In this document: piece by piece, positions 1-64,000 of the stretch
Layout of the letters: every line of letters starts with the position of its first letter
How positions within the stretch are numbered: the stretch's first letter is position 1
Assembly: GCA_027623295.1 (NCBI GenBank)
Contig: JAQBXR010000001.1
Location: 180,760 to 244,759, forward strand
Direction: 5' to 3'
DNA from: Planctomycetota bacterium
GTDB lineage: Bacteria > Planctomycetota > UBA1135
DNA: 64,000 nucleotides
Position numbers and translations under genes: made by a program
The notes under the pieces: generated by a model
Database searches by the model: none
What the model saw: only the letters and a program-made list of their open reading frames with translations
What the model was told of the DNA's origin: nothing

Positions 1-415
1 TATCTCCATCCGCGCTGCGGGTGCTGAGTTGCGTGTCACCAAGAGTCGTTTGGCCAAGGTCGCTCTGAAAGAGATCGGCGTTGAATTCGATGACTCATCC
101 TGGGGTGGTATGTGCGGCATGATGGTGGGTTCTACGGAAGCCACGATCGGTGCAGCCAAGGCCATCGAAGAGCTTTGGGGCAAAAACAAAGAACGCAAAG
201 TTACCTATCGTGGCGCTGTCCTTGACGGCTCCAGGATGACTGCGGCCGAGTCGTCTGGCATCGCAAAGATGCACGATAAGGACACTCTCCGTGCCATGAT
301 GTGTGGCGCCCTCACCGGGTCCGCTCGTCAACTCGCCACTTTGCTGCGCGAGGTGCCTGCATCTACCGCGCGCGTCCTGCAGGCCCGCGCAGAACAGGGA
401 GAATCTGCTTCTTAA
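1..415 (+). CDS. rplJ: Ribosomal protein uL10, 5'-truncated by window edge
   Basis: Open frame from window start ([22 protein letters not shown]...), directly upstream of rplL; L10-like sequence. Confidence 0.9.
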
Positions 416-456
416 GCAGTTCCCAAATCCAATCACCGCATTTTAGGAATAGATTC

Positions 457-861
457 ATGTCCGACGAAACCAACACCGTAGAGCTCGACTCCGAGCTCGA
501 AAACATCTTCACTCAGCTCGATGCCCTTCCAATTGGCAAAGCTGCAACTCTAGTCAAGGCAATGGAGGAGCGCTGGGGCGTTTCCGCCGCTGCTCCTGTC
601 GCAGTTGCTGCAGCCGGTGGCGCTGCTGGCGGCGAGGTCGCTGAGGAGAAAACCGAGTTTGATGTAATCCTTGAAAGCTTCGGCGAGAAGAAGATCAACG
701 TGATTAAGGCCGTTCGCGCCATCACTGGTCTTGGCCTCAAGGAAGCGAAGGCTCTTGTTGAAGAGGCTCCAAAGTCCGTCAAGGAGGGCGCGTCCAAGGA
801 CGAAGCCGAAGAAATCAAGAAGACCCTCGAAGAAGCAGGCGCAACCGTCAAGCTTGCTTAA
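457..861 (+). CDS. rplL: Ribosomal protein bL7/L12
   Basis: [18 protein letters not shown]...[48 protein letters not shown]; internal ATG at 457 of the longer ORF. Confidence 0.97.
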
Positions 862-903
862 TCTCTTCGTAAGGCCCGCTTCGGCGGCCACCACGAAGAT
901 GAC

Positions 904-966
904 CCCGCTCACCGTTACCACTCGCGTGGTAACGGTCGCGGGTTGGTCTGTGTTCTCACGAACACA
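904..966 (+). promoter_or_regulatory. Two tandem hairpins in the rplL-rpoB gap (possible processing/attenuation site)
   Basis: ACCGTTACCAC-TCGC-GTGGTAACGGT (911-936), extended by CCCGC(904-908)/GCGGG(938-942); then TGTGTTC-TCAC-GAACACA (949-966). Confidence 0.6.
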
Positions 967-1069
967 AAGCCGGCCATTCGTCGGCATCGCAAGGAAGAAC
1001 TTTTATCGGTTTTTCTCTGCTTAGGCTTTAAGCACCTCTCCCCATCCCAGAACTGTCGGTGCAACCGGA

Positions 1070-4000
1070 ATGAATGTCCAAAGCAAAAACATCGCGGATT
1101 ACGAAATCCGTGACTTCCGCTCCTTCGCTTTCCGCGACGAAGCGCTTCTCCCGGGCTTATCCGACCTACAAAGTCGGTCTTACAGCGATTTCCTGCAAAT
1201 GGAAACCGCGCCTGGACGCCGCATAGAGCAAGGTCTACAGGGCCTGTTCAGTGAAATTTTCCCTATTGAGAGTCACGATAAGACGCTCGCTTTGGATTTT
1301 ATCGGCTACAGCCTCGGCCGCCCACGCTACACGCCGGATGAATGCCGCGAGTTGAAGTACAGCTACGCTTACCCGTTGCGCGTGCGCCTCGGTTTGCGTC
1401 GCGGCGAACAATGCCTCGAGGAGGAAATCTTCCTCGGTGAAATCCCGGTCATGATGGGCGGTGGCGAATTTATCGTCAACGGTTCCGAACGCGTGATTGT
1501 GGCCCAGCTGCACCGTTCCCCGGGTATCGACTTTGCGGTCGAGAAGCATGCTGGGGATAAGTCGCTTCACTCCGCGAGGATTATCCCTGAACGCGGTTCT
1601 TGGGTCGAGATCATGGTCTCTGGTAAAGGAACCCTTCAGGTTCGCATTGACCAGCAGGGCAAGTTCTCTGCACTGACCTTGTTGCGTGCCTTGCGGCAAG
1701 AATGGGGCACTGACGAAGAAATTCTCAAGCTGTTCTATCAGTCGGAAGTGCTCAAGCGCCCAGAGAAAATCAGCAAGGCAAAGTTTGCTGGTCAACTTGA
1801 AAACCGTTTGGCTTTAAGTCAGATTCGCGACATGCGGACCGGCGAAGTTTGGGCGGAATCTGGTCAACTCATTACCGAGGAAGCTGCAGAGCGTATCGCC
1901 GCATCGGACATGGCTGAGATTGCTCTTTTGGTTGATCCAGAAGACACCCTCATCCTCGATTCTCTCAAAGAGGATACTTCCACAAGTCACGAGGAGGCTC
2001 TCGCTGCAATCTACGCCAAGTTACGCCCAGGTAACCCTATTCAATTGGAGAAGGCCCGTGAGTTGCTGCAAGATCGTTTCTTCGACAACCAACGTTACAG
2101 TTTGGGTCGCGTCGGTCGCTTCCGTATTAACCGGAAGTTCAAGCGCCCAGCGGAAGCCGACAAGGGTCCTCGTACCCTTATCCCGCAAGACTTCCTGGAT
2201 TCGGTTCACTACGTACTTGGTCTGCGTAATGGCAAAGGTGAAACCGACGATATTGACCACCTCGGTAACCGCCGCGTGCGCACCCTCGGAGAGATGGCGC
2301 ACGATGACTTCCGCAAAGGCTTGTTGAAAGTGGCACGTGCTGCTGTCGACCGCATGTCGCAGGAAGACGATTCTGAAACCCTAACCCCACGTGCGTTGAT
2401 TAACGCCAAGCCATTCAGCACTTCGATCGAGCAGTTCTTTGCTCGCGGAGAACTGAGCCAGGTGGTGGACCAGACCAACCCGTTGTCGCAGCTCGCACAC
2501 GAGCGTCGTCTATCGGCTTTGGGACCTGGTGGTTTGAACCGGAAACGCGCCGGCTTCCAAGAGCGAGATGTTCACATTTCGCACTATGGTCGCTTGTGCC
2601 CGATTGAGACTCCAGAGGGTGCAAACATCGGTCTAATTTCCTCCCTCGCTTTGTTTGCGATGGTGGATGACTATGGTTTCTTGGTAACGCCTTACCGCAT
2701 TATTGAGAAGGGCAAGGCAACCGAAAACATTGCTTACCTTCGTGCAGACGAAGAGTACGACGTCATTTTTGCGCCAGCAGACGCGAAAATGGATGGCAAA
2801 GGCAACCTGATTCTCGACGAGAACGGCAAAGTTATGAGCCGTTTCCATGGAGAGTTTGCGTTGCTTCCAGGTAAAGATGTCGAGTACTTAGACATCGACC
2901 CTGGTCAAATCATTGGTATCTCAGCGTCGCTGATTCCATTCCTTGAGCATGACGATGCAAACCGTGCCTTGATGGGTTCGAACATGCAGCGTCAGGCAGT
3001 GCCACTTGTGATGACCGAGCCACCTTTGGTGGGAACCGGTATAGAACGTGCGGTTGCTGAAAACTCGGGTTGGGTCGTCAAAGCACGCCGCAATGGAATT
3101 GTGGAATACGTCGACGCGAACATGATCCGGATCAAGGAAGATCCGGAGCCATACGTGCTGCGTAAGTTCCAAGGCACCAACGAGCACACTTGTCTAAACC
3201 AACGCCCACTCGTTCGCGTGGGGCAGAAGGTTAAGAAGAATGAAATCCTCGCTGACGGACCATCCACCGATAACGGTGAGCTTGCCCTCGGCAAGAACCT
3301 GGTTGTCGCCTTCATGTCCTGGGAGGGCTACAACTACGAGGATGCAATCGTTGTGTCTGAGCGGTTAAAAAAGGACGACGTTTTCACTTCCATTCACATT
3401 GTGGACTACACCGCGGAAATCCGCGAAACCACCTTGGGTAAGGAGGAGTTCACACGAGACATTCCTAACGCCGGCGAGCGCGCATTGCGCAACCTGGATG
3501 AAAGCGGCATGGTTCGGGTTGGAACTCGGGTTGGTCCAAACGACATTTTGGTTGGCAAGATTGCGCCAAAGTCAAAGACCGAACTGACTCCGGAAGAGCG
3601 TTTGCTTCACGCGATTTTTGGTCGCGCTGGAGAAGACGTGAAGAACGTTTCCTTAAAGCTGCCCGCTGGTGTACGCGGTATCGTGATTGGCGCCGAGAAG
3701 TTCACTCGCAAGGTCAACATGACCGCTGGCGAGCGTAAGCAAGCTCACGAGAAGATTCGCCAAATCGAATCGGATTACGATGAAGTGTTCCGTCGCGAAC
3801 TCACTTCCTGCATTGCAGAGTTGAGCGAGTACGTTGGCGAGCCAATCAAGGACCCGAAAGGCAAAAACCCTATTGCGGTAACCGAAACCACCCTTTACGG
3901 TGATTTGCTGCGCTTCCAGGAGATCCTGAAAGTCTACTCCGAAGGTTTGGATCACCCATCCCGTCGGGCGAAGGCTGAGGACATTGTGCGCGCGCACATG

Positions 4001-4822
4001 AACCGCATCGAAGATAAGGAGGCCTGGAAGATTAAGATGTCCAGCCGTCTATCTCGCGGTGATGATTTGCCAAACGGCGTGTTGGAAATGGTCAAGATTT
4101 ACATCGCGACCAAGCGCAACCTGTCAGTAGGTGACAAGATGGCCGGACGCCACGGTAACAAGGGTGTAATTTCCACCATCTTGCCCGTGCAGGACATGCC
4201 TTACCTTGAAGACGGCACCCCAGTTGACATTGTGCTCAATCCGCTGGGTGTTCCTTCTCGAATGAATGTCGGGCAGATCCTTGAGACCCACCTTGGTCTC
4301 GCTGCCATGAAGGTTGGATTCCGCGCCTACACATCGCCCTTCGATGGTGCGAATGAAGCTGATATCGAAGCCGCTCTTGAAGAGGCCGGTATGGATAAGA
4401 CTGGAACAAGCGTTCTCTATGATGGCCGGACTGGTGCTCCCTTCGAGCAACGCGTCTGTGTCGGTGTCATGTATGTACTGAAACTTCACCACTTGGTGGA
4501 TGAGAAGGTGCACGCACGTTCCACTGGTCCATACAGCTTGATTACTCAGCAACCCCTTGGTGGTAAGGCTCGCTTCGGTGGCCAGCGCCTTGGAGAGATG
4601 GAAGTTTGGGCACTTGAGGCCTATGGCGCGGCGTACCTCTTGCAGGAACTCCTCACCGTGAAGTCCGATGACGTGGATGGTCGTACCAAGATCTACGAAG
4701 CCATGGTCAAAGGCAAAAACATTCTCGAGCCGGGTACCCCAGTTTCTTTTGAGGTGCTGATGAATGAGATTCGTGGTCTCGGTCTCAACATCCAACTCCA
4801 CAACGCCGAGTCGCAGCAGTGA
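1070..4822 (+). CDS. rpoB: RNA polymerase beta subunit
   Basis: 1250 aa; typical beta motifs ([64 protein letters not shown]). Confidence 0.99.
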
Positions 4823-4836
4823 GGGAAAACGGAACT

Positions 4837-7800
4837 ATGAGTGAATACCAAAACCCAATTAAAACCGGTCAAGATGCCCCGCGTACCGCGCAGGTTTACC
4901 TTGGCGATGCACTTTCGGTCTCCATTCGTCTGGCCTCGCCAGAAGACTTTCGCGGCGCCTCTTATGGCGAAGTAAAGAAGCCGGAAACGATTAACTACCG
5001 CACCTTCCGTCCAGAGAAGGACGGTCTCTTCTGTGAGCGCATTTTCGGTCCTGAACGGGATTACGAATGTGCCTGTGGTAAGTACCGCGGTCAGAAGCAC
5101 ATGGGCATCGTTTGTGATAAGTGTGGCGTCATGGTCACCACTTCACGCGAACGGCGTAAGCGGATGGGTCACATCAACCTTGCCGCACCTGTTGCACACA
5201 TCTGGTTCTTCTCAGTAACTCCAAGTCGTATCGGCAACTTGCTGGCGATGAAGAAGACTGAGTTGGAGCGCGTGATTTACTTCCAGGACTACGTGGTCAC
5301 CGATCCCGGTGAATCCGAGTTTCAGAGGTGTCAACTCATCACCGAAGATGAGTTCCGGCGTGCCCGCGTACAGTTCGGATCTTCGCTACAGGCCGCGATG
5401 GGGGCAGAAGCGATTCGCGATCTGCTCAACAGCTTGAACCTGGAAGCTACCGCCCGCGAACTCCGCGAAGCGATGAAGAACTGCACTTCCAAGCAGCGTC
5501 TTGCCGACACCATCAAGCGTTTGCGCACGGTGGAAATGTTGCGCGATTCACCAAACGATCCAGCATGGATGATTTTGGATGTGATCCCTGTGATCCCACC
5601 AGAACTGCGTCCGTTGGTGCGTTTGGATTCGGGTAATTTTGCATCCAGCGATTTGAACGACCTTTACCGTCGTTTGATTAACCGCAACAACCGCCTGATG
5701 CGTTTGATTGACTTGAACGCTCCGGAGGTCATCATCCGCAACGAGAAGCGGATGCTCCAGCAGTCGGTCGACGCGCTTTTCGACAACGGACGTTGTAAGC
5801 GCCAGGTGATGAGCACTTCGAACCAGCCGCTGAAGTCCTTGACCGATATGATCAAGGGTAAGCAGGGTCGTTTCCGTCTCAACCTTCTCGGAAAACGCGT
5901 GGATTACTCCGCTCGTTCCGTGATTGTGGTAGGTCCGGAGCTACGCCTGCACCAGTGTGGTTTGCCGAAGGTGATTGCGTTGGAATTGTTCCAACCATTC
6001 ATCATTCGTCGCCTTAAGGAACTGCGTTTGGCTGAAACCATTAAGGCTGCCAAGAAGATGCTCGAGCGCCGCGAAGATGTGGTGTGGGACATCCTCGAGG
6101 AAGTAATTAAGGGCCATCCAGTACTACTTAACCGTGCTCCTACCCTGCACCGCATGGGCATGCAGGCCTTTGAGCCGATTCTGATTGAAGGTAACGCTAT
6201 TCAGCTTCACCCACTCGTCTGTCAGGGCTACAACGCTGACTTCGATGGTGACCAAATGGCGGTCCACCTTCCACTGTCTTACGAGGCACAAGTGGAAGCG
6301 AGTACCTTGATGTTGAGCACCAACAACGTGTTCTCTCCATCGAACGGTAACCCGATTATCGCTCCTCACCAGGACATCATTCTTGGTCTCTACTACATGA
6401 CCGCAAAGCGCGAGCAATGCGATAATGAGTGGAAGGAAGATGGTCGTGCTTTAGCCGGTTACTACAGCTCTCAAGCTGAATTGCTACAGGCTTACGCTGT
6501 GGGACACGTGGAAACTCACTCCAGAGTGATGGTGCGCGTCGAGAAGGGCTTGTTGCTCTCCGAAGTTCACGGCAAGGCATACCGTAGGTTGACGAAAGAC
6601 GAGATGATTCTCACTTCCCCAGGCCGCGTGATTGTGAACGATGCCCTGCCTTTGGGCATGCCGTACTACAACCACGTATGGGACAAGCGTTCCATTCGTG
6701 ACGTCATTCATGACTGCCACTCGATGTGTGGTCTAGACGCAACTCTCAAGCTGCTCGATGACTTGAAATCTTTGGGTTACAAGGGCGCAACGCGCTCGGG
6801 TATCTCCATTGCTAAGGATGACATGCGCATTCCTGCATCCAAGTGGGACATCATTGCGGAGACTCAGGCCGAGGTCGACACCGTCCGTAAGGACTTTGTT
6901 GAAGGCGCGATTACCGATAACGAGCGCAACTCCAAGGTGATCGACCTTTGGACTTCAGCTCGTGACAAGGTTTCTCAAGTGCTCCTGAAAGAGCTCGCTG
7001 CCGACACGCGTGACGGCAGGCCTTACCTCAACCCAGTCTTCGTTATGGCGAACTCTGGTGCTCGAGGTAGCATTGACCAGATTCGTCAACTATCCGGTAT
7101 GCGTGGTCTGATGGCCAAGCCTTCCGGTGAGATTATTGAGACTCCGATTCGTGCAAACTTCCGTGAAGGACTGCATGTGCTGGAGTATTTCTCTTCCACG
7201 CACGGTGCGCGTAAAGGTCTTGCGGATACGGCACTCAAAACCGCTGACTCCGGTTACCTCACGCGTAAACTTGCCGACGTCGCGCAGAACGTTGTGGTCA
7301 AAGAAAAGGATTGTGGAACTCTTGGAGGCATCTCTAAGACGGCAGTCTTCAAAGGTGAAAAGCAAGTTCTGTCACTTAAGGAAGTGATTAAGGGACGCAT
7401 TGCGCGGAACACCATCCGTGACCGCGTGACTGACGAACTTGTTGTGGCTGAAAGTGAAGTCATTACCGTCGAAGCGGCACGTCGCATTGAGGAAATGGGC
7501 TTCACCAAGATTCGGGTTCGCAGTCCTTTGACTTGTGAATCCTCGATCGGTGTATGCACCCGATGTTACGGCGAAGACCTTGCGCGCGGTGAAATCGTGC
7601 AGCTCGGTTTGGCCGCTGGCATCATTGCGGCACAGTCGATTGGTGAACCTGGAACCCAGCTGACCATGCGTACCTTCCACATTGGTGGTACTGCAAGTCG
7701 CGCGCTGGTTGAGTCTTCGACCAAGATGCGTCGCGCTGGAACGGTGAACTACCACGAACTGCGCACCACCAAGGACAAGGACGGTCATGACGTAGCACTT

Positions 7801-9054
7801 TCGAACACGGGTGAAATCATCATCCGCGACTCGAAAGGCCGCGAGATTGATCGCTACGAGGTCACCCTCGGTTCGGTTCTTTACGTCGAAAATGGCGATA
7901 AGGTGCGGAAGGGAACCAAGCTTCTTTCTTGGGACCCTCACTTCATGCCTATCCTTGCTCAGTTCGACGGCAAAGTCAGCTTCGAAGATGTGGTCAATGG
8001 CCGCACCATGGTGGTTGAGGAAGACGAGAAGACCGGCATTAAGCGCCGCAAGATCGTCGAGTCCAAGGGTGACCTTCACCCGCAGGTGCTCCTGCTTGGT
8101 CCTAAGGACGAAGTCTTGCATTACCTGTCTCTGCCTGAGAACGCCTACCTTGAGGTCGAAGACGGCGCCAAGATCAAGGCTGGTACCTTGCTCGCCAAGT
8201 CTCCTAGAGGCGTTGGCGGTACGCAGGACATCACTGGTGGTCTGCCTCGCGTGACGGAACTCTTCGAAGCACGGGTTCCAAAGAACCCTGCCATCATGGC
8301 GGAGATCGACGGCATTATTGACCTAGGGGATAAGCGTCGTGGAAAGCGGGTCATCAAGATCACTAACCCGGACACTGGCGTGGAAGTCGATCACCTCGTG
8401 CCGCAGTCCAAGCACTTGCGCGTAAGTAGTGGCGACAAGATTCGCGCAGGCCAACCATTGGTCGATGGCCCGCTGCCTCCAATCGAGATTCTTAAGATTC
8501 TCGGCGAAGAGGCGGTGCAGAAGTACATGGTTCATGAGATTCAAAACGTGTACCGCGCCCAAGGCGTAATCATTGACGACAAGCACATAGAAGTGATTGT
8601 TGGTCAAATGATGCGCAAGGTGATGGTTGCACAAGGTGGCGATTCTCAGTTGCTGCCAAACTCCCTCGTTGACCGCCACCAGTTCCGCGTCATCCGTGAG
8701 GCCATGGAGGCTGCAGACAAGGAGCCACCGACGTCGATCCCTGTGATCATGGGTATTACCAAAGCATCGGTGCAATCGGATTCCTTCATCTCGGCGGCTT
8801 CCTTCCAGGAAACCACTAAGGTGCTGACCGAAGCTGCTCTACGTGGCAAGACCGACACCCTCAACGGGCTCAAGGAGAATGTCATCCTTGGAAACCTAAT
8901 TCCTGCTGGAACAGGCTTCCGTGAGCTGTTGAATTCTCGTGTTAACAAGAAGGTCGACTTCTCGCAGTTCGCTGACGAGTTTGAAGATTTTCTCCCCGTT
9001 GGTGCTCCTGAAGAGGGCAGCGCCGACGAATCCATGGAGATCGCCTCCGAGTAG
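4837..9054 (+). CDS. rpoC: RNA polymerase beta' subunit
   Basis: [16 protein letters not shown] catalytic motif; zinc-binding CACGKYRG...CDKCGV; ATG at 4837 preceded by a GAGGGA SD. Confidence 0.99.
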
Positions 9055-9062
9055 CCTCCGAA

Positions 9063-9121
9063 TCGGGGTAAGTCCTACGATTTGCCCCGAATTCTTGCCT
9101 GGAACTTGACGTTCCGGGTAA
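9063..9121 (+). promoter_or_regulatory. Tandem hairpins between rpoC and rpsL
   Basis: TCGGGGTAA/TTGCCCCGA (9063-9090) and TTGCCTGGAAC-TTGAC-GTTCCGGGTAA (9095-9121), the latter with G-U wobbles. Confidence 0.5.
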
Positions 9122-9181
9122 AAACGATAAACTTTTACGCCTGATTGAGCCTAGACCTTAGGTTCAGGATCTTAAGTAAGC

Positions 9182-9553
9182 ATGCCAACCATCAACCAAC
9201 TCGTCCGCAAAGGCCGTAACCCTGTGCGACGCAAGTCAAAGAGCCCAGTGCTCGAAAAATGCCCGCATAAGCGTGGCGTTTGCACGCAGGTTAAGACTAT
9301 GACCCCGAAGAAGCCGAACTCGGCACTTCGTAAGGTCGCCCGTGTCCGCCTTTCGAACGGCAAGGAAGTCACCGCCTACATTGGTGGTGAGGGTCACAAC
9401 CTTCAGGAACACTCCATCGTGCTCGTGCGCGGCGGTCGTGTACGTGACCTTCCAGGTGTGCGTTACCACGTGGTACGCGGCACCCTTGACTGCTCTGGTG
9501 TTGATGACCGTAAGCAAGGCCGTTCTAAGTACGGCACGCGTAAGGGCAAATAG
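9182..9553 (+). CDS. rpsL: Ribosomal protein uS12
   Basis: [67 protein letters not shown]. Confidence 0.99.
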
Positions 9554-9572
9554 TAGATAACAGGAATCCAAG

Positions 9573-10046
9573 ATGCCACGTAACTACAAGTCCACTGCTA
9601 AGTTCCAGAAGCCAGATCCTCGTTATGGATCGATGGTTGCTACCAAGCTGATCAACTACATCATGCAAGACGGCAAGAAAGCTGTCGCCATGGACATCTT
9701 CTACGAAGCTTGCGATATGGCTTCCAAGAAGTTGGAAGATATCAAGCCTGAAGATGTTTTTGTAAAGGCGCTCGAGAACGTGCGCCCAGCCGTCGAAGTG
9801 CGCAGCAAGCGCGTCGGTGGTTCGAACTACCAAGTTCCACGCGAAGTGGATCCTAAGCGCGCGCAAGCCCTTGCGATTCGCTGGTTGGTAGGTAACGCTC
9901 GCAAGAAGAAAGGCATGCCAATGGCTAAGCGTCTTTCTGCAGAATTTGTGGATGCTTGTAACAACACTGGCGCTTCGGTGCAGTGGAAGGACAACGTGCA
10001 CAAGATGGCTGAAGCCAACAAGGCCTTCTCCCACTTCAACTTCTAA
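9573..10046 (+). CDS. rpsG: Ribosomal protein uS7
   Basis: MPRNYKSTAKFQKPDPRYGSMVATKLINYIMQDGKKAVAMDIFYEA...ENVRPAVEVRSKRVGGSNYQVPREV. Confidence 0.98.
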   Translation: MPRNYKSTAKFQKPDPRYGSMVATKLINYIMQDGKKAVAMDIFYEACDMASKKLEDIKPEDVFVKALENVRPAVEVRSKRVGGSNYQVPREVDPKRAQALAIRWLVGNARKKKGMPMAKRLSAEFVDACNNTGASVQWKDNVHKMAEANKAFSHFNF

Positions 10047-10063
10047 GTACAGAAGGCTGGAGC

Positions 10064-10104
10064 AAAGCGGGGCACCTTCCGAAGGTGTCCCGCTTTCTTT
10101 TTTT
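10064..10104 (+). terminator. Rho-independent terminator after rpsG
   Basis: AAAGCGGGGCACCTTC-C-GAAGGTGTCCCGCTTT followed by CTTTTTTT. Confidence 0.88.
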
Positions 10105-10112
10105 GGTAAGCC

Positions 10113-10583
10113 ATGAGCGACAACCTCGAAATTAAAATCATCCGACTGCGTAAGGAGTCGCCGAAGAAGTGCAGCTTGACTCCCTTGCGGGAGCGCGAAG
10201 AGTTGCCGATTGAATGGTTTCATTGCGACATAGGCGATCCCATTGAAGTGGGGGAGGTCACCCTGCTGCATCCCGATGGAGAAGTCCTCAGCCCTGCGGA
10301 TACCGCACGTCCGCTTTTGCTGGTGGACAGCTCATGGCGGGATTTGCCGCGCATCTTGCGGAGCGTCAGTGGCACCTTTCATAAACGCTGCTTGCCGACC
10401 GGGCTCGAAACCGCATATCCCCGCAAGTCTAAGACTTATGAAGACCCAGTGACCGGTTTGGCAAGCATCGAAGCTTTGCATGCCGCCTTGGTTCTGCTCG
10501 GCAAGCGCGACGACAGCCTTTTGGATGGTTACCATTGGGCGCAAGCATGGCTGGATTCCAGTCAGGCTCTGCTCCCGTCATGA
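10113..10583 (+). CDS. Tsr3-like (TDD/DUF367 superfamily) rRNA aminocarboxypropyltransferase homologue
   Basis: ESPKKCSLTPL (cf. Tsr3 xPKKCxGxKL), HPDGEVLSPAD, LLLVDSSWRDL (cf. xIIDxSWN), GLASIEALHAALVLLG (cf. KLSSLEALMATLYIL), YHWAQAWLDSSQALL (cf. VKWGHxFFELNKELL). Confidence 0.7.
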   Translation: MSDNLEIKIIRLRKESPKKCSLTPLREREELPIEWFHCDIGDPIEVGEVTLLHPDGEVLSPADTARPLLLVDSSWRDLPRILRSVSGTFHKRCLPTGLETAYPRKSKTYEDPVTGLASIEALHAALVLLGKRDDSLLDGYHWAQAWLDSSQALLPS

Positions 10584-12607
10584 AATCTGCACCGCTTCGT
10601 AACATCGGAATCCTGGCTCACATTGATGCCGGTAAGACCACGGTGTCGGAACGCATTCTGTTTTACTCGGGGGTAGAACGCAGACTCGGAGAAGTGCACG
10701 ATGGCACCACGGTCATGGACTGGATGCCGGAAGAGCGGGACCGTGGGATTACGATTACAGCGACGGTGACCAGTTGTCCGTGGGCAGGGCATCGGATTCA
10801 GTTGATTGATACTCCGGGGCATGTGGATTTCACCGCGGAGGTTGCTCGAAGCTTGCGCGTTTTAGATGGCGCAGTGGTCGTGCTCGATGGGGTATCAGGG
10901 CCGCAAGCACAAACCGAAAGCGTGGTACGTCAAGCGCGGCATCGCCACCTTCCGCTGCTTCTGTTTGTGAACAAGATGGATCGTCCAGGTGCAGACTTTG
11001 CGCGTGCGCTGCAGTTGGCGAGGGAGCGCCTGCAGGTCAAGGTCGTAGCGGTGCAGCTTCCTTATGGGGAAGGCCGCGAGTTTACTGGCGTGGTGGACCT
11101 GATCAAGATGAAGCTGCTTTCTTGGTCCGAGGTGGATCAAGGCAAAACCATCACCGAACAGAATCTTCCAGATGCGGTGCTAGAAGACGCCCAGCTTGCG
11201 CGCGCCGAAATGTGTTCGGCGATTGCGGAGCAGCGCGAGAAGTGGTCGCACCATTATCTTGAGCACGATGACCTCCCCAACCAAGTGATTCTCGAAGCGC
11301 TGCGGCTTGGCACCTTGGAGCAGATCCTGGTTCCGGCACTTTGCGGCTCAGCCTTGCACAACACCGGTATCCAACCTTTGCTCGATGCCGTAGTGGACTA
11401 CTTTCCTGCACCCTGGGAAAGGCCCGCGCCCACCGCTATGGACCCAGATTCTGGAGTCCGCCTGTCGGTGCCTCCAGAGGAAGATGGAGCTATCGCCGCC
11501 TTCTGCTTCAAGGTGACCCATGAAAAGCATGGTGATTTGGTTTACCTGCGCATGTTCTCCGGCACTTTGCGGCCGGGCGATACCTTAATCAACGTACGCA
11601 CACGGCACCGTGAAAAGTTGCAGACGCTTTACGCGATGCACGCCGTTGACCGCGAAAATCTGGATTCGGTGGCTCCTGGAGGACTCTTGGCGGTCACTGG
11701 CCTGCCGCGCGTGCAGACTGGCGACACTCTTTGCAGTCCAGAGCGACTCTTGCTTATGGAGCCGATCCTCTTCCCGGAACCGGTTTTGCGCCAGGCGATT
11801 GAAGCCCGCGACGCTACCGAACAGGCCAAACTGGAACAGGCACTACAAATCTTGGTACGAGAAGACCCCACTTTGGAATTCGCGATGGATGAAGTCACTG
11901 GTGGCTTCATGCTCGCTGGCATGGGGGAGCTGCACCTTGAGATTGCAGTCCATCGCCTCAGTCGTGAGTTCAAGCTGGATGTCAGGGCCGGAATGCCGCG
12001 GGTGCGGTATTGCGAAACCATAGCGAAGGCCGTGCAAAGCCACGCTGAGCTGCATACCCCAGGTGAAGAGGGCCAGAAGCTTGAGGTGACCCTCGGAGTG
12101 GAACCACAAGAGGAAGAAGTGCCTCAGCTGCAAATCTCCCCAGCCTGCCCGGTCCTGCCTCCAGCTCTTCTCGAGGTTCTAAGGGCACCCAATCTGCTTA
12201 AGGGATGGGGGGGCAACCAGGGCCATCCTCTGGCCAGGGTGCGCCTGATGCTCCACAGATGGGCCACGGACTCGCAGCAGCAACCCTCGCAGGAGCTGTT
12301 TCTGGGCGCCCTTCAGGTGGCTGTCGCTAAGGCCTTTCGAGCTGAATCCATGGTTTTGGAGCCGCAGATGGCCCTTGAGGTGCACGCCCCAGAGAAATTT
12401 TTCTCGGGGGTTTTGGCCGATCTGCAAAAGCGGCACGCCAAGATTCAAGAGGTGGAATCGGAGCAAGATTGGCGTAGAATTACGGCCCTGGTCCCGCTAT
12501 CTCGTATGGCTGCCTATTCCACCGATTTGCGTTCCCTGACCCAGGGAATGGCCGTCTTTCATATGCATCCCGACGAGCTCATCGCCCGAGAGACCGGAAA
12601 TCTCTAA
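10580..12607 (+). CDS. Divergent elongation factor G paralogue (EFG2mt/spdEFG2-like), at the fusA locus
   Basis: G1 AHIDAGKTT, G3 DTPGHVDF, G4 NKMD; domain IV lacks the KQSGG and GGxIPxE motifs; C-terminus VLADLQKRHAKIQEVES...PLSRMAAYSTDLRSLTQGMA. Start taken at ATG 10580 overlapping the upstream stop. Confidence 0.8.
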   Translation: MKSAPLRNIGILAHIDAGKTTVSERILFYSGVERRLGEVHDGTTVMDWMPEERDRGITITATVTSCPWAGHRIQLIDTPGHVDFTAEVARSLRVLDGAVVVLDGVSGPQAQTESVVRQARHRHLPLLLFVNKMDRPGADFARALQLARERLQVKVVAVQLPYGEGREFTGVVDLIKMKLLSWSEVDQGKTITEQNLPDAVLEDAQLARAEMCSAIAEQREKWSHHYLEHDDLPNQVILEALRLGTLEQILVPALCGSALHNTGIQPLLDAVVDYFPAPWERPAPTAMDPDSGVRLSVPPEEDGAIAAFCFKVTHEKHGDLVYLRMFSGTLRPGDTLINVRTRHREKLQTLYAMHAVDRENLDSVAPGGLLAVTGLPRVQTGDTLCSPERLLLMEPILFPEPVLRQAIEARDATEQAKLEQALQILVREDPTLEFAMDEVTGGFMLAGMGELHLEIAVHRLSREFKLDVRAGMPRVRYCETIAKAVQSHAELHTPGEEGQKLEVTLGVEPQEEEVPQLQISPACPVLPPALLEVLRAPNLLKGWGGNQGHPLARVRLMLHRWATDSQQQPSQELFLGALQVAVAKAFRAESMVLEPQMALEVHAPEKFFSGVLADLQKRHAKIQEVESEQDWRRITALVPLSRMAAYSTDLRSLTQGMAVFHMHPDELIARETGNL

Positions 12608-12655
12608 GAACTACCCCCAAATATGCTGCTAGGTTTGGGAAAGGCACGGAAAGCC

Positions 12656-12683
12656 TTGACCTGAGGGCAGTTTCGCTTAGAAT
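12656..12683 (+). promoter_or_regulatory. Sigma70-type promoter upstream of rpsJ
   Basis: TTGACC (12656-12661), 16-nt spacer, TAGAAT (12678-12683). Confidence 0.7.
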
Positions 12684-12705
12684 ACTCGGCCCGTTTTTAG
12701 GGGAA

Positions 12706-12765
12706 GCCTCGTTTAAATCTGGACCTAACCACGTGCTTTTACGTGGCGGATAGAAGAAACGGGGC
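12706..12765 (+). promoter_or_regulatory. Structured S10-operon leader
   Basis: GCCTCGTTT (12706-12714) pairs with AAACGGGGC (12757-12765), enclosing hairpin CCACGT-gctttt-ACGTGG (12729-12746). Confidence 0.5.
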
Positions 12766-12782
12766 TTGAAGACCATCTACAC

Positions 12783-13088
12783 ATGGCCAACAGAATCCAA
12801 ATCCGACTCGAAGCATACGACCACGAGGCAATCGACCAGGCAACTGAATCGATTATGGAGGCAGCACGTCTTACCGGCGTGAAAGTTTCCGGTCCGATCC
12901 CGCTTCCAACCCGTATCGAGCGTTACACCGTGTTGCGCTCGCCATTCGTTAACAAGAAGGCCCGTGAGCAGTTCGAGATCCGCACCCACAAGCGGCTCAT
13001 GTACTTGCAGGAGCCAACTCCACAGACCATTGATGCACTGAATCGTTTAGTGCTCTCTGCTGGTGTCGACGTCCGGATCAAACTCTAG
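12783..13088 (+). CDS. rpsJ: Ribosomal protein uS10
   Basis: [66 protein letters not shown]. Confidence 0.98.
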
Positions 13089-13165
13089 ACTTTGAAACTA
13101 AATTTCCCGCATGTGCCCTGCTAGGGTGCCGCTGCGAATTTCCCGAAATGGATACGGGCAAAAAA

Positions 13166-13822
13166 ATGACTACTAAAAAATTCCTGCTGGCGAAGAAGAA
13201 GGGCATGACCCAAATCTTCCGCGAGGACGGCAACGTCGTCCCCGTCACAGTGCTCGAAGCGGGCCCCTGCACGGTTACCGGATTGCGCACCCAAGAGCGC
13301 GACGGATACACCGCAGTGCAGATTGGCTACATCCCTGCGCGTGACAAGCACACCAAGAAGCCTCAGCGCGTTGCAGCCGAAAAGGCTGGCGTCAAGGCTC
13401 ACCGCGTTCTGCGCGAATTCCGAGTCGATTCCATCGAGGCCTTTGAGATCGGCCAAGAGTTCGGCTCTGATACTTTCCAGATTGGAGACATGGTCGATAT
13501 CGTGGGTACCACCAAAGGTCGCGGTTTTGCTGGAACGATTAAGGCACACAACTTCCAACGGGGTAACGAAACCCACGGTTGTATGAACGTGCGTCGTCCT
13601 GGTTCGATTGGCCAATGTGCCTATCCAGGCCGCGTATTTAAAGGCCAGCGCATGGGTAAGCACCTCGGTGACGTCCGGCGCACGGTTAAGAACCTCATCA
13701 TTGAAGGTGTCGATGCCGAGAAAGGCCTCATCTGGGTTCGCGGCGGCATCCCAGGCCCACCAAACGGCCTGATTCACATCGTCACTGCCAAGACCGGCAA
13801 GGCGAAAGGGGGTAACAACTAA
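13166..13822 (+). CDS. rplC: Ribosomal protein uL3
   Basis: GMTQIFREDGNVVPVTVLEAGPC...KGRGFAGTIKAHNFQRGNETHG...RVFKGQRMGKHLG. Confidence 0.97.
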   Translation: MTTKKFLLAKKKGMTQIFREDGNVVPVTVLEAGPCTVTGLRTQERDGYTAVQIGYIPARDKHTKKPQRVAAEKAGVKAHRVLREFRVDSIEAFEIGQEFGSDTFQIGDMVDIVGTTKGRGFAGTIKAHNFQRGNETHGCMNVRRPGSIGQCAYPGRVFKGQRMGKHLGDVRRTVKNLIIEGVDAEKGLIWVRGGIPGPPNGLIHIVTAKTGKAKGGNN

Positions 13823-14460
13823 TGGGTACCGTCCTCACTTACGACATGTCCTCCGCCAAGACTGGCGAGCAGGAAGTCAATGTCGACCTAGGCGATAAGG
13901 TTCTTTACAAGACCTTGAAGGACACGGTCGTGATGTACCAGTCCAACAGTCGCCAAGGCGATGCGCACACCAAGAACCGATCCGAGTTGGCTGGTCACGC
14001 TAAGAAGCCTTGGAAGCAGAAGAAAACTGGCCGCGCACGTGCCGGTGACCGTCGTAGCCCTTTGTGGGTAGGTGGTGCAACCACTTTCGGTCCACGTAAC
14101 AAGCGCAACTGGTACTACAACTTCCCGCGTCAAATGCGTCATGTCGCTACGCGCTCTGCGCTGCTCGGCAAGATGATGGATAAGGAACTCATTCAAGTCT
14201 CTGGCTTGAAGTTTGATGCTCCTTCTTCCAGTACTGCGCGCAAGGTACTTGCCGACAACAATCTGACTGGCTCCGTTTTGGTGATTACCGCCGAGCGTGA
14301 CAGCAACATCTGGAAGAGCTTCCGCAACTTCCCGAAGGTCAGCATTCGCACCGCAGATGAAATCAACGCACACGACTTGCTCGCCCACAAGATGGTGCTG
14401 ATGCAAGAGGGTGTGCTGGAAAGCATCATCTCGCGCGTTAAACCAGGCAAGGAATCCTAA
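13822..14460 (+). CDS. rplD: Ribosomal protein uL4
   Basis: NSRQGDAHTKNRSELAGHAKKPWKQKKTGRARAGDRRSPLWVGGATTFGPR. Confidence 0.97.
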   Translation: MGTVLTYDMSSAKTGEQEVNVDLGDKVLYKTLKDTVVMYQSNSRQGDAHTKNRSELAGHAKKPWKQKKTGRARAGDRRSPLWVGGATTFGPRNKRNWYYNFPRQMRHVATRSALLGKMMDKELIQVSGLKFDAPSSSTARKVLADNNLTGSVLVITAERDSNIWKSFRNFPKVSIRTADEINAHDLLAHKMVLMQEGVLESIISRVKPGKES

Positions 14461-14471
14461 GGAGCCAAGCC

Positions 14472-14759
14472 ATGCAAAAATCAGAAGCCTACGATTTGAT
14501 CCTCAAGCCCGTTTTGACTGAGAAGTCAACTGCTGAGCAAGAGCGTCGCAACGTTTACCGGTTCCTTGTAGCCGGTGGTGTCAACCGCATCGAAATTGCT
14601 CAGGCAGTTGAAATGCTGTTTGAAGTGAAAGTTGACAAAGTCAACACAATGGTGCGTCCCGGCAAAATGCGTCGTCGGGGTGCATCCTATTTCCAATCGC
14701 CAGCGACCAAAATCGCCTTGGTGAAACTCAAGGACGGCGAGAAGATCGACATCCTATAG
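14472..14759 (+). CDS. rplW: Ribosomal protein uL23
   Basis: DLILKPVLTEKSTAEQERRNVYRFLVAGGVNRIEIAQAVEMLFEVKVDKVNTM. Confidence 0.96.
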   Translation: MQKSEAYDLILKPVLTEKSTAEQERRNVYRFLVAGGVNRIEIAQAVEMLFEVKVDKVNTMVRPGKMRRRGASYFQSPATKIALVKLKDGEKIDIL

Positions 14760-14783
14760 GCCAAGAGTCAGAGTTTCAGAATC

Positions 14784-15617
14784 ATGGGAATTAAGTACTA
14801 CAAACCGACTTCACCTGGCCGCCGCGGCGGCTCGGTATTGGATCGGGCAGAGCTAACCCGTCAAACTCCTGAAAAGAGTTTGCTGGCGCCGCTGAAGAAA
14901 TCCGGCGGTCGTAACAACCTCGGTCGTGTCACGGCGTGGCATCGTGGTGGCGGACATAAGCGTCGCTACCGCATGATCGACTTTAAGCGTAACAAGGAAG
15001 GCGTTCCTGCGACGGTTGCTCACATCGAGTATGACCCAAACCGAACGGCCTACATTGCTTTGTTGCACTATGCCGATGGCGCCAAAAGTTACATCATCTG
15101 GCCTAAAGGCCTTAAGCAAGGCGACACCGTCATGGCTGGCTCAAAAGCTGACCCGAAGGTCGGGTGTTCGATGAAGCTGAAGGACATGCCACTTGGTTTG
15201 CACTTGCACAACATCGAACTGCGTCCGAAACAGGGCGCCAAGATGGTTCGCACAGCTGGTGCTTCGGCACGTTTGGCTGCACGCGAAGGCAACTACGCAC
15301 TCATCTCTTTGCCGTCTGGTGAACTCCGTCGTGTACACATCGAGTGTCGCGCCACGGTAGGGGAGGTCGGCAACGCGGAGCACCAAAACATCAAGTTAGG
15401 TAAGGCTGGTCGTAGTCGTCACATGGGTAGGCGTCCACATGTTCGTGGTGTCGCTATGTACCCTGCAGCTCACCCGCACGGTGGTGGCGAAGGCCGCACC
15501 AAGGGTAAGCACCCGGTTTCCCCATGGGGCAAGCCAGCAAAAGGAATGAAGACCCGCAACAAGCGCAAGACGACTTCCAAGTTCATCGTGCGCCGTCGTC
15601 CGAAGGGAGTGAGATAA
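14784..15617 (+). CDS. rplB: Ribosomal protein uL2
   Basis: [16 protein letters not shown]...[28 protein letters not shown]...[38 protein letters not shown]. Confidence 0.99.
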
Positions 15618-15623
15618 CAACCG

Positions 15624-15884
15624 ATGACCCGCAGCATCAAGAAAGGTCCATGGATCGACCCGCGCATTCAGCGCAAAGTCGACAAGGCCAAAGCAGCTGG
15701 AGACAAGAAGCCCATCAAGACATGGGCTCGTGCTTCCACCATCACCCCGGACTACGTCGGTATGACCTTTATGGTTCATAACGGTCGTCAGTTTACTAAG
15801 GTCTTCATTTCCGAAGATATGGTTGGACACCGTTTGGGAGAATTCTCCCCAACGCGTACCTTCCGTGGCCACGACAAGAAGTAG
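15624..15884 (+). CDS. rpsS: Ribosomal protein uS19
   Basis: [19 protein letters not shown]...[50 protein letters not shown]. Confidence 0.98.
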
Positions 15885-15896
15885 AGATAGGAACAA

Positions 15897-16247
15897 ATGG
15901 AATTCCGCGCTTCACACCGTTACGCCCACATGTCTGCTAGGAAGGCTCGCCCCGCTGCGAACCTGATTCGCGGCCTGGATGTCAACCGTGCACTCACCCT
16001 TCTGGATGGGCATCACACCCGTGGTGCTTCGATCTTTCAGAAGGTCTTACGCTCCGCAATCGCCAACGCTGGCCAGAACGATGCCATCGATGTCGACCGC
16101 CTGGTCGTTAGCGAGGCTCGGGTCGATGAAGGTCCACTGATTCACGGTCGCCCACGCTTCCGTCCAGGTCCAATGGGCCGGGCGATGCCACTGCGCCGTC
16201 GCACCTCGCATTTCCGTATTGCTGTCTCCGAGAAGGGGGCTATTTAG
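15897..16247 (+). CDS. rplV: Ribosomal protein uL22
   Basis: HRYAHMSARKARPAANLIRGLDVNRALTLL...RPGPMGRAMPLRRRTSHFRIAVSEK. Confidence 0.96.
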   Translation: MEFRASHRYAHMSARKARPAANLIRGLDVNRALTLLDGHHTRGASIFQKVLRSAIANAGQNDAIDVDRLVVSEARVDEGPLIHGRPRFRPGPMGRAMPLRRRTSHFRIAVSEKGAI

Positions 16248-16249
16248 TC

Positions 16250-16882
16250 ATGGGACAGAAAATCCACCCAATCGGTTTCCGAATCGGCGTAAGTGAGCCT
16301 TGGCGCTCCCGCTGGTTCGCACGCGGCGAAGACTACCCTGCAAGGGTGCTCTTGGACTTCAACGTCCGCAAGCTCATCAAGCAACGCTTCCGTAAAGGCA
16401 TCGTTTCCAAGGTTGAGATCCAACAGCGTGGCGATCGTATGACCATTGGTCTTACCGTCACCCGCAAAGGAGAGGTCATTGGCCGTGGTTATGCCACCCG
16501 TGACCAACTAGTTGCTGACCTAGAGAAGATCACCGGAATGGAGATCAAGCTCGACATTCAGGAAGTCCGCCACTGGGACCTCGATGCTCAGACCGTTTGC
16601 GAGAACCTCGCAGCTGCTATTGAACGCCGTGTTTCCCCTCGCTTTCAGATGAAGCGCATCATGGAGACCACTATGAACGCGGGTGCTGAAGGCGTCAAGA
16701 TTCAAGTTTCCGGCCGCATTGACGGTAAGGACATGAGTCGTCAAATGACCCAGCGTAGTGGTCGCGTACCTTTGTCGACTTTGTCGGCAAGAATCGATTA
16801 CGGTTTCAGCGAAGCCATGACCTCCTACGGAGTGTTGGGCGTCAAAGTCTGGATCTTTACTGGAGAAACCACCCGCGCCTAA
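16250..16882 (+). CDS. rpsC: Ribosomal protein uS3
   Basis: MGQKIHPIGFRIGVSEPWRSRWFA...GVLGVKVWIFTGE. Confidence 0.98.
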   Translation: MGQKIHPIGFRIGVSEPWRSRWFARGEDYPARVLLDFNVRKLIKQRFRKGIVSKVEIQQRGDRMTIGLTVTRKGEVIGRGYATRDQLVADLEKITGMEIKLDIQEVRHWDLDAQTVCENLAAAIERRVSPRFQMKRIMETTMNAGAEGVKIQVSGRIDGKDMSRQMTQRSGRVPLSTLSARIDYGFSEAMTSYGVLGVKVWIFTGETTRA

Positions 16883-16912
16883 GCTTCGGCTTAAAGCACA
16901 GGAGATAAAGCC

Positions 16913-17419
16913 ATGATGATGCCAAAACGAACCAAGTACCGAAAGGTAATGCGCGGCAAGATCAAAGGAACCTACAGCTGCCAGAAGCCAGATGGCAAAG
17001 GCGCAGCAGGCTCCAACATGCACCGCCGCGGCATTAGGCCCCCAAATAAGCGGGTCAGCACTGCAACTGCATCCCGGGGTAACCGGGTGTCCTACGGCGA
17101 TTTCGGCCTTCAAGCTCTCGAGTGGTGCTGGTTGAATTCCCGCACGATTGAGGCTGGCCGTATTGCATGTAACCGCGCAATGGGTGAGGGCCGGATGTGG
17201 ATCCGCGTCTTCCCACACAAGCCTGTGACCAAGAAGCCGCAGGAAGTACGCATGGGTAATGGTAAGGGTGATGTCGACCGCTGGGTTGCCGTCGTTCTGC
17301 CAGGAACCGTGGTCTACGAAATCGGTGGCGTCGATATCGACACTGCCCGTCAGGCATTCAACCGTGTTGCGCACAAAATGCCAATGCGCTGCCGCATGAT
17401 CACCAAGAAAACCATCTAA
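16913..17419 (+). CDS. rplP: Ribosomal protein uL16 with an N-terminal-region insertion
   Basis: [19 protein letters not shown]...[16 protein letters not shown]...[38 protein letters not shown]; 168 aa. Confidence 0.96.
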
Positions 17420-17430
17420 GGGATCAAATC

Positions 17431-17643
17431 ATGAAAGCCAAAGAAATTCGAGGTAAGGAAGACGCAGAGATTTGTTTCGACATCGAAGTGATGGAGAAGG
17501 AACTTTTTGACTTGCGTTTCCGTTCCCTTACGGAAGGTATTCAGGATCCAGCGAAAATTCGTCGGACCCGCCGTGACCTTGCTCGCATGAAGACCATTCT
17601 GCAGGAGCGAGCTCATGGAATCGATGGTCAGGAGTCGCGTTAA
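17431..17643 (+). CDS. rpmC: Ribosomal protein uL29
   Basis: MKAKEIRGKEDAE...ELFDLRFRSLTEGIQDPAKIRRTRRDLARMKTILQER. Confidence 0.95.
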   Translation: MKAKEIRGKEDAEICFDIEVMEKELFDLRFRSLTEGIQDPAKIRRTRRDLARMKTILQERAHGIDGQESR

Positions 17644-17663
17644 GCGAGTAACAGGAGTCAAAG

Positions 17664-17942
17664 ATGACAGCTAAAGAACAATCTACTCGCGGCACACGCA
17701 AGGTCATGGAAGGCAAAGTGGTTTCGACCAACGCCAACAAGACCATCACCATTGAGGTGGAGCGCTTGACCCAACACGCGCTGTACCGCAAGACCATTCG
17801 CATTCGCAAGAAGTTCTACGTCCATGACGAGAACAACGAAGCCAATGTAGGGGACAAAGTTGAGGTGATGGGTACCCGTCCTCTCAGCAAGACCAAGTGC
17901 TGGCGCTTGATTCGCGTCACTGAACAAGCTCCACAAGAGTAG
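17664..17942 (+). CDS. rpsQ: Ribosomal protein uS17
   Basis: KVMEGKVVSTNANKTITIEVERLTQHALYRKTIRIRKKFYVHDENNEANVGDKVEVMGTRPLSKTKCWRL. Confidence 0.97.
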   Translation: MTAKEQSTRGTRKVMEGKVVSTNANKTITIEVERLTQHALYRKTIRIRKKFYVHDENNEANVGDKVEVMGTRPLSKTKCWRLIRVTEQAPQE

Positions 17943-17967
17943 TCCCTAGAACAATTGGAATAAACCC

Positions 17968-18336
17968 ATGATTCAAATGCTAACTCGTCTCACGGTTGCC
18001 GATAATTCCGGCGTCAAAGAGGTCATGTGCATTAAGGTGCTTGGTGGCTCCGGCCGTCAGTTCGCCAGCGTCGGCGATGTCGTCGTCGCATCGGTAAAGA
18101 GATCTCAGCCAGGCGCTGCCATCACCACCGGTAGTGTAGTGCGCGGAGTGATTGTGCGCACTCGTCAACGCGTTCGTCGCAAGGATGGCAGCTACGTCAA
18201 GTTTGACGGAAATGCACTCTGTTTAGTCGACAACGACAATAACCCGCGCGGAACCCGTATCTTCGGTGCTGTTGCTCGTGAACTTCGCGAGCGCAACTTT
18301 ATGAAGATCGTTTCCCTCGCCCAAGAGGTGGTCTGA
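17968..18336 (+). CDS. rplN: Ribosomal protein uL14
   Basis: [44 protein letters not shown]...[28 protein letters not shown]. Confidence 0.98.
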
Positions 18337-18337
18337 G

Positions 18338-18646
18338 ATGCACATCAAAGAAGGTGATGAAATTCAAGTCCTGTCGGGTAACGACAAGGGCAAGCGCGGC
18401 AAAGTTTTACGCGTGCTCAACAAGAGTGATCAAGTGATGGTCGAAGGCGTCAACGTACGCATGAAGAACCTCCAGAAAACTCAAGCTAACCCAGCAGGTG
18501 GCACTGTGGAGCGCGAGTTCCCAATCGCATCTTGCAAGGTCCTCCTGTGGTCTGAAAAGGCTGGCAAGGGTGTCCGTACCAAACCCGCCGTCGTTGACGG
18601 CAAGAAGATTCGTGTCGGAGTTCCCTGCGGCACCAAGTTCAACTAA
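18338..18646 (+). CDS. rplX: Ribosomal protein uL24
   Basis: MHIKEGDEIQVLSGNDKGKRGKVLRVLNKSDQVMVEGVNVRMKNL. Confidence 0.96.
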   Translation: MHIKEGDEIQVLSGNDKGKRGKVLRVLNKSDQVMVEGVNVRMKNLQKTQANPAGGTVEREFPIASCKVLLWSEKAGKGVRTKPAVVDGKKIRVGVPCGTKFN

Positions 18647-18649
18647 TCC

Positions 18650-19201
18650 ATGGCACGTCTCCAAGATCAATACAAGGAAGCCATCGCTCCGGCGCTGAAG
18701 GAAAACTTCGGCTACCGCAACGTGAACCAAATCCCCCGCCTGACCAAGATTGTGGTCAGCATGGGTGTTTCACGCGCAGTGGAGAACAAGGCAGCAGTAG
18801 AAAGTGCTGCGAAAGATTTGTCCAAAATCACTGGCCAGAAGGCTGTGATCAAGAAGGCCGTCAAGTCCGTTGCAAACTTCCGCTTGCGTGAAGGTATGCC
18901 AATCGGTTGTGTAACCACCCTACGTGGTGAACGCATGTACGAGTTTATGGACCGTCTCATTTCCGTGGTTCTGCCACGTATTCGTGACTTCCAAGGCATC
19001 AAGGCAAATTTCGATGGTCGTGGCAACTTCAGTGTCGGCCTCACCGAGCAAAGCATCTTCCCTGAGATTGAACTCGATCGCATTGAGTTCCCTCAAGGAA
19101 TGAATATTACTTTTGTGAATACCGCAACCAACGATACTGAGGGGCGCGCGCTCCTGGGTGGCTTCGGAATGCCTTTCCGTCTCAAGAGAGGAGTGAACTA
19201 A
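18650..19201 (+). CDS. rplE: Ribosomal protein uL5
   Basis: FGYRNVNQIPRLTKIVVSMGV...TTLRGERMYEFMDRLISVVLPRIRDFQGI...LTEQSIFPEIELD. Confidence 0.98.
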   Translation: MARLQDQYKEAIAPALKENFGYRNVNQIPRLTKIVVSMGVSRAVENKAAVESAAKDLSKITGQKAVIKKAVKSVANFRLREGMPIGCVTTLRGERMYEFMDRLISVVLPRIRDFQGIKANFDGRGNFSVGLTEQSIFPEIELDRIEFPQGMNITFVNTATNDTEGRALLGGFGMPFRLKRGVN

Positions 19202-19202
19202 A

Positions 19203-19508
19203 ATGGCTAAAACCAGTGCAGTCAATCGTGAGAAGAAGCGTCAACGTCTCGTAGCAGTTCATGCCGAGCGTCGCGCAACCTTCGTCCTAGTAATCAAGGA
19301 TCCCAACGCAACCCTCGAAGAGAAAAACGAGGCTTATAAGGCGATCCAACGTATGCCGCGTGATGCAAGCGCCGCGCGCCTACACAACCGGTGCAACATC
19401 ACCGGACGTCCGAAAGGCTATTCTCGCCGTTTCGGAATTTCACGTCTCGTCTTTCGGCGCCTCGCGCACCAAGGACAACTTCCCGGTGTCCGTAAGTCCT
19501 CCTGGTAG
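19203..19508 (+). CDS. rpsN: Ribosomal protein uS14 (zinc-independent type)
   Basis: AARLHNRCNITGRPKGYSRRFGISRLVFRRLAHQGQLPGVRKSSW. Confidence 0.97.
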   Translation: MAKTSAVNREKKRQRLVAVHAERRATFVLVIKDPNATLEEKNEAYKAIQRMPRDASAARLHNRCNITGRPKGYSRRFGISRLVFRRLAHQGQLPGVRKSSW

Positions 19509-19542
19509 GGGGAAACTGCCTCCTCAATAAGGAGAATCCATC

Positions 19543-19944
19543 ATGACAATGACCGATCCCATTGCCGACATGCTCACCCGAATCCGTAACGGATTCTCGG
19601 TGCGTCTTAAGTCGGTGGACATGCCAACTTCCAAAATTAAAAGCGCTATCGCGCTGACCATGAAGGAGGAGGGCTACCTCAATGACGTCGAAATCGTAGA
19701 GGACGGAGCTCCACGCAATATCTTGCGTCTCCACCTCAAGTACGACCGCGACGGCAACCCCGCAATCCAAGAGCTTGACCGTATCTCCAAGCCTGGATGC
19801 CGCGTTTACCGCAGCTCTGAGTTGGTGCCACTGGTTCGTCGTGGACTCGGTGTAACCATTATCACGACCTCCAAAGGCGTCATGTCCGGCCGTAAGGCAA
19901 AGGAAATGGGCGTTGGTGGTGAAATCCTCTGCACGATTTTTTAG
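19543..19944 (+). CDS. rpsH: Ribosomal protein uS8
   Basis: MTDPIADMLTRIRNG...RRGLGVTIITTSKGVMSGRKAKEMGVGGEILCTIF. Confidence 0.98.
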   Translation: MTMTDPIADMLTRIRNGFSVRLKSVDMPTSKIKSAIALTMKEEGYLNDVEIVEDGAPRNILRLHLKYDRDGNPAIQELDRISKPGCRVYRSSELVPLVRRGLGVTIITTSKGVMSGRKAKEMGVGGEILCTIF

Positions 19945-19946
19945 TC

Positions 19947-20489
19947 ATGTCGCGCATCGGTAACAAAGAAGTCACACTCCCTGCGGGAGTCACTGTCACA
20001 GTAAAGGCAAGTTCGGTTGAGGTAAAAGGATCTAAGGGACAACTCACGTTCCCACTGTTTCCTGAAGTCTCCGTCGCTGTGGAAGGCGAGATTGTCAAGG
20101 TCAGTCAGACCGGCGCCGGTTCTTCCAAGAATGCGGGTGCTCTTCACGGCCTCGTCCGCGCCAACATCGCCAATATGGTGGTTGGTGTAACCGAAGGCTA
20201 CTCCAAAGGCCTTGAGATTCAGGGAACTGGTTGGAACGCAAAACCAAACGGAACTGGAATCGAAATGCAGATTGGTTTCTGTCACACGGTCATTTGCACG
20301 CCTCCAGAAGGTGTGTCCGTGCAATGCACAAATCCGACCACCTTGTTGGTGTCCGGTATTGATAAGCAGGCTGTTGGTCAGTTCGCTGCCAACATCCGTC
20401 GCGTCCGTCCACCTGAGCCTTACAAAGGCAAAGGCATCCGTTACAAAGACGAGTTCGTTCGTCGCAAGGCAGGCAAATCCCTGACTTAA
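19947..20489 (+). CDS. rplF: Ribosomal protein uL6
   Basis: [19 protein letters not shown]...EVKGSKGQL...[27 protein letters not shown]. Confidence 0.97.
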
Positions 20490-20491
20490 TC

Positions 20492-20866
20492 ATGGACCAT
20501 CTCCAACAAAAGAAGAAGTGGAAGAAACGCCATCGCAAGTCGATGGGTGTGCGCCGCCGCCTGCGCAACTCTTCCGATCGTCCGCGGTTGTCCATCTTCC
20601 GCAGTTCCAAGCACATTCATGTGCAGCTCATCGATGACATGGCTGGCGTCACTCTTGCGAGTGCGTCTACTTTGGACAAAGAAGTTGCCACCGAATGTGA
20701 GGGCAAGGACAAAACTACCAGCGCTCAAATTGTTGGCGCCAAAGTTGCCGAACGCGCAAGAGCGGCTGGCATTGAAGAAGTCATGTTTGATCGTGGCTGG
20801 TACCTCTACCATGGCCGCGTGAAGGCCCTTGCAGAAGCTGCCCGCGAGGGTGGTCTTAAGTTCTAG
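20492..20866 (+). CDS. rplR: Ribosomal protein uL18
   Basis: [40 protein letters not shown]...[26 protein letters not shown]. Confidence 0.96.
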
Positions 20867-20878
20867 TCGAAAGAAGCC

Positions 20879-21391
20879 ATGTACAACAAACTACCTGAAT
20901 TCATCGACCGCACCGATGCTGAGAAGCTTGGTGAACTGAAAGAAGAGCGTATTACCGTAAACCGGACCGCCAAAGTGGTCAAAGGTGGACGTCGCTTTGC
21001 TTTCTCTGCTTTGACTGTAGTCGGCAACCAAGACGGCATCGTCGGTTTTGGTTTCGGCAAAGCAAAGGAGATTCCAGCAGCCATGCAGAAGGCCTTTAAA
21101 GATGGCCGTAAGCATTTGGTTCGCGTTCCTCGCGTTGGGACTACCATCCCGCATGAGATTGAAGGCATTTACTGTTCTTCAAAGGTTCGCATCATTCCTG
21201 CCTCTCCTGGTACCGGCATTATTGCGGGTAGCACGGTTCGCGCAGTGTTGGAACTTGCTGGTGTGCGCGACGTGCTCACCAAGTGTTACGGATCGACTAA
21301 CTCGATCAATCTGGTTAAAGCGACAATCGTCGCTCTTGGGGCTCTTCGCACCAAGGAAGAAATCGCAGAACTGCGTGGAGTAGAACTCTAA
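20879..21391 (+). CDS. rpsE: Ribosomal protein uS5
   Basis: ERITVNRTAKVVKGGRRFAFSALTVVGNQDGIVGFGFGKAKEIPAAMQKAFKDGRK. Confidence 0.98.
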   Translation: MYNKLPEFIDRTDAEKLGELKEERITVNRTAKVVKGGRRFAFSALTVVGNQDGIVGFGFGKAKEIPAAMQKAFKDGRKHLVRVPRVGTTIPHEIEGIYCSSKVRIIPASPGTGIIAGSTVRAVLELAGVRDVLTKCYGSTNSINLVKATIVALGALRTKEEIAELRGVEL

Positions 21392-21837
21392 TGCAAATTC
21401 ATGATGTTACATCTCGTGGTCACAACCACGATAAGCGCAAGCGAGTCGGCCGTGGTGTCGGTTCCGGCAAAGGTAAGACTGCAGGTCGTGGCCATAATGG
21501 TCAGCTTAGTCGTTCTGGAGACAATCCTCGGATTGGTTTCGAGGGTGGGCAAATGCCTATCTTCCGCCGTATGCCTAAGCGTGGATTCACCAACGCACGC
21601 TTCAAGAAGAACTACACCTTAGTCAACGTCGAAGCTCTTGCAGCATTCGAAAATGGCGAAGTGATTGATCTCAAGTCTGTTCTCGACCGTGGTCTTGCCC
21701 GTAAAACCGGCGACATGCTTAAGGTTCTTGGACAGGGTGAAATCTCTCATAAGGTGACCGTCAAGGCTCACAAGTTCTCAGGTACTGCCAAGACCAAGAT
21801 TGAAGCTGCCGGCGGTTCCGTCGAGTTGCTCGACTAA
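21391..21837 (+). CDS. rplO: Ribosomal protein uL15
   Basis: KRVGRGVGSGKGKTAGRGHNGQLSRSG...FEGGQMPIFRRMPKRGF. Confidence 0.97.
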   Translation: MQIHDVTSRGHNHDKRKRVGRGVGSGKGKTAGRGHNGQLSRSGDNPRIGFEGGQMPIFRRMPKRGFTNARFKKNYTLVNVEALAAFENGEVIDLKSVLDRGLARKTGDMLKVLGQGEISHKVTVKAHKFSGTAKTKIEAAGGSVELLD

Positions 21838-21843
21838 TCAACG

Positions 21844-23172
21844 ATGGACAAATTTCTGACCATCCTGCGCGTTCCTGAGTTGCGTGCAAAAATCTCTACG
21901 ACGTTCCTGTTGTTGTTCATTTATCGCTTGGGGTTTCATGTCCCATTGCCTGGTATTGATCTTTCTGCAGTAGCGTCGGCAGCAAGTAAAGCGGATTCCA
22001 ATGCCTTGTTCGGCATTATGAATGCGTTTACTGGTGCAGGCATGGGCCAAGCGGTCCTGTTTTCGCTGGGTGTGATGCCATATATTTCGGCATCCATTAT
22101 TTTCAGCCTTCTCACTAAGGTGGTACCTTCTTTGGAAGCGCTCTCTAAAGAAGGGGCTTCTGGTCAGAAGAAAATCAATCAGCTCACTCGGATAGCGACC
22201 ATTCCAATCTGTTTACTGCAGGGATTGTTTGTGGTTTTCGGTGTGGTTTACAACCCTGCCTATGGCCTCATGCCAGAAGGTGGATCCTTCTTCTACACGG
22301 TAGCCATCATGCTCGCATTAACTGCAGGCACGATGTTCATCATGTGGATCGGTGAACAAATCACCGAATACGGACTTGGTAACGGTGTATCCCTGATCAT
22401 TATGGCAGGAATCATCGCGAACTTGCCTAGCACCGTACAAAAGGCTTTCGCTCTCCGTGACGACGCCCACCAGTTGGGAGTCACCCTTGCTGTGATGTGG
22501 GTTGTGATTGTGATCGTGGTGGTTTACCTCACCCGAGGTCAGCGCCGCATTCCGATTCAACAAGCAAAGCTGACTCGTGGCCGCAAGGTCATGGGGGGGC
22601 AGCGCCATTACTTACCGATTAAGGTAAACCAGGCTGGCGTGATGCCCATCATCTTTGCTTCTGCGCTATTCATTGTTCCGAGCGTGCTCGGCTCGATGCC
22701 CGGATTCGGTTGGATGCGCAACCTCATGGACACTGCGGGCTTTACTTACATTGCCCTCTACTCGGCCATGATTATTGGTTTCTCGTTCATGTGGACGAGA
22801 CTGATGTTCCAGCCCGATGACATTGCTAGCAATCTAAAGGACCAAGGTTCTTTCATACCTGGCATTCGTCCTGGAAAGGCAACATCCGAATATCTCAGCT
22901 TCGTTCTGGATCGGATTACCCTTGCTGGTTCCATTTTCCTCGCGGTGATCGCGGTTATGCCAAACATCTTGATTGGTAATCTCCACGTGAACCCGATGAT
23001 TGCTTACTTCCTCGGTGGTACTTCCATTCTGATTGTTGTGGGTGTAGCCCTCGACATGGTGGATCGCCTCAATGCCCAGCTCGTGATGCGCAACTACGAA
23101 GGCTTCATGAAGGGCAGCTCCAAGGGTAAGAAAGGTAAGGGCAGCGGCAAAGCTTCCTGGACCCGCAAGTAA
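21844..23172 (+). CDS. secY: Preprotein translocase subunit SecY
   Basis: 442 aa, multi-TM; IYRLGFHVPLPGID, ITEYGLGNGVSLIIMAGI, LPIKVNQAGVMPIIFA, RPGKATSEYL. Confidence 0.98.
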   Translation: MDKFLTILRVPELRAKISTTFLLLFIYRLGFHVPLPGIDLSAVASAASKADSNALFGIMNAFTGAGMGQAVLFSLGVMPYISASIIFSLLTKVVPSLEALSKEGASGQKKINQLTRIATIPICLLQGLFVVFGVVYNPAYGLMPEGGSFFYTVAIMLALTAGTMFIMWIGEQITEYGLGNGVSLIIMAGIIANLPSTVQKAFALRDDAHQLGVTLAVMWVVIVIVVVYLTRGQRRIPIQQAKLTRGRKVMGGQRHYLPIKVNQAGVMPIIFASALFIVPSVLGSMPGFGWMRNLMDTAGFTYIALYSAMIIGFSFMWTRLMFQPDDIASNLKDQGSFIPGIRPGKATSEYLSFVLDRITLAGSIFLAVIAVMPNILIGNLHVNPMIAYFLGGTSILIVVGVALDMVDRLNAQLVMRNYEGFMKGSSKGKKGKGSGKASWTRK

Positions 23173-23174
23173 TC

Positions 23175-23744
23175 ATGATTACCATTCTCCTTGGCGCTCC
23201 CGGTGTGGGAAAAGGTACGCAGGCTCAGCTTGCTGCTGGAGCGCATGGTTGGATTCATCTTTCTACTGGCGAACTTCTCCGTGAAGAGGTTGCTGCTGGA
23301 AGCGAGTTGGGTACCCAGGCCAATGAATTCATGAGCCGTGGGGATTTAGTCCCTGACGAAGTCATGGTTGGGATGGTTGCTGCACGAATTGAGTCCCTCT
23401 CGCCAGAGGATGTCCTCCTGCTCGACGGATTTCCTCGGACTTTAGTCCAAGCAAAGGCTTTAGAGGCGGCTTCTCCTAGCGGTTCTATTGGGCTGGCGCT
23501 ATACTTCACGGCTGCCGACTCCGTCCTAACACAACGTTTGTTAGGCCGTGGAAGGAAGGATGACACTGAAAACGTTATCCAACACCGTCTCTCGGTTTAC
23601 CGGGAAACGACTCAACCCTTGGTTGCTTTCTATAGCGAACGAGGACTCCTTTCTGAGGTTAATGCTGACCGCCCAGTCGAAGATGTCCAATCGGATTTCC
23701 TCAACACTGTGCAGAACGCTCTCGGGAAAACCAACCTAGCCTAA
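23175..23744 (+). CDS. adk: Adenylate kinase
   Basis: [17 protein letters not shown]...HLSTGELLR...[12 protein letters not shown]. Confidence 0.95.
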
Positions 23745-23749
23745 TCTGC

Positions 23750-23998
23750 ATGGCTAAAGAAGAGCCCATTACATTGACTGCCGTCGTCAAGGAAACACTT
23801 CCTGGCGCGACCTTCAATGTGGAACTCGAGAATGGACAGCAGATTCTCGCTCACATCTCTGGAAAAATGCGCATGCACTACATTCGCATCACTCCCGGAG
23901 ACACCGTTACCATCGAACTGTCGCCATACGATCTAACTCGCTGCCGCATTGTGTATCGAGGAGAACGTCGTCGGCGCTACGGCCGTGGCCCTAGCTAA
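23750..23998 (+). CDS. infA: Translation initiation factor IF-1
   Basis: [60 protein letters not shown]. Confidence 0.97.
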
Positions 23999-24027
23999 AC
24001 GGCCCAACAAAATACGAATCTAGAAAG

Positions 24028-24144
24028 ATGAAAGTCCGCGCATCCGTCCGCCGCATTTGCGGTTCCTGCAAGGTGATCCGTCGCCATGGCAAAGTCCGTG
24101 TCATTTGTAGCCATGATCCTCGCCATAAACAGGTTCAGGGTTAA
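24028..24144 (+). CDS. rpmJ: Ribosomal protein bL36 (not in supplied ORF track)
   Basis: Read by eye: [38 protein letters not shown], stop TAA. Confidence 0.95.
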
Positions 24145-24181
24145 TCCCAGTTCCATTTAATCCCATTCCTGAGCGAAGAAA

Positions 24182-24565
24182 ATGCCCCGCCTCATTGGTG
24201 TAGACATCCCGAACGACAAGCGCACTGTGATTGCGTTGACCTATCTCTATGGAGTAGGCAACACCACGGCTGCGAAGATCTGTGAAGATCTGAACTTGGA
24301 CCCAAACCGTCGTGCAAAAGAGTTGTCTGATGACGAACTCTCCAGCATCGCGGTTTACATGGAAGCGAACTGTGTCGTCGAAGGTTTACTTCGTCGTACC
24401 AACACTCAGGCGATTAACCGCCTGCGTGAAATCGCCTGTTATCGCGGGTTACGTCACCGTCGGGGACTTCCAGTTCGTGGCCAACGTACTCGTACCAACG
24501 CACGTGGCCGTAAAGGTCCAAAGAAGACGGTTGCCGGCAAGAAGTCGGTGAAGTCGATGAAGTAA
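24182..24565 (+). CDS. rpsM: Ribosomal protein uS13
   Basis: MPRLIGVDIPNDKRTVIALTYLYGVGNTTAAKI...RGLRHRRGLPVRGQRTRTNARGRKG. Confidence 0.98.
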   Translation: MPRLIGVDIPNDKRTVIALTYLYGVGNTTAAKICEDLNLDPNRRAKELSDDELSSIAVYMEANCVVEGLLRRTNTQAINRLREIACYRGLRHRRGLPVRGQRTRTNARGRKGPKKTVAGKKSVKSMK

Positions 24566-24612
24566 GCCCAGCTTGCATCCCATTCAAAGCAACAGCTTAA
24601 AAGAACAGAAAG

Positions 24613-25005
24613 ATGAGTGCAGCCCGCAGCAGTAGTAGCAAACGCAAATTAAAGAAGTGCGGTGCCCGTGGCATCGCGTTCGTGCGTTCTACGTTCAACA
24701 ACACGATCATCACTTTGACCGACCCCAAAGGGAACACCATTGCATGGGGTTCACCTGGCGGCGTTGGATACAAAGGGTCTCGTAAATCAACTCCCTTTGC
24801 CGCACAACAAGCCGCAATTCGCGCTGCAGAAACCGCATCAAAGATGGGTTTGCGCGAGGTTGAAGTCCGTGTAAAGGGCCCAGGTTCCGGTCGCGAAAGC
24901 GCGATCCGGGGTCTGAATCATGGTGGCCTTCGGGTCACTTCCATTGAGGATTTTACTCCGTTGCCACACAACGGTTGCCGCCCGCCTAAAAAGCGTCGCG
25001 TCTGA
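24613..25005 (+). CDS. rpsK: Ribosomal protein uS11
   Basis: [46 protein letters not shown]...[15 protein letters not shown]. Confidence 0.98.
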
Positions 25006-25049
25006 TCCCCATTTTTCTTCTAGGCCTAGAAACCCAGTAACGAATTAAC

Positions 25050-26066
25050 ATGCGCATCCGCTGGCGTGACTTCGAACTACCATCCGGTGTTGTTCAAGAG
25101 CAGTCATCTGCTTCTGACACCTACGGTAAGTTCATCATCGAGCCCTTTGAACAGGGCTTCGGCCATTCCATTGGAAATGGTCTCCGTCGTGTTTTGCTTG
25201 GATCTATCGAGGGCACTGCAGTTACTGCAGTCGAAATCGAAGGTGTCGAGCACGAATTCCGCACCATTGAAGGTGTGGTGGAAGATGTCACTCAATTGGT
25301 CCTGGCGTTTAAGCGCCTTTGTGTCCAAGTTAATGTGGCTGAGCTCCCGGTCACTCTGACTCTTGATAAGTCGGAAGAAGGTGTCGTAACCGCAGCGGAC
25401 ATTAAATGTCCAGCGGGTGTCGAGATCATCAACCAGGACCTCGCTCTTTGCACATTAAGTGGCAAGAATGCTGCTGTTTCCGTCAAGCTCACAGTTCGTC
25501 GCGGCCGCGGTTACGTTGCTGCTGAAGAAACTGGTGAATCTATGGACGAAATCGGCATCATCCCGCTTGACGCAGCTTACAGCCCTGTGCTGCGCGTGCG
25601 TTATGGCGTAGAGGCCACCCGTGTGGGTAAGTTCACCAACTACGATCGTCTGGTTCTGGAAATCTGGACCGATGGCACCGTAAAGCCAGACATGGCATTG
25701 GTGGAAGCTGCGAAAATCTATCGCAAGCACCTCAACCCATTCGTTCAGTTCAATAACGCTGTGCAAGGCGTCTCGGTCGTGGATGAAGTCCAGGCCGTCG
25801 ATGCTGCTGCCGAGCGTCGTCGCGAGCGCATGATTGGCCTCCTTAGTGAGCCGATTGAGCGTCTTGATCTGTCAACCCGCGCACGTAACTGTCTAGATGT
25901 TGCAGAAGTGCGGACCCTCGAGGACTTGGTGTTTAAGGCTCCGGATGAGCTCTTGGCTATCAAGAACCTTGGCCAAACTGTTCTTACCGAGATCGATCGC
26001 AAATTGGGCGATCTCGACCTCTCCATTGGCATGGACCGAGAAGCCCTTCTAGGGGCCTCCAAATAG
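25050..26066 (+). CDS. rpoA: RNA polymerase alpha subunit
   Basis: FIIEPFEQGFGHSIGNGLRRVLLGSIEGTAVTAVEIEGVEHEF...RNCLDVAEVRTLEDLVFKAPDELLAIKNLGQTVLTEI. Confidence 0.98.
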   Translation: MRIRWRDFELPSGVVQEQSSASDTYGKFIIEPFEQGFGHSIGNGLRRVLLGSIEGTAVTAVEIEGVEHEFRTIEGVVEDVTQLVLAFKRLCVQVNVAELPVTLTLDKSEEGVVTAADIKCPAGVEIINQDLALCTLSGKNAAVSVKLTVRRGRGYVAAEETGESMDEIGIIPLDAAYSPVLRVRYGVEATRVGKFTNYDRLVLEIWTDGTVKPDMALVEAAKIYRKHLNPFVQFNNAVQGVSVVDEVQAVDAAAERRRERMIGLLSEPIERLDLSTRARNCLDVAEVRTLEDLVFKAPDELLAIKNLGQTVLTEIDRKLGDLDLSIGMDREALLGASK

Positions 26067-26076
26067 GAGAATTGCA

Positions 26077-26469
26077 ATGCGTCACCGCGTAAAGACTAAT
26101 AAATTCTCCCGTACTGGCGCACACCGCCGTGCCCTCGCTCGTAACCTCTTCCAAGCACTCATTCTTCATGAGCGGATTGAGACTACCGTGCCCAAGGCTA
26201 AGGCTCACCGCCCGTACGCTGAGAAGCTCATCACTTTGGCTAAGGTAAAGAACTTGCACAACTTCCGTCGTGCATTGGCTATCCTTGGCAATGATCGCAA
26301 AACAACCACTAAGTTGTTTGATGTCATCGGCCCTCGTTTTAAGGATCGTCCAGGCGGTTACACCCGCATCCTCAAGTTGGCAAAGCCACGCTTGGGTGAT
26401 AACGCTCCAGTCGCAATCTGGGAGCTCGTTGAGCGCTCCGAGAAAGAGGCTGAAGTTGCCGCGGATTAG
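26077..26469 (+). CDS. rplQ: Ribosomal protein bL17
   Basis: MRHRVKTNKFSRTGAHRRALARNLFQALILHERIETTVPKAKAHRPYAEKLITLAK. Confidence 0.97.
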   Translation: MRHRVKTNKFSRTGAHRRALARNLFQALILHERIETTVPKAKAHRPYAEKLITLAKVKNLHNFRRALAILGNDRKTTTKLFDVIGPRFKDRPGGYTRILKLAKPRLGDNAPVAIWELVERSEKEAEVAAD

Positions 26470-26489
26470 ATTCGTTTTAAAATGAAGCA

Positions 26490-26526
26490 CGGCTGGCAGG
26501 TTTATTCCTGCCAGCCGTTTTTTTTC
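26490..26526 (+). terminator. Rho-independent terminator after rplQ (end of ribosomal super-cluster)
   Basis: CGGCTGGCAGG-tttatt-CCTGCCAGCCG followed by T8. Confidence 0.92.
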
Positions 26527-26564
26527 AAGCCCAAAGATTTGAGGCGATGCTCCTGAGAGGAGGA

Positions 26565-29500
26565 TTATCGGCTCCAAGCCGGTTTTTTCTCGCGCTCCAC
26601 AATGCCACGTTCCATGACGGCTCGAGCGCAGTCAGCACCTAGCAATAGGTTGAGTTCATCGATCAGCTGTGAATCTAACTTCACGGACCACTCGGTGCCG
26701 GCGCGAATGAAACGCGCAATTCCTTGCTGGTCGTGGGTCAGGAAGCGGACTCTTGATTCACCAGAATGGGTCTGAAGTAATTTTTGAATGGCCTCAATGG
26801 GAGGGTTGCCCGCCGGAAGATGGATTTCGAGTGCTCCCTTCAAGCGCATGTCTTCTTTTGTTCCGAGTGGCTCAATGTGTTCCACAATCATCTCCGGTTC
26901 ATCATTTGAGATTTGGATGCGTCCGTGGAAAAGGCCAACAAAATCTTCTTCTAAAAAGTGTGCTACTTCTTCCCATACGCGTGGAAAAACCACAGCAGGG
27001 GTGGAGCCATAAAGATCTTCTATTTTCATCTTGGCGAACTTCTTAGCTGGATCCTTGCGCGTACCGCGTACAGCCAGCATGGTTGCGATTCCCGGTAGTG
27101 CTAGTTTGGCATCGTCTCCGGCCTCTTTGGCTGAGCGGCTCGTCCAAGGGCTAAGCCCACCAAGAATGTGACGGAAATCGTCAAGTGGGTGCGCGGTCAG
27201 GTAGAGGCCTAAGGTCTCCTTCTCATGCTGTAGCAATAGCTTTAATTCTGGAGCGGACAGCTCCGAGGCGGTTTTCAGAATGCCATCTTTGGTATCGGAT
27301 GCCGAAACTGGCACCGGTTCTGGAGCGCCAAAGAGCATGCCCTGACCTTTTGCTCGGTCCTTGGCTAGGCTCGAGGCATAACGCAGGCGGTCTTCCAGTT
27401 GTGGAATGATGTGCACTCGGGATTCCCCGAAGACATCGAAAGCGCCGGCCTTCGCCAGGCTTTCGAAAGTACCTTTATTGATACTGGAGGCTACGCCATT
27501 TACGAAAACATCGTCTAGGTTTTCGAAGACTCCGTTTTCTTGTTTTATGCGCAGGTTAATCAAGGTTTCGGCAGCACCGCCGCCTACTCCTTTAATGGCC
27601 TCAAGCCCAAAACGAATACGCTCGCCGTCCAATACATGGAAACGCCGATGTGAAGTGTTGATGCACGGAGGTTCCAAGCGCACGGCATGTTTACGCGCAT
27701 CTTCAATCAAGGAACGGAGTTTCTCCGTATCGGATGCTTCATAGGTGAATGATGCTGCGTAGAACTCCGCAGGATGATGCGCTTTCATATACGCTGCTTG
27801 GTAAGTCACCATGGCGTAGGCGGCCGAGTGTGACTTGTTGAAGCCATACTCCGCAAACTTCTTCATCATCTCCCAGATTTCGATAGCCACGGCTTCTGGG
27901 ACTTCGCGTTCCTGCGCGCCCTCGAGAAACTTGGGCTCGAACTGTTCCATGAGTTCAAGGCTTTTCTTGCCCATGGCCTTGCGTAGTGAATCTGCATCAG
28001 CCAGGGAGAAACCACCCATGCGTTGCGCCACCCGCATAATCTGTTCCTGATAGATCAGCACTCCATAGGTCTCGCTCAGAATTGGCTCGAGAATCGGATG
28101 CTGGTAGCTCACTTCCTCTTTGCCGTGTTTCCGTAGAGCAAAGGTGGTGTGAAGCCCAGACCCAAGTGGACCAGGACGGAACAGGGCCAAAACTGCAATG
28201 ATGTCCTCATAGCAGGAAGGCTTGATGTCGGCGAGCAACTTGCGCATGCCGCCAGATTCCAGCTGAAAGACACCCTCGGTGTCGCCTTTGCAGAGCAGTT
28301 CGTACACTGCAGGCTCATCAAGGGGGAGGTCATCGAGCTCAATCGGGTCGCCGCCGAGCCGTACCACCTGAGAAACGGCTTCCTGCAGAATCGACAAGGT
28401 GCGAAGGCCCAAGAAGTCCATTTTGAGCAATCCATATTGCTCGCAGTACTTCATATCCCATTGCGTGGTTAAGTTGCCAGAGACCTTGGCAAGCGGAATG
28501 ATGTCGCGCAAAGGTTCATCTGCAATGATGACGCCGGCTGCGTGAATGCCGGAATTGCGGCACAACCCTTCCACTTTCAGCGCTAATCCAAACCACTCTT
28601 TGTGTAGCTCGGAGTTCTCAAAGGCTTCCTTCAGGTCCAGTTCGTCCTCAATTGCTTTGGCTAACTTTACGCCAGGGCCATTGGGAATTTTCTTCGCCAT
28701 CTTGTCGACTTCCGACAGGGGCACATCCATGACTCGGCCCATGTCACGCAATGCGTTCTTTGCCTTTAGCTTTCCAAAGGTAATGATCTGACATACGTTT
28801 TCGCTGCCGTAACGCTCGCGCGTGTAGTGAATCATTTCCTCGCGGCGATCCTTGCAGAAGTCGATATCGATATCCGGCATCGATATCCGCGAAGGGTTGA
28901 GGAATCGTTCGAACAGCAAGTCGTATTTCAGCGGGTCAATCCGGGTGATGCCTAATACGAAAGCAATGATCGAGCCCGCTGCCGAACCACGACCAGGTCC
29001 GACTGGAATTCCACAATCACGCGCATAGCGAATCAAGTCCCAAACAATTAGGAAGTAGGAAACGAAGCCCATCTCGGTGATGACCCCAAATTCAAATTCC
29101 AACCGACTCCGTGCTTCTTCGGGATTTCCAGGATAGAAATGAGAAAATCCCTTCTCACACAAATCGCGGAATAACTGGTCTGGAGTGCGCTCATCGTCTG
29201 TTTTGAAAACGGGGAGGCGCAAGCGGCCAATCTCTAGCTCGACATCGATTCGGTCAGCAACGAGTTGAGTATTGCGCAATGCTTCCGGTAGGTCGGAGAA
29301 AATGCGATTCATTTCCTCGCGTTTACGGAAGTACAAAGTGTCTGTGTCCATGCGCCAGCGATCAGGGTCTGCCAAACGCGAGCCGGTGTTCAGACAAATC
29401 ATGGCATCTTGTGCGGCACAATCTTCATGGCGCAAATAATGAATGTCGTTTGTCGCCACTAGGGGAGCATTCATGGCACCCTTCAATCGGGCCATGCCTT

Positions 29501-30062
29501 CGGTCAACTTGTCCTGAATGTCAATACCGTTGCGCATGACTTCCAAGTAATAGTTTTCCTGGCCGAACATGTCCTGCAAGCGTCCGGACATTTCAATTGC
29601 GCCCTTTTCATCTTCGACCCGCAACAACTTATTCACCGGGCCACTCATGCAACCCGATAAGCAGGTGATGCCGGCCGCTTTCTCGGCGATTAAATCTAAA
29701 TCCACGCGCGGACGGAAATGATGTCCGTCAATATGCGCTGCCGAACTTAACTGCATCAAGTTCTTCCAGCCCACGGCATCGTTCGCTAGCAGGGTTAAAT
29801 GCGAATAAGGATTTTCATGCTTATTGTGGCCCTTATGCATGGATTGGGCAGCCACGTAGACTTCGCAGCCTAAAATCGGCTTGACACCTTCTTTGCGGCA
29901 CGCTTGGTAGAACTCCATCGCGCCAAAAAGGTTGCCATGATCGGTAATGGCGATGGCATCGTGACCGTCTTCCACGGCCGCTTTGACCAATTTTTTGATC
30001 GGATTTGCCCCATCTAGCAGGCTGTATTCCGTGTGAACGTGAAGGTGAACGAAGGGCTCCAT
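26565..30062 (-). CDS. dnaE: DNA polymerase III alpha subunit
   Basis: 1165 aa; PHP domain FVHLHVHTEYSLLDGA...AITDHGNLFGAMEFYQACRKEGVKPILGCEVYVA; GPGRGSAAGSIIAFVLGITRIDPLKYDLLFERFLNP; MPDIDIDFCKDRR. Confidence 0.98.
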   Translation of the reverse strand: MEPFVHLHVHTEYSLLDGANPIKKLVKAAVEDGHDAIAITDHGNLFGAMEFYQACRKEGVKPILGCEVYVAAQSMHKGHNKHENPYSHLTLLANDAVGWKNLMQLSSAAHIDGHHFRPRVDLDLIAEKAAGITCLSGCMSGPVNKLLRVEDEKGAIEMSGRLQDMFGQENYYLEVMRNGIDIQDKLTEGMARLKGAMNAPLVATNDIHYLRHEDCAAQDAMICLNTGSRLADPDRWRMDTDTLYFRKREEMNRIFSDLPEALRNTQLVADRIDVELEIGRLRLPVFKTDDERTPDQLFRDLCEKGFSHFYPGNPEEARSRLEFEFGVITEMGFVSYFLIVWDLIRYARDCGIPVGPGRGSAAGSIIAFVLGITRIDPLKYDLLFERFLNPSRISMPDIDIDFCKDRREEMIHYTRERYGSENVCQIITFGKLKAKNALRDMGRVMDVPLSEVDKMAKKIPNGPGVKLAKAIEDELDLKEAFENSELHKEWFGLALKVEGLCRNSGIHAAGVIIADEPLRDIIPLAKVSGNLTTQWDMKYCEQYGLLKMDFLGLRTLSILQEAVSQVVRLGGDPIELDDLPLDEPAVYELLCKGDTEGVFQLESGGMRKLLADIKPSCYEDIIAVLALFRPGPLGSGLHTTFALRKHGKEEVSYQHPILEPILSETYGVLIYQEQIMRVAQRMGGFSLADADSLRKAMGKKSLELMEQFEPKFLEGAQEREVPEAVAIEIWEMMKKFAEYGFNKSHSAAYAMVTYQAAYMKAHHPAEFYAASFTYEASDTEKLRSLIEDARKHAVRLEPPCINTSHRRFHVLDGERIRFGLEAIKGVGGGAAETLINLRIKQENGVFENLDDVFVNGVASSINKGTFESLAKAGAFDVFGESRVHIIPQLEDRLRYASSLAKDRAKGQGMLFGAPEPVPVSASDTKDGILKTASELSAPELKLLLQHEKETLGLYLTAHPLDDFRHILGGLSPWTSRSAKEAGDDAKLALPGIATMLAVRGTRKDPAKKFAKMKIEDLYGSTPAVVFPRVWEEVAHFLEEDFVGLFHGRIQISNDEPEMIVEHIEPLGTKEDMRLKGALEIHLPAGNPPIEAIQKLLQTHSGESRVRFLTHDQQGIARFIRAGTEWSVKLDSQLIDELNLLLGADCARAVMERGIVEREKKPAWSR

Positions 30063-30135
30063 CGACAGGCCTTAGACTAGCAGAGAATGGCTTTCGGATG
30101 GGTCAGGATGATGTCTTGGAATTCTTGTTCGAAGC

Positions 30136-30164
30136 TTGACGTGGGGGCCGGGAGAGGTTGAAAT
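30136..30164 (+). promoter_or_regulatory. Putative sigma70 promoter for tRNA-Arg
   Basis: TTGACG (30136-30141), 17-nt spacer, TGAAAT (30159-30164), 14 nt before tRNA 5' end. Confidence 0.45.
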
Positions 30165-30178
30165 CTCCCCTCCAAAAC

Positions 30179-30255
30179 GCGCCCGTAGCTCAACTGGATA
30201 GAGCACCTGACTACGGATCAGGAGGTTGGGGGTTCGAATCCTCCCGGGCGCGCCA
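30179..30255 (+). tRNA. tRNA-Arg, anticodon ACG, CCA encoded
   Basis: Cloverleaf by eye: acceptor GCGCCCG/CGGGCGC, anticodon arm CCTGA-CTACGGA-TCAGG, T loop TTCGAAT. Confidence 0.97.
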
Positions 30256-30357
30256 CTCCCACGCCGATTTTCCGCGCTAACACGGGATCGACTTTCTCGC
30301 GGCTACCCCCAGATTCTTTGAGTTGGGTTGACGTCGCTTCGCAACGTCGGCTACGCC

Positions 30358-30375
30358 TCGAATCCTCCCGGGCGC
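30358..30375 (+). repeat. 18-bp duplicate of the tRNA-Arg 3' end
   Basis: TCGAATCCTCCCGGGCGC identical to 30234-30251 inside the tRNA. Confidence 0.85.
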
Positions 30376-30445
30376 CATTTAAATCATGGTACTTCTCTTC
30401 CCGCTACGTCAGCCAGGGTCTCAAGAGGAAAGGGACGTGGCAATT

Positions 30446-30916
30446 ATGGAATTCGCCCTCCGCGAAGCCCACGCCGCTTGGGCCGCAGATGAAGTTCCGG
30501 TTGGAGCTATTGTGGTGCGTGGAAACGAAATCCTAGGCCGCGGCCGAAATACCGTCGAAGCCTTGAAGGATGCAACGGCACATGCCGAAATGCTGGCACT
30601 CTCGCAGGCATTTGCTGCAGCAGGGGAAAAGCGCCTGCCCGATGCCGAGCTCTACTGCACTTTGGAGCCCTGCATTCAATGTACTGGCGCCCTTATGCAC
30701 TCTCGCGTGGCGCGGATTGTTTATGGAGCCGCCGACCCTAAATTTGGTGGTATTGAATCCTTGGCACGCCTGTTGGAGCTCCCAGGCTTGAATCACCAGA
30801 TTGAGGCACAGGGAGGGGTTTTAGCTGAGGAAAGCGCAGCTCTTCTGCAGGATTTCTTTCGCTCAAAACGCGAGGAGAAGAAGGTTCAGAAGAAGGCGCC
30901 GCCCGAGTCTTCTTAA
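30446..30916 (+). CDS. tadA: tRNA-specific adenosine deaminase TadA
   Basis: DEVPVGAIVVRGNEILGRGRN...DATAHAEMLAL...YCTLEPCIQCTGALMHSRVARIVYGAADPKFGG; zinc HAE/PCxxC; SD AGAGGAAAGGG upstream of ATG 30446. Confidence 0.95.
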   Translation: MEFALREAHAAWAADEVPVGAIVVRGNEILGRGRNTVEALKDATAHAEMLALSQAFAAAGEKRLPDAELYCTLEPCIQCTGALMHSRVARIVYGAADPKFGGIESLARLLELPGLNHQIEAQGGVLAEESAALLQDFFRSKREEKKVQKKAPPESS

Positions 30917-30994
30917 TGCGCAAGGAATCCTCGGCAAAGGTCGATAAGGGGCTTCCGCCGGATGCTGGGGAAGTGTATGATTCCCCGCCTCATT

Positions 30995-31084
30995 GGAGAG
31001 GTGCCAGAGTGGCCGAATGGGCTGGTTTCGAAAACCAGTGAGGTCGTAAGGCCTCCGAGAGTTCAAATCTCTCCCTCTCCGCCA
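30995..31084 (+). tRNA. tRNA-Ser, anticodon CGA, CCA encoded
   Basis: Acceptor GGAGAGG/CCTCTCC, anticodon loop TTCGAAA, long variable arm. Confidence 0.95.
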
Positions 31085-31110
31085 TTCCCTTGCCGGGGAA
31101 TACGTTTTTT
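31084..31110 (+). terminator. Terminator-like hairpin between the two tRNA-Ser genes
   Basis: ATTCCC-ttgccg-GGGAAT then ACGTTTTTT. Confidence 0.55.
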
Positions 31111-31121
31111 GTCGAATCAGT

Positions 31122-31209
31122 GGAGAGATGTCAGAGTGGCCGAATGAGCACGCTTGGAAAGCGTGTGTACCTCACGGTACCGAGGGTTCAAATCCCTCTC
31201 TCTCCGCCA
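31122..31209 (+). tRNA. tRNA-Ser, anticodon GGA, CCA encoded
   Basis: Acceptor GGAGAGA/TCTCTCC, anticodon arm ACGC-TTGGAAA-GCGT, long variable arm. Confidence 0.95.
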
Positions 31210-31223
31210 TTCGAAAACTCAAT

Positions 31224-31343
31224 CAAGGAACTGGGGGCTCGGCTTCACGCAGCGAAACTGTGGCGAACCGGGTCAGATCAGGAATGAAGCAGCTCTAAGC
31301 CGCGGCTTTCGGGTGCCGTGACTGTCGGGCCTCCAGTTCCTTG
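31224..31343 (+). ncRNA. ffs: Signal recognition particle RNA, small bacterial type
   Basis: Terminal stem CAAGGAACTGG/CCAGTTCCTTG; conserved GGGTCAGATCAGGAATGAAGCAGCTCTAAGCC with GGAA tetraloop; upstream of dnaX as in many bacteria. Confidence 0.92.
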
Positions 31344-31355
31344 GTTTTGGGCTCC

Positions 31356-31509
31356 GCCCTTAAGCGGCACCATTCCACGACGGGGCGGCGACGTAGCCTC
31401 GCTGCTGCGTAGCGGGAACCTGGCCCTATAGGAAATAGGGCGCAGAGCCCCGCGCCTTGCTTCGAGACAACGGCGCTCGCATCGACACGAAAGCGCGTTG
31501 CTTAAGGGC
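31356..31509 (+). ncRNA. Candidate structured noncoding RNA, function unknown
   Basis: 13-bp closing stem GCCCTTAAGCGGC (31356-31368) / GTTGCTTAAGGGC (31497-31509) enclosing several hand-found helices; no ORF. Confidence 0.4.
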
Positions 31510-31597
31510 TCAGCAAAATATGGCTAATTGGTGGTGCAATGGTCTAGGCAGGATCGAGGAGCGTAGAATTGGGCTGGTCAGCTGATAAGATGAGAGC

Positions 31598-33172
31598 TTG
31601 AGCGAAGTCGTCCCGACCTACCGCGTGTTTGCGCGCAAATACCGCCCGCGAAGCTTTGCGGAGGTGATTGGTCAGGACCACATCGTGCGGGCATTGAGTC
31701 ACGCAATTGAACGTCAACGCGTAGGCCAGGCTTACCTTTTAGTGGGGCCGCGCGGGGTTGGAAAAACCACCACGGCGCGCATCATCGCGAAGTCGATGAA
31801 CTGTGAGAATGGACCTACTGCGGAGCCATGCTTGCAGTGTGGACCGTGCACTGAAATCGAGCGAGGTGGCGATATCGATGTCATCGAAATCGACGGCGCC
31901 TCGAACAACGGAGTCGATGACGTCCGCGCCATTCGCGATGCCGTGCAGACCAATCCGATTCGCGATCGTCGCAAGATTTACATCATTGACGAGGTGCAGC
32001 GGTTATCTGGCCAGGCTTTCGATGCCTTGCTTAAAACCTTGGAGGAACCGCCGGCACACGCGATGTTCCTCTTCGCGACCACCGATCCGCACAAGATTCC
32101 GGACACGATTGTTTCGCGTTGTCAGATCTTCGAGTTCCGACGTTTGCGCGAGGTCGACATCCAAACCAAGTTGACCTTCGTATGCAAATCCGAAGGCATG
32201 CAGGTCGATGTCGAGGTCCTCAAGGCTATCGCCCACGGATGCCGCGGCGGAATGCGCGACGCTGAATCCATGCTCGATCAAGTGCTCGCCACTGCAGGGG
32301 AGCGCGTCACTTTGGATGACCTGGAGAGCGTCGCTGGATTGGCGCGACCGGAGCGTTGGCTGGATTTGTTTGAAGCGGTTCTTGCCGATCGTCCGGGCAC
32401 CATCCTCACCGCAATCGATGCTTTCTTGCAACGCGGCGGCACCGAGCGTGACTTTGTTGAGCAGTCGGTCGATGCCTTGCGCGATTTGCTGCACATTGCA
32501 TTGCTTGGCGAAGATGCGGTTGGGACTGAGCCAGGTACGGATCGCCGCGATCGCACCATGGAGTTGGCGCGCGGGTTAGGGCGTGATCGTCTGGAAGGCA
32601 TCATGGGCATGATGTTCCATTTAGAAAGTCGAATGCAAAAGGCGCCGCTGGGTGCCCGTGCTTTGTTGGAGTGGACTTTGTTGCGCGCTGCACGGATTGG
32701 ACAGTTCTTCGATATAGCCCGTTTATTGAATGGAGAAGAAATCTCCACTACGCCGCCACCGCCGACGGCTGCTCCGACTCCAGCCGCACCAGCGCCCGCA
32801 CCAGCGCCCGCACCAGCGCCCGCACCAGCGCCCGCACCAGCTGTTCAAGTCCCTGCTGCGCGCGGCGGTATTCAAGATTTTGAAGCTTTGCTGCAACGCC
32901 TCGAGCAGGAGCGCCCAACCTTTGGCTCCATCCTTCGCACTAACTTGATCGCTGGTCAAGTTGTCAACGGCGAAGTTCAGGTAAAACTCTTCCCAGTGCA
33001 AGAGCGAGACCAAGATTTGCTCGAAGACCCACTCGAGCTCAAAGCTTTAGCGCGACTCCCATGGAGCCCCGGCGTTTGGCATATCACCTTTGAACTGGGT
33101 GAAAAAGCAGTCGACGATCCTGTCGTCGAAAACCTCCTGTCCTCTTTTAACGGACAAGAAGAAACCCCTTAG
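31598..33172 (+). CDS. dnaX: DNA polymerase III gamma/tau subunit
   Basis: YRVFARKYRPRSFAEVIGQDHIVRALSHAI...YLLVGPRGVGKTTTARIIAKSMNCENG...VDDVRAIRDAV...KIYIIDEVQRLS; TTG start. Confidence 0.95.
   Translation: MSEVVPTYRVFARKYRPRSFAEVIGQDHIVRALSHAIERQRVGQAYLLVGPRGVGKTTTARIIAKSMNCENGPTAEPCLQCGPCTEIERGGDIDVIEIDGASNNGVDDVRAIRDAVQTNPIRDRRKIYIIDEVQRLSGQAFDALLKTLEEPPAHAMFLFATTDPHKIPDTIVSRCQIFEFRRLREVDIQTKLTFVCKSEGMQVDVEVLKAIAHGCRGGMRDAESMLDQVLATAGERVTLDDLESVAGLARPERWLDLFEAVLADRPGTILTAIDAFLQRGGTERDFVEQSVDALRDLLHIALLGEDAVGTEPGTDRRDRTMELARGLGRDRLEGIMGMMFHLESRMQKAPLGARALLEWTLLRAARIGQFFDIARLLNGEEISTTPPPPTAAPTPAAPAPAPAPAPAPAPAPAPAVQVPAARGGIQDFEALLQRLEQERPTFGSILRTNLIAGQVVNGEVQVKLFPVQERDQDLLEDPLELKALARLPWSPGVWHITFELGEKAVDDPVVENLLSSFNGQEETP
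32786..32841 (+). repeat. 12-bp tandem repeat (about 4.7 copies of GCACCAGCGCCC) in dnaX linker
   Basis: Four exact GCACCAGCGCCC units at 32786, 32798, 32810, 32822, plus a partial copy; encodes an APAP repeat. Confidence 0.95.
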
Positions 33173-33185
33173 AGAAAATTCGATT

Positions 33186-33509
33186 ATGGCTGGAAGCCTC
33201 GGAGATCTTGGCGGTCTGTTGCGCCAAGCAAAACAAATGCAACGGCAAGTCGCGGAAGTGCAAGAGAAGATGGCGAAAACCGAATTCGAAGGCAGTTCCG
33301 GTGGTGGTGCGGTCAAAGTTTGCGTGAATGGTTCACGTGAATTTAAAAGTATCCACATCAGCCCTGAAGTAGTCGATCCGGAAGATGTCGAAATGCTCGA
33401 AGACCTAGTCGGCGCAGCATTGAAAGAAGCTTTGAAGAAGGCCGAACAAGCCAACTCTGCTGCCATGAATGGTGTCACGGGTGGCATGGGCCTTCCCGGC
33501 ATGACCTAA
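33186..33509 (+). CDS. YbaB/EbfC family nucleoid-associated protein
   Basis: LGGLLRQAKQMQRQVAEVQEKMAKTEFEGSSGGGAVKVCVNGSREFKSIHISPEVVDPEDVEMLEDLVGAAL; between dnaX and recR. Confidence 0.92.
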   Translation: MAGSLGDLGGLLRQAKQMQRQVAEVQEKMAKTEFEGSSGGGAVKVCVNGSREFKSIHISPEVVDPEDVEMLEDLVGAALKEALKKAEQANSAAMNGVTGGMGLPGMT

Positions 33510-33513
33510 TCCT

Positions 33514-34116
33514 TTGGCCTTTCCGGAACCACTTGAACGTTTAATCCGCGCGCTGGAAAACTTTCCTGGCGTGGGTGCACGCAGTGCTGAACGCATGGCT
33601 TTGCATGTGCTGCGTTCTCCCACCGAAGAAGTCGCCGAACTTGCGGTTGCCTTGCGCGATGCCCGCATGGACACGCGACGCTGTGAAGTCTGCGGAAACA
33701 TCACTTTGCGCACGCCCTGCGCGATTTGCTCCGATGACACGCGCGACCGCAAAGTCGTGTGCGTGGTCGAAGGACCACGCGAAGTCGAGAAGTTGGAAAG
33801 CGCAGGGATTCATACTGGGCTTTATCACGTACTCATCGAAGGTTTTGCGCCACGCGAAGGCGCAGAACCAGATCGTTCGGCGTTGCAAGCGCTGCGACGT
33901 CGTGTGGATCAAGGTGGCGTGGAAGAAATCGTTTTGGCCACCGCACCCGATCGCGAAGGCGAAGGTGCGGCCCTTAAGATCCTCGAGGTATTGAGGGGGA
34001 GTCGCGTCAACATCACCCGACTTGCGCGCGGGCTACCCGTTGGCGCTCGCCTTGAATATCTGCACGGCGAAATCTTGGCTGACGCCTATCGTGGACGTCG
34101 TCCCTTAGATGACTGA
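33514..34116 (+). CDS. recR: Recombination protein RecR
   Basis: LIRALENFPGVGARSAERMALHVL...CEVCGNITLRTPCAICSD...VCVVEGPREVEKLE...GALLEYLHGEILADAYRGRRPL-type C-terminus. Confidence 0.95.
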   Translation: MAFPEPLERLIRALENFPGVGARSAERMALHVLRSPTEEVAELAVALRDARMDTRRCEVCGNITLRTPCAICSDDTRDRKVVCVVEGPREVEKLESAGIHTGLYHVLIEGFAPREGAEPDRSALQALRRRVDQGGVEEIVLATAPDREGEGAALKILEVLRGSRVNITRLARGLPVGARLEYLHGEILADAYRGRRPLDD

Positions 34117-34924
34117 AGCCTCCGCTGAACACCGCGCCCCGCGGCGCATCGCCCTTTGTGTGAAGTATGCAGGCGCAGGCTTTTATGGATTTCAACGTCA
34201 GCCTGGGTTGCGTACCGTTCAGGAAGGTTTGGAGCTTGCGTGGGCAGCTGTTTCGGGCGAAAAGGTGGTCATGCATGCCAGTGGGCGGACCGACAGTGGA
34301 GTTCATGCCTGGGGACAGGTGGTACATTTTTCAACCTGGAGCGATTTGCCCGCCCAACAGATTCGACGCGCCATTAATGCCTTTCTCGAAGACGACGTAG
34401 CCGTTCGCGCTGCAGCACTCTGCGATCCAGATTTCCACTCCAATGCGAGTGCTCTCGGCAAACATTATGTCTATTTGTGCGCTCACGGCGACACGCGGCC
34501 GGTTTTGCGCAAAGGCACCGTGGCCTGGCATCGGAAGGAGTTCGATCTGAAAGCCATGCGCGAAGGTGCTCAGTATTTGATTGGCAGGCATGATTTCAAA
34601 GCCTTTGCGGCGGCGAAGCGGAGTTCGAAAACGACCGTCCGCAGCATTCATTCCATCCATATTCAGCCCATGCGCGGCGGTACCGCCTTCCACTTCCGTG
34701 GGGGAGGCTTTCTTTACCGTCAGGTGCGGAATATGGTCGGCTCCCTATGGGATGTCGGAATGCACAAACACGCGCCAATTTGGCTCCACCACGTACTCCA
34801 ATCCGGGGACCGCAAGAAGGCCGGCCCTACCGCCCCCGCAGAGGGCCTTTACCTCTGGCGCGTTTTTTACCCATCTGATCCGTTTGCGGACTATCGCCGG
34901 AGCGCGAAAAACCGTATCCTGTAA
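34109..34924 (+). CDS. truA: tRNA pseudouridine synthase A
   Basis: CVKYAGAGFYGFQRQPGLRTVQEGLE...ASGRTDSGVHAWGQVVHF...LGKHYVYLC...GGGFLYRQVRNMVGSL. Confidence 0.95.
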   Translation: MTEASAEHRAPRRIALCVKYAGAGFYGFQRQPGLRTVQEGLELAWAAVSGEKVVMHASGRTDSGVHAWGQVVHFSTWSDLPAQQIRRAINAFLEDDVAVRAAALCDPDFHSNASALGKHYVYLCAHGDTRPVLRKGTVAWHRKEFDLKAMREGAQYLIGRHDFKAFAAAKRSSKTTVRSIHSIHIQPMRGGTAFHFRGGGFLYRQVRNMVGSLWDVGMHKHAPIWLHHVLQSGDRKKAGPTAPAEGLYLWRVFYPSDPFADYRRSAKNRIL

Positions 34925-34956
34925 GAGTCGGGAGCCACCTAGACCGTTAACTGAAC

Positions 34957-35271
34957 ATGAACATCGAAATCACTTTCCGCCACATTGAACTTCCCAAGGC
35001 ATTGCGCGAATACGCAGCAAAACAGCTTGAAAGACTGGAACGATTTGGGGAGGAATTCGTAAAAGGAGAGTTCGTGTTTATTCAGGAAGCGGGCGAGGTT
35101 GCCTGCGAAGCCATCCTTCACCGTCACCAAGGTGAACCTTTTGTTGCGCATGATCGCGCACCAGAAGGACGGACAGCCGTCGACAACGTTGTCGATAAGC
35201 TGAATCGTCAAATCCTCAAATTCAAAGAAAAACACTCCGCCCAAGCACGACGCAATCGTGCCGCGGAATAA
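34957..35271 (+). CDS. hpf: Ribosome hibernation promoting factor (short form)
   Basis: MNIEITFRHIELPKALREYAAKQLERLERFG...FVAHDRAPEGRTAVDNVVDKLNRQILKFKEKH. Confidence 0.92.
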   Translation: MNIEITFRHIELPKALREYAAKQLERLERFGEEFVKGEFVFIQEAGEVACEAILHRHQGEPFVAHDRAPEGRTAVDNVVDKLNRQILKFKEKHSAQARRNRAAE

Positions 35272-35278
35272 ACCATCC

Positions 35279-35740
35279 ATGACCTACGTGGAACTTTTTA
35301 AAGAGCAGGCAGTACTGCTCGACATTCAAGCCTCCGATTCGGACGGCGTTATTGCAGCTCTCGTTGACGGCTTAGTGGCCTCTAACGCGGATCTCGCTCC
35401 TCACAAGGAAGCGCTAAAGGCTGCACTAATGCTGCGCGAATCCGAAGGCTCTACCGGAAGCTCCGGCGTGGGCATTCCACACGTGAAATCGCCACACACC
35501 GATAAGGTGACCGTGGTGCTTGGCGTGCATCAAGCTGGAGTGGACTTCAACGCTCTTGACGGGGAAGACGTGCACGTTTTCTTCGCTGTGATTCGTCCGG
35601 AAGTCGATGCCGACGCACACATTGGTTTGTTGCGCTGGCTTGCTGGCATCGCCAAGCACGAAGACTTTGTTTCCTTTTCGCGCCAGGCCTCCAGTGGCGG
35701 GCAGGTCATCGAGCTCTTGACCGAGCTCGCACCGGCCTAA
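35279..35740 (+). CDS. PTS EIIA (fructose/nitrogen-type) domain protein
   Basis: ALMLRESEGSTGSSGVGIPHVKSPHTDKVTVVLGVHQAGVDFNALDGEDVHVFFAVI; active-site GIPH. Confidence 0.88.
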   Translation: MTYVELFKEQAVLLDIQASDSDGVIAALVDGLVASNADLAPHKEALKAALMLRESEGSTGSSGVGIPHVKSPHTDKVTVVLGVHQAGVDFNALDGEDVHVFFAVIRPEVDADAHIGLLRWLAGIAKHEDFVSFSRQASSGGQVIELLTELAPA

Positions 35741-35751
35741 GGCCTTAATCG

Positions 35752-36033
35752 ATGAAAGGAACCGTCGTCCGCAAGGCGAAGGTGGAGAATGCCAATGGTA
35801 TTCACGCACGCCCTAGTCATGCCATCGTGTCGGCAGCTGTCGCTTTCGAAGCCTCTATCGAGTTGCATTACGCGGGTCGAGTGGCCGACGCGCGTAGCAT
35901 CCTGTCGGTCATGACTCTTGGTGCTATTAAAGGCGCAGAGATTGAAGTGCATGCTTCTGGACCTCAAGCCGAAGCCGCGGCCGAGCGCATGGTGGAAATC
36001 CTGCTTTCAGTCGACGGCGAAACTCAGGTTTGA
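35752..36033 (+). CDS. ptsH: Phosphocarrier protein HPr
   Basis: KVENANGIHARPSHAIVSAA...DARSILSVMTLGAIKGAEIEVHASG; His15 and Ser46-region motifs. Confidence 0.92.
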   Translation: MKGTVVRKAKVENANGIHARPSHAIVSAAVAFEASIELHYAGRVADARSILSVMTLGAIKGAEIEVHASGPQAEAAAERMVEILLSVDGETQV

Positions 36034-37628
36034 CGCGCGCCGGCCGAACGCTGGTGGTCAATGCCTCGGATCCGGAAGAAATCCGGATTGCTTTAGCTGA
36101 GGACCAGGAAATCATCGAATTGCGCTGCGCGCAAACTGAACGCGAATCGGTGGTGGGCAATGTCTACCTCGCGGTGGTGCGTAAGGTTCAGGAAGGCCTA
36201 GATGCAGCCTTCCTCGATTTCGGAGATCAACGCTCGGGCTTTTTGCACGTAGGAAATGTGCATCCGGCGTGCCTGGATGCGGATTTGTCCGCGGTGGAGA
36301 TTGCCACCACCCCAATTCGCAAGCATGCCTATGAAGCGCCGCTTGCGCAGCCGGAATCTGCTGAAGAAACCGCCACGGAAGGGGATTGCGATGCAGAAGC
36401 CAGCTCTGAGCTCGCAGCTCTGCCAGAGCCCGAATCGCAACCAAGCATCGGCGAATTGCTGCAGCCTGGTCGTGCGGTCTTGGTACAGGTTTTGCGTGAT
36501 CCAGTGCGCGGGAAAGGGGCCACTCTTTCCATGCATTTATCCCTTGCAGGATTCTGCTTGGTTTGGATGCCAACCATGGGACGCATTGGAGTGAGTCGTC
36601 GCATTGAAGAAACTGAGGAACGCGATCGTTTGCGCGAGATCCTGCTTGAATTGGGCAATGGCGAAGAGTTACCCGTGATTGCTCGCACTTCTGCCATGGG
36701 GCAAAGTAAGAAAATCCTGGAACGCGATTTGCGTCGTTTGCAGCAGCGATGGAATACCATCACGCGTGACTTCGCAAAAGCCAAACCTCCGTGTTTGGCC
36801 CTTGCGGAGGAAACTACGGCGGTTCGCGCATGCCGCGAACTGTTCCATGGCGGCGTCGAAGAAATCATCTGCGATGACCCTGCCACCTCCCAAGCGCTGC
36901 GGAACTTCTTGAAAGAGAAGGGCGCCGACGAACGCGTCAAGCTAACCGAGCATCCTGCTGGAAAGGCATTGTTCGAAGCGCAAGGACTAGAAGCGCGCTT
37001 CCAGAGCTTGTTCCGTAGCCGCGTGCCGATTGGAAATGGAGCCTCGATAGTGATTCACGAAACTGAGGCGCTGGTTGCCATCGATGTGAATAGTGGTCCT
37101 TCTGGAACTGGAAGTCTCGAACAGACCGCGCTCGAAACCAACTTGTTGGCCGCTAAAGAGGTGGCGTGTCAGGTGCGTTTGCGTGATTTGGGTGGCATTT
37201 TGGTCGTCGACTTTATCGATATGGCAGAGCCTGCCAATCGGCACAAAGTCGAGCAAACTTTGCGCGGATTCTTGCAGGAAGACCGCGCGCGCATGAAGAC
37301 CGGCCGCCTCGGCAGCTTTGGTCTCATGACCTTCACCCGCCGCCGCCAGGGGACTGGGCCTGCCAAAGGCACGGAATCCATGTGCCGGGGTTGTGGGGGA
37401 AGTGGCAACATTGCGCATCACAAGGCGGGAGCACTGCGGATTCTGCGCAAGCTCCGTGCCATGGAAATGCCTTCGAAAATGCGGGTTCGTGCCCAACCTG
37501 GCGTCGTTCAGCAGTGGAAACGCCTTCATAAGCCACTCGAGGGTCTCGAGCATCAAGTCGAGTTGGTGGAGGATTCCCAGGTGTCTTCTGGAGATTCTGT
37601 GATTGAACACCTAGGAACCCTTGCCTAG
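36030..37628 (+). CDS. Ribonuclease E/G family endoribonuclease
   Basis: VGNVYLAVVRKVQEGLDAAFLDFGDQRSGFLHV; DVNSGPSGTGSLEQTALETNLLAAKEVACQVRLRDLGGILVVDFIDM; TFTRRRQGTG; CRGCGGSG zinc link; TTG start overlapping ptsH stop. Confidence 0.93.
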   Translation: MTRAGRTLVVNASDPEEIRIALAEDQEIIELRCAQTERESVVGNVYLAVVRKVQEGLDAAFLDFGDQRSGFLHVGNVHPACLDADLSAVEIATTPIRKHAYEAPLAQPESAEETATEGDCDAEASSELAALPEPESQPSIGELLQPGRAVLVQVLRDPVRGKGATLSMHLSLAGFCLVWMPTMGRIGVSRRIEETEERDRLREILLELGNGEELPVIARTSAMGQSKKILERDLRRLQQRWNTITRDFAKAKPPCLALAEETTAVRACRELFHGGVEEIICDDPATSQALRNFLKEKGADERVKLTEHPAGKALFEAQGLEARFQSLFRSRVPIGNGASIVIHETEALVAIDVNSGPSGTGSLEQTALETNLLAAKEVACQVRLRDLGGILVVDFIDMAEPANRHKVEQTLRGFLQEDRARMKTGRLGSFGLMTFTRRRQGTGPAKGTESMCRGCGGSGNIAHHKAGALRILRKLRAMEMPSKMRVRAQPGVVQQWKRLHKPLEGLEHQVELVEDSQVSSGDSVIEHLGTLA

Positions 37629-37677
37629 GTCGGCGGGGACAGCTAAACTATTCGGCCCTTTCGAGAGGAAAAATACC

Positions 37678-37995
37678 TTGTACGCAATTGTCCGCGACCG
37701 TTCCAGATGTCTAACCCTTAAGCAGGGTCAGGATTTGTGGATTGACCGTATGCCCACCGCAGAGGCGGGCAGCGAACTTGTCTTTGATTCTGTCCAGCTC
37801 CTGAAAAAGGAAGATGGCAGCGTTGAAGTCGGCACTCCGCATGTTTCTGGAGCTTCCGTGGTGGCTGAGGTCATCGGTGAAGTGAAAGACGATAAAATCC
37901 GGATAGCTACTTTTCGTCGCCGTAAGAGCTCGCGCTCTAGCGTCGGCCATCGTCAGTCCTACACCCACATCCGCGTGAAGGAAATCCGCGGTTAA
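37678..37995 (+). CDS. rplU: Ribosomal protein bL21
   Basis: [25 protein letters not shown]...[46 protein letters not shown] start with GAGAGGA SD. Confidence 0.93.
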
Positions 37996-38022
37996 TCTGG
38001 TCTAAGGACCTGGAGCAAATTT

Positions 38023-38271
38023 ATGGCACATAAGAAAGGTGGTGGCTCGACCAAAAACGGTCGGGATTCAAACCCGCAAATGCGTGGGGTCAAGAAGTAC
38101 GGTGGGCAAACTGTACGTGCTGGTCACATTCTGATTCGTCAGTGTGGTACCAAGCATCACCCAGGCCGCGGTGTCGGCATGGGTAAGGACTACACTTTGT
38201 TCGCACTATGGGATGGAACCGTTGAGTTTCAGTCTCGCCAGCGCGTTCGGATTATTCCACTCGAGGGTTAA
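38023..38271 (+). CDS. rpmA: Ribosomal protein bL27
   Basis: [62 protein letters not shown]. Confidence 0.98.
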
Positions 38272-38315
38272 TCCCAGCAGGGGTGCTGCGTGTGGCACTT
38301 CCCGGAGAACTAGAG

Positions 38316-38347
38316 GCCCGGTAGTCCGTAGGACCGCCGGGCTTTTC
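38316..38347 (+). terminator. Rho-independent terminator after rpmA
   Basis: GCCCGG-ta-GTCC-gta-GGAC-cg-CCGGGC then TTTTCTCG. Confidence 0.75.
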
Positions 38348-38380
38348 TCGTAAACACCAAAACCTCAACCGAGCAAACAG

Positions 38381-39403
38381 ATGGCACAGAAGATTGAAAA
38401 CATGTTCCGCGATCAAGCGGTCATGATTGCCTCGGCGGGCGATGGTGGGGCAGGATGTTCCTCCATGCACCGCGAGAAGTACGTGAACATGGGTGGCCCC
38501 GATGGCGGGGATGGCGGAAAGGGCGGCGATGTCGTCCTTTTTGCCGATCGTCAGGAGAACTCCTTGTTCCGAATCACGCGTAATCATCATGCGCGCGCTA
38601 CCCACGGGCAACCGGGTGGCAGCAATAACCGTAGTGGCCGTGGCGGCGAAGATTTGGTGGTTAAGGTTCCGGTTGGAACGCAAATCTACGATGCCGATCG
38701 CGGCAACTTGCTTGCTGACCTCGATGAAGATGGCATGAACCTAGTGGTGGCCAAAGGTGGTCAGGGTGGTCGCGGGAATGCACGTTTTGCCAGCGCGACG
38801 ACCCAAGCGCCGACTCACTTCGAGAGCGGCACCCAAGGCGAAACCCGTAAGTTGCGTTTGGAATTGAAGCTGGTGGCCGACATCGGCCTGCTTGGACTGC
38901 CCAATGCAGGTAAGTCCACGCTCCTCAGCCGTATGACGGCTGCACGTCCGCGGGTTGCGGACTATCCGTTCACGACTTTGGACCCTTCGCTCGGGATTTT
39001 GGATTTGGGGCAAGGCGACCGCAACTTGGTCATGGCCGATATTCCCGGTCTGATTGAAGGCGCCTCCGATGGCAAGGGACTGGGCGTCCAGTTTCTGCGC
39101 CACATCGAGCGCACCAACGTATTGCTGCACTTGGTGGATTGCTCCCCATTGGCAGATACGGAGCCCACCGAGGCGTACCGCATCATCCGTGGTGAGATTG
39201 AAGCTTATGGTGCTAACCTGGGCACGCGTCCCACGGTGGTCGTGGCGACCAAAATCGAAGATGAAGAAGGCAAGGCGCGCGCGAAGGAGTTTTTCGAGGC
39301 CATCGACCACCCACTTTTCGCAATCTCAGCGGCTACAGGAGCCGGTTTGGGCCGATTGACCGCAGAATTGGTCCGCTTGGTCGATGAAGGAGAAGAACAG
39401 TAG
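38381..39403 (+). CDS. obgE: GTPase ObgE/CgtA
   Basis: MHREKYVNMGGPDGGDGGKGGDVVLFAD...RGGEDLVVKVPVGTQIYD...LGLPNAGKSTLLSRMTAARPRVADYPFTTLDPSLG. Confidence 0.98.
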   Translation: MAQKIENMFRDQAVMIASAGDGGAGCSSMHREKYVNMGGPDGGDGGKGGDVVLFADRQENSLFRITRNHHARATHGQPGGSNNRSGRGGEDLVVKVPVGTQIYDADRGNLLADLDEDGMNLVVAKGGQGGRGNARFASATTQAPTHFESGTQGETRKLRLELKLVADIGLLGLPNAGKSTLLSRMTAARPRVADYPFTTLDPSLGILDLGQGDRNLVMADIPGLIEGASDGKGLGVQFLRHIERTNVLLHLVDCSPLADTEPTEAYRIIRGEIEAYGANLGTRPTVVVATKIEDEEGKARAKEFFEAIDHPLFAISAATGAGLGRLTAELVRLVDEGEEQ

Positions 39404-39453
39404 GAAGAAGCTGCGGCCTATAGCCGTCGTAATCGACCGGGACAAGGGATAAG

Positions 39454-40440
39454 ATGCCATACGTGAACGAGAAACTGCTGCGCTTCGTGCTAGTCCTTAT
39501 TGGACTCGGCACCCTAGGTGGATTTGGATGGAAGATGTACGGTTTCGTCCAGAACAAGGACACCATTGTCAGTAAGTTGTCCATGTCGCGCTTGGAGGGA
39601 ACCTTTGGTGCAGACGCCGCGAGCTCGCGGAAAGGCGGGCACCTCTTCCGCTATGAGAAGTACAAGGTCCTACAGGATCTGAACATTACTGGTTATGTCG
39701 CGCCGCCGCCCAAGGTGGAGCAAACCGAAGTCAAGAAGCCCAAGCCTCGGATTTCCGAAGATGATGTCTTGGTTCCATGGATTCAGGCTCCCTCCGCTGC
39801 ATGGATTCAGGGGCGTACGGAACGCGCCTCCGACGAGCACATCCCAGGTGACTTGATTGCCGTCGGCTCCAAGTTTGAGCTCGGTGATAAGAAAGGCTTG
39901 AAGTTGAAGCTTGTCGCCGTGAGACCAGGTGAGGTCGAGCTTGAAGTGGTTGAAGGCGGCAAAAAGATGATCGTGAAATCCGGCGCTTTCGACGTGGATC
40001 AAACACGTGCTTTCGTGACCGATAGTGCGCAGCCATCGACCGGAACGAATGGTGTCGGAGCAGAGGGCGTGATTGCCTACGTTCCTCCGGAAGAAACCTT
40101 GCAGGTTGAACCCGGAACTTATGCCATCGGCAGCAGCGATGTGCGCGAGTTAGAGAGGATGTCGCAGGAAGAAATTCTAAACTCTGTGCCGGTCCGCGTT
40201 GCGCGTGACCCATTGTCAAATAAAGTGCGCGGTCTGCGTATTCGCAGTGTGCCAGAAGGTTCGGTTTTTTCCCGCTTAGGCATCAAGGCCGATGACATCG
40301 TACTGGAAGTCAATGGCCAGCCAGCCGTCGATCGTGATCAACTCTTCCGCTCTATGCGTGAATTGGATACCGACAAGGTGGTTGTAAAGGTGGAACGCCT
40401 CGGTGGCGTGCGTACTTTGACCTTCCGTTTGCCGCGGTAG
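39454..40440 (+). CDS. Membrane-anchored PDZ-domain protein, GspC-like
   Basis: N-terminal TM (LLRFVLVLIGLGTLGGFGWKMYGF), C-terminal PDZ (GLRIRSVPEGSVFSRLGIKADDIVLEVNGQPAVDRDQLFRSMRELDTDKVVVKVERLGGVRTLTFRL). Confidence 0.65.
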   Translation: MPYVNEKLLRFVLVLIGLGTLGGFGWKMYGFVQNKDTIVSKLSMSRLEGTFGADAASSRKGGHLFRYEKYKVLQDLNITGYVAPPPKVEQTEVKKPKPRISEDDVLVPWIQAPSAAWIQGRTERASDEHIPGDLIAVGSKFELGDKKGLKLKLVAVRPGEVELEVVEGGKKMIVKSGAFDVDQTRAFVTDSAQPSTGTNGVGAEGVIAYVPPEETLQVEPGTYAIGSSDVRELERMSQEEILNSVPVRVARDPLSNKVRGLRIRSVPEGSVFSRLGIKADDIVLEVNGQPAVDRDQLFRSMRELDTDKVVVKVERLGGVRTLTFRLPR

Positions 40441-40445
40441 TTGCC

Positions 40446-41162
40446 GTGAGCCGTAGGCAACTTCTGCTTGCTGATTGTGGTAATCAGCGTTTGAAGCTTG
40501 CAACGGAATCCTTGCATGAGGTTTATGTTTTCCAGTGGCGCGCGTTGTCGGAGCGAGAGCGCTTGGCTGATTTTTTAGTGCAGCAAAATGTGCGTGCTGT
40601 GCGGCTTGCGAGTAGTTCGACCCAAGGCCGTGCTGCTCTTTTGGAATTGGGTTTGCATGCAGTAGGGGTGAAAGAGGTTCATCCAAGAGAGATCCCCTTG
40701 GATATCCAAACTTCTGGAACCGGAATCGATCGCTTGTTAGCCACTTGGTATGCGCATCAGAAATGCGCAGGAGCTGTGGTGGTGGCGGATTGCGGCACTG
40801 CATTTACATTAGATGTGGTGGACGCCCACGGCCGCTTTTTGGGTGGAGCCATCGGGGCCGGGTTAGGGACTCAGCAGCAGGCATTGGCAACGGCTTGTCC
40901 GCACTTGGAGGCTCCGAATCAGGTCTTATCAGGGATTCCAACGGATACTGCATCGGCCGTGGCTGCAGGGACACGGCGCGCTTTCGTGGTTGCGCTACGC
41001 GGCTTGGCCGAGGAGTTTTTGGCTGACGTCGACCTCGGTAAGCATGCGACCGCGCAGTTTTTTTTGACCGGCGGTGATGCCGAAGACTTACGCGTTTTGC
41101 TTCCTGAGTGGGAGTTCGAAGAGCATATGGTTTTAAAAGGCTTGGCCGCATTGCCGCAATGA
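40446..41162 (+). CDS. coaX: Type III pantothenate kinase
   Basis: LLLADCGNQRLKLA...TSGTGIDRLLATWYAHQKCAGAVVVADCGTAFTLDVVDAHGRFLGGAIGAGLG...FFLTGGDAEDL. Confidence 0.88.
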   Translation: MSRRQLLLADCGNQRLKLATESLHEVYVFQWRALSERERLADFLVQQNVRAVRLASSSTQGRAALLELGLHAVGVKEVHPREIPLDIQTSGTGIDRLLATWYAHQKCAGAVVVADCGTAFTLDVVDAHGRFLGGAIGAGLGTQQQALATACPHLEAPNQVLSGIPTDTASAVAAGTRRAFVVALRGLAEEFLADVDLGKHATAQFFLTGGDAEDLRVLLPEWEFEEHMVLKGLAALPQ

Positions 41163-42202
41163 AAACTTTTCGCCGGTTGTCTGCTCCCGGAAGCAGTGCC
41201 TTGTCGATTTGGCAGTTGTGTGCTGCGGAAAAGGAATGCACAAAACTTTTTGGCAGCGTTTTTCCGCAAACCCAAAACAGCTTTCGCTTAAATGGAGAAT
41301 CACTTCCATTTGATGAAGCCTTGTTGTGGCGTCGGGAAACAAAGGGGCAGAGCTTAACCCTCGAATGCCATTTGCATGGTGGCTATGGGGTTGCAGCGGC
41401 TTTTCGCGATTGGATGATGGAGCGCGGATGGCGTGAAGTGGCAGGTTCTCTTGCTGAAGAAAACCATCCTGCTTTATGGAATGCCAATTCGCCTCTTGCG
41501 GCGCGCGTCGTAGCGGCTCAGAGCGACAATGCTTTTGAGAAAGAGCTCCAGCGCATCCGCGATATGCCGGCCGCCGCGCAAAGAAACGCGGTGAAGGACC
41601 TGGCTCAATGGAATGCCTGGGCGAGCGCTCTCGAGCAACCACTCAGCATCGTATTCGCTGGTCCTCCCAACGTTGGTAAATCAACTTTGTTCAATCATTG
41701 GAATCGCGCGGCACTAGCCACGATTCATGATGGCCAGGGCACCACACGTGATGCCGTGGAAGTGACTCTCCAACTTGGTGCGCCGGGGGAGGAGGCCTTG
41801 TTTTCTCTGACCGATACCGCGGGCATCGGCGATGGGCTAAGTGCACTTGACCAACAAGCCATGTTGGTTGCATGGGAGCAAATTGACTCTGCATGGAAAG
41901 TCATCTGGGTTATCGACGCGGCTGCTGAACCGAGTGCTGCGGTTTTGAAACGGCTACAAAACCGCACAGCAAAGGATTTCATCCTGCTCAACCGCACCGA
42001 CCTAAAAGAGAGCTGGGTGCCATCGTCCTTAGGTATCGAGCCGGACTTGACCGGGCAAATAGCAGGGGTCGATGCTCTGCTGGTGGCGCTCGAAGCCAAG
42101 ATTTTGCAAATGCTTGGGCCACCGCCACCTCCAGGAACCTTGATCGCTTTCAAGAAATCTCAACGGGAAGCGCTCGAAGCCCTGCTCTCTGACCCCGTTT
42201 GA
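41159..42202 (+). CDS. Truncated/degenerate MnmE (TrmE)-like GTPase
   Basis: APGSSALSIWQL, LECHLHGG, FAGPPNVGKSTLFNHWN, QGTTRDAVE, LTDTAGIGDG, LLNRTD; no C-terminal CxGK motif. Confidence 0.75.
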   Translation: MKTFRRLSAPGSSALSIWQLCAAEKECTKLFGSVFPQTQNSFRLNGESLPFDEALLWRRETKGQSLTLECHLHGGYGVAAAFRDWMMERGWREVAGSLAEENHPALWNANSPLAARVVAAQSDNAFEKELQRIRDMPAAAQRNAVKDLAQWNAWASALEQPLSIVFAGPPNVGKSTLFNHWNRAALATIHDGQGTTRDAVEVTLQLGAPGEEALFSLTDTAGIGDGLSALDQQAMLVAWEQIDSAWKVIWVIDAAAEPSAAVLKRLQNRTAKDFILLNRTDLKESWVPSSLGIEPDLTGQIAGVDALLVALEAKILQMLGPPPPPGTLIAFKKSQREALEALLSDPV

Positions 42203-42215
42203 CGTTATCCTATAG

Positions 42216-43586
42216 TTGGAATCACTTGCCACTTCGGCCAGCATTCCACCCTCGTTGCTCAATCGCCCGATGCACCTCTTGCCGGTCATGGAAGGCCTCC
42301 ATTCTTCGGAGGCGCTGAACCCACCTTTCCTGCAAGCATTCTTTCAGCGCGTGAAGGAATTGGAAGCACGCCCTTCTGAGTTTGAAGACGCCTTGCACGG
42401 CACTGTGATTGCCACGATTTTCTCGGAGCCCTCCACGCGCACCCGCTTGTCCTTCGAAGCCGCAGCGCATCGGTTAGGCGCATCGGTGATCACCATGGCC
42501 GACTCCAAATCCTCGAGCGAAAGCAAGGGGGAAAGCTTGGTAGACATGGCGCGCGTGGTGGGAGGCTATGCCGATTTGATGGTGTTACGCCATCCATTAG
42601 ATGGTGCCTCACGTTTGGCGAGCCAGGCCACGACCACCCCAGTGATTAACGGTGGCGATGGCCGCCTTGGTCATCCTACGCAAACCTTAGTGGATCTTTA
42701 CATCTTGTATCGCGAGTGGGGGGATTTTGCTGGCCGTACGGTTGCCGTCATGGGTGACTTGCGCAATGGCCGAACCGCGCGCTCCTTGGCTTGGGCACTT
42801 GCGGTGTTGGGAGTGCGCATTGTTTTGCTCCCCGGGGTGGGGCTGGATTGGGAGGCTGGCTTTGAGCGCCGCATTCTTGACCGCTTCGATTACCGGCTGA
42901 GGTGGGGCAAGCATCCCTTATTCCGTGATTGGACTGGGAACGAGGAGGCGCGTGTTCTTGAACCCAAGGGTTTGGTCCAGAAATCTCTTTTCCGCGAAGA
43001 GGTCCCTGAAATTGATCGCCTCGATGCTTTGTACCTCACCCGCTTGCAGGCCGAGCGGGGAGCGCAGGCAGGCCCGGGTTCTTATCCAGGCCTCACTTCC
43101 GCCCAAATGCAGAATCCCTTGTTGGCCACCTGCAAGATCTTGCACCCGCTGCCTCGGCTCGATGAGCTTCCGTCGGAAATCGACACCGACCCGCGGGCTC
43201 TCTATTTCGAACAGGCAAAAGTGGGGCCTGTGGTTCGCCAGGCCGTGTTTTTAGCCATGCTACGCCAAGATCGCTGGTCGCTACCGCACCTGACTCCATT
43301 GCCAGCAGGAAGCCCAGATGTCCAGCTCGGCCTTTGCCCGAACTCGTCCTGCGTATCCCGCGCAGAGGGCCTTCCAGCTCCATGGCGTGTCGTGGGAGAT
43401 GCTCGTAGAACCTTCCTCTGCGCCTATTGCGACGGTCAATTACAAGTGGAGTACGCAGGATGCCGCTCGACGAACAAGGTTCACGCCTTGTTTTCTGGCG
43501 CTGCGTTTCGTATTAGCCCAGAAAATCTGCAGCCCTTTTTGGACCGTGACGCGGCCGAAAAAGCGGGCTATCAGTGGGGCGGTTAG
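42216..43586 (+). CDS. pyrB: Aspartate carbamoyltransferase with C-terminal PyrI-type zinc domain
   Basis: FSEPSTRTRLSFEAAAHRLGASVITM, SSSESKGESLVDMARVVGGYADLMVLRHP, GRLGHPTQTLVDLY, ILHPLPRLDE; then CPNSSC...CAYC. Confidence 0.93.
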   Translation: MESLATSASIPPSLLNRPMHLLPVMEGLHSSEALNPPFLQAFFQRVKELEARPSEFEDALHGTVIATIFSEPSTRTRLSFEAAAHRLGASVITMADSKSSSESKGESLVDMARVVGGYADLMVLRHPLDGASRLASQATTTPVINGGDGRLGHPTQTLVDLYILYREWGDFAGRTVAVMGDLRNGRTARSLAWALAVLGVRIVLLPGVGLDWEAGFERRILDRFDYRLRWGKHPLFRDWTGNEEARVLEPKGLVQKSLFREEVPEIDRLDALYLTRLQAERGAQAGPGSYPGLTSAQMQNPLLATCKILHPLPRLDELPSEIDTDPRALYFEQAKVGPVVRQAVFLAMLRQDRWSLPHLTPLPAGSPDVQLGLCPNSSCVSRAEGLPAPWRVVGDARRTFLCAYCDGQLQVEYAGCRSTNKVHALFSGAAFRISPENLQPFLDRDAAEKAGYQWGG

Positions 43587-43786
43587 GCACCCGTATCAGC
43601 GGGTAAACTTTGCTGTCGAACAAGTGGGTGCGAAACCGCACTCCATGGGCGTTCTTGCCCTAAAATGGGCCCAGAAGGGGGCTTCACTGCCTTGGTATGG
43701 GATTTGCAAATAAGCCAACGCGAAGTTTGTCGCGCCGTTCTAGGATAGGCGGGCAAGGTGTTGTCCCACCTCGCACTTACAAGATA

Positions 43787-46700
43787 ATGGAATCCGTGAA
43801 TCAACCGAAAAGGATGCGTCTCCTCACCCGAATCTCTGCCCTCGGGCTTTTGGCCGCCACCGTCGTTAGTGGAAGCTGTCTTTCTGCTTCGAACTCTGGT
43901 GGAGGTCTAGGAGGAAATACAAAAAGCTCCCTTGGCCTGTTCTTGGAGAACCTCACTTGGGGTCGCCTGGTGGATGTCCGCGACTCTAGCGGCATCCTGG
44001 TGGAGTCAGATGTACTCATCAACCACCTGATTGAGTCCGATGGCGTGAATTTTTCGATCACCAATAATCCGGTGAACCAGAAGGAAACGCTTACTATTTT
44101 GCGTACTGCAGGTTCGGCTTCCTTTATTGCTTTGTTAAGCACTGCGGAGTCCAACTTGGAGCCGATTGTAGATAAAGCTGCAACCTCTGCACCTCCGTTT
44201 ACCGAGCTTGCACGGAACGCCACGGTGCGCCTGCAGTTCTCAGAGCAGATTGATCCAAGCTCAGTGGACTTCACTACGGTGCAAGTCTTTACTGGCAACC
44301 CACCGTTGCTAGGTTTTACTGGCCGCTATATCGTGAAGAACGACGCTGGCCTGGACAAAGGCTTTGTCTTCTTCGATACCACCGTTTCCGCAACGGAAGC
44401 TGCTGCGGAGTTTATTCCACAGAACGCAGTGGGTTTGCCGGCATCTCCAGACTCGGTGAATGCGAACTTTGCGATTCGCATTCCGACTCAACCAGATCCG
44501 TTGATTGGACAGCCCAAAGTACTGCGCAGCCTAAACGGCAAGCTCACCCCGTCTGTGCAGGACTTGGCAACCGAGCCTTTCGAGACCACGGGTGTTTCAA
44601 ATACCTTGGTACGCGCAGCGCGTACCGGAAACAACCTAGATGACTTCAACGGTTTCCTGCTCGACAACACTCCGCCAAGCCTTTTGGCGGTTAAGAACGC
44701 CACGATTAACACGATCAGTTCTGTAACCGGCTCTGTGGTGGACTTTCTTTACACCATCGACCTCGCAGTTTGTAAGCCAATGACGCCAAAGGTCGGCGAC
44801 ATTTTCGAAGTTGGAGCAGGCTTGCTATTGGTGACCGATGTCTTGAATAGCGGAGACCCAAACAACTTCTCGGTTCGTGCAACTCTGGAAGCCGCAGAGG
44901 GCTCCATCGTTGCTGGTGCGACTTCCCTTTCTGCGCGTTACACCACGGCATACACCCCACAAGATGCTCTTGTTCAAGCGTGTTACTTGGAGTTCCAGCC
45001 TCCAATCGCTCAGCTCTCTGGTGCGGGCATTATTGACATTAGCGATGCGTCTTCTGTAACCATTCGCTTTGACGAGCCCATCAATACGGGCTCTATGCGT
45101 TCGATGAGCACCTTCGTAATCGTCAACCCAGATGCAGCGGCAGTGGGTGGCATTAACGAAGACGTTGAAATCGAGGCTGCCTGGTATCGCCAGGTGAACA
45201 CGAGTGAAACCACCGCCGACTTCATTGATCGTCAGCGTGGTTACGACTTCCGTGCGATTACCGCCGGAGCAGATGCTTTGTCTGAGTTCAGCGGTCGCCT
45301 GTGTTTTGGCCCAATCGAAGCCACTGACGGCAACCGTCAGTTCTCCCTCACGCCATCCTTTGGTTGGGTTTCGCCGAGTACTTCCGGCGCTGGTGAGGCT
45401 TACGTGGTCGCACTGCGAGGTGGAGTGACCGGCATCTTAGATCTGTCTGGCAACCCACTTGCTGTGGAAGGCTTCGTTGCTGGAAATGGTCAGGCTGGAG
45501 AGAGCAATGAGCAAGATGTAAAACTGGTTGTAAACCACGACACCTTTGGGAGCCTTGGAAACTACCTGTTCTGGAATGGAAACTCTTTGGACGAAAACGG
45601 TGACGGTCAAGCGGAATGGGCTGGCAACCTTCAGTTGATGCCCAATGGCCTCACTGGCCGATTCCCTTCGCGTTTCTCCCGTGCTGCAGACTCTTCCAGC
45701 CCGGCCATGTCCAATCGCTTGTTGGGTACCCCAGTAACCGAGCCACTAAACCCAGCCGGGGCAGTGGTCATGAGCGCCTTCCGTCCTCAAGAATTCGGTT
45801 TCTCTTATGGAGACGCAACCGAGTACAACATGACTGTGGAAGGATTTAACTGGTCACCAAACGCAGGTGTGGTTTTCGACGAGTCCTTCGAGGACATCTC
45901 ACTGTCTTTGTCGACGGCGGGGTTCTTGCCAGACGAGTTTCTGATTCCACCACCGAACCAAATCGTCATGTTTCCTGAATCCGGACTGACCATTTCCGGT
46001 TTCGATGACAACATTCTTGGGTTCACCCTAGATGGGTCTTCTGGAATCGATGAGATTGAAGTCTTCCGCAACAAATACGTTGCAAATGGAATCGAGTTGT
46101 TCACCAACAACGGCACGCCTTACATGCCATGGCCAGACTTCACTGCGAATTACGTTTGGCGCGATACCGCCATCCCGCAAACCTTCCTCGGTACGCATGT
46201 CAACTCTGCAGGTGCACCGAACCAGCAGTACGTCACCGATAACACCATCATCTTCGGCTGGGCACCAGAAGCCGCGCCATCAGTATCCTTGCCGCTTTTG
46301 GCTCGCTTCCGTGTTTTCCCACAGAGTAACCGTCTCGGCTTTAACAGCTTTTCGGTAACCCAAATGATTCCAAACCGGAGTCCAATGGTGAACTTCCGCA
46401 TTTGGTCTTCTGGCGGACAAGATGGATCAGGTATCTGGCACCAGATTCAACCAGATAACTCTGCGCTCGGTGGAACCCGTCCGATTGGCGGCTTCGTTCC
46501 AGGAACCGGTAACCGGACCGATCTCGTGGGCGACGATCACATCTACTGGACTCAGGCAGACTTCGTAGTCGACACCTCACGGATATATTCGCACTGGTTC
46601 GACCTCGGTTCAGTTTTGCTCTTGGAGCAAGTCTCCGGCGTAGTTGTGGAGCCAGCGAACGAAAGTCAGCCCGTTGGAACTTCCATCGTGGTTGAGTTCC

Positions 46701-46972
46701 GAGGTTCTGCCTTGGTGACTCATGGTGCTGACCCAGATGTGAATCCTTCACCTTTGACCAACGCGGATACTCAACTTGATGCCCACGGCGACTTTATTGG
46801 TGGCTTTGGTTCTGTAAGTACTCCCTCCCTGTGGACTACTGACCTCACGGAATTGGAAGGCAACGGCTTCCGTTACATCCAAGTTCGTGTCACTTTCAAA
46901 TCAAATGCAGATCTAGGTCTGCGCCCTGAGCTGGATAGCTTGGGAATCATCTGGAGCGATGTTCAGCCATGA
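43787..46972 (+). CDS. Giant secreted/lipoprotein-like Ig-domain protein, family A copy 1
   Basis: N-terminal hydrophobic signal ending SGSC; Ig-like VRLQFSEQIDPSSVDFTTVQVF and VTIRFDEPINTGSM; paralogous to the next ORF. Confidence 0.8.
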   Translation: MESVNQPKRMRLLTRISALGLLAATVVSGSCLSASNSGGGLGGNTKSSLGLFLENLTWGRLVDVRDSSGILVESDVLINHLIESDGVNFSITNNPVNQKETLTILRTAGSASFIALLSTAESNLEPIVDKAATSAPPFTELARNATVRLQFSEQIDPSSVDFTTVQVFTGNPPLLGFTGRYIVKNDAGLDKGFVFFDTTVSATEAAAEFIPQNAVGLPASPDSVNANFAIRIPTQPDPLIGQPKVLRSLNGKLTPSVQDLATEPFETTGVSNTLVRAARTGNNLDDFNGFLLDNTPPSLLAVKNATINTISSVTGSVVDFLYTIDLAVCKPMTPKVGDIFEVGAGLLLVTDVLNSGDPNNFSVRATLEAAEGSIVAGATSLSARYTTAYTPQDALVQACYLEFQPPIAQLSGAGIIDISDASSVTIRFDEPINTGSMRSMSTFVIVNPDAAAVGGINEDVEIEAAWYRQVNTSETTADFIDRQRGYDFRAITAGADALSEFSGRLCFGPIEATDGNRQFSLTPSFGWVSPSTSGAGEAYVVALRGGVTGILDLSGNPLAVEGFVAGNGQAGESNEQDVKLVVNHDTFGSLGNYLFWNGNSLDENGDGQAEWAGNLQLMPNGLTGRFPSRFSRAADSSSPAMSNRLLGTPVTEPLNPAGAVVMSAFRPQEFGFSYGDATEYNMTVEGFNWSPNAGVVFDESFEDISLSLSTAGFLPDEFLIPPPNQIVMFPESGLTISGFDDNILGFTLDGSSGIDEIEVFRNKYVANGIELFTNNGTPYMPWPDFTANYVWRDTAIPQTFLGTHVNSAGAPNQQYVTDNTIIFGWAPEAAPSVSLPLLARFRVFPQSNRLGFNSFSVTQMIPNRSPMVNFRIWSSGGQDGSGIWHQIQPDNSALGGTRPIGGFVPGTGNRTDLVGDDHIYWTQADFVVDTSRIYSHWFDLGSVLLLEQVSGVVVEPANESQPVGTSIVVEFRGSALVTHGADPDVNPSPLTNADTQLDAHGDFIGGFGSVSTPSLWTTDLTELEGNGFRYIQVRVTFKSNADLGLRPELDSLGIIWSDVQP

Positions 46973-49900
46973 TTCAATTTCCAACCTCAATTACGCGCTT
47001 TCTCGTCCTTGCGACTCTTGCGCTTCCAACCCTAACCCTTGCCAGTTGTGGAGCTGATGGGACTGGAATCGGTGCCGGCAACGGAACTGGTGCAGGATCC
47101 GGAAAGGCTTCTCTGGCTCTTGAAGATATGCAATGGGGCCGCCTGGTAAATGTCTTTGACCTTAGCGGTGACCTGGTGCAAACCGACGTCGTGATTCGCG
47201 AAAGCGTTCAGTCCGACGGCATTCGGTACACTCTTAGCCAAAACCCAATCACGCAGGTTGAAATCCTGACGGTATTGTTAACGCAAGGCACCCCAGCATT
47301 CGAAGAGGCTTTGGCCGACGCGCGTTCTGGATTGACTTCTCTGCAAGCTAAGAGTTTCGACTCGCCCGGCCCGTTTACTAAGCTTGCCCGAAATGGTGCA
47401 ATCCGTTTGGTCTTTTCTGAATTTTTGGACCCCACAAGCGTTGACCGTCAAACCATTCAAGTTTTGGTGGGCAGCAGCGAAGAAAGCCTTTCCTCTTTGG
47501 AAGTGCGCTATGTCGTGAAGGAAAGTGTAGGCCAGAATGGAGAACCCGTTGGGGTCGTGATTTTGGACCCAACTATTTCTAAAATCGATTCGCAACAACT
47601 GGGCATTCCAGAAAATGGTATTGGCTTTCCCGAATCTGAAGACCAGGTAACTCCGAACATTAAGTTGCGGATCCCAACCAAGCTTAATCCTTTTATCAAC
47701 CAGACTCTGTTGTTGACCAATAAGGCTAAGACGCAAACCTTCGATGTAAACCGCAATGCTGCAGGGGACTCGATTACCGAACCCCATGAGTTTGCAGGTT
47801 TAGATCCAGTTGCTGTCCGGGCAGTTCGCACGGGAAATAATCTTGATGCATTCAACGGCTTCTTATCTGACACCTCAAAGCCATCTTTGATTGTGACTCA
47901 GCCAGCCACCATTGCCTCGGTGACCGAGGTGGGGCAGCAACGGAATCTTGTTTACGCAATGGACGTGCTTAGCTGCCGTCCAATGAGTCCAAAGGTGGGT
48001 GACGTATTTGAAGTGAGTGGGTCTTTGGTTCAGATTACTTCAGTCATCGATTCCTCTGACAACACCGCCTATGTAGTCCAAGGTGTTCTGCTGGCAGGTA
48101 CCCTTCCGGGAGGCAGCATCGGCGTTGCCGCGAACCTGACCACGCGTTATTCGGTGGCAGACGCCGCCGTGCAGTTGTGTTTCCTGACCATCACGCCACA
48201 ACCAACGAGGAATTTCCCGGCAGATGGAGTCGACCCCTTTGCCACAATTTCGGTGCGCTTTAGCGAGCCGATCGATGTGACGACTGTACGCTCTCTTGAT
48301 TCCATGGTTCTTTCGTCTGCTGACACTGGTGCAGCTTCTGACGATAACAACCGGGAGTGGGATTTGGCGTCCGGCGAAACGATCCCCGACTTCCTTGACC
48401 GCATTCCAGGCTTTGGATCTGGCGGAGGACCGGGTCGCATCATGTTTGGGCCATTACAAGCCTCGGGAGATGCTCAGGCCTTTACCCTCGCACCTTTGGC
48501 TGGCATTACCGATGCCTTTGGAGAAAGTGGGGCACTTCAGGTTTCGTTGGCCTTGCGAAACGGCCCCACCGGCATCCTTGACCTCGCCGGAAACGTGGTT
48601 GACTTTTCCAGTTTCGTTGCAGGACACTCTTCTCAGACTGGAGTGCAAATTTCCATGGCCTCGGGGCCCGTCCCAACCGACAAGTACTTTGCTCTACGTG
48701 GAAACGGAGTTGATGAAGATGGTGACCAAGCTCCAGAATATGCAGGTCAACTTGGCCCGATTGAAGGTGACGGAGTTTTGCGTGGTCGCGGGATCATTCG
48801 CTTTTCGCGTCAAGCTGACCAGACCAACCAGTTTGTTGGTCAGCGCCTGAAGTTCACTACGGGTCTCATGACGCCTCTTACACCCGCCGGTGCCGTACTC
48901 ATGACCTGTTACGGTTATCACCAGCTTGGGTTCGGCCTTTCTAGTGTGAGTGAGTTCAACCTCGACGTGGAGGGACTCAACTGGTCTCCATTTGATGGTG
49001 TGGTTGTCGATGATACTTTCGATCGCTACTCCGTCGCCTTGGCACACTCCAACCGCTTCCCAGACGATTTCATTAATGCTGGTTCGGGTTATCCACAGCA
49101 CCAGAACTCTGGCTTGAGGCGTTTGTCTGGAAATATCTTTGACGCCAACATTTACGGTTTTGGTCAAGACCCTGTGCTCTACGCGGACCTCGATGAAGTC
49201 ATCATGTTCGACACGAACTATGAGCTTTCTCTTGTGAACCGTTTTCAAACGCCTGGTGGCATTACCATGTACCCATGGCCAGATTTCGACACTACCTACA
49301 CTTGGCGCGACACTCACTTCCCACTGCCCAATGGCGGTACTTTAGAAGGCGGTAACTCAGTGGGCTCCGGGCCGACCAACCCAGGTGGCTATGGCGTACC
49401 ACCTTCCGTGGTTGGCGGAATTCCAACCTGGTTGAACGGTGATTATCCAAGCATTGCTTTGCCACTGCTTATGCGCTTCCGTTCTTACCCACGTGGCCAA
49501 GAGTTTGGCTTCAACGGCTTTCAAGTTCAAATCATGGTGGGCTCGTCCAATATTCCGGCCTTCCGCGTGTTCTCCTCGGGAGGGCGTGAGGCTGGTGGTA
49601 ATTGGAAATTGGTGCGCCCTGACCTTCCACCAGAAGGTACCGCGCCTAACGGTGGCTTCAACACCGTCACGGGAGTTGCCACCAATGGCTTTGGTCCTGA
49701 GCTCTACTGGGGGCAAGTTGACTTTGTCACCAAGGTGAGCAAGGTTTACACCCACTGGTTCGACTTTGGAGCAGACCTTGAAGGCATGTCTTCCCTGATC
49801 ATTGAGCCGACTGCGGCTCAAGCTAGTCCAGGAACCTCAGTGGAAGTACAGTTCCGTTCCACCGCCACGATGAACGACGCAGGTTGTGTCGGTTCTTCCC

Positions 49901-50115
49901 CTTTAAACGACGCAAGTTCATTCTTCGATGCCTACGGTGAATACGAAGGAACTTGTGCAACTCTTTCGAGCCCGTCTGATTGGTATTCCGACCCAGCCAA
50001 GCTCATCGATGATGGCCGCCAGTTCTTTCAGCTACGGTTCACTTTTGTGTCAAACATCGAGCAGGACCTGCTCGCTGAGCTTGACGCCTTTGGTTTCGCT
50101 TACACCACTCAATGA
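46969..50115 (+). CDS. Giant lipoprotein, Ig-domain, family A copy 2
   Basis: Lipobox LASC (ATLALPTLTLASCGADG); IRLVFSEFLDPTSVDRQTIQVLVG; shared VRAVRTGNNLDAFNGFL, CRPMSPKVGDVFEV with copy 1. Confidence 0.85.
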   Translation: MIQFPTSITRFLVLATLALPTLTLASCGADGTGIGAGNGTGAGSGKASLALEDMQWGRLVNVFDLSGDLVQTDVVIRESVQSDGIRYTLSQNPITQVEILTVLLTQGTPAFEEALADARSGLTSLQAKSFDSPGPFTKLARNGAIRLVFSEFLDPTSVDRQTIQVLVGSSEESLSSLEVRYVVKESVGQNGEPVGVVILDPTISKIDSQQLGIPENGIGFPESEDQVTPNIKLRIPTKLNPFINQTLLLTNKAKTQTFDVNRNAAGDSITEPHEFAGLDPVAVRAVRTGNNLDAFNGFLSDTSKPSLIVTQPATIASVTEVGQQRNLVYAMDVLSCRPMSPKVGDVFEVSGSLVQITSVIDSSDNTAYVVQGVLLAGTLPGGSIGVAANLTTRYSVADAAVQLCFLTITPQPTRNFPADGVDPFATISVRFSEPIDVTTVRSLDSMVLSSADTGAASDDNNREWDLASGETIPDFLDRIPGFGSGGGPGRIMFGPLQASGDAQAFTLAPLAGITDAFGESGALQVSLALRNGPTGILDLAGNVVDFSSFVAGHSSQTGVQISMASGPVPTDKYFALRGNGVDEDGDQAPEYAGQLGPIEGDGVLRGRGIIRFSRQADQTNQFVGQRLKFTTGLMTPLTPAGAVLMTCYGYHQLGFGLSSVSEFNLDVEGLNWSPFDGVVVDDTFDRYSVALAHSNRFPDDFINAGSGYPQHQNSGLRRLSGNIFDANIYGFGQDPVLYADLDEVIMFDTNYELSLVNRFQTPGGITMYPWPDFDTTYTWRDTHFPLPNGGTLEGGNSVGSGPTNPGGYGVPPSVVGGIPTWLNGDYPSIALPLLMRFRSYPRGQEFGFNGFQVQIMVGSSNIPAFRVFSSGGREAGGNWKLVRPDLPPEGTAPNGGFNTVTGVATNGFGPELYWGQVDFVTKVSKVYTHWFDFGADLEGMSSLIIEPTAAQASPGTSVEVQFRSTATMNDAGCVGSSPLNDASSFFDAYGEYEGTCATLSSPSDWYSDPAKLIDDGRQFFQLRFTFVSNIEQDLLAELDAFGFAYTTQ

Positions 50116-53100
50116 TGTCTCAAATCAAATCATCCCTGTTGCGTAGTGCCTTTGTTATCGGCGCAACACTGCTTCCCCTTTTTGTCGTCGGCTGTAAGAG
50201 TTCAGAAGCGTCCATTGGTCGCTTTGAGGTCTTAACCTCCAACGTCAGCACTGGGGATACATGGTTGCTTAACCGTCCCATTCAGCTCTTCTTCAACAAT
50301 GCGATTGATCCGAACTCGGTGAACTTCGCATCGGTGATTTTGCGCCCGACGGACCAAGCTAACTCTGGAAACCCTGTTACGGGTACCTTTGACCTAATCA
50401 CCGATGCCGAAGGCAACAAAAACTTCGGGATCCAATTCAACCCAGCCTGTCCAGACAACGTTGACAATAGTAACGGTGGCTTTATCCCTGGAAACTTTGG
50501 TTACGAATTAGTCCTTCCAACCGTAGGTGCCGGTGGGGCCGCTATTTTGCGCGACACTGCTGGCAACCAGTTGGCGATTGGGCTGACGCGTACCTTCCGT
50601 ACGCCTTCGGTGGGTGAATCCTTGTTTGCCGACACCATCGTGGGTCCTCCGCGTTTGGATTCTTTGGTGGTGCCGGACAGCCTTGGTCTGATTTCTCAGA
50701 ACGATTCCAATATCATTTTGAGCTTCAACCAGTCGGTGAACCCGGAGCCGATCAACCTTGCTCCAAATCGTATTTTCGTTCAATACTCAAATGCTGTTGG
50801 TGCTTTCCCTTTAAGCGGAAACATCATCCCTGGCGCTTTGTCGATTGTGAGTAACTGTGGCGATGGTGCCGTTTTGCATTTCGCCGTCAGCGGCGTGATG
50901 ATTCCAGGGCGCGACATTCGTGTGGTTCTCACATCCAACTTTGAAGATCTTGGTGGTAATACCAACTCTAGCTCGGTAGCGAGTGCGGCAGTTTCAGTTC
51001 CCACCATCGCTGAGTTTTATGCTGATGGTCCGTCTATCAATGAAGACGATGTCACCTTCGACGAGTATGCAGATTATTTTGCCAACTCCAATCGTCTCGA
51101 CCTCGATGCAAACTTGTCACAGCCTCCAGCTGCGGTTTCTTCTGGTTTTATTCAGGCTGATTTTCCCTTTCCGGGAACCCCAGTTGGAGTAAATCGCAAC
51201 TTCGTGGTCACTACCGGACAAGGTCTTATGCAGGTGGATACTTCTTCCACCACCCAAGTGACAGATGGCAATGGCAAGGTTTTCGATGTCGTGAATGGTG
51301 TTCTGAATGTGCACGACTTCAGGATTGAGGCCGGCGCAACTTTGCGTGCTTTGGGTAGCAACCCCTTGGTGGTCTATGTTTCTGGCGAGGCCATTTTGCT
51401 TGGCACCTTGGACGCAAGTGGCTTCAACGCTTCGGCCCCAGATGGTGCCGTGAACGCATGGGAACTTTCCGTACCCGGCGCCTTTGGCGTTTGTGGTGGC
51501 GGCAACGGCGGTGCCTCATCTCAGATCATTGATAATTTCACTGCACGTGGTGAATCGGGCCAGGGGGCCTTTGGGGTTGCTCTTGGTGGCGGTCAAGGTG
51601 GAGAAGGCGGATACCAACAGGACCGCGCTCCAGCCTTGAGTGGAACTTTAGTGGATTCTGCTTCCCTCATCGCCGGAGGTGGTGCAGGTGGCGGATTCAG
51701 TGAAGGACGTACGGACTCGATTTTTTGGGATCGTTGGAGTTTGTTGGAAAACCCCAACACCTTTGATAATGCTGGTCCAGACCTTCGTGCTGACCGCCAC
51801 ACTATTTACAACGCAACGATTGATCCGGACACTGCCTTTTTGGGCGCTGAGGACGGATTGCGTGGTAGTGCTTTGGGCAATCAAATCGATCCAGCCGATC
51901 AAACAAGGATCGTTTCCCATGGTGTAGAAGGCTTCGAAGATCGTGCTCAAGACGGGCTTGATGGAACCGATTTTGATGCCGGAGGATTTGACCTGGCAGA
52001 AACTGGCGGAACCATTGGATTCCCATTCGGCAACCCAAGCCTTGGCCCAGATGGTGGTCTTGCTGGCCGTTCCATCTTTAATGATGCCGACGTCAGCAAT
52101 AACTTTTGGGGTCACCGCTTCGTTTGGGACGGCACTCCTGGAGTGGCACCCATCTTGACAACTGGTGAATTGAGTGCTCCAGCGGCTGGTTCCGGTGGCG
52201 GAGGAAGTGGAGACATGCAAACCATCTTCCGCTTCGACCTCGATTTTGACACCTACCCAGACACCGTGAACATGTTGTTCCCTGACCCGAACTTCACCGG
52301 TGGTGGTTATACCGCACGTTACTTCCGCGGCGCTTCTGGCGGTGGTGGTGGTGGCCAAGTTCAATTGATGTGTCTCGGTCCAATCACCTTGGGTCCCGCA
52401 GCGATTCTCAAGGTCAATGGTGGCGCCGGCAACGGTGGTGACTCAACCGCAGACGGTGGTGCATTTGCCACGACTTCTCAGGTCTCCGGATCGGGTGGTG
52501 GGTCTGGTGGTCATCTTGTCATGCACTCTGCATCGGGACTGAATCTCAGTCTCATCGATGTAGGTACTGCGGGCGACCCTGGAGTTCCTGCGACCTTCTT
52601 TGACTCCATTAACAACGCACACTCCATTCAAGCGATTGGTGGACGTCGCGGCTGGGCTGCGAGTCGTTTGCCGGTAGACGTTGGCTTCAGTGGGGAAGGC
52701 AACAGAGATGGCAACAGCTCCTTCATGGTGGGCCGCGGTGGTGCCGGTGCGAGTGGTTTGATTCAAATCCACGTGCCTAACCCGCTCACGGACATTACCT
52801 ATCACACCTCAGTGGACGCTGCCTTTAAGCAATACATCACCGATGAAGATCTTACCAACCCGGTGATTTCGGATCGTCAAGATGAAGTGCTTGGTGTTTA
52901 CGCCATTCCGGTTCCATTTACTTTGGTTCCTTTCTTCTCGCCAGAGTCTCAAGTGCAAAGCGTATGGGTGGACACTGGTTTGGCAGAACTGCGTAACCCA
53001 GCAAACGGAACTGGACCCTTCCCTGACTTCCTCGATGCGACCCTCGGGTTCGAAGGCATCGATCAAGCTACAGGGATGGTGCTAACTGGTGCTAACTTAG

Positions 53101-53678
53101 TGACGCCTGGTTCGATTGCTGGCTCAGACGCTGGTGCTGGCTCTGCAAGCTTCACCAACTTCACGGTGACCATTAGCAATCCATCGGCATCTTTTGGGGC
53201 AGATCTTCTGCGCAACCCAAACTTGCTTAACGGCTACGACATGGTTCCAGATGCCACGCAAGTGACTCCACAAACTTTCGAGATTGTGGATGCGGTTTAC
53301 ACTGCAAGCCCAGAGACTCTGGTGCTTACGACGCGCGTGTCGGATGGTCCGATGGCTTTGATTGCTTCTACCAATTGGGTTGTGCGGACGAAGTTCTTCC
53401 GTATTTCCACCACGGAAACGAAGGATCGTCTGCCTTCTTCGGCAAGTGTTCGCATTCAGTTCCAGGGCACGGAAGAAACCACACCAGGTTCCAACACCCC
53501 AGACTTGACTGCAATCACTGACTGGACAGGTGATGGAGTCACCACCATGAGTGATCTTCAAGGCAAGCGCTTTATTCGCTACCGCCTCACCTTTGACATC
53601 GACGCGCTGGATTCCGGCCCGACGGTAGATAAGGAGAAGCCAGGTGCTCAATACCTCAAGTTCCCTTGGAGTTGGTAG
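50112..53678 (+). CDS. Giant glycine-rich lipoprotein, family B copy 1
   Basis: Lipobox VVGC (LPLFVVGCKSSEAS); Ig-like IQLFFNNAIDPNSVNFASVIL; Gly-rich GGGGGGQVQLMCLGPITLGPAAILKVNGGAGNGG. Confidence 0.85.
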   Translation: MMSQIKSSLLRSAFVIGATLLPLFVVGCKSSEASIGRFEVLTSNVSTGDTWLLNRPIQLFFNNAIDPNSVNFASVILRPTDQANSGNPVTGTFDLITDAEGNKNFGIQFNPACPDNVDNSNGGFIPGNFGYELVLPTVGAGGAAILRDTAGNQLAIGLTRTFRTPSVGESLFADTIVGPPRLDSLVVPDSLGLISQNDSNIILSFNQSVNPEPINLAPNRIFVQYSNAVGAFPLSGNIIPGALSIVSNCGDGAVLHFAVSGVMIPGRDIRVVLTSNFEDLGGNTNSSSVASAAVSVPTIAEFYADGPSINEDDVTFDEYADYFANSNRLDLDANLSQPPAAVSSGFIQADFPFPGTPVGVNRNFVVTTGQGLMQVDTSSTTQVTDGNGKVFDVVNGVLNVHDFRIEAGATLRALGSNPLVVYVSGEAILLGTLDASGFNASAPDGAVNAWELSVPGAFGVCGGGNGGASSQIIDNFTARGESGQGAFGVALGGGQGGEGGYQQDRAPALSGTLVDSASLIAGGGAGGGFSEGRTDSIFWDRWSLLENPNTFDNAGPDLRADRHTIYNATIDPDTAFLGAEDGLRGSALGNQIDPADQTRIVSHGVEGFEDRAQDGLDGTDFDAGGFDLAETGGTIGFPFGNPSLGPDGGLAGRSIFNDADVSNNFWGHRFVWDGTPGVAPILTTGELSAPAAGSGGGGSGDMQTIFRFDLDFDTYPDTVNMLFPDPNFTGGGYTARYFRGASGGGGGGQVQLMCLGPITLGPAAILKVNGGAGNGGDSTADGGAFATTSQVSGSGGGSGGHLVMHSASGLNLSLIDVGTAGDPGVPATFFDSINNAHSIQAIGGRRGWAASRLPVDVGFSGEGNRDGNSSFMVGRGGAGASGLIQIHVPNPLTDITYHTSVDAAFKQYITDEDLTNPVISDRQDEVLGVYAIPVPFTLVPFFSPESQVQSVWVDTGLAELRNPANGTGPFPDFLDATLGFEGIDQATGMVLTGANLVTPGSIAGSDAGAGSASFTNFTVTISNPSASFGADLLRNPNLLNGYDMVPDATQVTPQTFEIVDAVYTASPETLVLTTRVSDGPMALIASTNWVVRTKFFRISTTETKDRLPSSASVRIQFQGTEETTPGSNTPDLTAITDWTGDGVTTMSDLQGKRFIRYRLTFDIDALDSGPTVDKEKPGAQYLKFPWSW

Positions 53679-53694
53679 AGCGGTTCCATTAACG

Positions 53695-53734
53695 AAACCC
53701 CTCGTCATCTTTGGATGGCGAGGGGTTTTCCTTT
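53695..53734 (+). terminator. Rho-independent terminator ending the giant lipoprotein operon
   Basis: AAACCCCTCGTCATC-tttg-GATGGCGAGGGGTTTT. Confidence 0.9.
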
Positions 53735-53755
53735 TGCTGCGCTATGCTGTAAACG

Positions 53756-54580
53756 ATGGACAAGTCAGGCGTCATGCATCTGCCGCAATCCGCTTCACAG
53801 TTTTTATGGGTGTTGCGGGTGGTCTTGGTATTGCTGGCAAGTTGCAGCGCTGAGGAGAAATCCATACCTCTGGAATTGGTTTCCTGGACCGGAAATGATC
53901 AACAACCGGTGGCGTTAGATGAAGTCCTGAAGATTGAGTTCAATCAGGCCTTGGCCAAACCGGTTCGGGCAAGTTCTCTGCAGCTTGTCGACGAAGGAAA
54001 CCATCCGGTTGAGAACGTGACAGCTACCGTGGTGGGAAGGTGGTTGTACCTCACGCCTGCATTGCCGAAACGGGTGGACTTAGAAGACGGCAGCCTGAAA
54101 CCCGGACAAAGCTATGGGATTCTTTTACACGGCCTGCCATGGCTGCGAGCTCTCGCCTCTGCCGACGGGCAGTTGTTGCAGAAAGATTTGGTGTTGCGCT
54201 TCGTAACCGCCAGTGCCGCATCTCCAGGCGCTCTTGCGGGACGGGGGGTCGAGTCTTCTGGCTTAAGGTTGGACCGTCCTGGAGGCCCTGAACCCTTAAC
54301 CTTCCGTGGTGAGGAGCGGGTCATCCTTCTGTTTACCCGAGGAATTGATCCGCGTTCCATCGCCCAGCCAGCTCGATGGTTGGCCCAAGGTCAGCAAGAG
54401 GCCGTAGAGGTCACCCTCCGCCTGGTAGAGAACCAAATCGATGGCGCCAAGCTCGAGGTCCTGTTGCCCGAGTGGCGAGGCTCAGGTGCTTTAGAACTGC
54501 CGCCTGGTGTGGAAGGTCTCGGCGGTTGGCCATTGCCGGAATCCGACCGCATCCTGCATCTGATCCGACGCGCGCAATAA
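53756..54580 (+). CDS. Ig-like (SbsA/Big_5-type) lipoprotein
   Basis: Lipobox LASC (VVLVLLASCSAEE); LDEVLKIEFNQALAKPVRASSLQLVD; GEERVILLFTRGIDPRSI. Confidence 0.75.
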   Translation: MDKSGVMHLPQSASQFLWVLRVVLVLLASCSAEEKSIPLELVSWTGNDQQPVALDEVLKIEFNQALAKPVRASSLQLVDEGNHPVENVTATVVGRWLYLTPALPKRVDLEDGSLKPGQSYGILLHGLPWLRALASADGQLLQKDLVLRFVTASAASPGALAGRGVESSGLRLDRPGGPEPLTFRGEERVILLFTRGIDPRSIAQPARWLAQGQQEAVEVTLRLVENQIDGAKLEVLLPEWRGSGALELPPGVEGLGGWPLPESDRILHLIRRAQ

Positions 54581-54624
54581 GACGGTGCTTGGAATCACCT
54601 CTCGGCCGCGCAACAATCTGAGGG

Positions 54625-55620
54625 ATGAGCTGGTTTGAAATCCTGCAACAGGAGAGTCCTGGTCTTTACACGACATTTTTGATCGTGTGTGGAGCCATGG
54701 CTGGCTCCTTCGCCTCCGCAGCGATTTTCCGCATACCTCAAGAAGGGATGTCGATTGCAAGCCCGGCACGGTCGCATTGTCCCTGCTGTAAAGCCCAAAT
54801 TCGCTGGCACGACAACCTTCCGGTCGTCGGCTACCTGCTCCTGCGGGGACGCTGTAGAGACTGTAAAGCTAGATTTGGCCCGGGGTACCTCATCCACGAA
54901 GTTGGTTTGGCCTATTTGTTCTACCTCGCGGGCCATACTTGGCTTGCTGATCCAAGCCTAGGTGGAGGCCCAACGGCTCTAGGATTCGCCTTCGTTGCCC
55001 TCACCGGATTGTGGATTGCCATGGCGGTTGATTTCCGCCATTTCATCCTGCCCGATGGCATCACACTCGGTGGAATTCCATTTGGATTATTGGCTGCCTG
55101 GATGGTCCCGTCCTTCCACATCTGGCCGGGTCTTGGCACCATGCCGCTGGGCCTCGATTGGTTCGGAATTTCGCCGGATTTGCCGCCAAATCAACTCGCG
55201 CTCATTTCAGGAATCCTTAGTTCCCTTATTTCTTTCGGGTTCTTGTTTGGAATTGGTCGTCTGTTTTCTTATCTTCTACGGCAGGAAGCACTGGGCTTTG
55301 GCGACGTCAAGTACATCGCCGCTGTCGGTGCCTTCCTCGGCCTCGAGGGCTCCGTTTGGACTCTCGCTGTCGGCGTCTTTGCGGGCGCAGTGCTGGGCGT
55401 GGTGAACGTCGTGCGCATGATTTTGGTGGTTCGCCACCGACGTCAGACGCAGGGAAAGAGTCACACCTACTCACATTCGTTCGCACATGTCGGCTGGCTG
55501 GCTGGGCGGACCATTCCGTTCGGTCCGCCGTTGATTTTGGGGACCATCCTAGTTTTGATGGCTCCCGCATCCGTACACCAGTTCTTCCTTGAGACCTGGC
55601 CCCAGATCCTAAACGGTTAG
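54625..55620 (+). CDS. Prepilin peptidase (type IV leader peptidase, A24)
   Basis: GSFASAAIFRIP; CPCCKAQIRWHDNLPVVGYLLLRGRCRDCKARFGPGYLIHE; DFRHFILPDGITLGG; ALGFGDVKYIAAVGAFLG. Confidence 0.95.
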   Translation: MSWFEILQQESPGLYTTFLIVCGAMAGSFASAAIFRIPQEGMSIASPARSHCPCCKAQIRWHDNLPVVGYLLLRGRCRDCKARFGPGYLIHEVGLAYLFYLAGHTWLADPSLGGGPTALGFAFVALTGLWIAMAVDFRHFILPDGITLGGIPFGLLAAWMVPSFHIWPGLGTMPLGLDWFGISPDLPPNQLALISGILSSLISFGFLFGIGRLFSYLLRQEALGFGDVKYIAAVGAFLGLEGSVWTLAVGVFAGAVLGVVNVVRMILVVRHRRQTQGKSHTYSHSFAHVGWLAGRTIPFGPPLILGTILVLMAPASVHQFFLETWPQILNG

Positions 55621-55637
55621 ATTAAACCCGCATCTCC

Positions 55638-56327
55638 ATGAAGAAATCCGCACTTCTCATCGCCCTTCTCGCTTTGTCCGCACCATCTTGTCAAAGCCCA
55701 ATGCATCGTCAGATGCTTGACGACCAGGACCAGCAGCTCGCTGCTTTCAAAACCGACGCTGATAATCTGCGTTCTGAGCGTGACCGTATGCGCGCAGAAA
55801 ACGCAGCGCTTTCCGATCAGCTGAACTACGAACAACAGCGTGCTTTAGAAATCCAAGATCGCTTGACTGCACGTGAAGCTGCCTTCCAGCAGCAGAATGC
55901 CGAAGTCACTGACCTTCAGGCCCGCCTGGCAGGTTCTGGCGTAGAAGTCGAGTCCCGCGGAGGCTTCATTGTTCTCGGCATGGATTCCAATCTGACTTTT
56001 AATTCCGGAAAAGCTGAGCTCAATATAAAGGGCAAGTCCACCATGGATCTCGTCGCTGGGGTTCTCATGGAAAGCTATTCCGGAAAAACGTTCTGGGTAG
56101 AAGGTCACACCGATTCGGATCAGCCGAAGAAGTCTGGCTGGAAGAGCAACCTCGCTCTCTCTGTAAACCGTGCCCTCTCTGTTGCGGATTACCTCGTGTT
56201 CGATAAGGGCATTGAGTCGCAGTTCGTTCGCATCGCTGGTCACGGCGAATGGGATCCTAAGGAAGAAAACTCCACCAAAGAAGGTAAGGCTAAGAACCGC
56301 CGGGTCGAAATCCTGGTCCTTCCTTAA
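55638..56327 (+). CDS. OmpA-family peptidoglycan-binding lipoprotein
   Basis: Lipoprotein-like signal ALSAPSC; coiled coil; NLTFNSGKAELNIKG...FWVEGHTDSDQPKK...LSVNRALSVADYLV...RIAGHGEWDP...NRRVEILVLP. Confidence 0.9.
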   Translation: MKKSALLIALLALSAPSCQSPMHRQMLDDQDQQLAAFKTDADNLRSERDRMRAENAALSDQLNYEQQRALEIQDRLTAREAAFQQQNAEVTDLQARLAGSGVEVESRGGFIVLGMDSNLTFNSGKAELNIKGKSTMDLVAGVLMESYSGKTFWVEGHTDSDQPKKSGWKSNLALSVNRALSVADYLVFDKGIESQFVRIAGHGEWDPKEENSTKEGKAKNRRVEILVLP

Positions 56328-56363
56328 AAGAGTACCAAAGCCTCTTTATCATCTGCTAAGCTA

Positions 56364-56406
56364 AAGGCATCGAGCGATTCGTCGCTCGGTGCCTTCTTTT
56401 TTTTCT
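56364..56406 (+). terminator. Rho-independent terminator after OmpA-like gene
   Basis: AAGGCATCGAGCGA-ttcg-TCGCTCGGTGCCTT then C(T)9. Confidence 0.92.
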
Positions 56407-56427
56407 TTCTCAATCCAAAATAATCCC

Positions 56428-58410
56428 ATGTCCGCAACCGACATCCATAACATCACGTTTCTTGGCTCCTCCGACGCAGGAAAGACCACGTTGATTGAGA
56501 GGGTCGCGCACCAGTTTGGTGCCATCGACCGGGTGGGGACCGTGGAAGATGGCACCACCTTGTGTGACTTTTTACCGGATGAAAAAGAGAAGCGTCATAG
56601 CCTGTCTGCCGGAGTGGTGCATCTTGAGGCGCCATACGGCAAGTTGAACCTGATTGACACTCCCGGCTATCCCGATTTTGTTGCCGATGCCATCACCTCT
56701 ATGGGGGCTGCAGGTACCGCCGTCATTGTGGTTCCAGCGCGCGAGACCGGGGTCCCTTTTCATTCCCTTCAACTTTGGGAAATGGCTGGAGCACTTGGCC
56801 TTGCCCGCGCCGTCGTGGTGACGCGTTTAGATAGTGACAACCTGCACTTGGACAAGGTGATTGAGAATGTGCGTGAAGTTTTTGGACATCGGGTGGTGCC
56901 CTTTACCTTGGCCAATGAAACTGGGCCTGGCTTTCAATCGGTCTCGGTGGTGGAACAAGAAGAGGGAGAGCATCGCGATCATTTGGTTGATGCCGTGGTG
57001 GAGGCCAACGATGCGTTAATGGAGAAGTATTTGGAAGAGGGTGAAATTTCTCACGAAGCCTTGGAGGCCGCCTTCCCTCTGGCCATGGCAAAGGGAACTT
57101 TTGCGCCTCTGTTTTGCATCAATCCAACCAATGGGGTTGGCGTTTCCGAATTCGCCGATTTCATGGTGCGAGATTTTCCAAATGCCGCCATGCAACTCGC
57201 CGTAATGCACAGTGACAATATTGAGAGTGGCGCTGAGTCAGAACGCACCGTGGCGCGGGTGTGGAAAGTCTTAAGCGATCAACACCTCGGCCAGATTACT
57301 TACTTGCGCATTTTGCAAGGCACATTGGCGAGTGGCGATTCCCTGATTGATCCGCACGTAGGCAAGCCAGTCAAAATGAACGGGCTCAGCACTCTGTTTG
57401 GTGCCCGTCTAAACAGCGTGAGTAGAGTTGGCCCTGGAGACATTGTTGCCGTCACTAGAATCGATGACCTCTGCATTGGAGATGTCCTTGTGAGCGAAGG
57501 GGAGGGACACTTTCACAAGTTCCCATTACCAACGCCCTACACTTCCCGGGCGATTGTTCCTAAGGACCGTAACGCCGAGCAGAAGATCGGTCAGGAACTG
57601 CACAAGCTGGAGCGCGAAGATCCATGCTTCAAGACGCACTACAACGATGTCACCCACGAAACGATCGTGGAAGGCTTGAGTGAGCTGCATTTGCATGCGC
57701 TGCTTCACCGATTAGAGGTACGCGGCGTGGCAGTGGATACGCATTTGCCGCGGATCGCTTATCGCGAAACGATTACCTCTGCATCGGAAGGAACCTTTAA
57801 GCATAAGAAGCAATCGGGTGGTAAAGGCCAATTCGCTTCCTGCAGCATCCGCCTGATTCCACGGGAACGTGGTGCGGGCTATGAGTTCGTGGATAAGGTG
57901 GTTGGTGGATCGGTGCCGCGTCAGTTCATCCCTGCGGTGCAGAAGGGGGTGGGGGAACAAATGGTCAAAGGCGTAATCGCGGGTAGCCAGGTGGTCGACC
58001 TCACGGTTGAGCTGTACGACGGCAAGTTCCACGCGGTAGATTCCGATGAGCACTCCTTCCGGGTTGCCGGTGCGCGCGCACTGATGGATGGCTTCGAGAG
58101 GGCCAACCCCATCTTGTTGGAACCAGTTATGAAGATTTGGATTACCGTGCCATCGCGCTATTTTGGAGACGTCTCCGGCGATCTCAACTCCCGCCGTGGG
58201 CAGATTCACGGCCTGGAGTCGGCAGGTGACTTCCAAACGGTAGAGGCGGAAGCGCCTCTAGCGGAGCTGCAATCTTATTCCACCCAGCTTCGTGCTATGA
58301 CGCATGGGGAGGGGCACTTTAGTATGGAGCTCGCGCGTTACGCGCAAGTCCCGTCCCACCTGCAGGCCGACATCATGGCGGCGCAGGGAGAGGCGGTGGT
58401 CCATAGCTAA
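56428..58410 (+). CDS. Elongation factor G-like GTPase, EF-G II type
   Basis: GSSDAGKTTLIERV, VGTVEDGTTLCDF, LIDTPGYPDF; VVTRLD at G4; domain IV KHKKQSGGKGQFA, GGSVPRQFIPAVQKG, DGKFHAVDSDEHSFRVA. Confidence 0.92.
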   Translation: MSATDIHNITFLGSSDAGKTTLIERVAHQFGAIDRVGTVEDGTTLCDFLPDEKEKRHSLSAGVVHLEAPYGKLNLIDTPGYPDFVADAITSMGAAGTAVIVVPARETGVPFHSLQLWEMAGALGLARAVVVTRLDSDNLHLDKVIENVREVFGHRVVPFTLANETGPGFQSVSVVEQEEGEHRDHLVDAVVEANDALMEKYLEEGEISHEALEAAFPLAMAKGTFAPLFCINPTNGVGVSEFADFMVRDFPNAAMQLAVMHSDNIESGAESERTVARVWKVLSDQHLGQITYLRILQGTLASGDSLIDPHVGKPVKMNGLSTLFGARLNSVSRVGPGDIVAVTRIDDLCIGDVLVSEGEGHFHKFPLPTPYTSRAIVPKDRNAEQKIGQELHKLEREDPCFKTHYNDVTHETIVEGLSELHLHALLHRLEVRGVAVDTHLPRIAYRETITSASEGTFKHKKQSGGKGQFASCSIRLIPRERGAGYEFVDKVVGGSVPRQFIPAVQKGVGEQMVKGVIAGSQVVDLTVELYDGKFHAVDSDEHSFRVAGARALMDGFERANPILLEPVMKIWITVPSRYFGDVSGDLNSRRGQIHGLESAGDFQTVEAEAPLAELQSYSTQLRAMTHGEGHFSMELARYAQVPSHLQADIMAAQGEAVVHS

Positions 58411-58417
58411 AGAATTC

Positions 58418-58969
58418 GTGCCAAACGCAACTGCTGAAACCTCGTCGTCAAGCCTGAAAGGGTTTGCGCTACTGGAACTTCTCATCTTCATTGTGGTCCT
58501 GACTGGACTGTCAGTGTGGCTGTTACCGGTTGCCCTGGAAGAGCGAAAGGACGAAAACCAGAAGCATGCGGTGGAGTACCTGCGCATGCTGGCGTCAGCA
58601 GAATCCCTTTGGATGTCAGAAGTAGGCACTTTCGTTGAGTTGCGCCAAGTGGCAGAATCGGTTCCAAACTTGCCGGGCCGGGCTTTGCATTTACGCACGC
58701 CAACCTTTGCCTTTGACCCGCCGATGCTCTTTGATGTCCTCGGCGTGGGACACCGCGGTGGGTATCGCTATCGCAGTGGTCACAATTCCGACGGCCGCAT
58801 TGTCGGATGTTGGGCTTGGCCAAACCTGCGCGAGTATTCTGGCTTGGCCACGTTTTGGTTGGACTTTAAAACCCAACAGGTTTTTGAAGCTCCCATTGCA
58901 GCATCGTGGAATGATACGCCTGGCACCCTGGCGCCCGATGCAACTGGCTTAACCCCAGTTCACGGTTAA
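58418..58969 (+). CDS. Type IV prepilin-like (pseudopilin) protein
   Basis: GTG start; KGFALLELLIFIVVLTGLSVWLLP matches prepilin cleavage/N-terminal helix with Glu5. Confidence 0.75.
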   Translation: MPNATAETSSSSLKGFALLELLIFIVVLTGLSVWLLPVALEERKDENQKHAVEYLRMLASAESLWMSEVGTFVELRQVAESVPNLPGRALHLRTPTFAFDPPMLFDVLGVGHRGGYRYRSGHNSDGRIVGCWAWPNLREYSGLATFWLDFKTQQVFEAPIAASWNDTPGTLAPDATGLTPVHG

Positions 58970-58975
58970 GCGCGC

Positions 58976-59746
58976 TTAAACTTGGAACAAGGCTGACGCA
59001 TTGGCGTGCGTAGAGGCCGCCATTTGCGCAACATCGCGGCCAAGTTCTGCAGCGAGAGCTTCCAGTGTGAACTTCACAAAGGCCGGCTCATTCGGCTGCC
59101 CACGTTTGCCTTGTGGCGCTAAAAACGGGGCATCGGTTTCGAGCAGCAAACGGTTTTCTGGAACCACTTTTGCCGCTTCGCGTAAGGCTGTCGATTTTGG
59201 ATACGTAACATTTCCTGCGAAGCTGATGTGCAAACCAAACCCAAGCAGCTCTTCCACCGCTTCCGGGCCTTCGGAGTAGCAATGCATGATGCCTTTGGTG
59301 TGTTCTCCCCGGGCGCGCAGAATTGGGAGCAACTCTTCGATCGCGCTACGGCAGTGCAGGATGACCGGCAGGTCGCGATCGCGGGCAATATCTAAGTGTG
59401 CTTCTAAAGACTTGCGTTGCGCATCGGGTTCCGCCCAATCGCGGAAGAAGTCCAGGCCGGTTTCGCCAATCGCCTTAAAGCTCGGATCTGCAGCGAGATC
59501 CTTCAGTGCGTCAATCCTGGAATCTAAATCGCCAATGGAGCCGACATCGTTCGGGTGCATGCCGACGGTTGGGAAGACATCGTCATGCTCGGCGGCTAAT
59601 TCGCGGCAGCGTTTTGCGTTTTCTAAATCAATCGCCACACAAATGAAACGGTCGACCCCGACTTCCCGCGCGCGTTCGATGCGAGGGAGTGCAGGGTTTT
59701 CTTCTTCCTTCCAGGTGAGGTGACAGTGAGTGTCGAACAGGCGCAT
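58976..59746 (-). CDS. TatD family metal-dependent hydrolase
   Basis: MRLFDTHCHLTWKEE...VGMHPNDVG...AIGETGLDFFRDWAEPDAQRKSLEAHLDIARDRDLPVILHCRSA...LLLETDAPFLAPQGKRGQPNEPAF. Confidence 0.95.
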   Translation of the reverse strand: MRLFDTHCHLTWKEEENPALPRIERAREVGVDRFICVAIDLENAKRCRELAAEHDDVFPTVGMHPNDVGSIGDLDSRIDALKDLAADPSFKAIGETGLDFFRDWAEPDAQRKSLEAHLDIARDRDLPVILHCRSAIEELLPILRARGEHTKGIMHCYSEGPEAVEELLGFGLHISFAGNVTYPKSTALREAAKVVPENRLLLETDAPFLAPQGKRGQPNEPAFVKFTLEALAAELGRDVAQMAASTHANASALFQV

Positions 59747-59749
59747 GAT

Positions 59750-60679
59750 TTATTGCGGAGGCACGGGTAGGCCCTCGCGCACGCGCAACTCTCGCATGAA
59801 CTCCCAAGTGCCGGGGTCAATGTCGCGCGCCGGCATTTTATCAAGCAACATGCGATGCCCACGTTCTGGATCCAAATCTAGAATGGCAAGCATGGCTTCT
59901 TTGCGAATTAGAAAGTTGGTGCTTTCGGTATCGAACAAACTTTCAAGAATTGCCGGCGCCTCTCGGCTGCGATGTTCGCGCAAGGCACGTACCGCCAAGG
60001 AACGCGCACGTGGCTCCATCGATTCCTCAGTGGCGATGTCTAGGTAGAGCTCCATGACCCAAGGTTGGGCTTCTTCGCCCTCGACTTGCGGCAGTACCTG
60101 CTCCACATACATTTGTCGCATAAGATCGCGCGCACGGGTGTTCTCCAAGAACAGCAACTTGCGGCCACGCGCAAATCCTTCATGCATATCGATGCGCCAG
60201 AAAGCGTGGTGCGCCACTAGTCGCGGCTTGGCTGGCATTTCTCGGAAATCGCAAGTCCGGCACAAAGCCAAGGCGGCTTGGTCGTCCAAAACTTGGGTCG
60301 CGACCAACAGCTCCTGCTCGGTCAGCTCAGGGAGCACGAAGCGACTTTCCTGGATCCAATTGGACCACGGGAAGGCGTCGGCGCCGTCGAGAGCGGCCAA
60401 TGCATGCATGGTTAGCTCCAATTCGGCCTGCAATCCTGTTATTTCCTCGACCGTTGCATTCGTGTGGAGTCGCTCGGCGGCTGTGCGAGCCCGCACTCTC
60501 AAGGCATCAATCGCTTCCTCAGAGCTCGAGAAACTAGCTGCCAAGCTGCGCGAAGCCTCTGAAACAAAGGGACTTCCGGCATTTTCCGAAGAACAGCTGG
60601 TTGCGCCGAGGCTGAGGAGCCCTAGAAGGGTGAATGCCAACAATTGGCATGTTTTGTGCAATGGAGGGGGGGGGGTCAA
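59750..60679 (-). CDS. HEAT-repeat-like lipoprotein
   Basis: Lipobox GATSC (LLAFTLLGLLSLGATSCSSENAG); ARSLAVRALREHRSREAPAILESLFDTESTNFLIRKEAMLAILDLD. Start TTG 60679 chosen for the upstream AAAGGA SD. Confidence 0.65.
   Translation of the reverse strand: MTPPPPLHKTCQLLAFTLLGLLSLGATSCSSENAGSPFVSEASRSLAASFSSSEEAIDALRVRARTAAERLHTNATVEEITGLQAELELTMHALAALDGADAFPWSNWIQESRFVLPELTEQELLVATQVLDDQAALALCRTCDFREMPAKPRLVAHHAFWRIDMHEGFARGRKLLFLENTRARDLMRQMYVEQVLPQVEGEEAQPWVMELYLDIATEESMEPRARSLAVRALREHRSREAPAILESLFDTESTNFLIRKEAMLAILDLDPERGHRMLLDKMPARDIDPGTWEFMRELRVREGLPVPPQ
60666..60675. repeat. Homopolymeric G10/C10 tract at the 5' end of the HEAT-like lipoprotein gene
   Basis: GGGGGGGGGG read directly (C10 on the coding strand). 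Confidence 0.9.
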
Positions 60680-60800
60680 GGTTCCTTTTCTCTGTTCGAT
60701 GTAAGTCTGTGTGTGCATGGTGTTTAGTTTGTTAAACTTTGCCGACAGCAATCCTCGAGAGCCATCCCGAGGACCTCTAGGCCGCCCCGACTTGGTCATT

Positions 60801-63800
60801 GTGAAGATACTCCCTTCCCTAAGCAAAATTCTTGCCACATCCTGCCTTCTTGCCATTTTCACGGCATGTGGCAGCTCCTCCGACAGCGCCGCTACCGTCG
60901 CTGAGTTTGGATTGTCCGTTTGTTCGCTCGGTTGCAATGGAAGCTCGTTTTCCACCAGCACCCATGCCGCGAACCAGGACATTACTTTCACGTTTAACGA
61001 TGTGGTGGATCCTTCAACAGTGAACTTCTCGTCGATATCCATTGTCGATAAAGCTACTGGAGTCTTTCCAACGGGTAGCTTTATTGTGAATGGTAAGGTG
61101 GTCGTTTTCCAACCATCGTTGAGTCAGACGGATGCCGGAACCCTGTTCGGATTCTTGACCGATGCGACCTATCGCGTACAGATTCTTGACGACGCAAGTT
61201 CCAATGCAGTTGCTGCCGTTTCGGGTCGCCTAAATCAAACTTTCATTACTGGCGATATCACCATTATCGAGCCGGTGGACTTAGTGCCTGGGTCCCCTTC
61301 CTTGATCGAGATTTCGCCGGACCCAGAAGCGGTTCCGACCACGCGCGATTTCCCCATCGTTTTGACTTTCGGCGACCTTATGAACACGCTGCAGATGGCG
61401 AACCCTCAAACTGGGGAAAGCACTCAGATTTCGATTGTGGTGGTCGATACCGCAGCTGGAACCGAGATCGCCATGCCGGGTTTCTTTGTCGCTGAATTGA
61501 ATCGTTCGACTTTGCTTACCACGGTTACTTTCACTCCTTCGGTCCCGTACCCGGGCAGCAAGGGCGGTTCGCGCTTTTTGCGTTTGAGTGTGTCACAACA
61601 GATCTCGGATTTTGGCGGTAACCTGCTTTCTAACCCAGGCTCTACCAATTTCGCTCTTCCTAACATCCTTCAGCAGCCTGGCACTTTAAAGGAAGCCTTC
61701 GCCGATGGCGGGCAGGAAGACAGCATGGGAAGCACCGCATCTCTCTGGGCTGCCAGCGCAGGCAACTTGAATAGCGGATTCGACCCGGTAACCAAACTTC
61801 ACCGTGGTGGTGGTTCTGGAATCCTCGGTTCCTATGTTGCGGACTCAGGTCTGCAGACCTTGAACACGAACGGTGACCTGAATTTCCCTTCGGAGTTGTT
61901 GGGCGAAGACGTCGGCGTGCTGGGCGGCTTTTATCCTTTCACTGAGGTGCAGATTCTCAGCGGCTCGCGCATAGAGGCCATCGGTGCAAACCCATTGCGT
62001 CTGTTTAGCCAAGGCCGCATTTTGGTCGACGGCGTAGTCGACATTGCAGGTGCTTCCGCTCCTTCTCACACCGGTAAGGTGTTTGCGACGAACGAATGGG
62101 AGAACGATACCCTTGGTCTGATTACGGAATCTCCTCTTGGACGTCTCATCGATCCCTTCGGCGGCGATGACTTTGCGCTCGGTGGATTTGGCGCAGCAGG
62201 TAACCTCGGTGCTGGTGATGGGGGATCCGGTGGAAAAGCCTGGTATCACCTCGGCATTGAGTTTCTCGTTGGCGATCTTTACCTCCGCGGTGAGCAAGCC
62301 AACTGGTTTAACGGTGTCTCCGCTGGATTCAATCCAGCCAAATCCCGTTTCCCTGGCGGCTTCGGCGGCGGCGTCGGTGAGGATGTAGACGTCTACTGTG
62401 GTTCGAATGCAGGCGGCGTGGGTGGTATTGCTCCGGTCGGCAAACCGTCGACAGGTTCAGGTGCTAACCAGCACATCGACCAGGACAACGGTTCCGGAAT
62501 GGGCTCTTGGTGTTGGCCTCCGATTGCCAACCAAGTGACTGATAGCACCTTCTCTAACGGTGTCACCATCACTACGCACCCAACGGCCTTTGCCGGTGGT
62601 TCCCCAACCGCTTTTGGTGGCTTTTCGATTCACCGTTCGCGCGGCGGCGGCGGCGGCGGTTACTGGACCAGCGGCGCACGCGGGATCCACTTCGATGCAA
62701 CCAGCACTGATCCATTGGGTCTTCCTTTGCTTGTCCCTGTCATCGATGAAGATGACGCCATCTTCGAGTTCAACAGCACCGAACTTGGCGACGATCGCCT
62801 GCTTTGGGATTCCCGCCTCGGTGGCGGAGCAAGTTTGCCTGATGCCGATGGTGGCCGTTATGTCATCCCTGCAAACACCGAAACCCTCAACCCTGAGCTA
62901 GGTCTCTTGCTTGGCGGCTCTGGTGGCGGTGGTGCCGGCATGAGTGAGCACGGTTCGATTGAGGACCGCTTTGGAGTCTTCGCAGATGGCGATGTAGGCA
63001 CCTACCGCAACAACCCCGGTGGCGGTGGCGGAGCTGGCGGTGGCGCAGCCCAACTGCACGCTGGATCCAGCTTGAGCATCAACGGAGAGATCAATGCTCC
63101 TGGTGGCCATGGAGCAACCAGCGAGTTTATGGCTTCCGTTCCCTTTGCCGACATCGACGCGATTGACTTCGGCCCTCCTGGAGATGCAGGTGGTGGTGGT
63201 GGATCCGGCGGTTCCATTTTGCTGCAAGGTGGCAGCTTGGTGCAGGCTTCCCTTGATGCAGTCAATGTAAACGGTGGTGACGGTGGCCTTGGTGCTGCTG
63301 GTAACCACGGTGGCGATGGCGGCAGTGGCCTAGTGCGGGTCGAAACCGCGACCGGCACGGAATCCCTTTCTATTTTGGAAGGAATGGTGACTCCAAACGA
63401 AGCGGTGGAACTGACTCCGATTGGTTTGGCCGGTCAAGCCAACATTGGCACCATTGCAGTCTCTATGCCAGGCATCCTTGGCGATGTCACTGCTGGCGAT
63501 GGCACCGTCTTTAACGGCAACGCAAGTGGTGTGCGGTCGCGCTGGTATGAGCCTTCCGCAGGGGTGCAAAACATTGTGGTTACGGGATGGCAAATCGAAG
63601 TGGAGTACTCCATCGATGGCGGTGTCACTCCTCTGACCTTGAGTTTTAGTGACACCTCGCCCACCGACCCGGACACCACCGAAATTTGGATTGCTCTACA
63701 AGGTGGATGGATGGCTTCTGGTCAATCCACTGCAGAAAGTCCAGTCTTGGTCACCACCACGGCATGGGTTATCCCAAGCGTGAATGGTGCGACCGACGGT

Positions 63801-63944
63801 CTTCTGGAAATAAACGGTGCCATCAACCGTGCAATGCGTTTCATGATCGTGTTTGACCACGATGCGATTGACACCTTGTTGCCCGATGCTCCTGGAAACT
63901 ACTTCCGCGTCACGGACGTGAACGTAGATTTCCTCGGCGATTGA
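60801..63944 (+). CDS. Giant glycine-rich lipoprotein, family B copy 2
   Basis: Lipobox FTAC (LLAIFTACGSSSDS); Ig-like ITFTFNDVVDPSTVNFSSISIV; GSRIEAIGANPLRLFSQGRILVDGVVDIAGAS parallels 50112 ORF GATLRALGSNPLVVYVSGEAILLGTLDASG; GTG start 60801 chosen (ORF opens at 60711). Confidence 0.82.
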   Translation: MKILPSLSKILATSCLLAIFTACGSSSDSAATVAEFGLSVCSLGCNGSSFSTSTHAANQDITFTFNDVVDPSTVNFSSISIVDKATGVFPTGSFIVNGKVVVFQPSLSQTDAGTLFGFLTDATYRVQILDDASSNAVAAVSGRLNQTFITGDITIIEPVDLVPGSPSLIEISPDPEAVPTTRDFPIVLTFGDLMNTLQMANPQTGESTQISIVVVDTAAGTEIAMPGFFVAELNRSTLLTTVTFTPSVPYPGSKGGSRFLRLSVSQQISDFGGNLLSNPGSTNFALPNILQQPGTLKEAFADGGQEDSMGSTASLWAASAGNLNSGFDPVTKLHRGGGSGILGSYVADSGLQTLNTNGDLNFPSELLGEDVGVLGGFYPFTEVQILSGSRIEAIGANPLRLFSQGRILVDGVVDIAGASAPSHTGKVFATNEWENDTLGLITESPLGRLIDPFGGDDFALGGFGAAGNLGAGDGGSGGKAWYHLGIEFLVGDLYLRGEQANWFNGVSAGFNPAKSRFPGGFGGGVGEDVDVYCGSNAGGVGGIAPVGKPSTGSGANQHIDQDNGSGMGSWCWPPIANQVTDSTFSNGVTITTHPTAFAGGSPTAFGGFSIHRSRGGGGGGYWTSGARGIHFDATSTDPLGLPLLVPVIDEDDAIFEFNSTELGDDRLLWDSRLGGGASLPDADGGRYVIPANTETLNPELGLLLGGSGGGGAGMSEHGSIEDRFGVFADGDVGTYRNNPGGGGGAGGGAAQLHAGSSLSINGEINAPGGHGATSEFMASVPFADIDAIDFGPPGDAGGGGGSGGSILLQGGSLVQASLDAVNVNGGDGGLGAAGNHGGDGGSGLVRVETATGTESLSILEGMVTPNEAVELTPIGLAGQANIGTIAVSMPGILGDVTAGDGTVFNGNASGVRSRWYEPSAGVQNIVVTGWQIEVEYSIDGGVTPLTLSFSDTSPTDPDTTEIWIALQGGWMASGQSTAESPVLVTTTAWVIPSVNGATDGLLEINGAINRAMRFMIVFDHDAIDTLLPDAPGNYFRVTDVNVDFLGD

Positions 63945-64000
63945 TTTAGCGGGCTCATCAAAGCCCTCCTCCCTGACGCGCTTCTGCGGGATCCTTGGAC

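Follow-up and report, generated by a model that had tools for sequence, protein, structure and literature searches.

A conserved planctomycete operon, A1-A2-B, encoding three large Ig-domain lipoproteins that may form a coat on the cell surface

The A1-A2-B operon and its neighbours

In the 64,000 bp stretch of planctomycete DNA analysed here (the window), three consecutive forward-strand genes, designated A1, A2 and B, were found to encode large lipoproteins (Table 1). The coordinates of the three ORFs and the ATGA overlaps given in a preliminary description of the sequence were confirmed, the A1/A2 junction (46969-46972) reading ...CCATGATT... and the A2/B junction (50112-50115) reading ...CAATGATG.... 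The A1 frame is also open from further upstream, and the start at 43787 gives a better signal peptide than that at 43697. The claim of stoichiometric production made in the same description was not retained: ATGA coupling leaves the ratios of the products unfixed, and gaps within the A-B operon, tight in the family of the window, reach about 220 nt in other families. As the spacing varies in this way, the overlaps were rejected as proof of a fixed stoichiometry.

The strong terminator expected at the end of the operon is a hairpin of 16 pairs with a U-rich tail. For the surrounding 80 nt the folding energy is -35.5 kcal/mol (z = -5.5), a value that none of 200 shuffles reached. Strong hairpins, differing in sequence and mostly T-tailed, also lie 3' of B in most relatives within the window's family, where the same survey disclosed no hairpin between pyrB and A1. 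Promoter-like sites 5' of A1 were no more numerous than in shuffled sequence. As hairpins are conserved after B and none was disclosed between pyrB and A1, the A1-A2-B set has a conserved transcription-unit end, although read-through from pyrB is possible.

Across the sampled order the arrangement of the locus is pyrB-A(1-4)-B-C-pilD-ompA. Among 75 loci from GTDB genomes, A is directly followed by B in 51 and pyrB directly by A in 39, many of the remaining loci being short contigs or stand-alone A genes. In loci reaching far enough 3', B is usually followed by C, which in relatives usually lies between B and pilD, and then by pilD and ompA; the OmpA-type lipoprotein adjoins in nearly all well-covered loci. 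The product of C is about 600-700 aa long in other families. Both C and the B-like gene D, which the preliminary description had not linked to the operon, belong to the A1-A2-B set.

Participation of A and B in type II secretion or in a type IV pilus would fit the presence of the sole prepilin peptidase match of the genome just downstream: pilD is next in nearly every locus extending that far, a pseudopilin-like gene is nearby, and several PilB/GspE ATPases are encoded elsewhere in the genome. Such a role is highly improbable, as A and B have no pilus or type II secretion domains, the terminator separates B from C, and the ATPase genes are on other contigs.

Table 1 Features of the A1-A2-B locus, with coordinates in the window.
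Feature	Position	Strand	Description or basis
A1	43787..46972	+	1061-aa lipoprotein, first A-type paralogue; ORF open from 43697 too
A1 lipobox cysteine, Cys31 (SGSC)	43877..43879	+	Column is Cys in A1 orthologues
A2	46969..50115	+	1048-aa lipoprotein, second A-type paralogue; ATGA overlap with A1
A2 lipobox cysteine, Cys27	47047..47049	+	Nearly invariant column among 70 A proteins
A2 N-terminal domain, W-G-R-L-V-D-V motif	47110..47358 (approximate borders)	+	Alignment of 70 A proteins
A2 Ig-like (Big_5) domain 1	47350..47868 (approximate)	+	Pfam Big_5 at the equivalent place in A1; profile match to B Ig1
A2 Ig-like (Big_5) domain 2	48166..48693 (approximate)	+	Pfam Big_5, residues 415-454; profile match to B Ig1
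A2 acidic D-x-D-x-D-Q-x-x-E loop	48712..48738	+	Putative Ca2+ site; pattern at this column
A2 C-terminal module common to B and D	49819..50106	+	hhalign 95.7 to B 1105-1186
B	50112..53678	+	1188-aa glycine-rich lipoprotein; ATGA overlap with A2
B lipobox cysteine, Cys28	50193..50195	+	Invariant in 44 B proteins
B Ig-like domains 1 and 2	50214..51041	+	Profile match to A Ig; Foldseek LdtMt2/LdtMt5, SbsC
B middle, short-strand beta-rich, glycine-rich insertions	51039..52751	+	DSSP of the model; composition; many invariant Gly
B C-terminal module common to A	53424..53672	+	Profile-profile comparison
Rho-independent terminator after A1-A2-B	53694..53729	+	Folding against shuffles; hairpins 3' of B in relatives
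C	53756..54580	+	274-aa lipoprotein, Ig-like N-terminus; matches B profile
pilD	54625..55620	+	Sole prepilin peptidase match in genome; conserved neighbour
ompA	55638..56327	+	OmpA-type peptidoglycan-binding lipoprotein; conserved neighbour
D	60711..63944	+	Divergent glycine-rich B-type lipoprotein with C-terminal module; true start probably ~60795-60801

Domain architecture of the A and B proteins

A1 and A2 share 36% identity across 1079 aligned columns and are tandem paralogues, as had been proposed. N-terminal export signals with lipoboxes, weak (SGSC) in A1, had also been noted. The lipobox Cys is invariant in B and aligns in a single column across nearly all A proteins; as these include A1 orthologues with intact N-termini, the weak A1 site is supported.

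The Ig-like repeats and the common C-terminal end of A and B reported earlier were both recovered. Big_5 (PF13205) was found by Pfam in A1 (25.2 bits) and A2 (25.1 bits), above the gathering cut-off of 23.6 bits, while B scored 21.2 bits, below it. When segments of 70 A and 44 B sequences were compared profile to profile, the two Ig domains of A matched those of B at a probability of up to 95.9, and A residues 950-1045 matched B residues 1105-1186 at 95.7 (hhalign). Pfam and NCBIfam disclosed Big_5 and nothing else in A1, A2 and B. Most of A and B is without an assigned family: in A this concerns the N-terminal WGRLVDV domain and the half from about residue 590, in B the glycine-rich middle, the later part of which contains 18-26% Gly. 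Pfam, NCBIfam and PDB searches disclosed no catalytic domain in A or B.

An acidic loop, D-x-[DN]-x-D-[GQS]-x-x-E, at residue 582 of A2 is present in all 29 A proteins of the window's family and is mostly not canonical in those of other families. As the canonical form is found mainly in the former, it suggests Ca2+ binding or stabilisation as a hypothesis at the family level.

AlphaFold models, for which the input comprised the window proteins and proteins of related loci, had a pLDDT of 91 and pTM of 0.84 for A2 and of 82 and 0.73 for B. Foldseek against the PDB gave no whole-protein match for either model, the matches being Ig-fold pieces, among them SbsC, Ig domains of mycobacterial L,D-transpeptidases, and antibodies. 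The PDB profile search with A returned nothing; with B it returned one weak match to a putative efflux transporter (E 0.007) and low-complexity matches to the glycine regions of Obg, and all of these were treated as uninformative. A viral fold library gave only low-TM matches for B, to Ig-like pieces and to phage proteins rich in glycine. The preliminary description had recognised no described system, and none is assigned by Pfam, NCBIfam, the PDB or Foldseek.

Large, multidomain, putative surface lipoproteins with beta-rich domains and no binding function assigned could belong to a complex that captures polymers or nutrients in the manner of SusCD-like systems, and a polymer-capture machine had been suggested. 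The proteins scanned at the locus, unlike those of a SusCD-like system, include no SusC-type TonB-dependent receptor and no SusD; nor was a carbohydrate-active enzyme or a carbohydrate-binding Pfam match found among them, and capture is very unlikely as the role of A and B.

The C-terminal module was detectable in five proteins of the genome only: A1, A2, B, B2 and D. As the carriers are so few, and all of the A/B type, its interpretation as a general secretion or sorting signal was rejected. B2 is a stand-alone glycine-rich B-type protein encoded on another contig, with 43% identity to B; it lies among genes for methylmalonyl-CoA mutase, PrmA and others, and its membership of a second A-B operon was rejected.

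Conservation, gene order and selection

A was found in 60/61 and B in 61/61 genomes of the sampled order, 2-Mb genomes included. Conservation of the trio in relatives, proposed earlier as a check, thus holds for A and B and not for the strict A-A-B order, which was found only in the window's own family; elsewhere the order is A(1-4)-B and sometimes A-B-A. As A-A-B is so limited, A-B is likely the ancestral unit. The order sampled consists of ocean and freshwater planctomycete bacteria, relatives of Saltatorellus included, and would correspond to the GTDB lineage UBA1135. The records with A-B loci are from Planctomycetota or uncultured bacteria and include MAG UBA1135 and the cultured strains Saltatorellus ferox Poly30 and Pla86, the last two of which we take to be members of the shape-shifting Saltatorellus clade.

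Across 297 sampled genomes of the phylum, strong matches to full-length A were confined to this order. Divergent A-B pairs, with A profile E-values of about 1e-22 to 1e-31, occur in one family outside it (f49) in the same setting, coaX-mnmE-A-B-pilD, and A and B overlap or nearly touch in most of them; one f11 genome also has pyrB-A-A-B. In the tree of A proteins, A1 and A2 form separate clades (SH-aLRT 100 and 98), which places their duplication early in the history of the window's family; other families have duplicated A independently.

For A and B, dN/dS was 0.06-0.19 in the four fairly close pairs that allowed its computation, while one more distant pair gave about 0.3-0.4; housekeeping neighbours had similar values. 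The low values and the full-length orthologues indicate that A and B are real, constrained genes. Codon adaptation (CAI 0.70 for A1, 0.67 for A2 and 0.70 for B, versus about 0.75 for ribosomal proteins) is moderate, and very high expression is not supported by codon bias.

The main rival to a common surface structure is that A and B are separate surface adhesins or matrix lipoproteins, acting between cell and particle or between cells, with an operon that reflects co-regulation and no complex. The combination of Ig domains with glycine-rich regions is common in adhesins, A has undergone lineage-specific duplication (up to four copies), and both types have stand-alone paralogues, A in other families and B2 in this genome. 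The near-universality, the housekeeping-like purifying selection and the fixed locus are more in keeping with a core envelope role than with a variable adhesin. The adhesin reading is possible and less probable than a coat.

A possible surface coat and its likeness to known systems

The reading preferred here, with a probability of about 0.45, is that A1, A2 and B are structural lipoproteins of the outer membrane that form a surface complex or coat. It is suggested, on architectural and evolutionary evidence, by the conservation of the lipobox Cys across the A and B families, the lack of anything catalytic in Pfam, NCBIfam and PDB searches, and weak non-antibody Foldseek matches that include SbsC and other Ig-built surface proteins. 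Further, the three proteins are acidic (pI 4.2-4.4) and lysine-poor, both types are present in at least 60 of the 61 genomes, 2-Mb genomes among them, the genes are tightly spaced in the window's family and followed by a conserved terminator, and dN/dS in the fairly close pairs resembles that of housekeeping neighbours. The restriction of the C-terminal module to A1, A2, B, B2 and D and the adjoining OmpA-type lipoprotein point in the same direction.

After Sec export, A1, A2 and B would be lipidated at the conserved Cys and anchored in the outer membrane, where A and B may co-assemble into a mixed coat or lattice of acidic Ig-domain proteins at the cell surface. To this A would contribute a rigid two-Ig core and a large, family-specific, beta-rich C-terminal half, and B its Ig domains and a glycine-rich array of short beta strands. 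The C-terminal module common to both would be the likely shared docking part, and the conserved acidic loop of A may allow Ca2+ stabilisation in the window's family. It is rather speculative that A-B is a core envelope system of a deep planctomycete lineage to which the Saltatorellus clade belongs, a lipid-anchored, multi-component coat with two unrelated middles and a shared docking module that assumes some of the cell wall's mechanical role.

Some observations speak against a coat. The moderate CAI gives no indication of an extremely abundant coat protein. The stand-alone A genes of other families and the stand-alone B2 indicate that A and B are not obligate partners. Last, A and B are more conserved than a surface protein exposed to phages would typically be.

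The proteins might also face the periplasm and, with their OmpA-type neighbour, link outer membrane and cell wall, given that lipoproteins stay on the inner leaflet by default and that this conserved neighbour has a peptidoglycan-binding domain. Proteins of 1000-1200 aa built of Ig and glycine-rich parts, in which no peptidoglycan-binding domain was found, and with the low lysine content and acidic pI that exposed proteins more often show, make a periplasmic scaffold unlikely.

To our knowledge, almost no planctomycete surface proteins have been described outside the anammox group, and the literature searched contained no description of the A1-A2-B gene set. A 2025 paper presents its isolate as the only non-anammox planctomycete with an S-layer-like structure, and Kolteria has a surface layer without an assigned protein (PMC12288469). 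A-B, near-universal in one order and at a fixed place, probably builds an undescribed part of the cell surface, and its presence in Poly30 and Pla86 makes the composition of the outer surface of these planctomycetes directly testable. The Saltatorellus clade shows an unusual degree of cell-shape change (PMC11481906, PMC11032199); the presence of A-B in its relatives is a co-occurrence only, and a link of A/B to shape-shifting is not implied.

Among known systems, the type IX C-terminal sorting domain occurs on many unrelated secreted proteins, unlike the A/B module with its five carriers. Big_5 proteins are related through a domain that spans only a fraction of each of A1, A2 and B. The best Foldseek matches of B are the BIg domains of mycobacterial LdtMt2/LdtMt5 (probability 1.00), with a whole-chain TM of 0.1-0.3 and no detectable catalytic domain in B; these matches, SbsC and the others probably fall on the Ig domains of the models. 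The S-layer proteins SbsC and SbsA are, like A and B, large, exported, acidic proteins with chains of Ig-like domains, and SbsC is among the best non-antibody Foldseek matches of A2 and B (whole-chain TM <=0.13 for most entries). In contrast to SbsC/SbsA, the A-B set comprises three different lipid-anchored proteins with family-specific C-terminal halves, no SLH or other cell-wall-binding domain was found in it, and there is no overall structural match; PDB profiles and Foldseek disclosed no length-wide homology to a characterised S-layer protein. A known planctomycete S-layer is that of anammox bacteria, made of the glycoprotein Kustd1514 / Brosi_A1236 and homologues (PMC5088730, PMC7482068), the homologues of Kustd1514 being reported among anammox bacteria only (PMC12288469, PMC7482068). 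Compared by description only, it resembles A and B, whose surface location is putative, as a large beta-rich surface protein of the same phylum; Kustd1514 is a single protein with a disordered repeat C-terminus (PMC7482068), whereas A and B are lipoproteins encoded together in an operon.

Neighbouring GTPase genes

The short MnmE-like GTPase gene, kept at the A-B locus, encodes a protein scoring 76 bits, far under the NCBIfam cut-off of 380. The window holds two EF-G-type GTPases, and the second is a conserved member of the A-B neighbourhood.

Features in the window and in related loci
Feature	Location	Length
EF-G-type GTPase, first	window 10535-12607	
MnmE-like GTPase, short	window 41108-42202	364 aa
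Aspartate carbamoyltransferase	window 42216-43586	456 aa
EF-G-type GTPase, second	window 56389-58410	
B, split	L056 4862-8432	
A2 C-terminal module, stand-alone	L057 14719-15051	111 residues
Tandem B2 genes, stand-alone	L092 6864-14041	
Tandem B2 genes, stand-alone	L093 6244-13413	

Variants in relatives

In one same-genus genome (G003), two overlapping ORFs take the place of intact B, the glycine-rich lipoprotein gene; this split is a frameshift or an assembly error. Another (G004) carries a free-standing copy of the C-terminal module of the lipoprotein A2 between the MnmE-like gene and pyrB. Genes for B2, the stand-alone B-type protein, occur in tandem in two related loci, with no A gene nearby.

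Aspartate carbamoyltransferase upstream of A1

Cysteines are frequent in a C-terminal segment of this enzyme, which shows weak similarity to the regulatory subunit's zinc domain in ATCase (E 0.06); the protein is possibly a catalytic-zinc-domain fusion.
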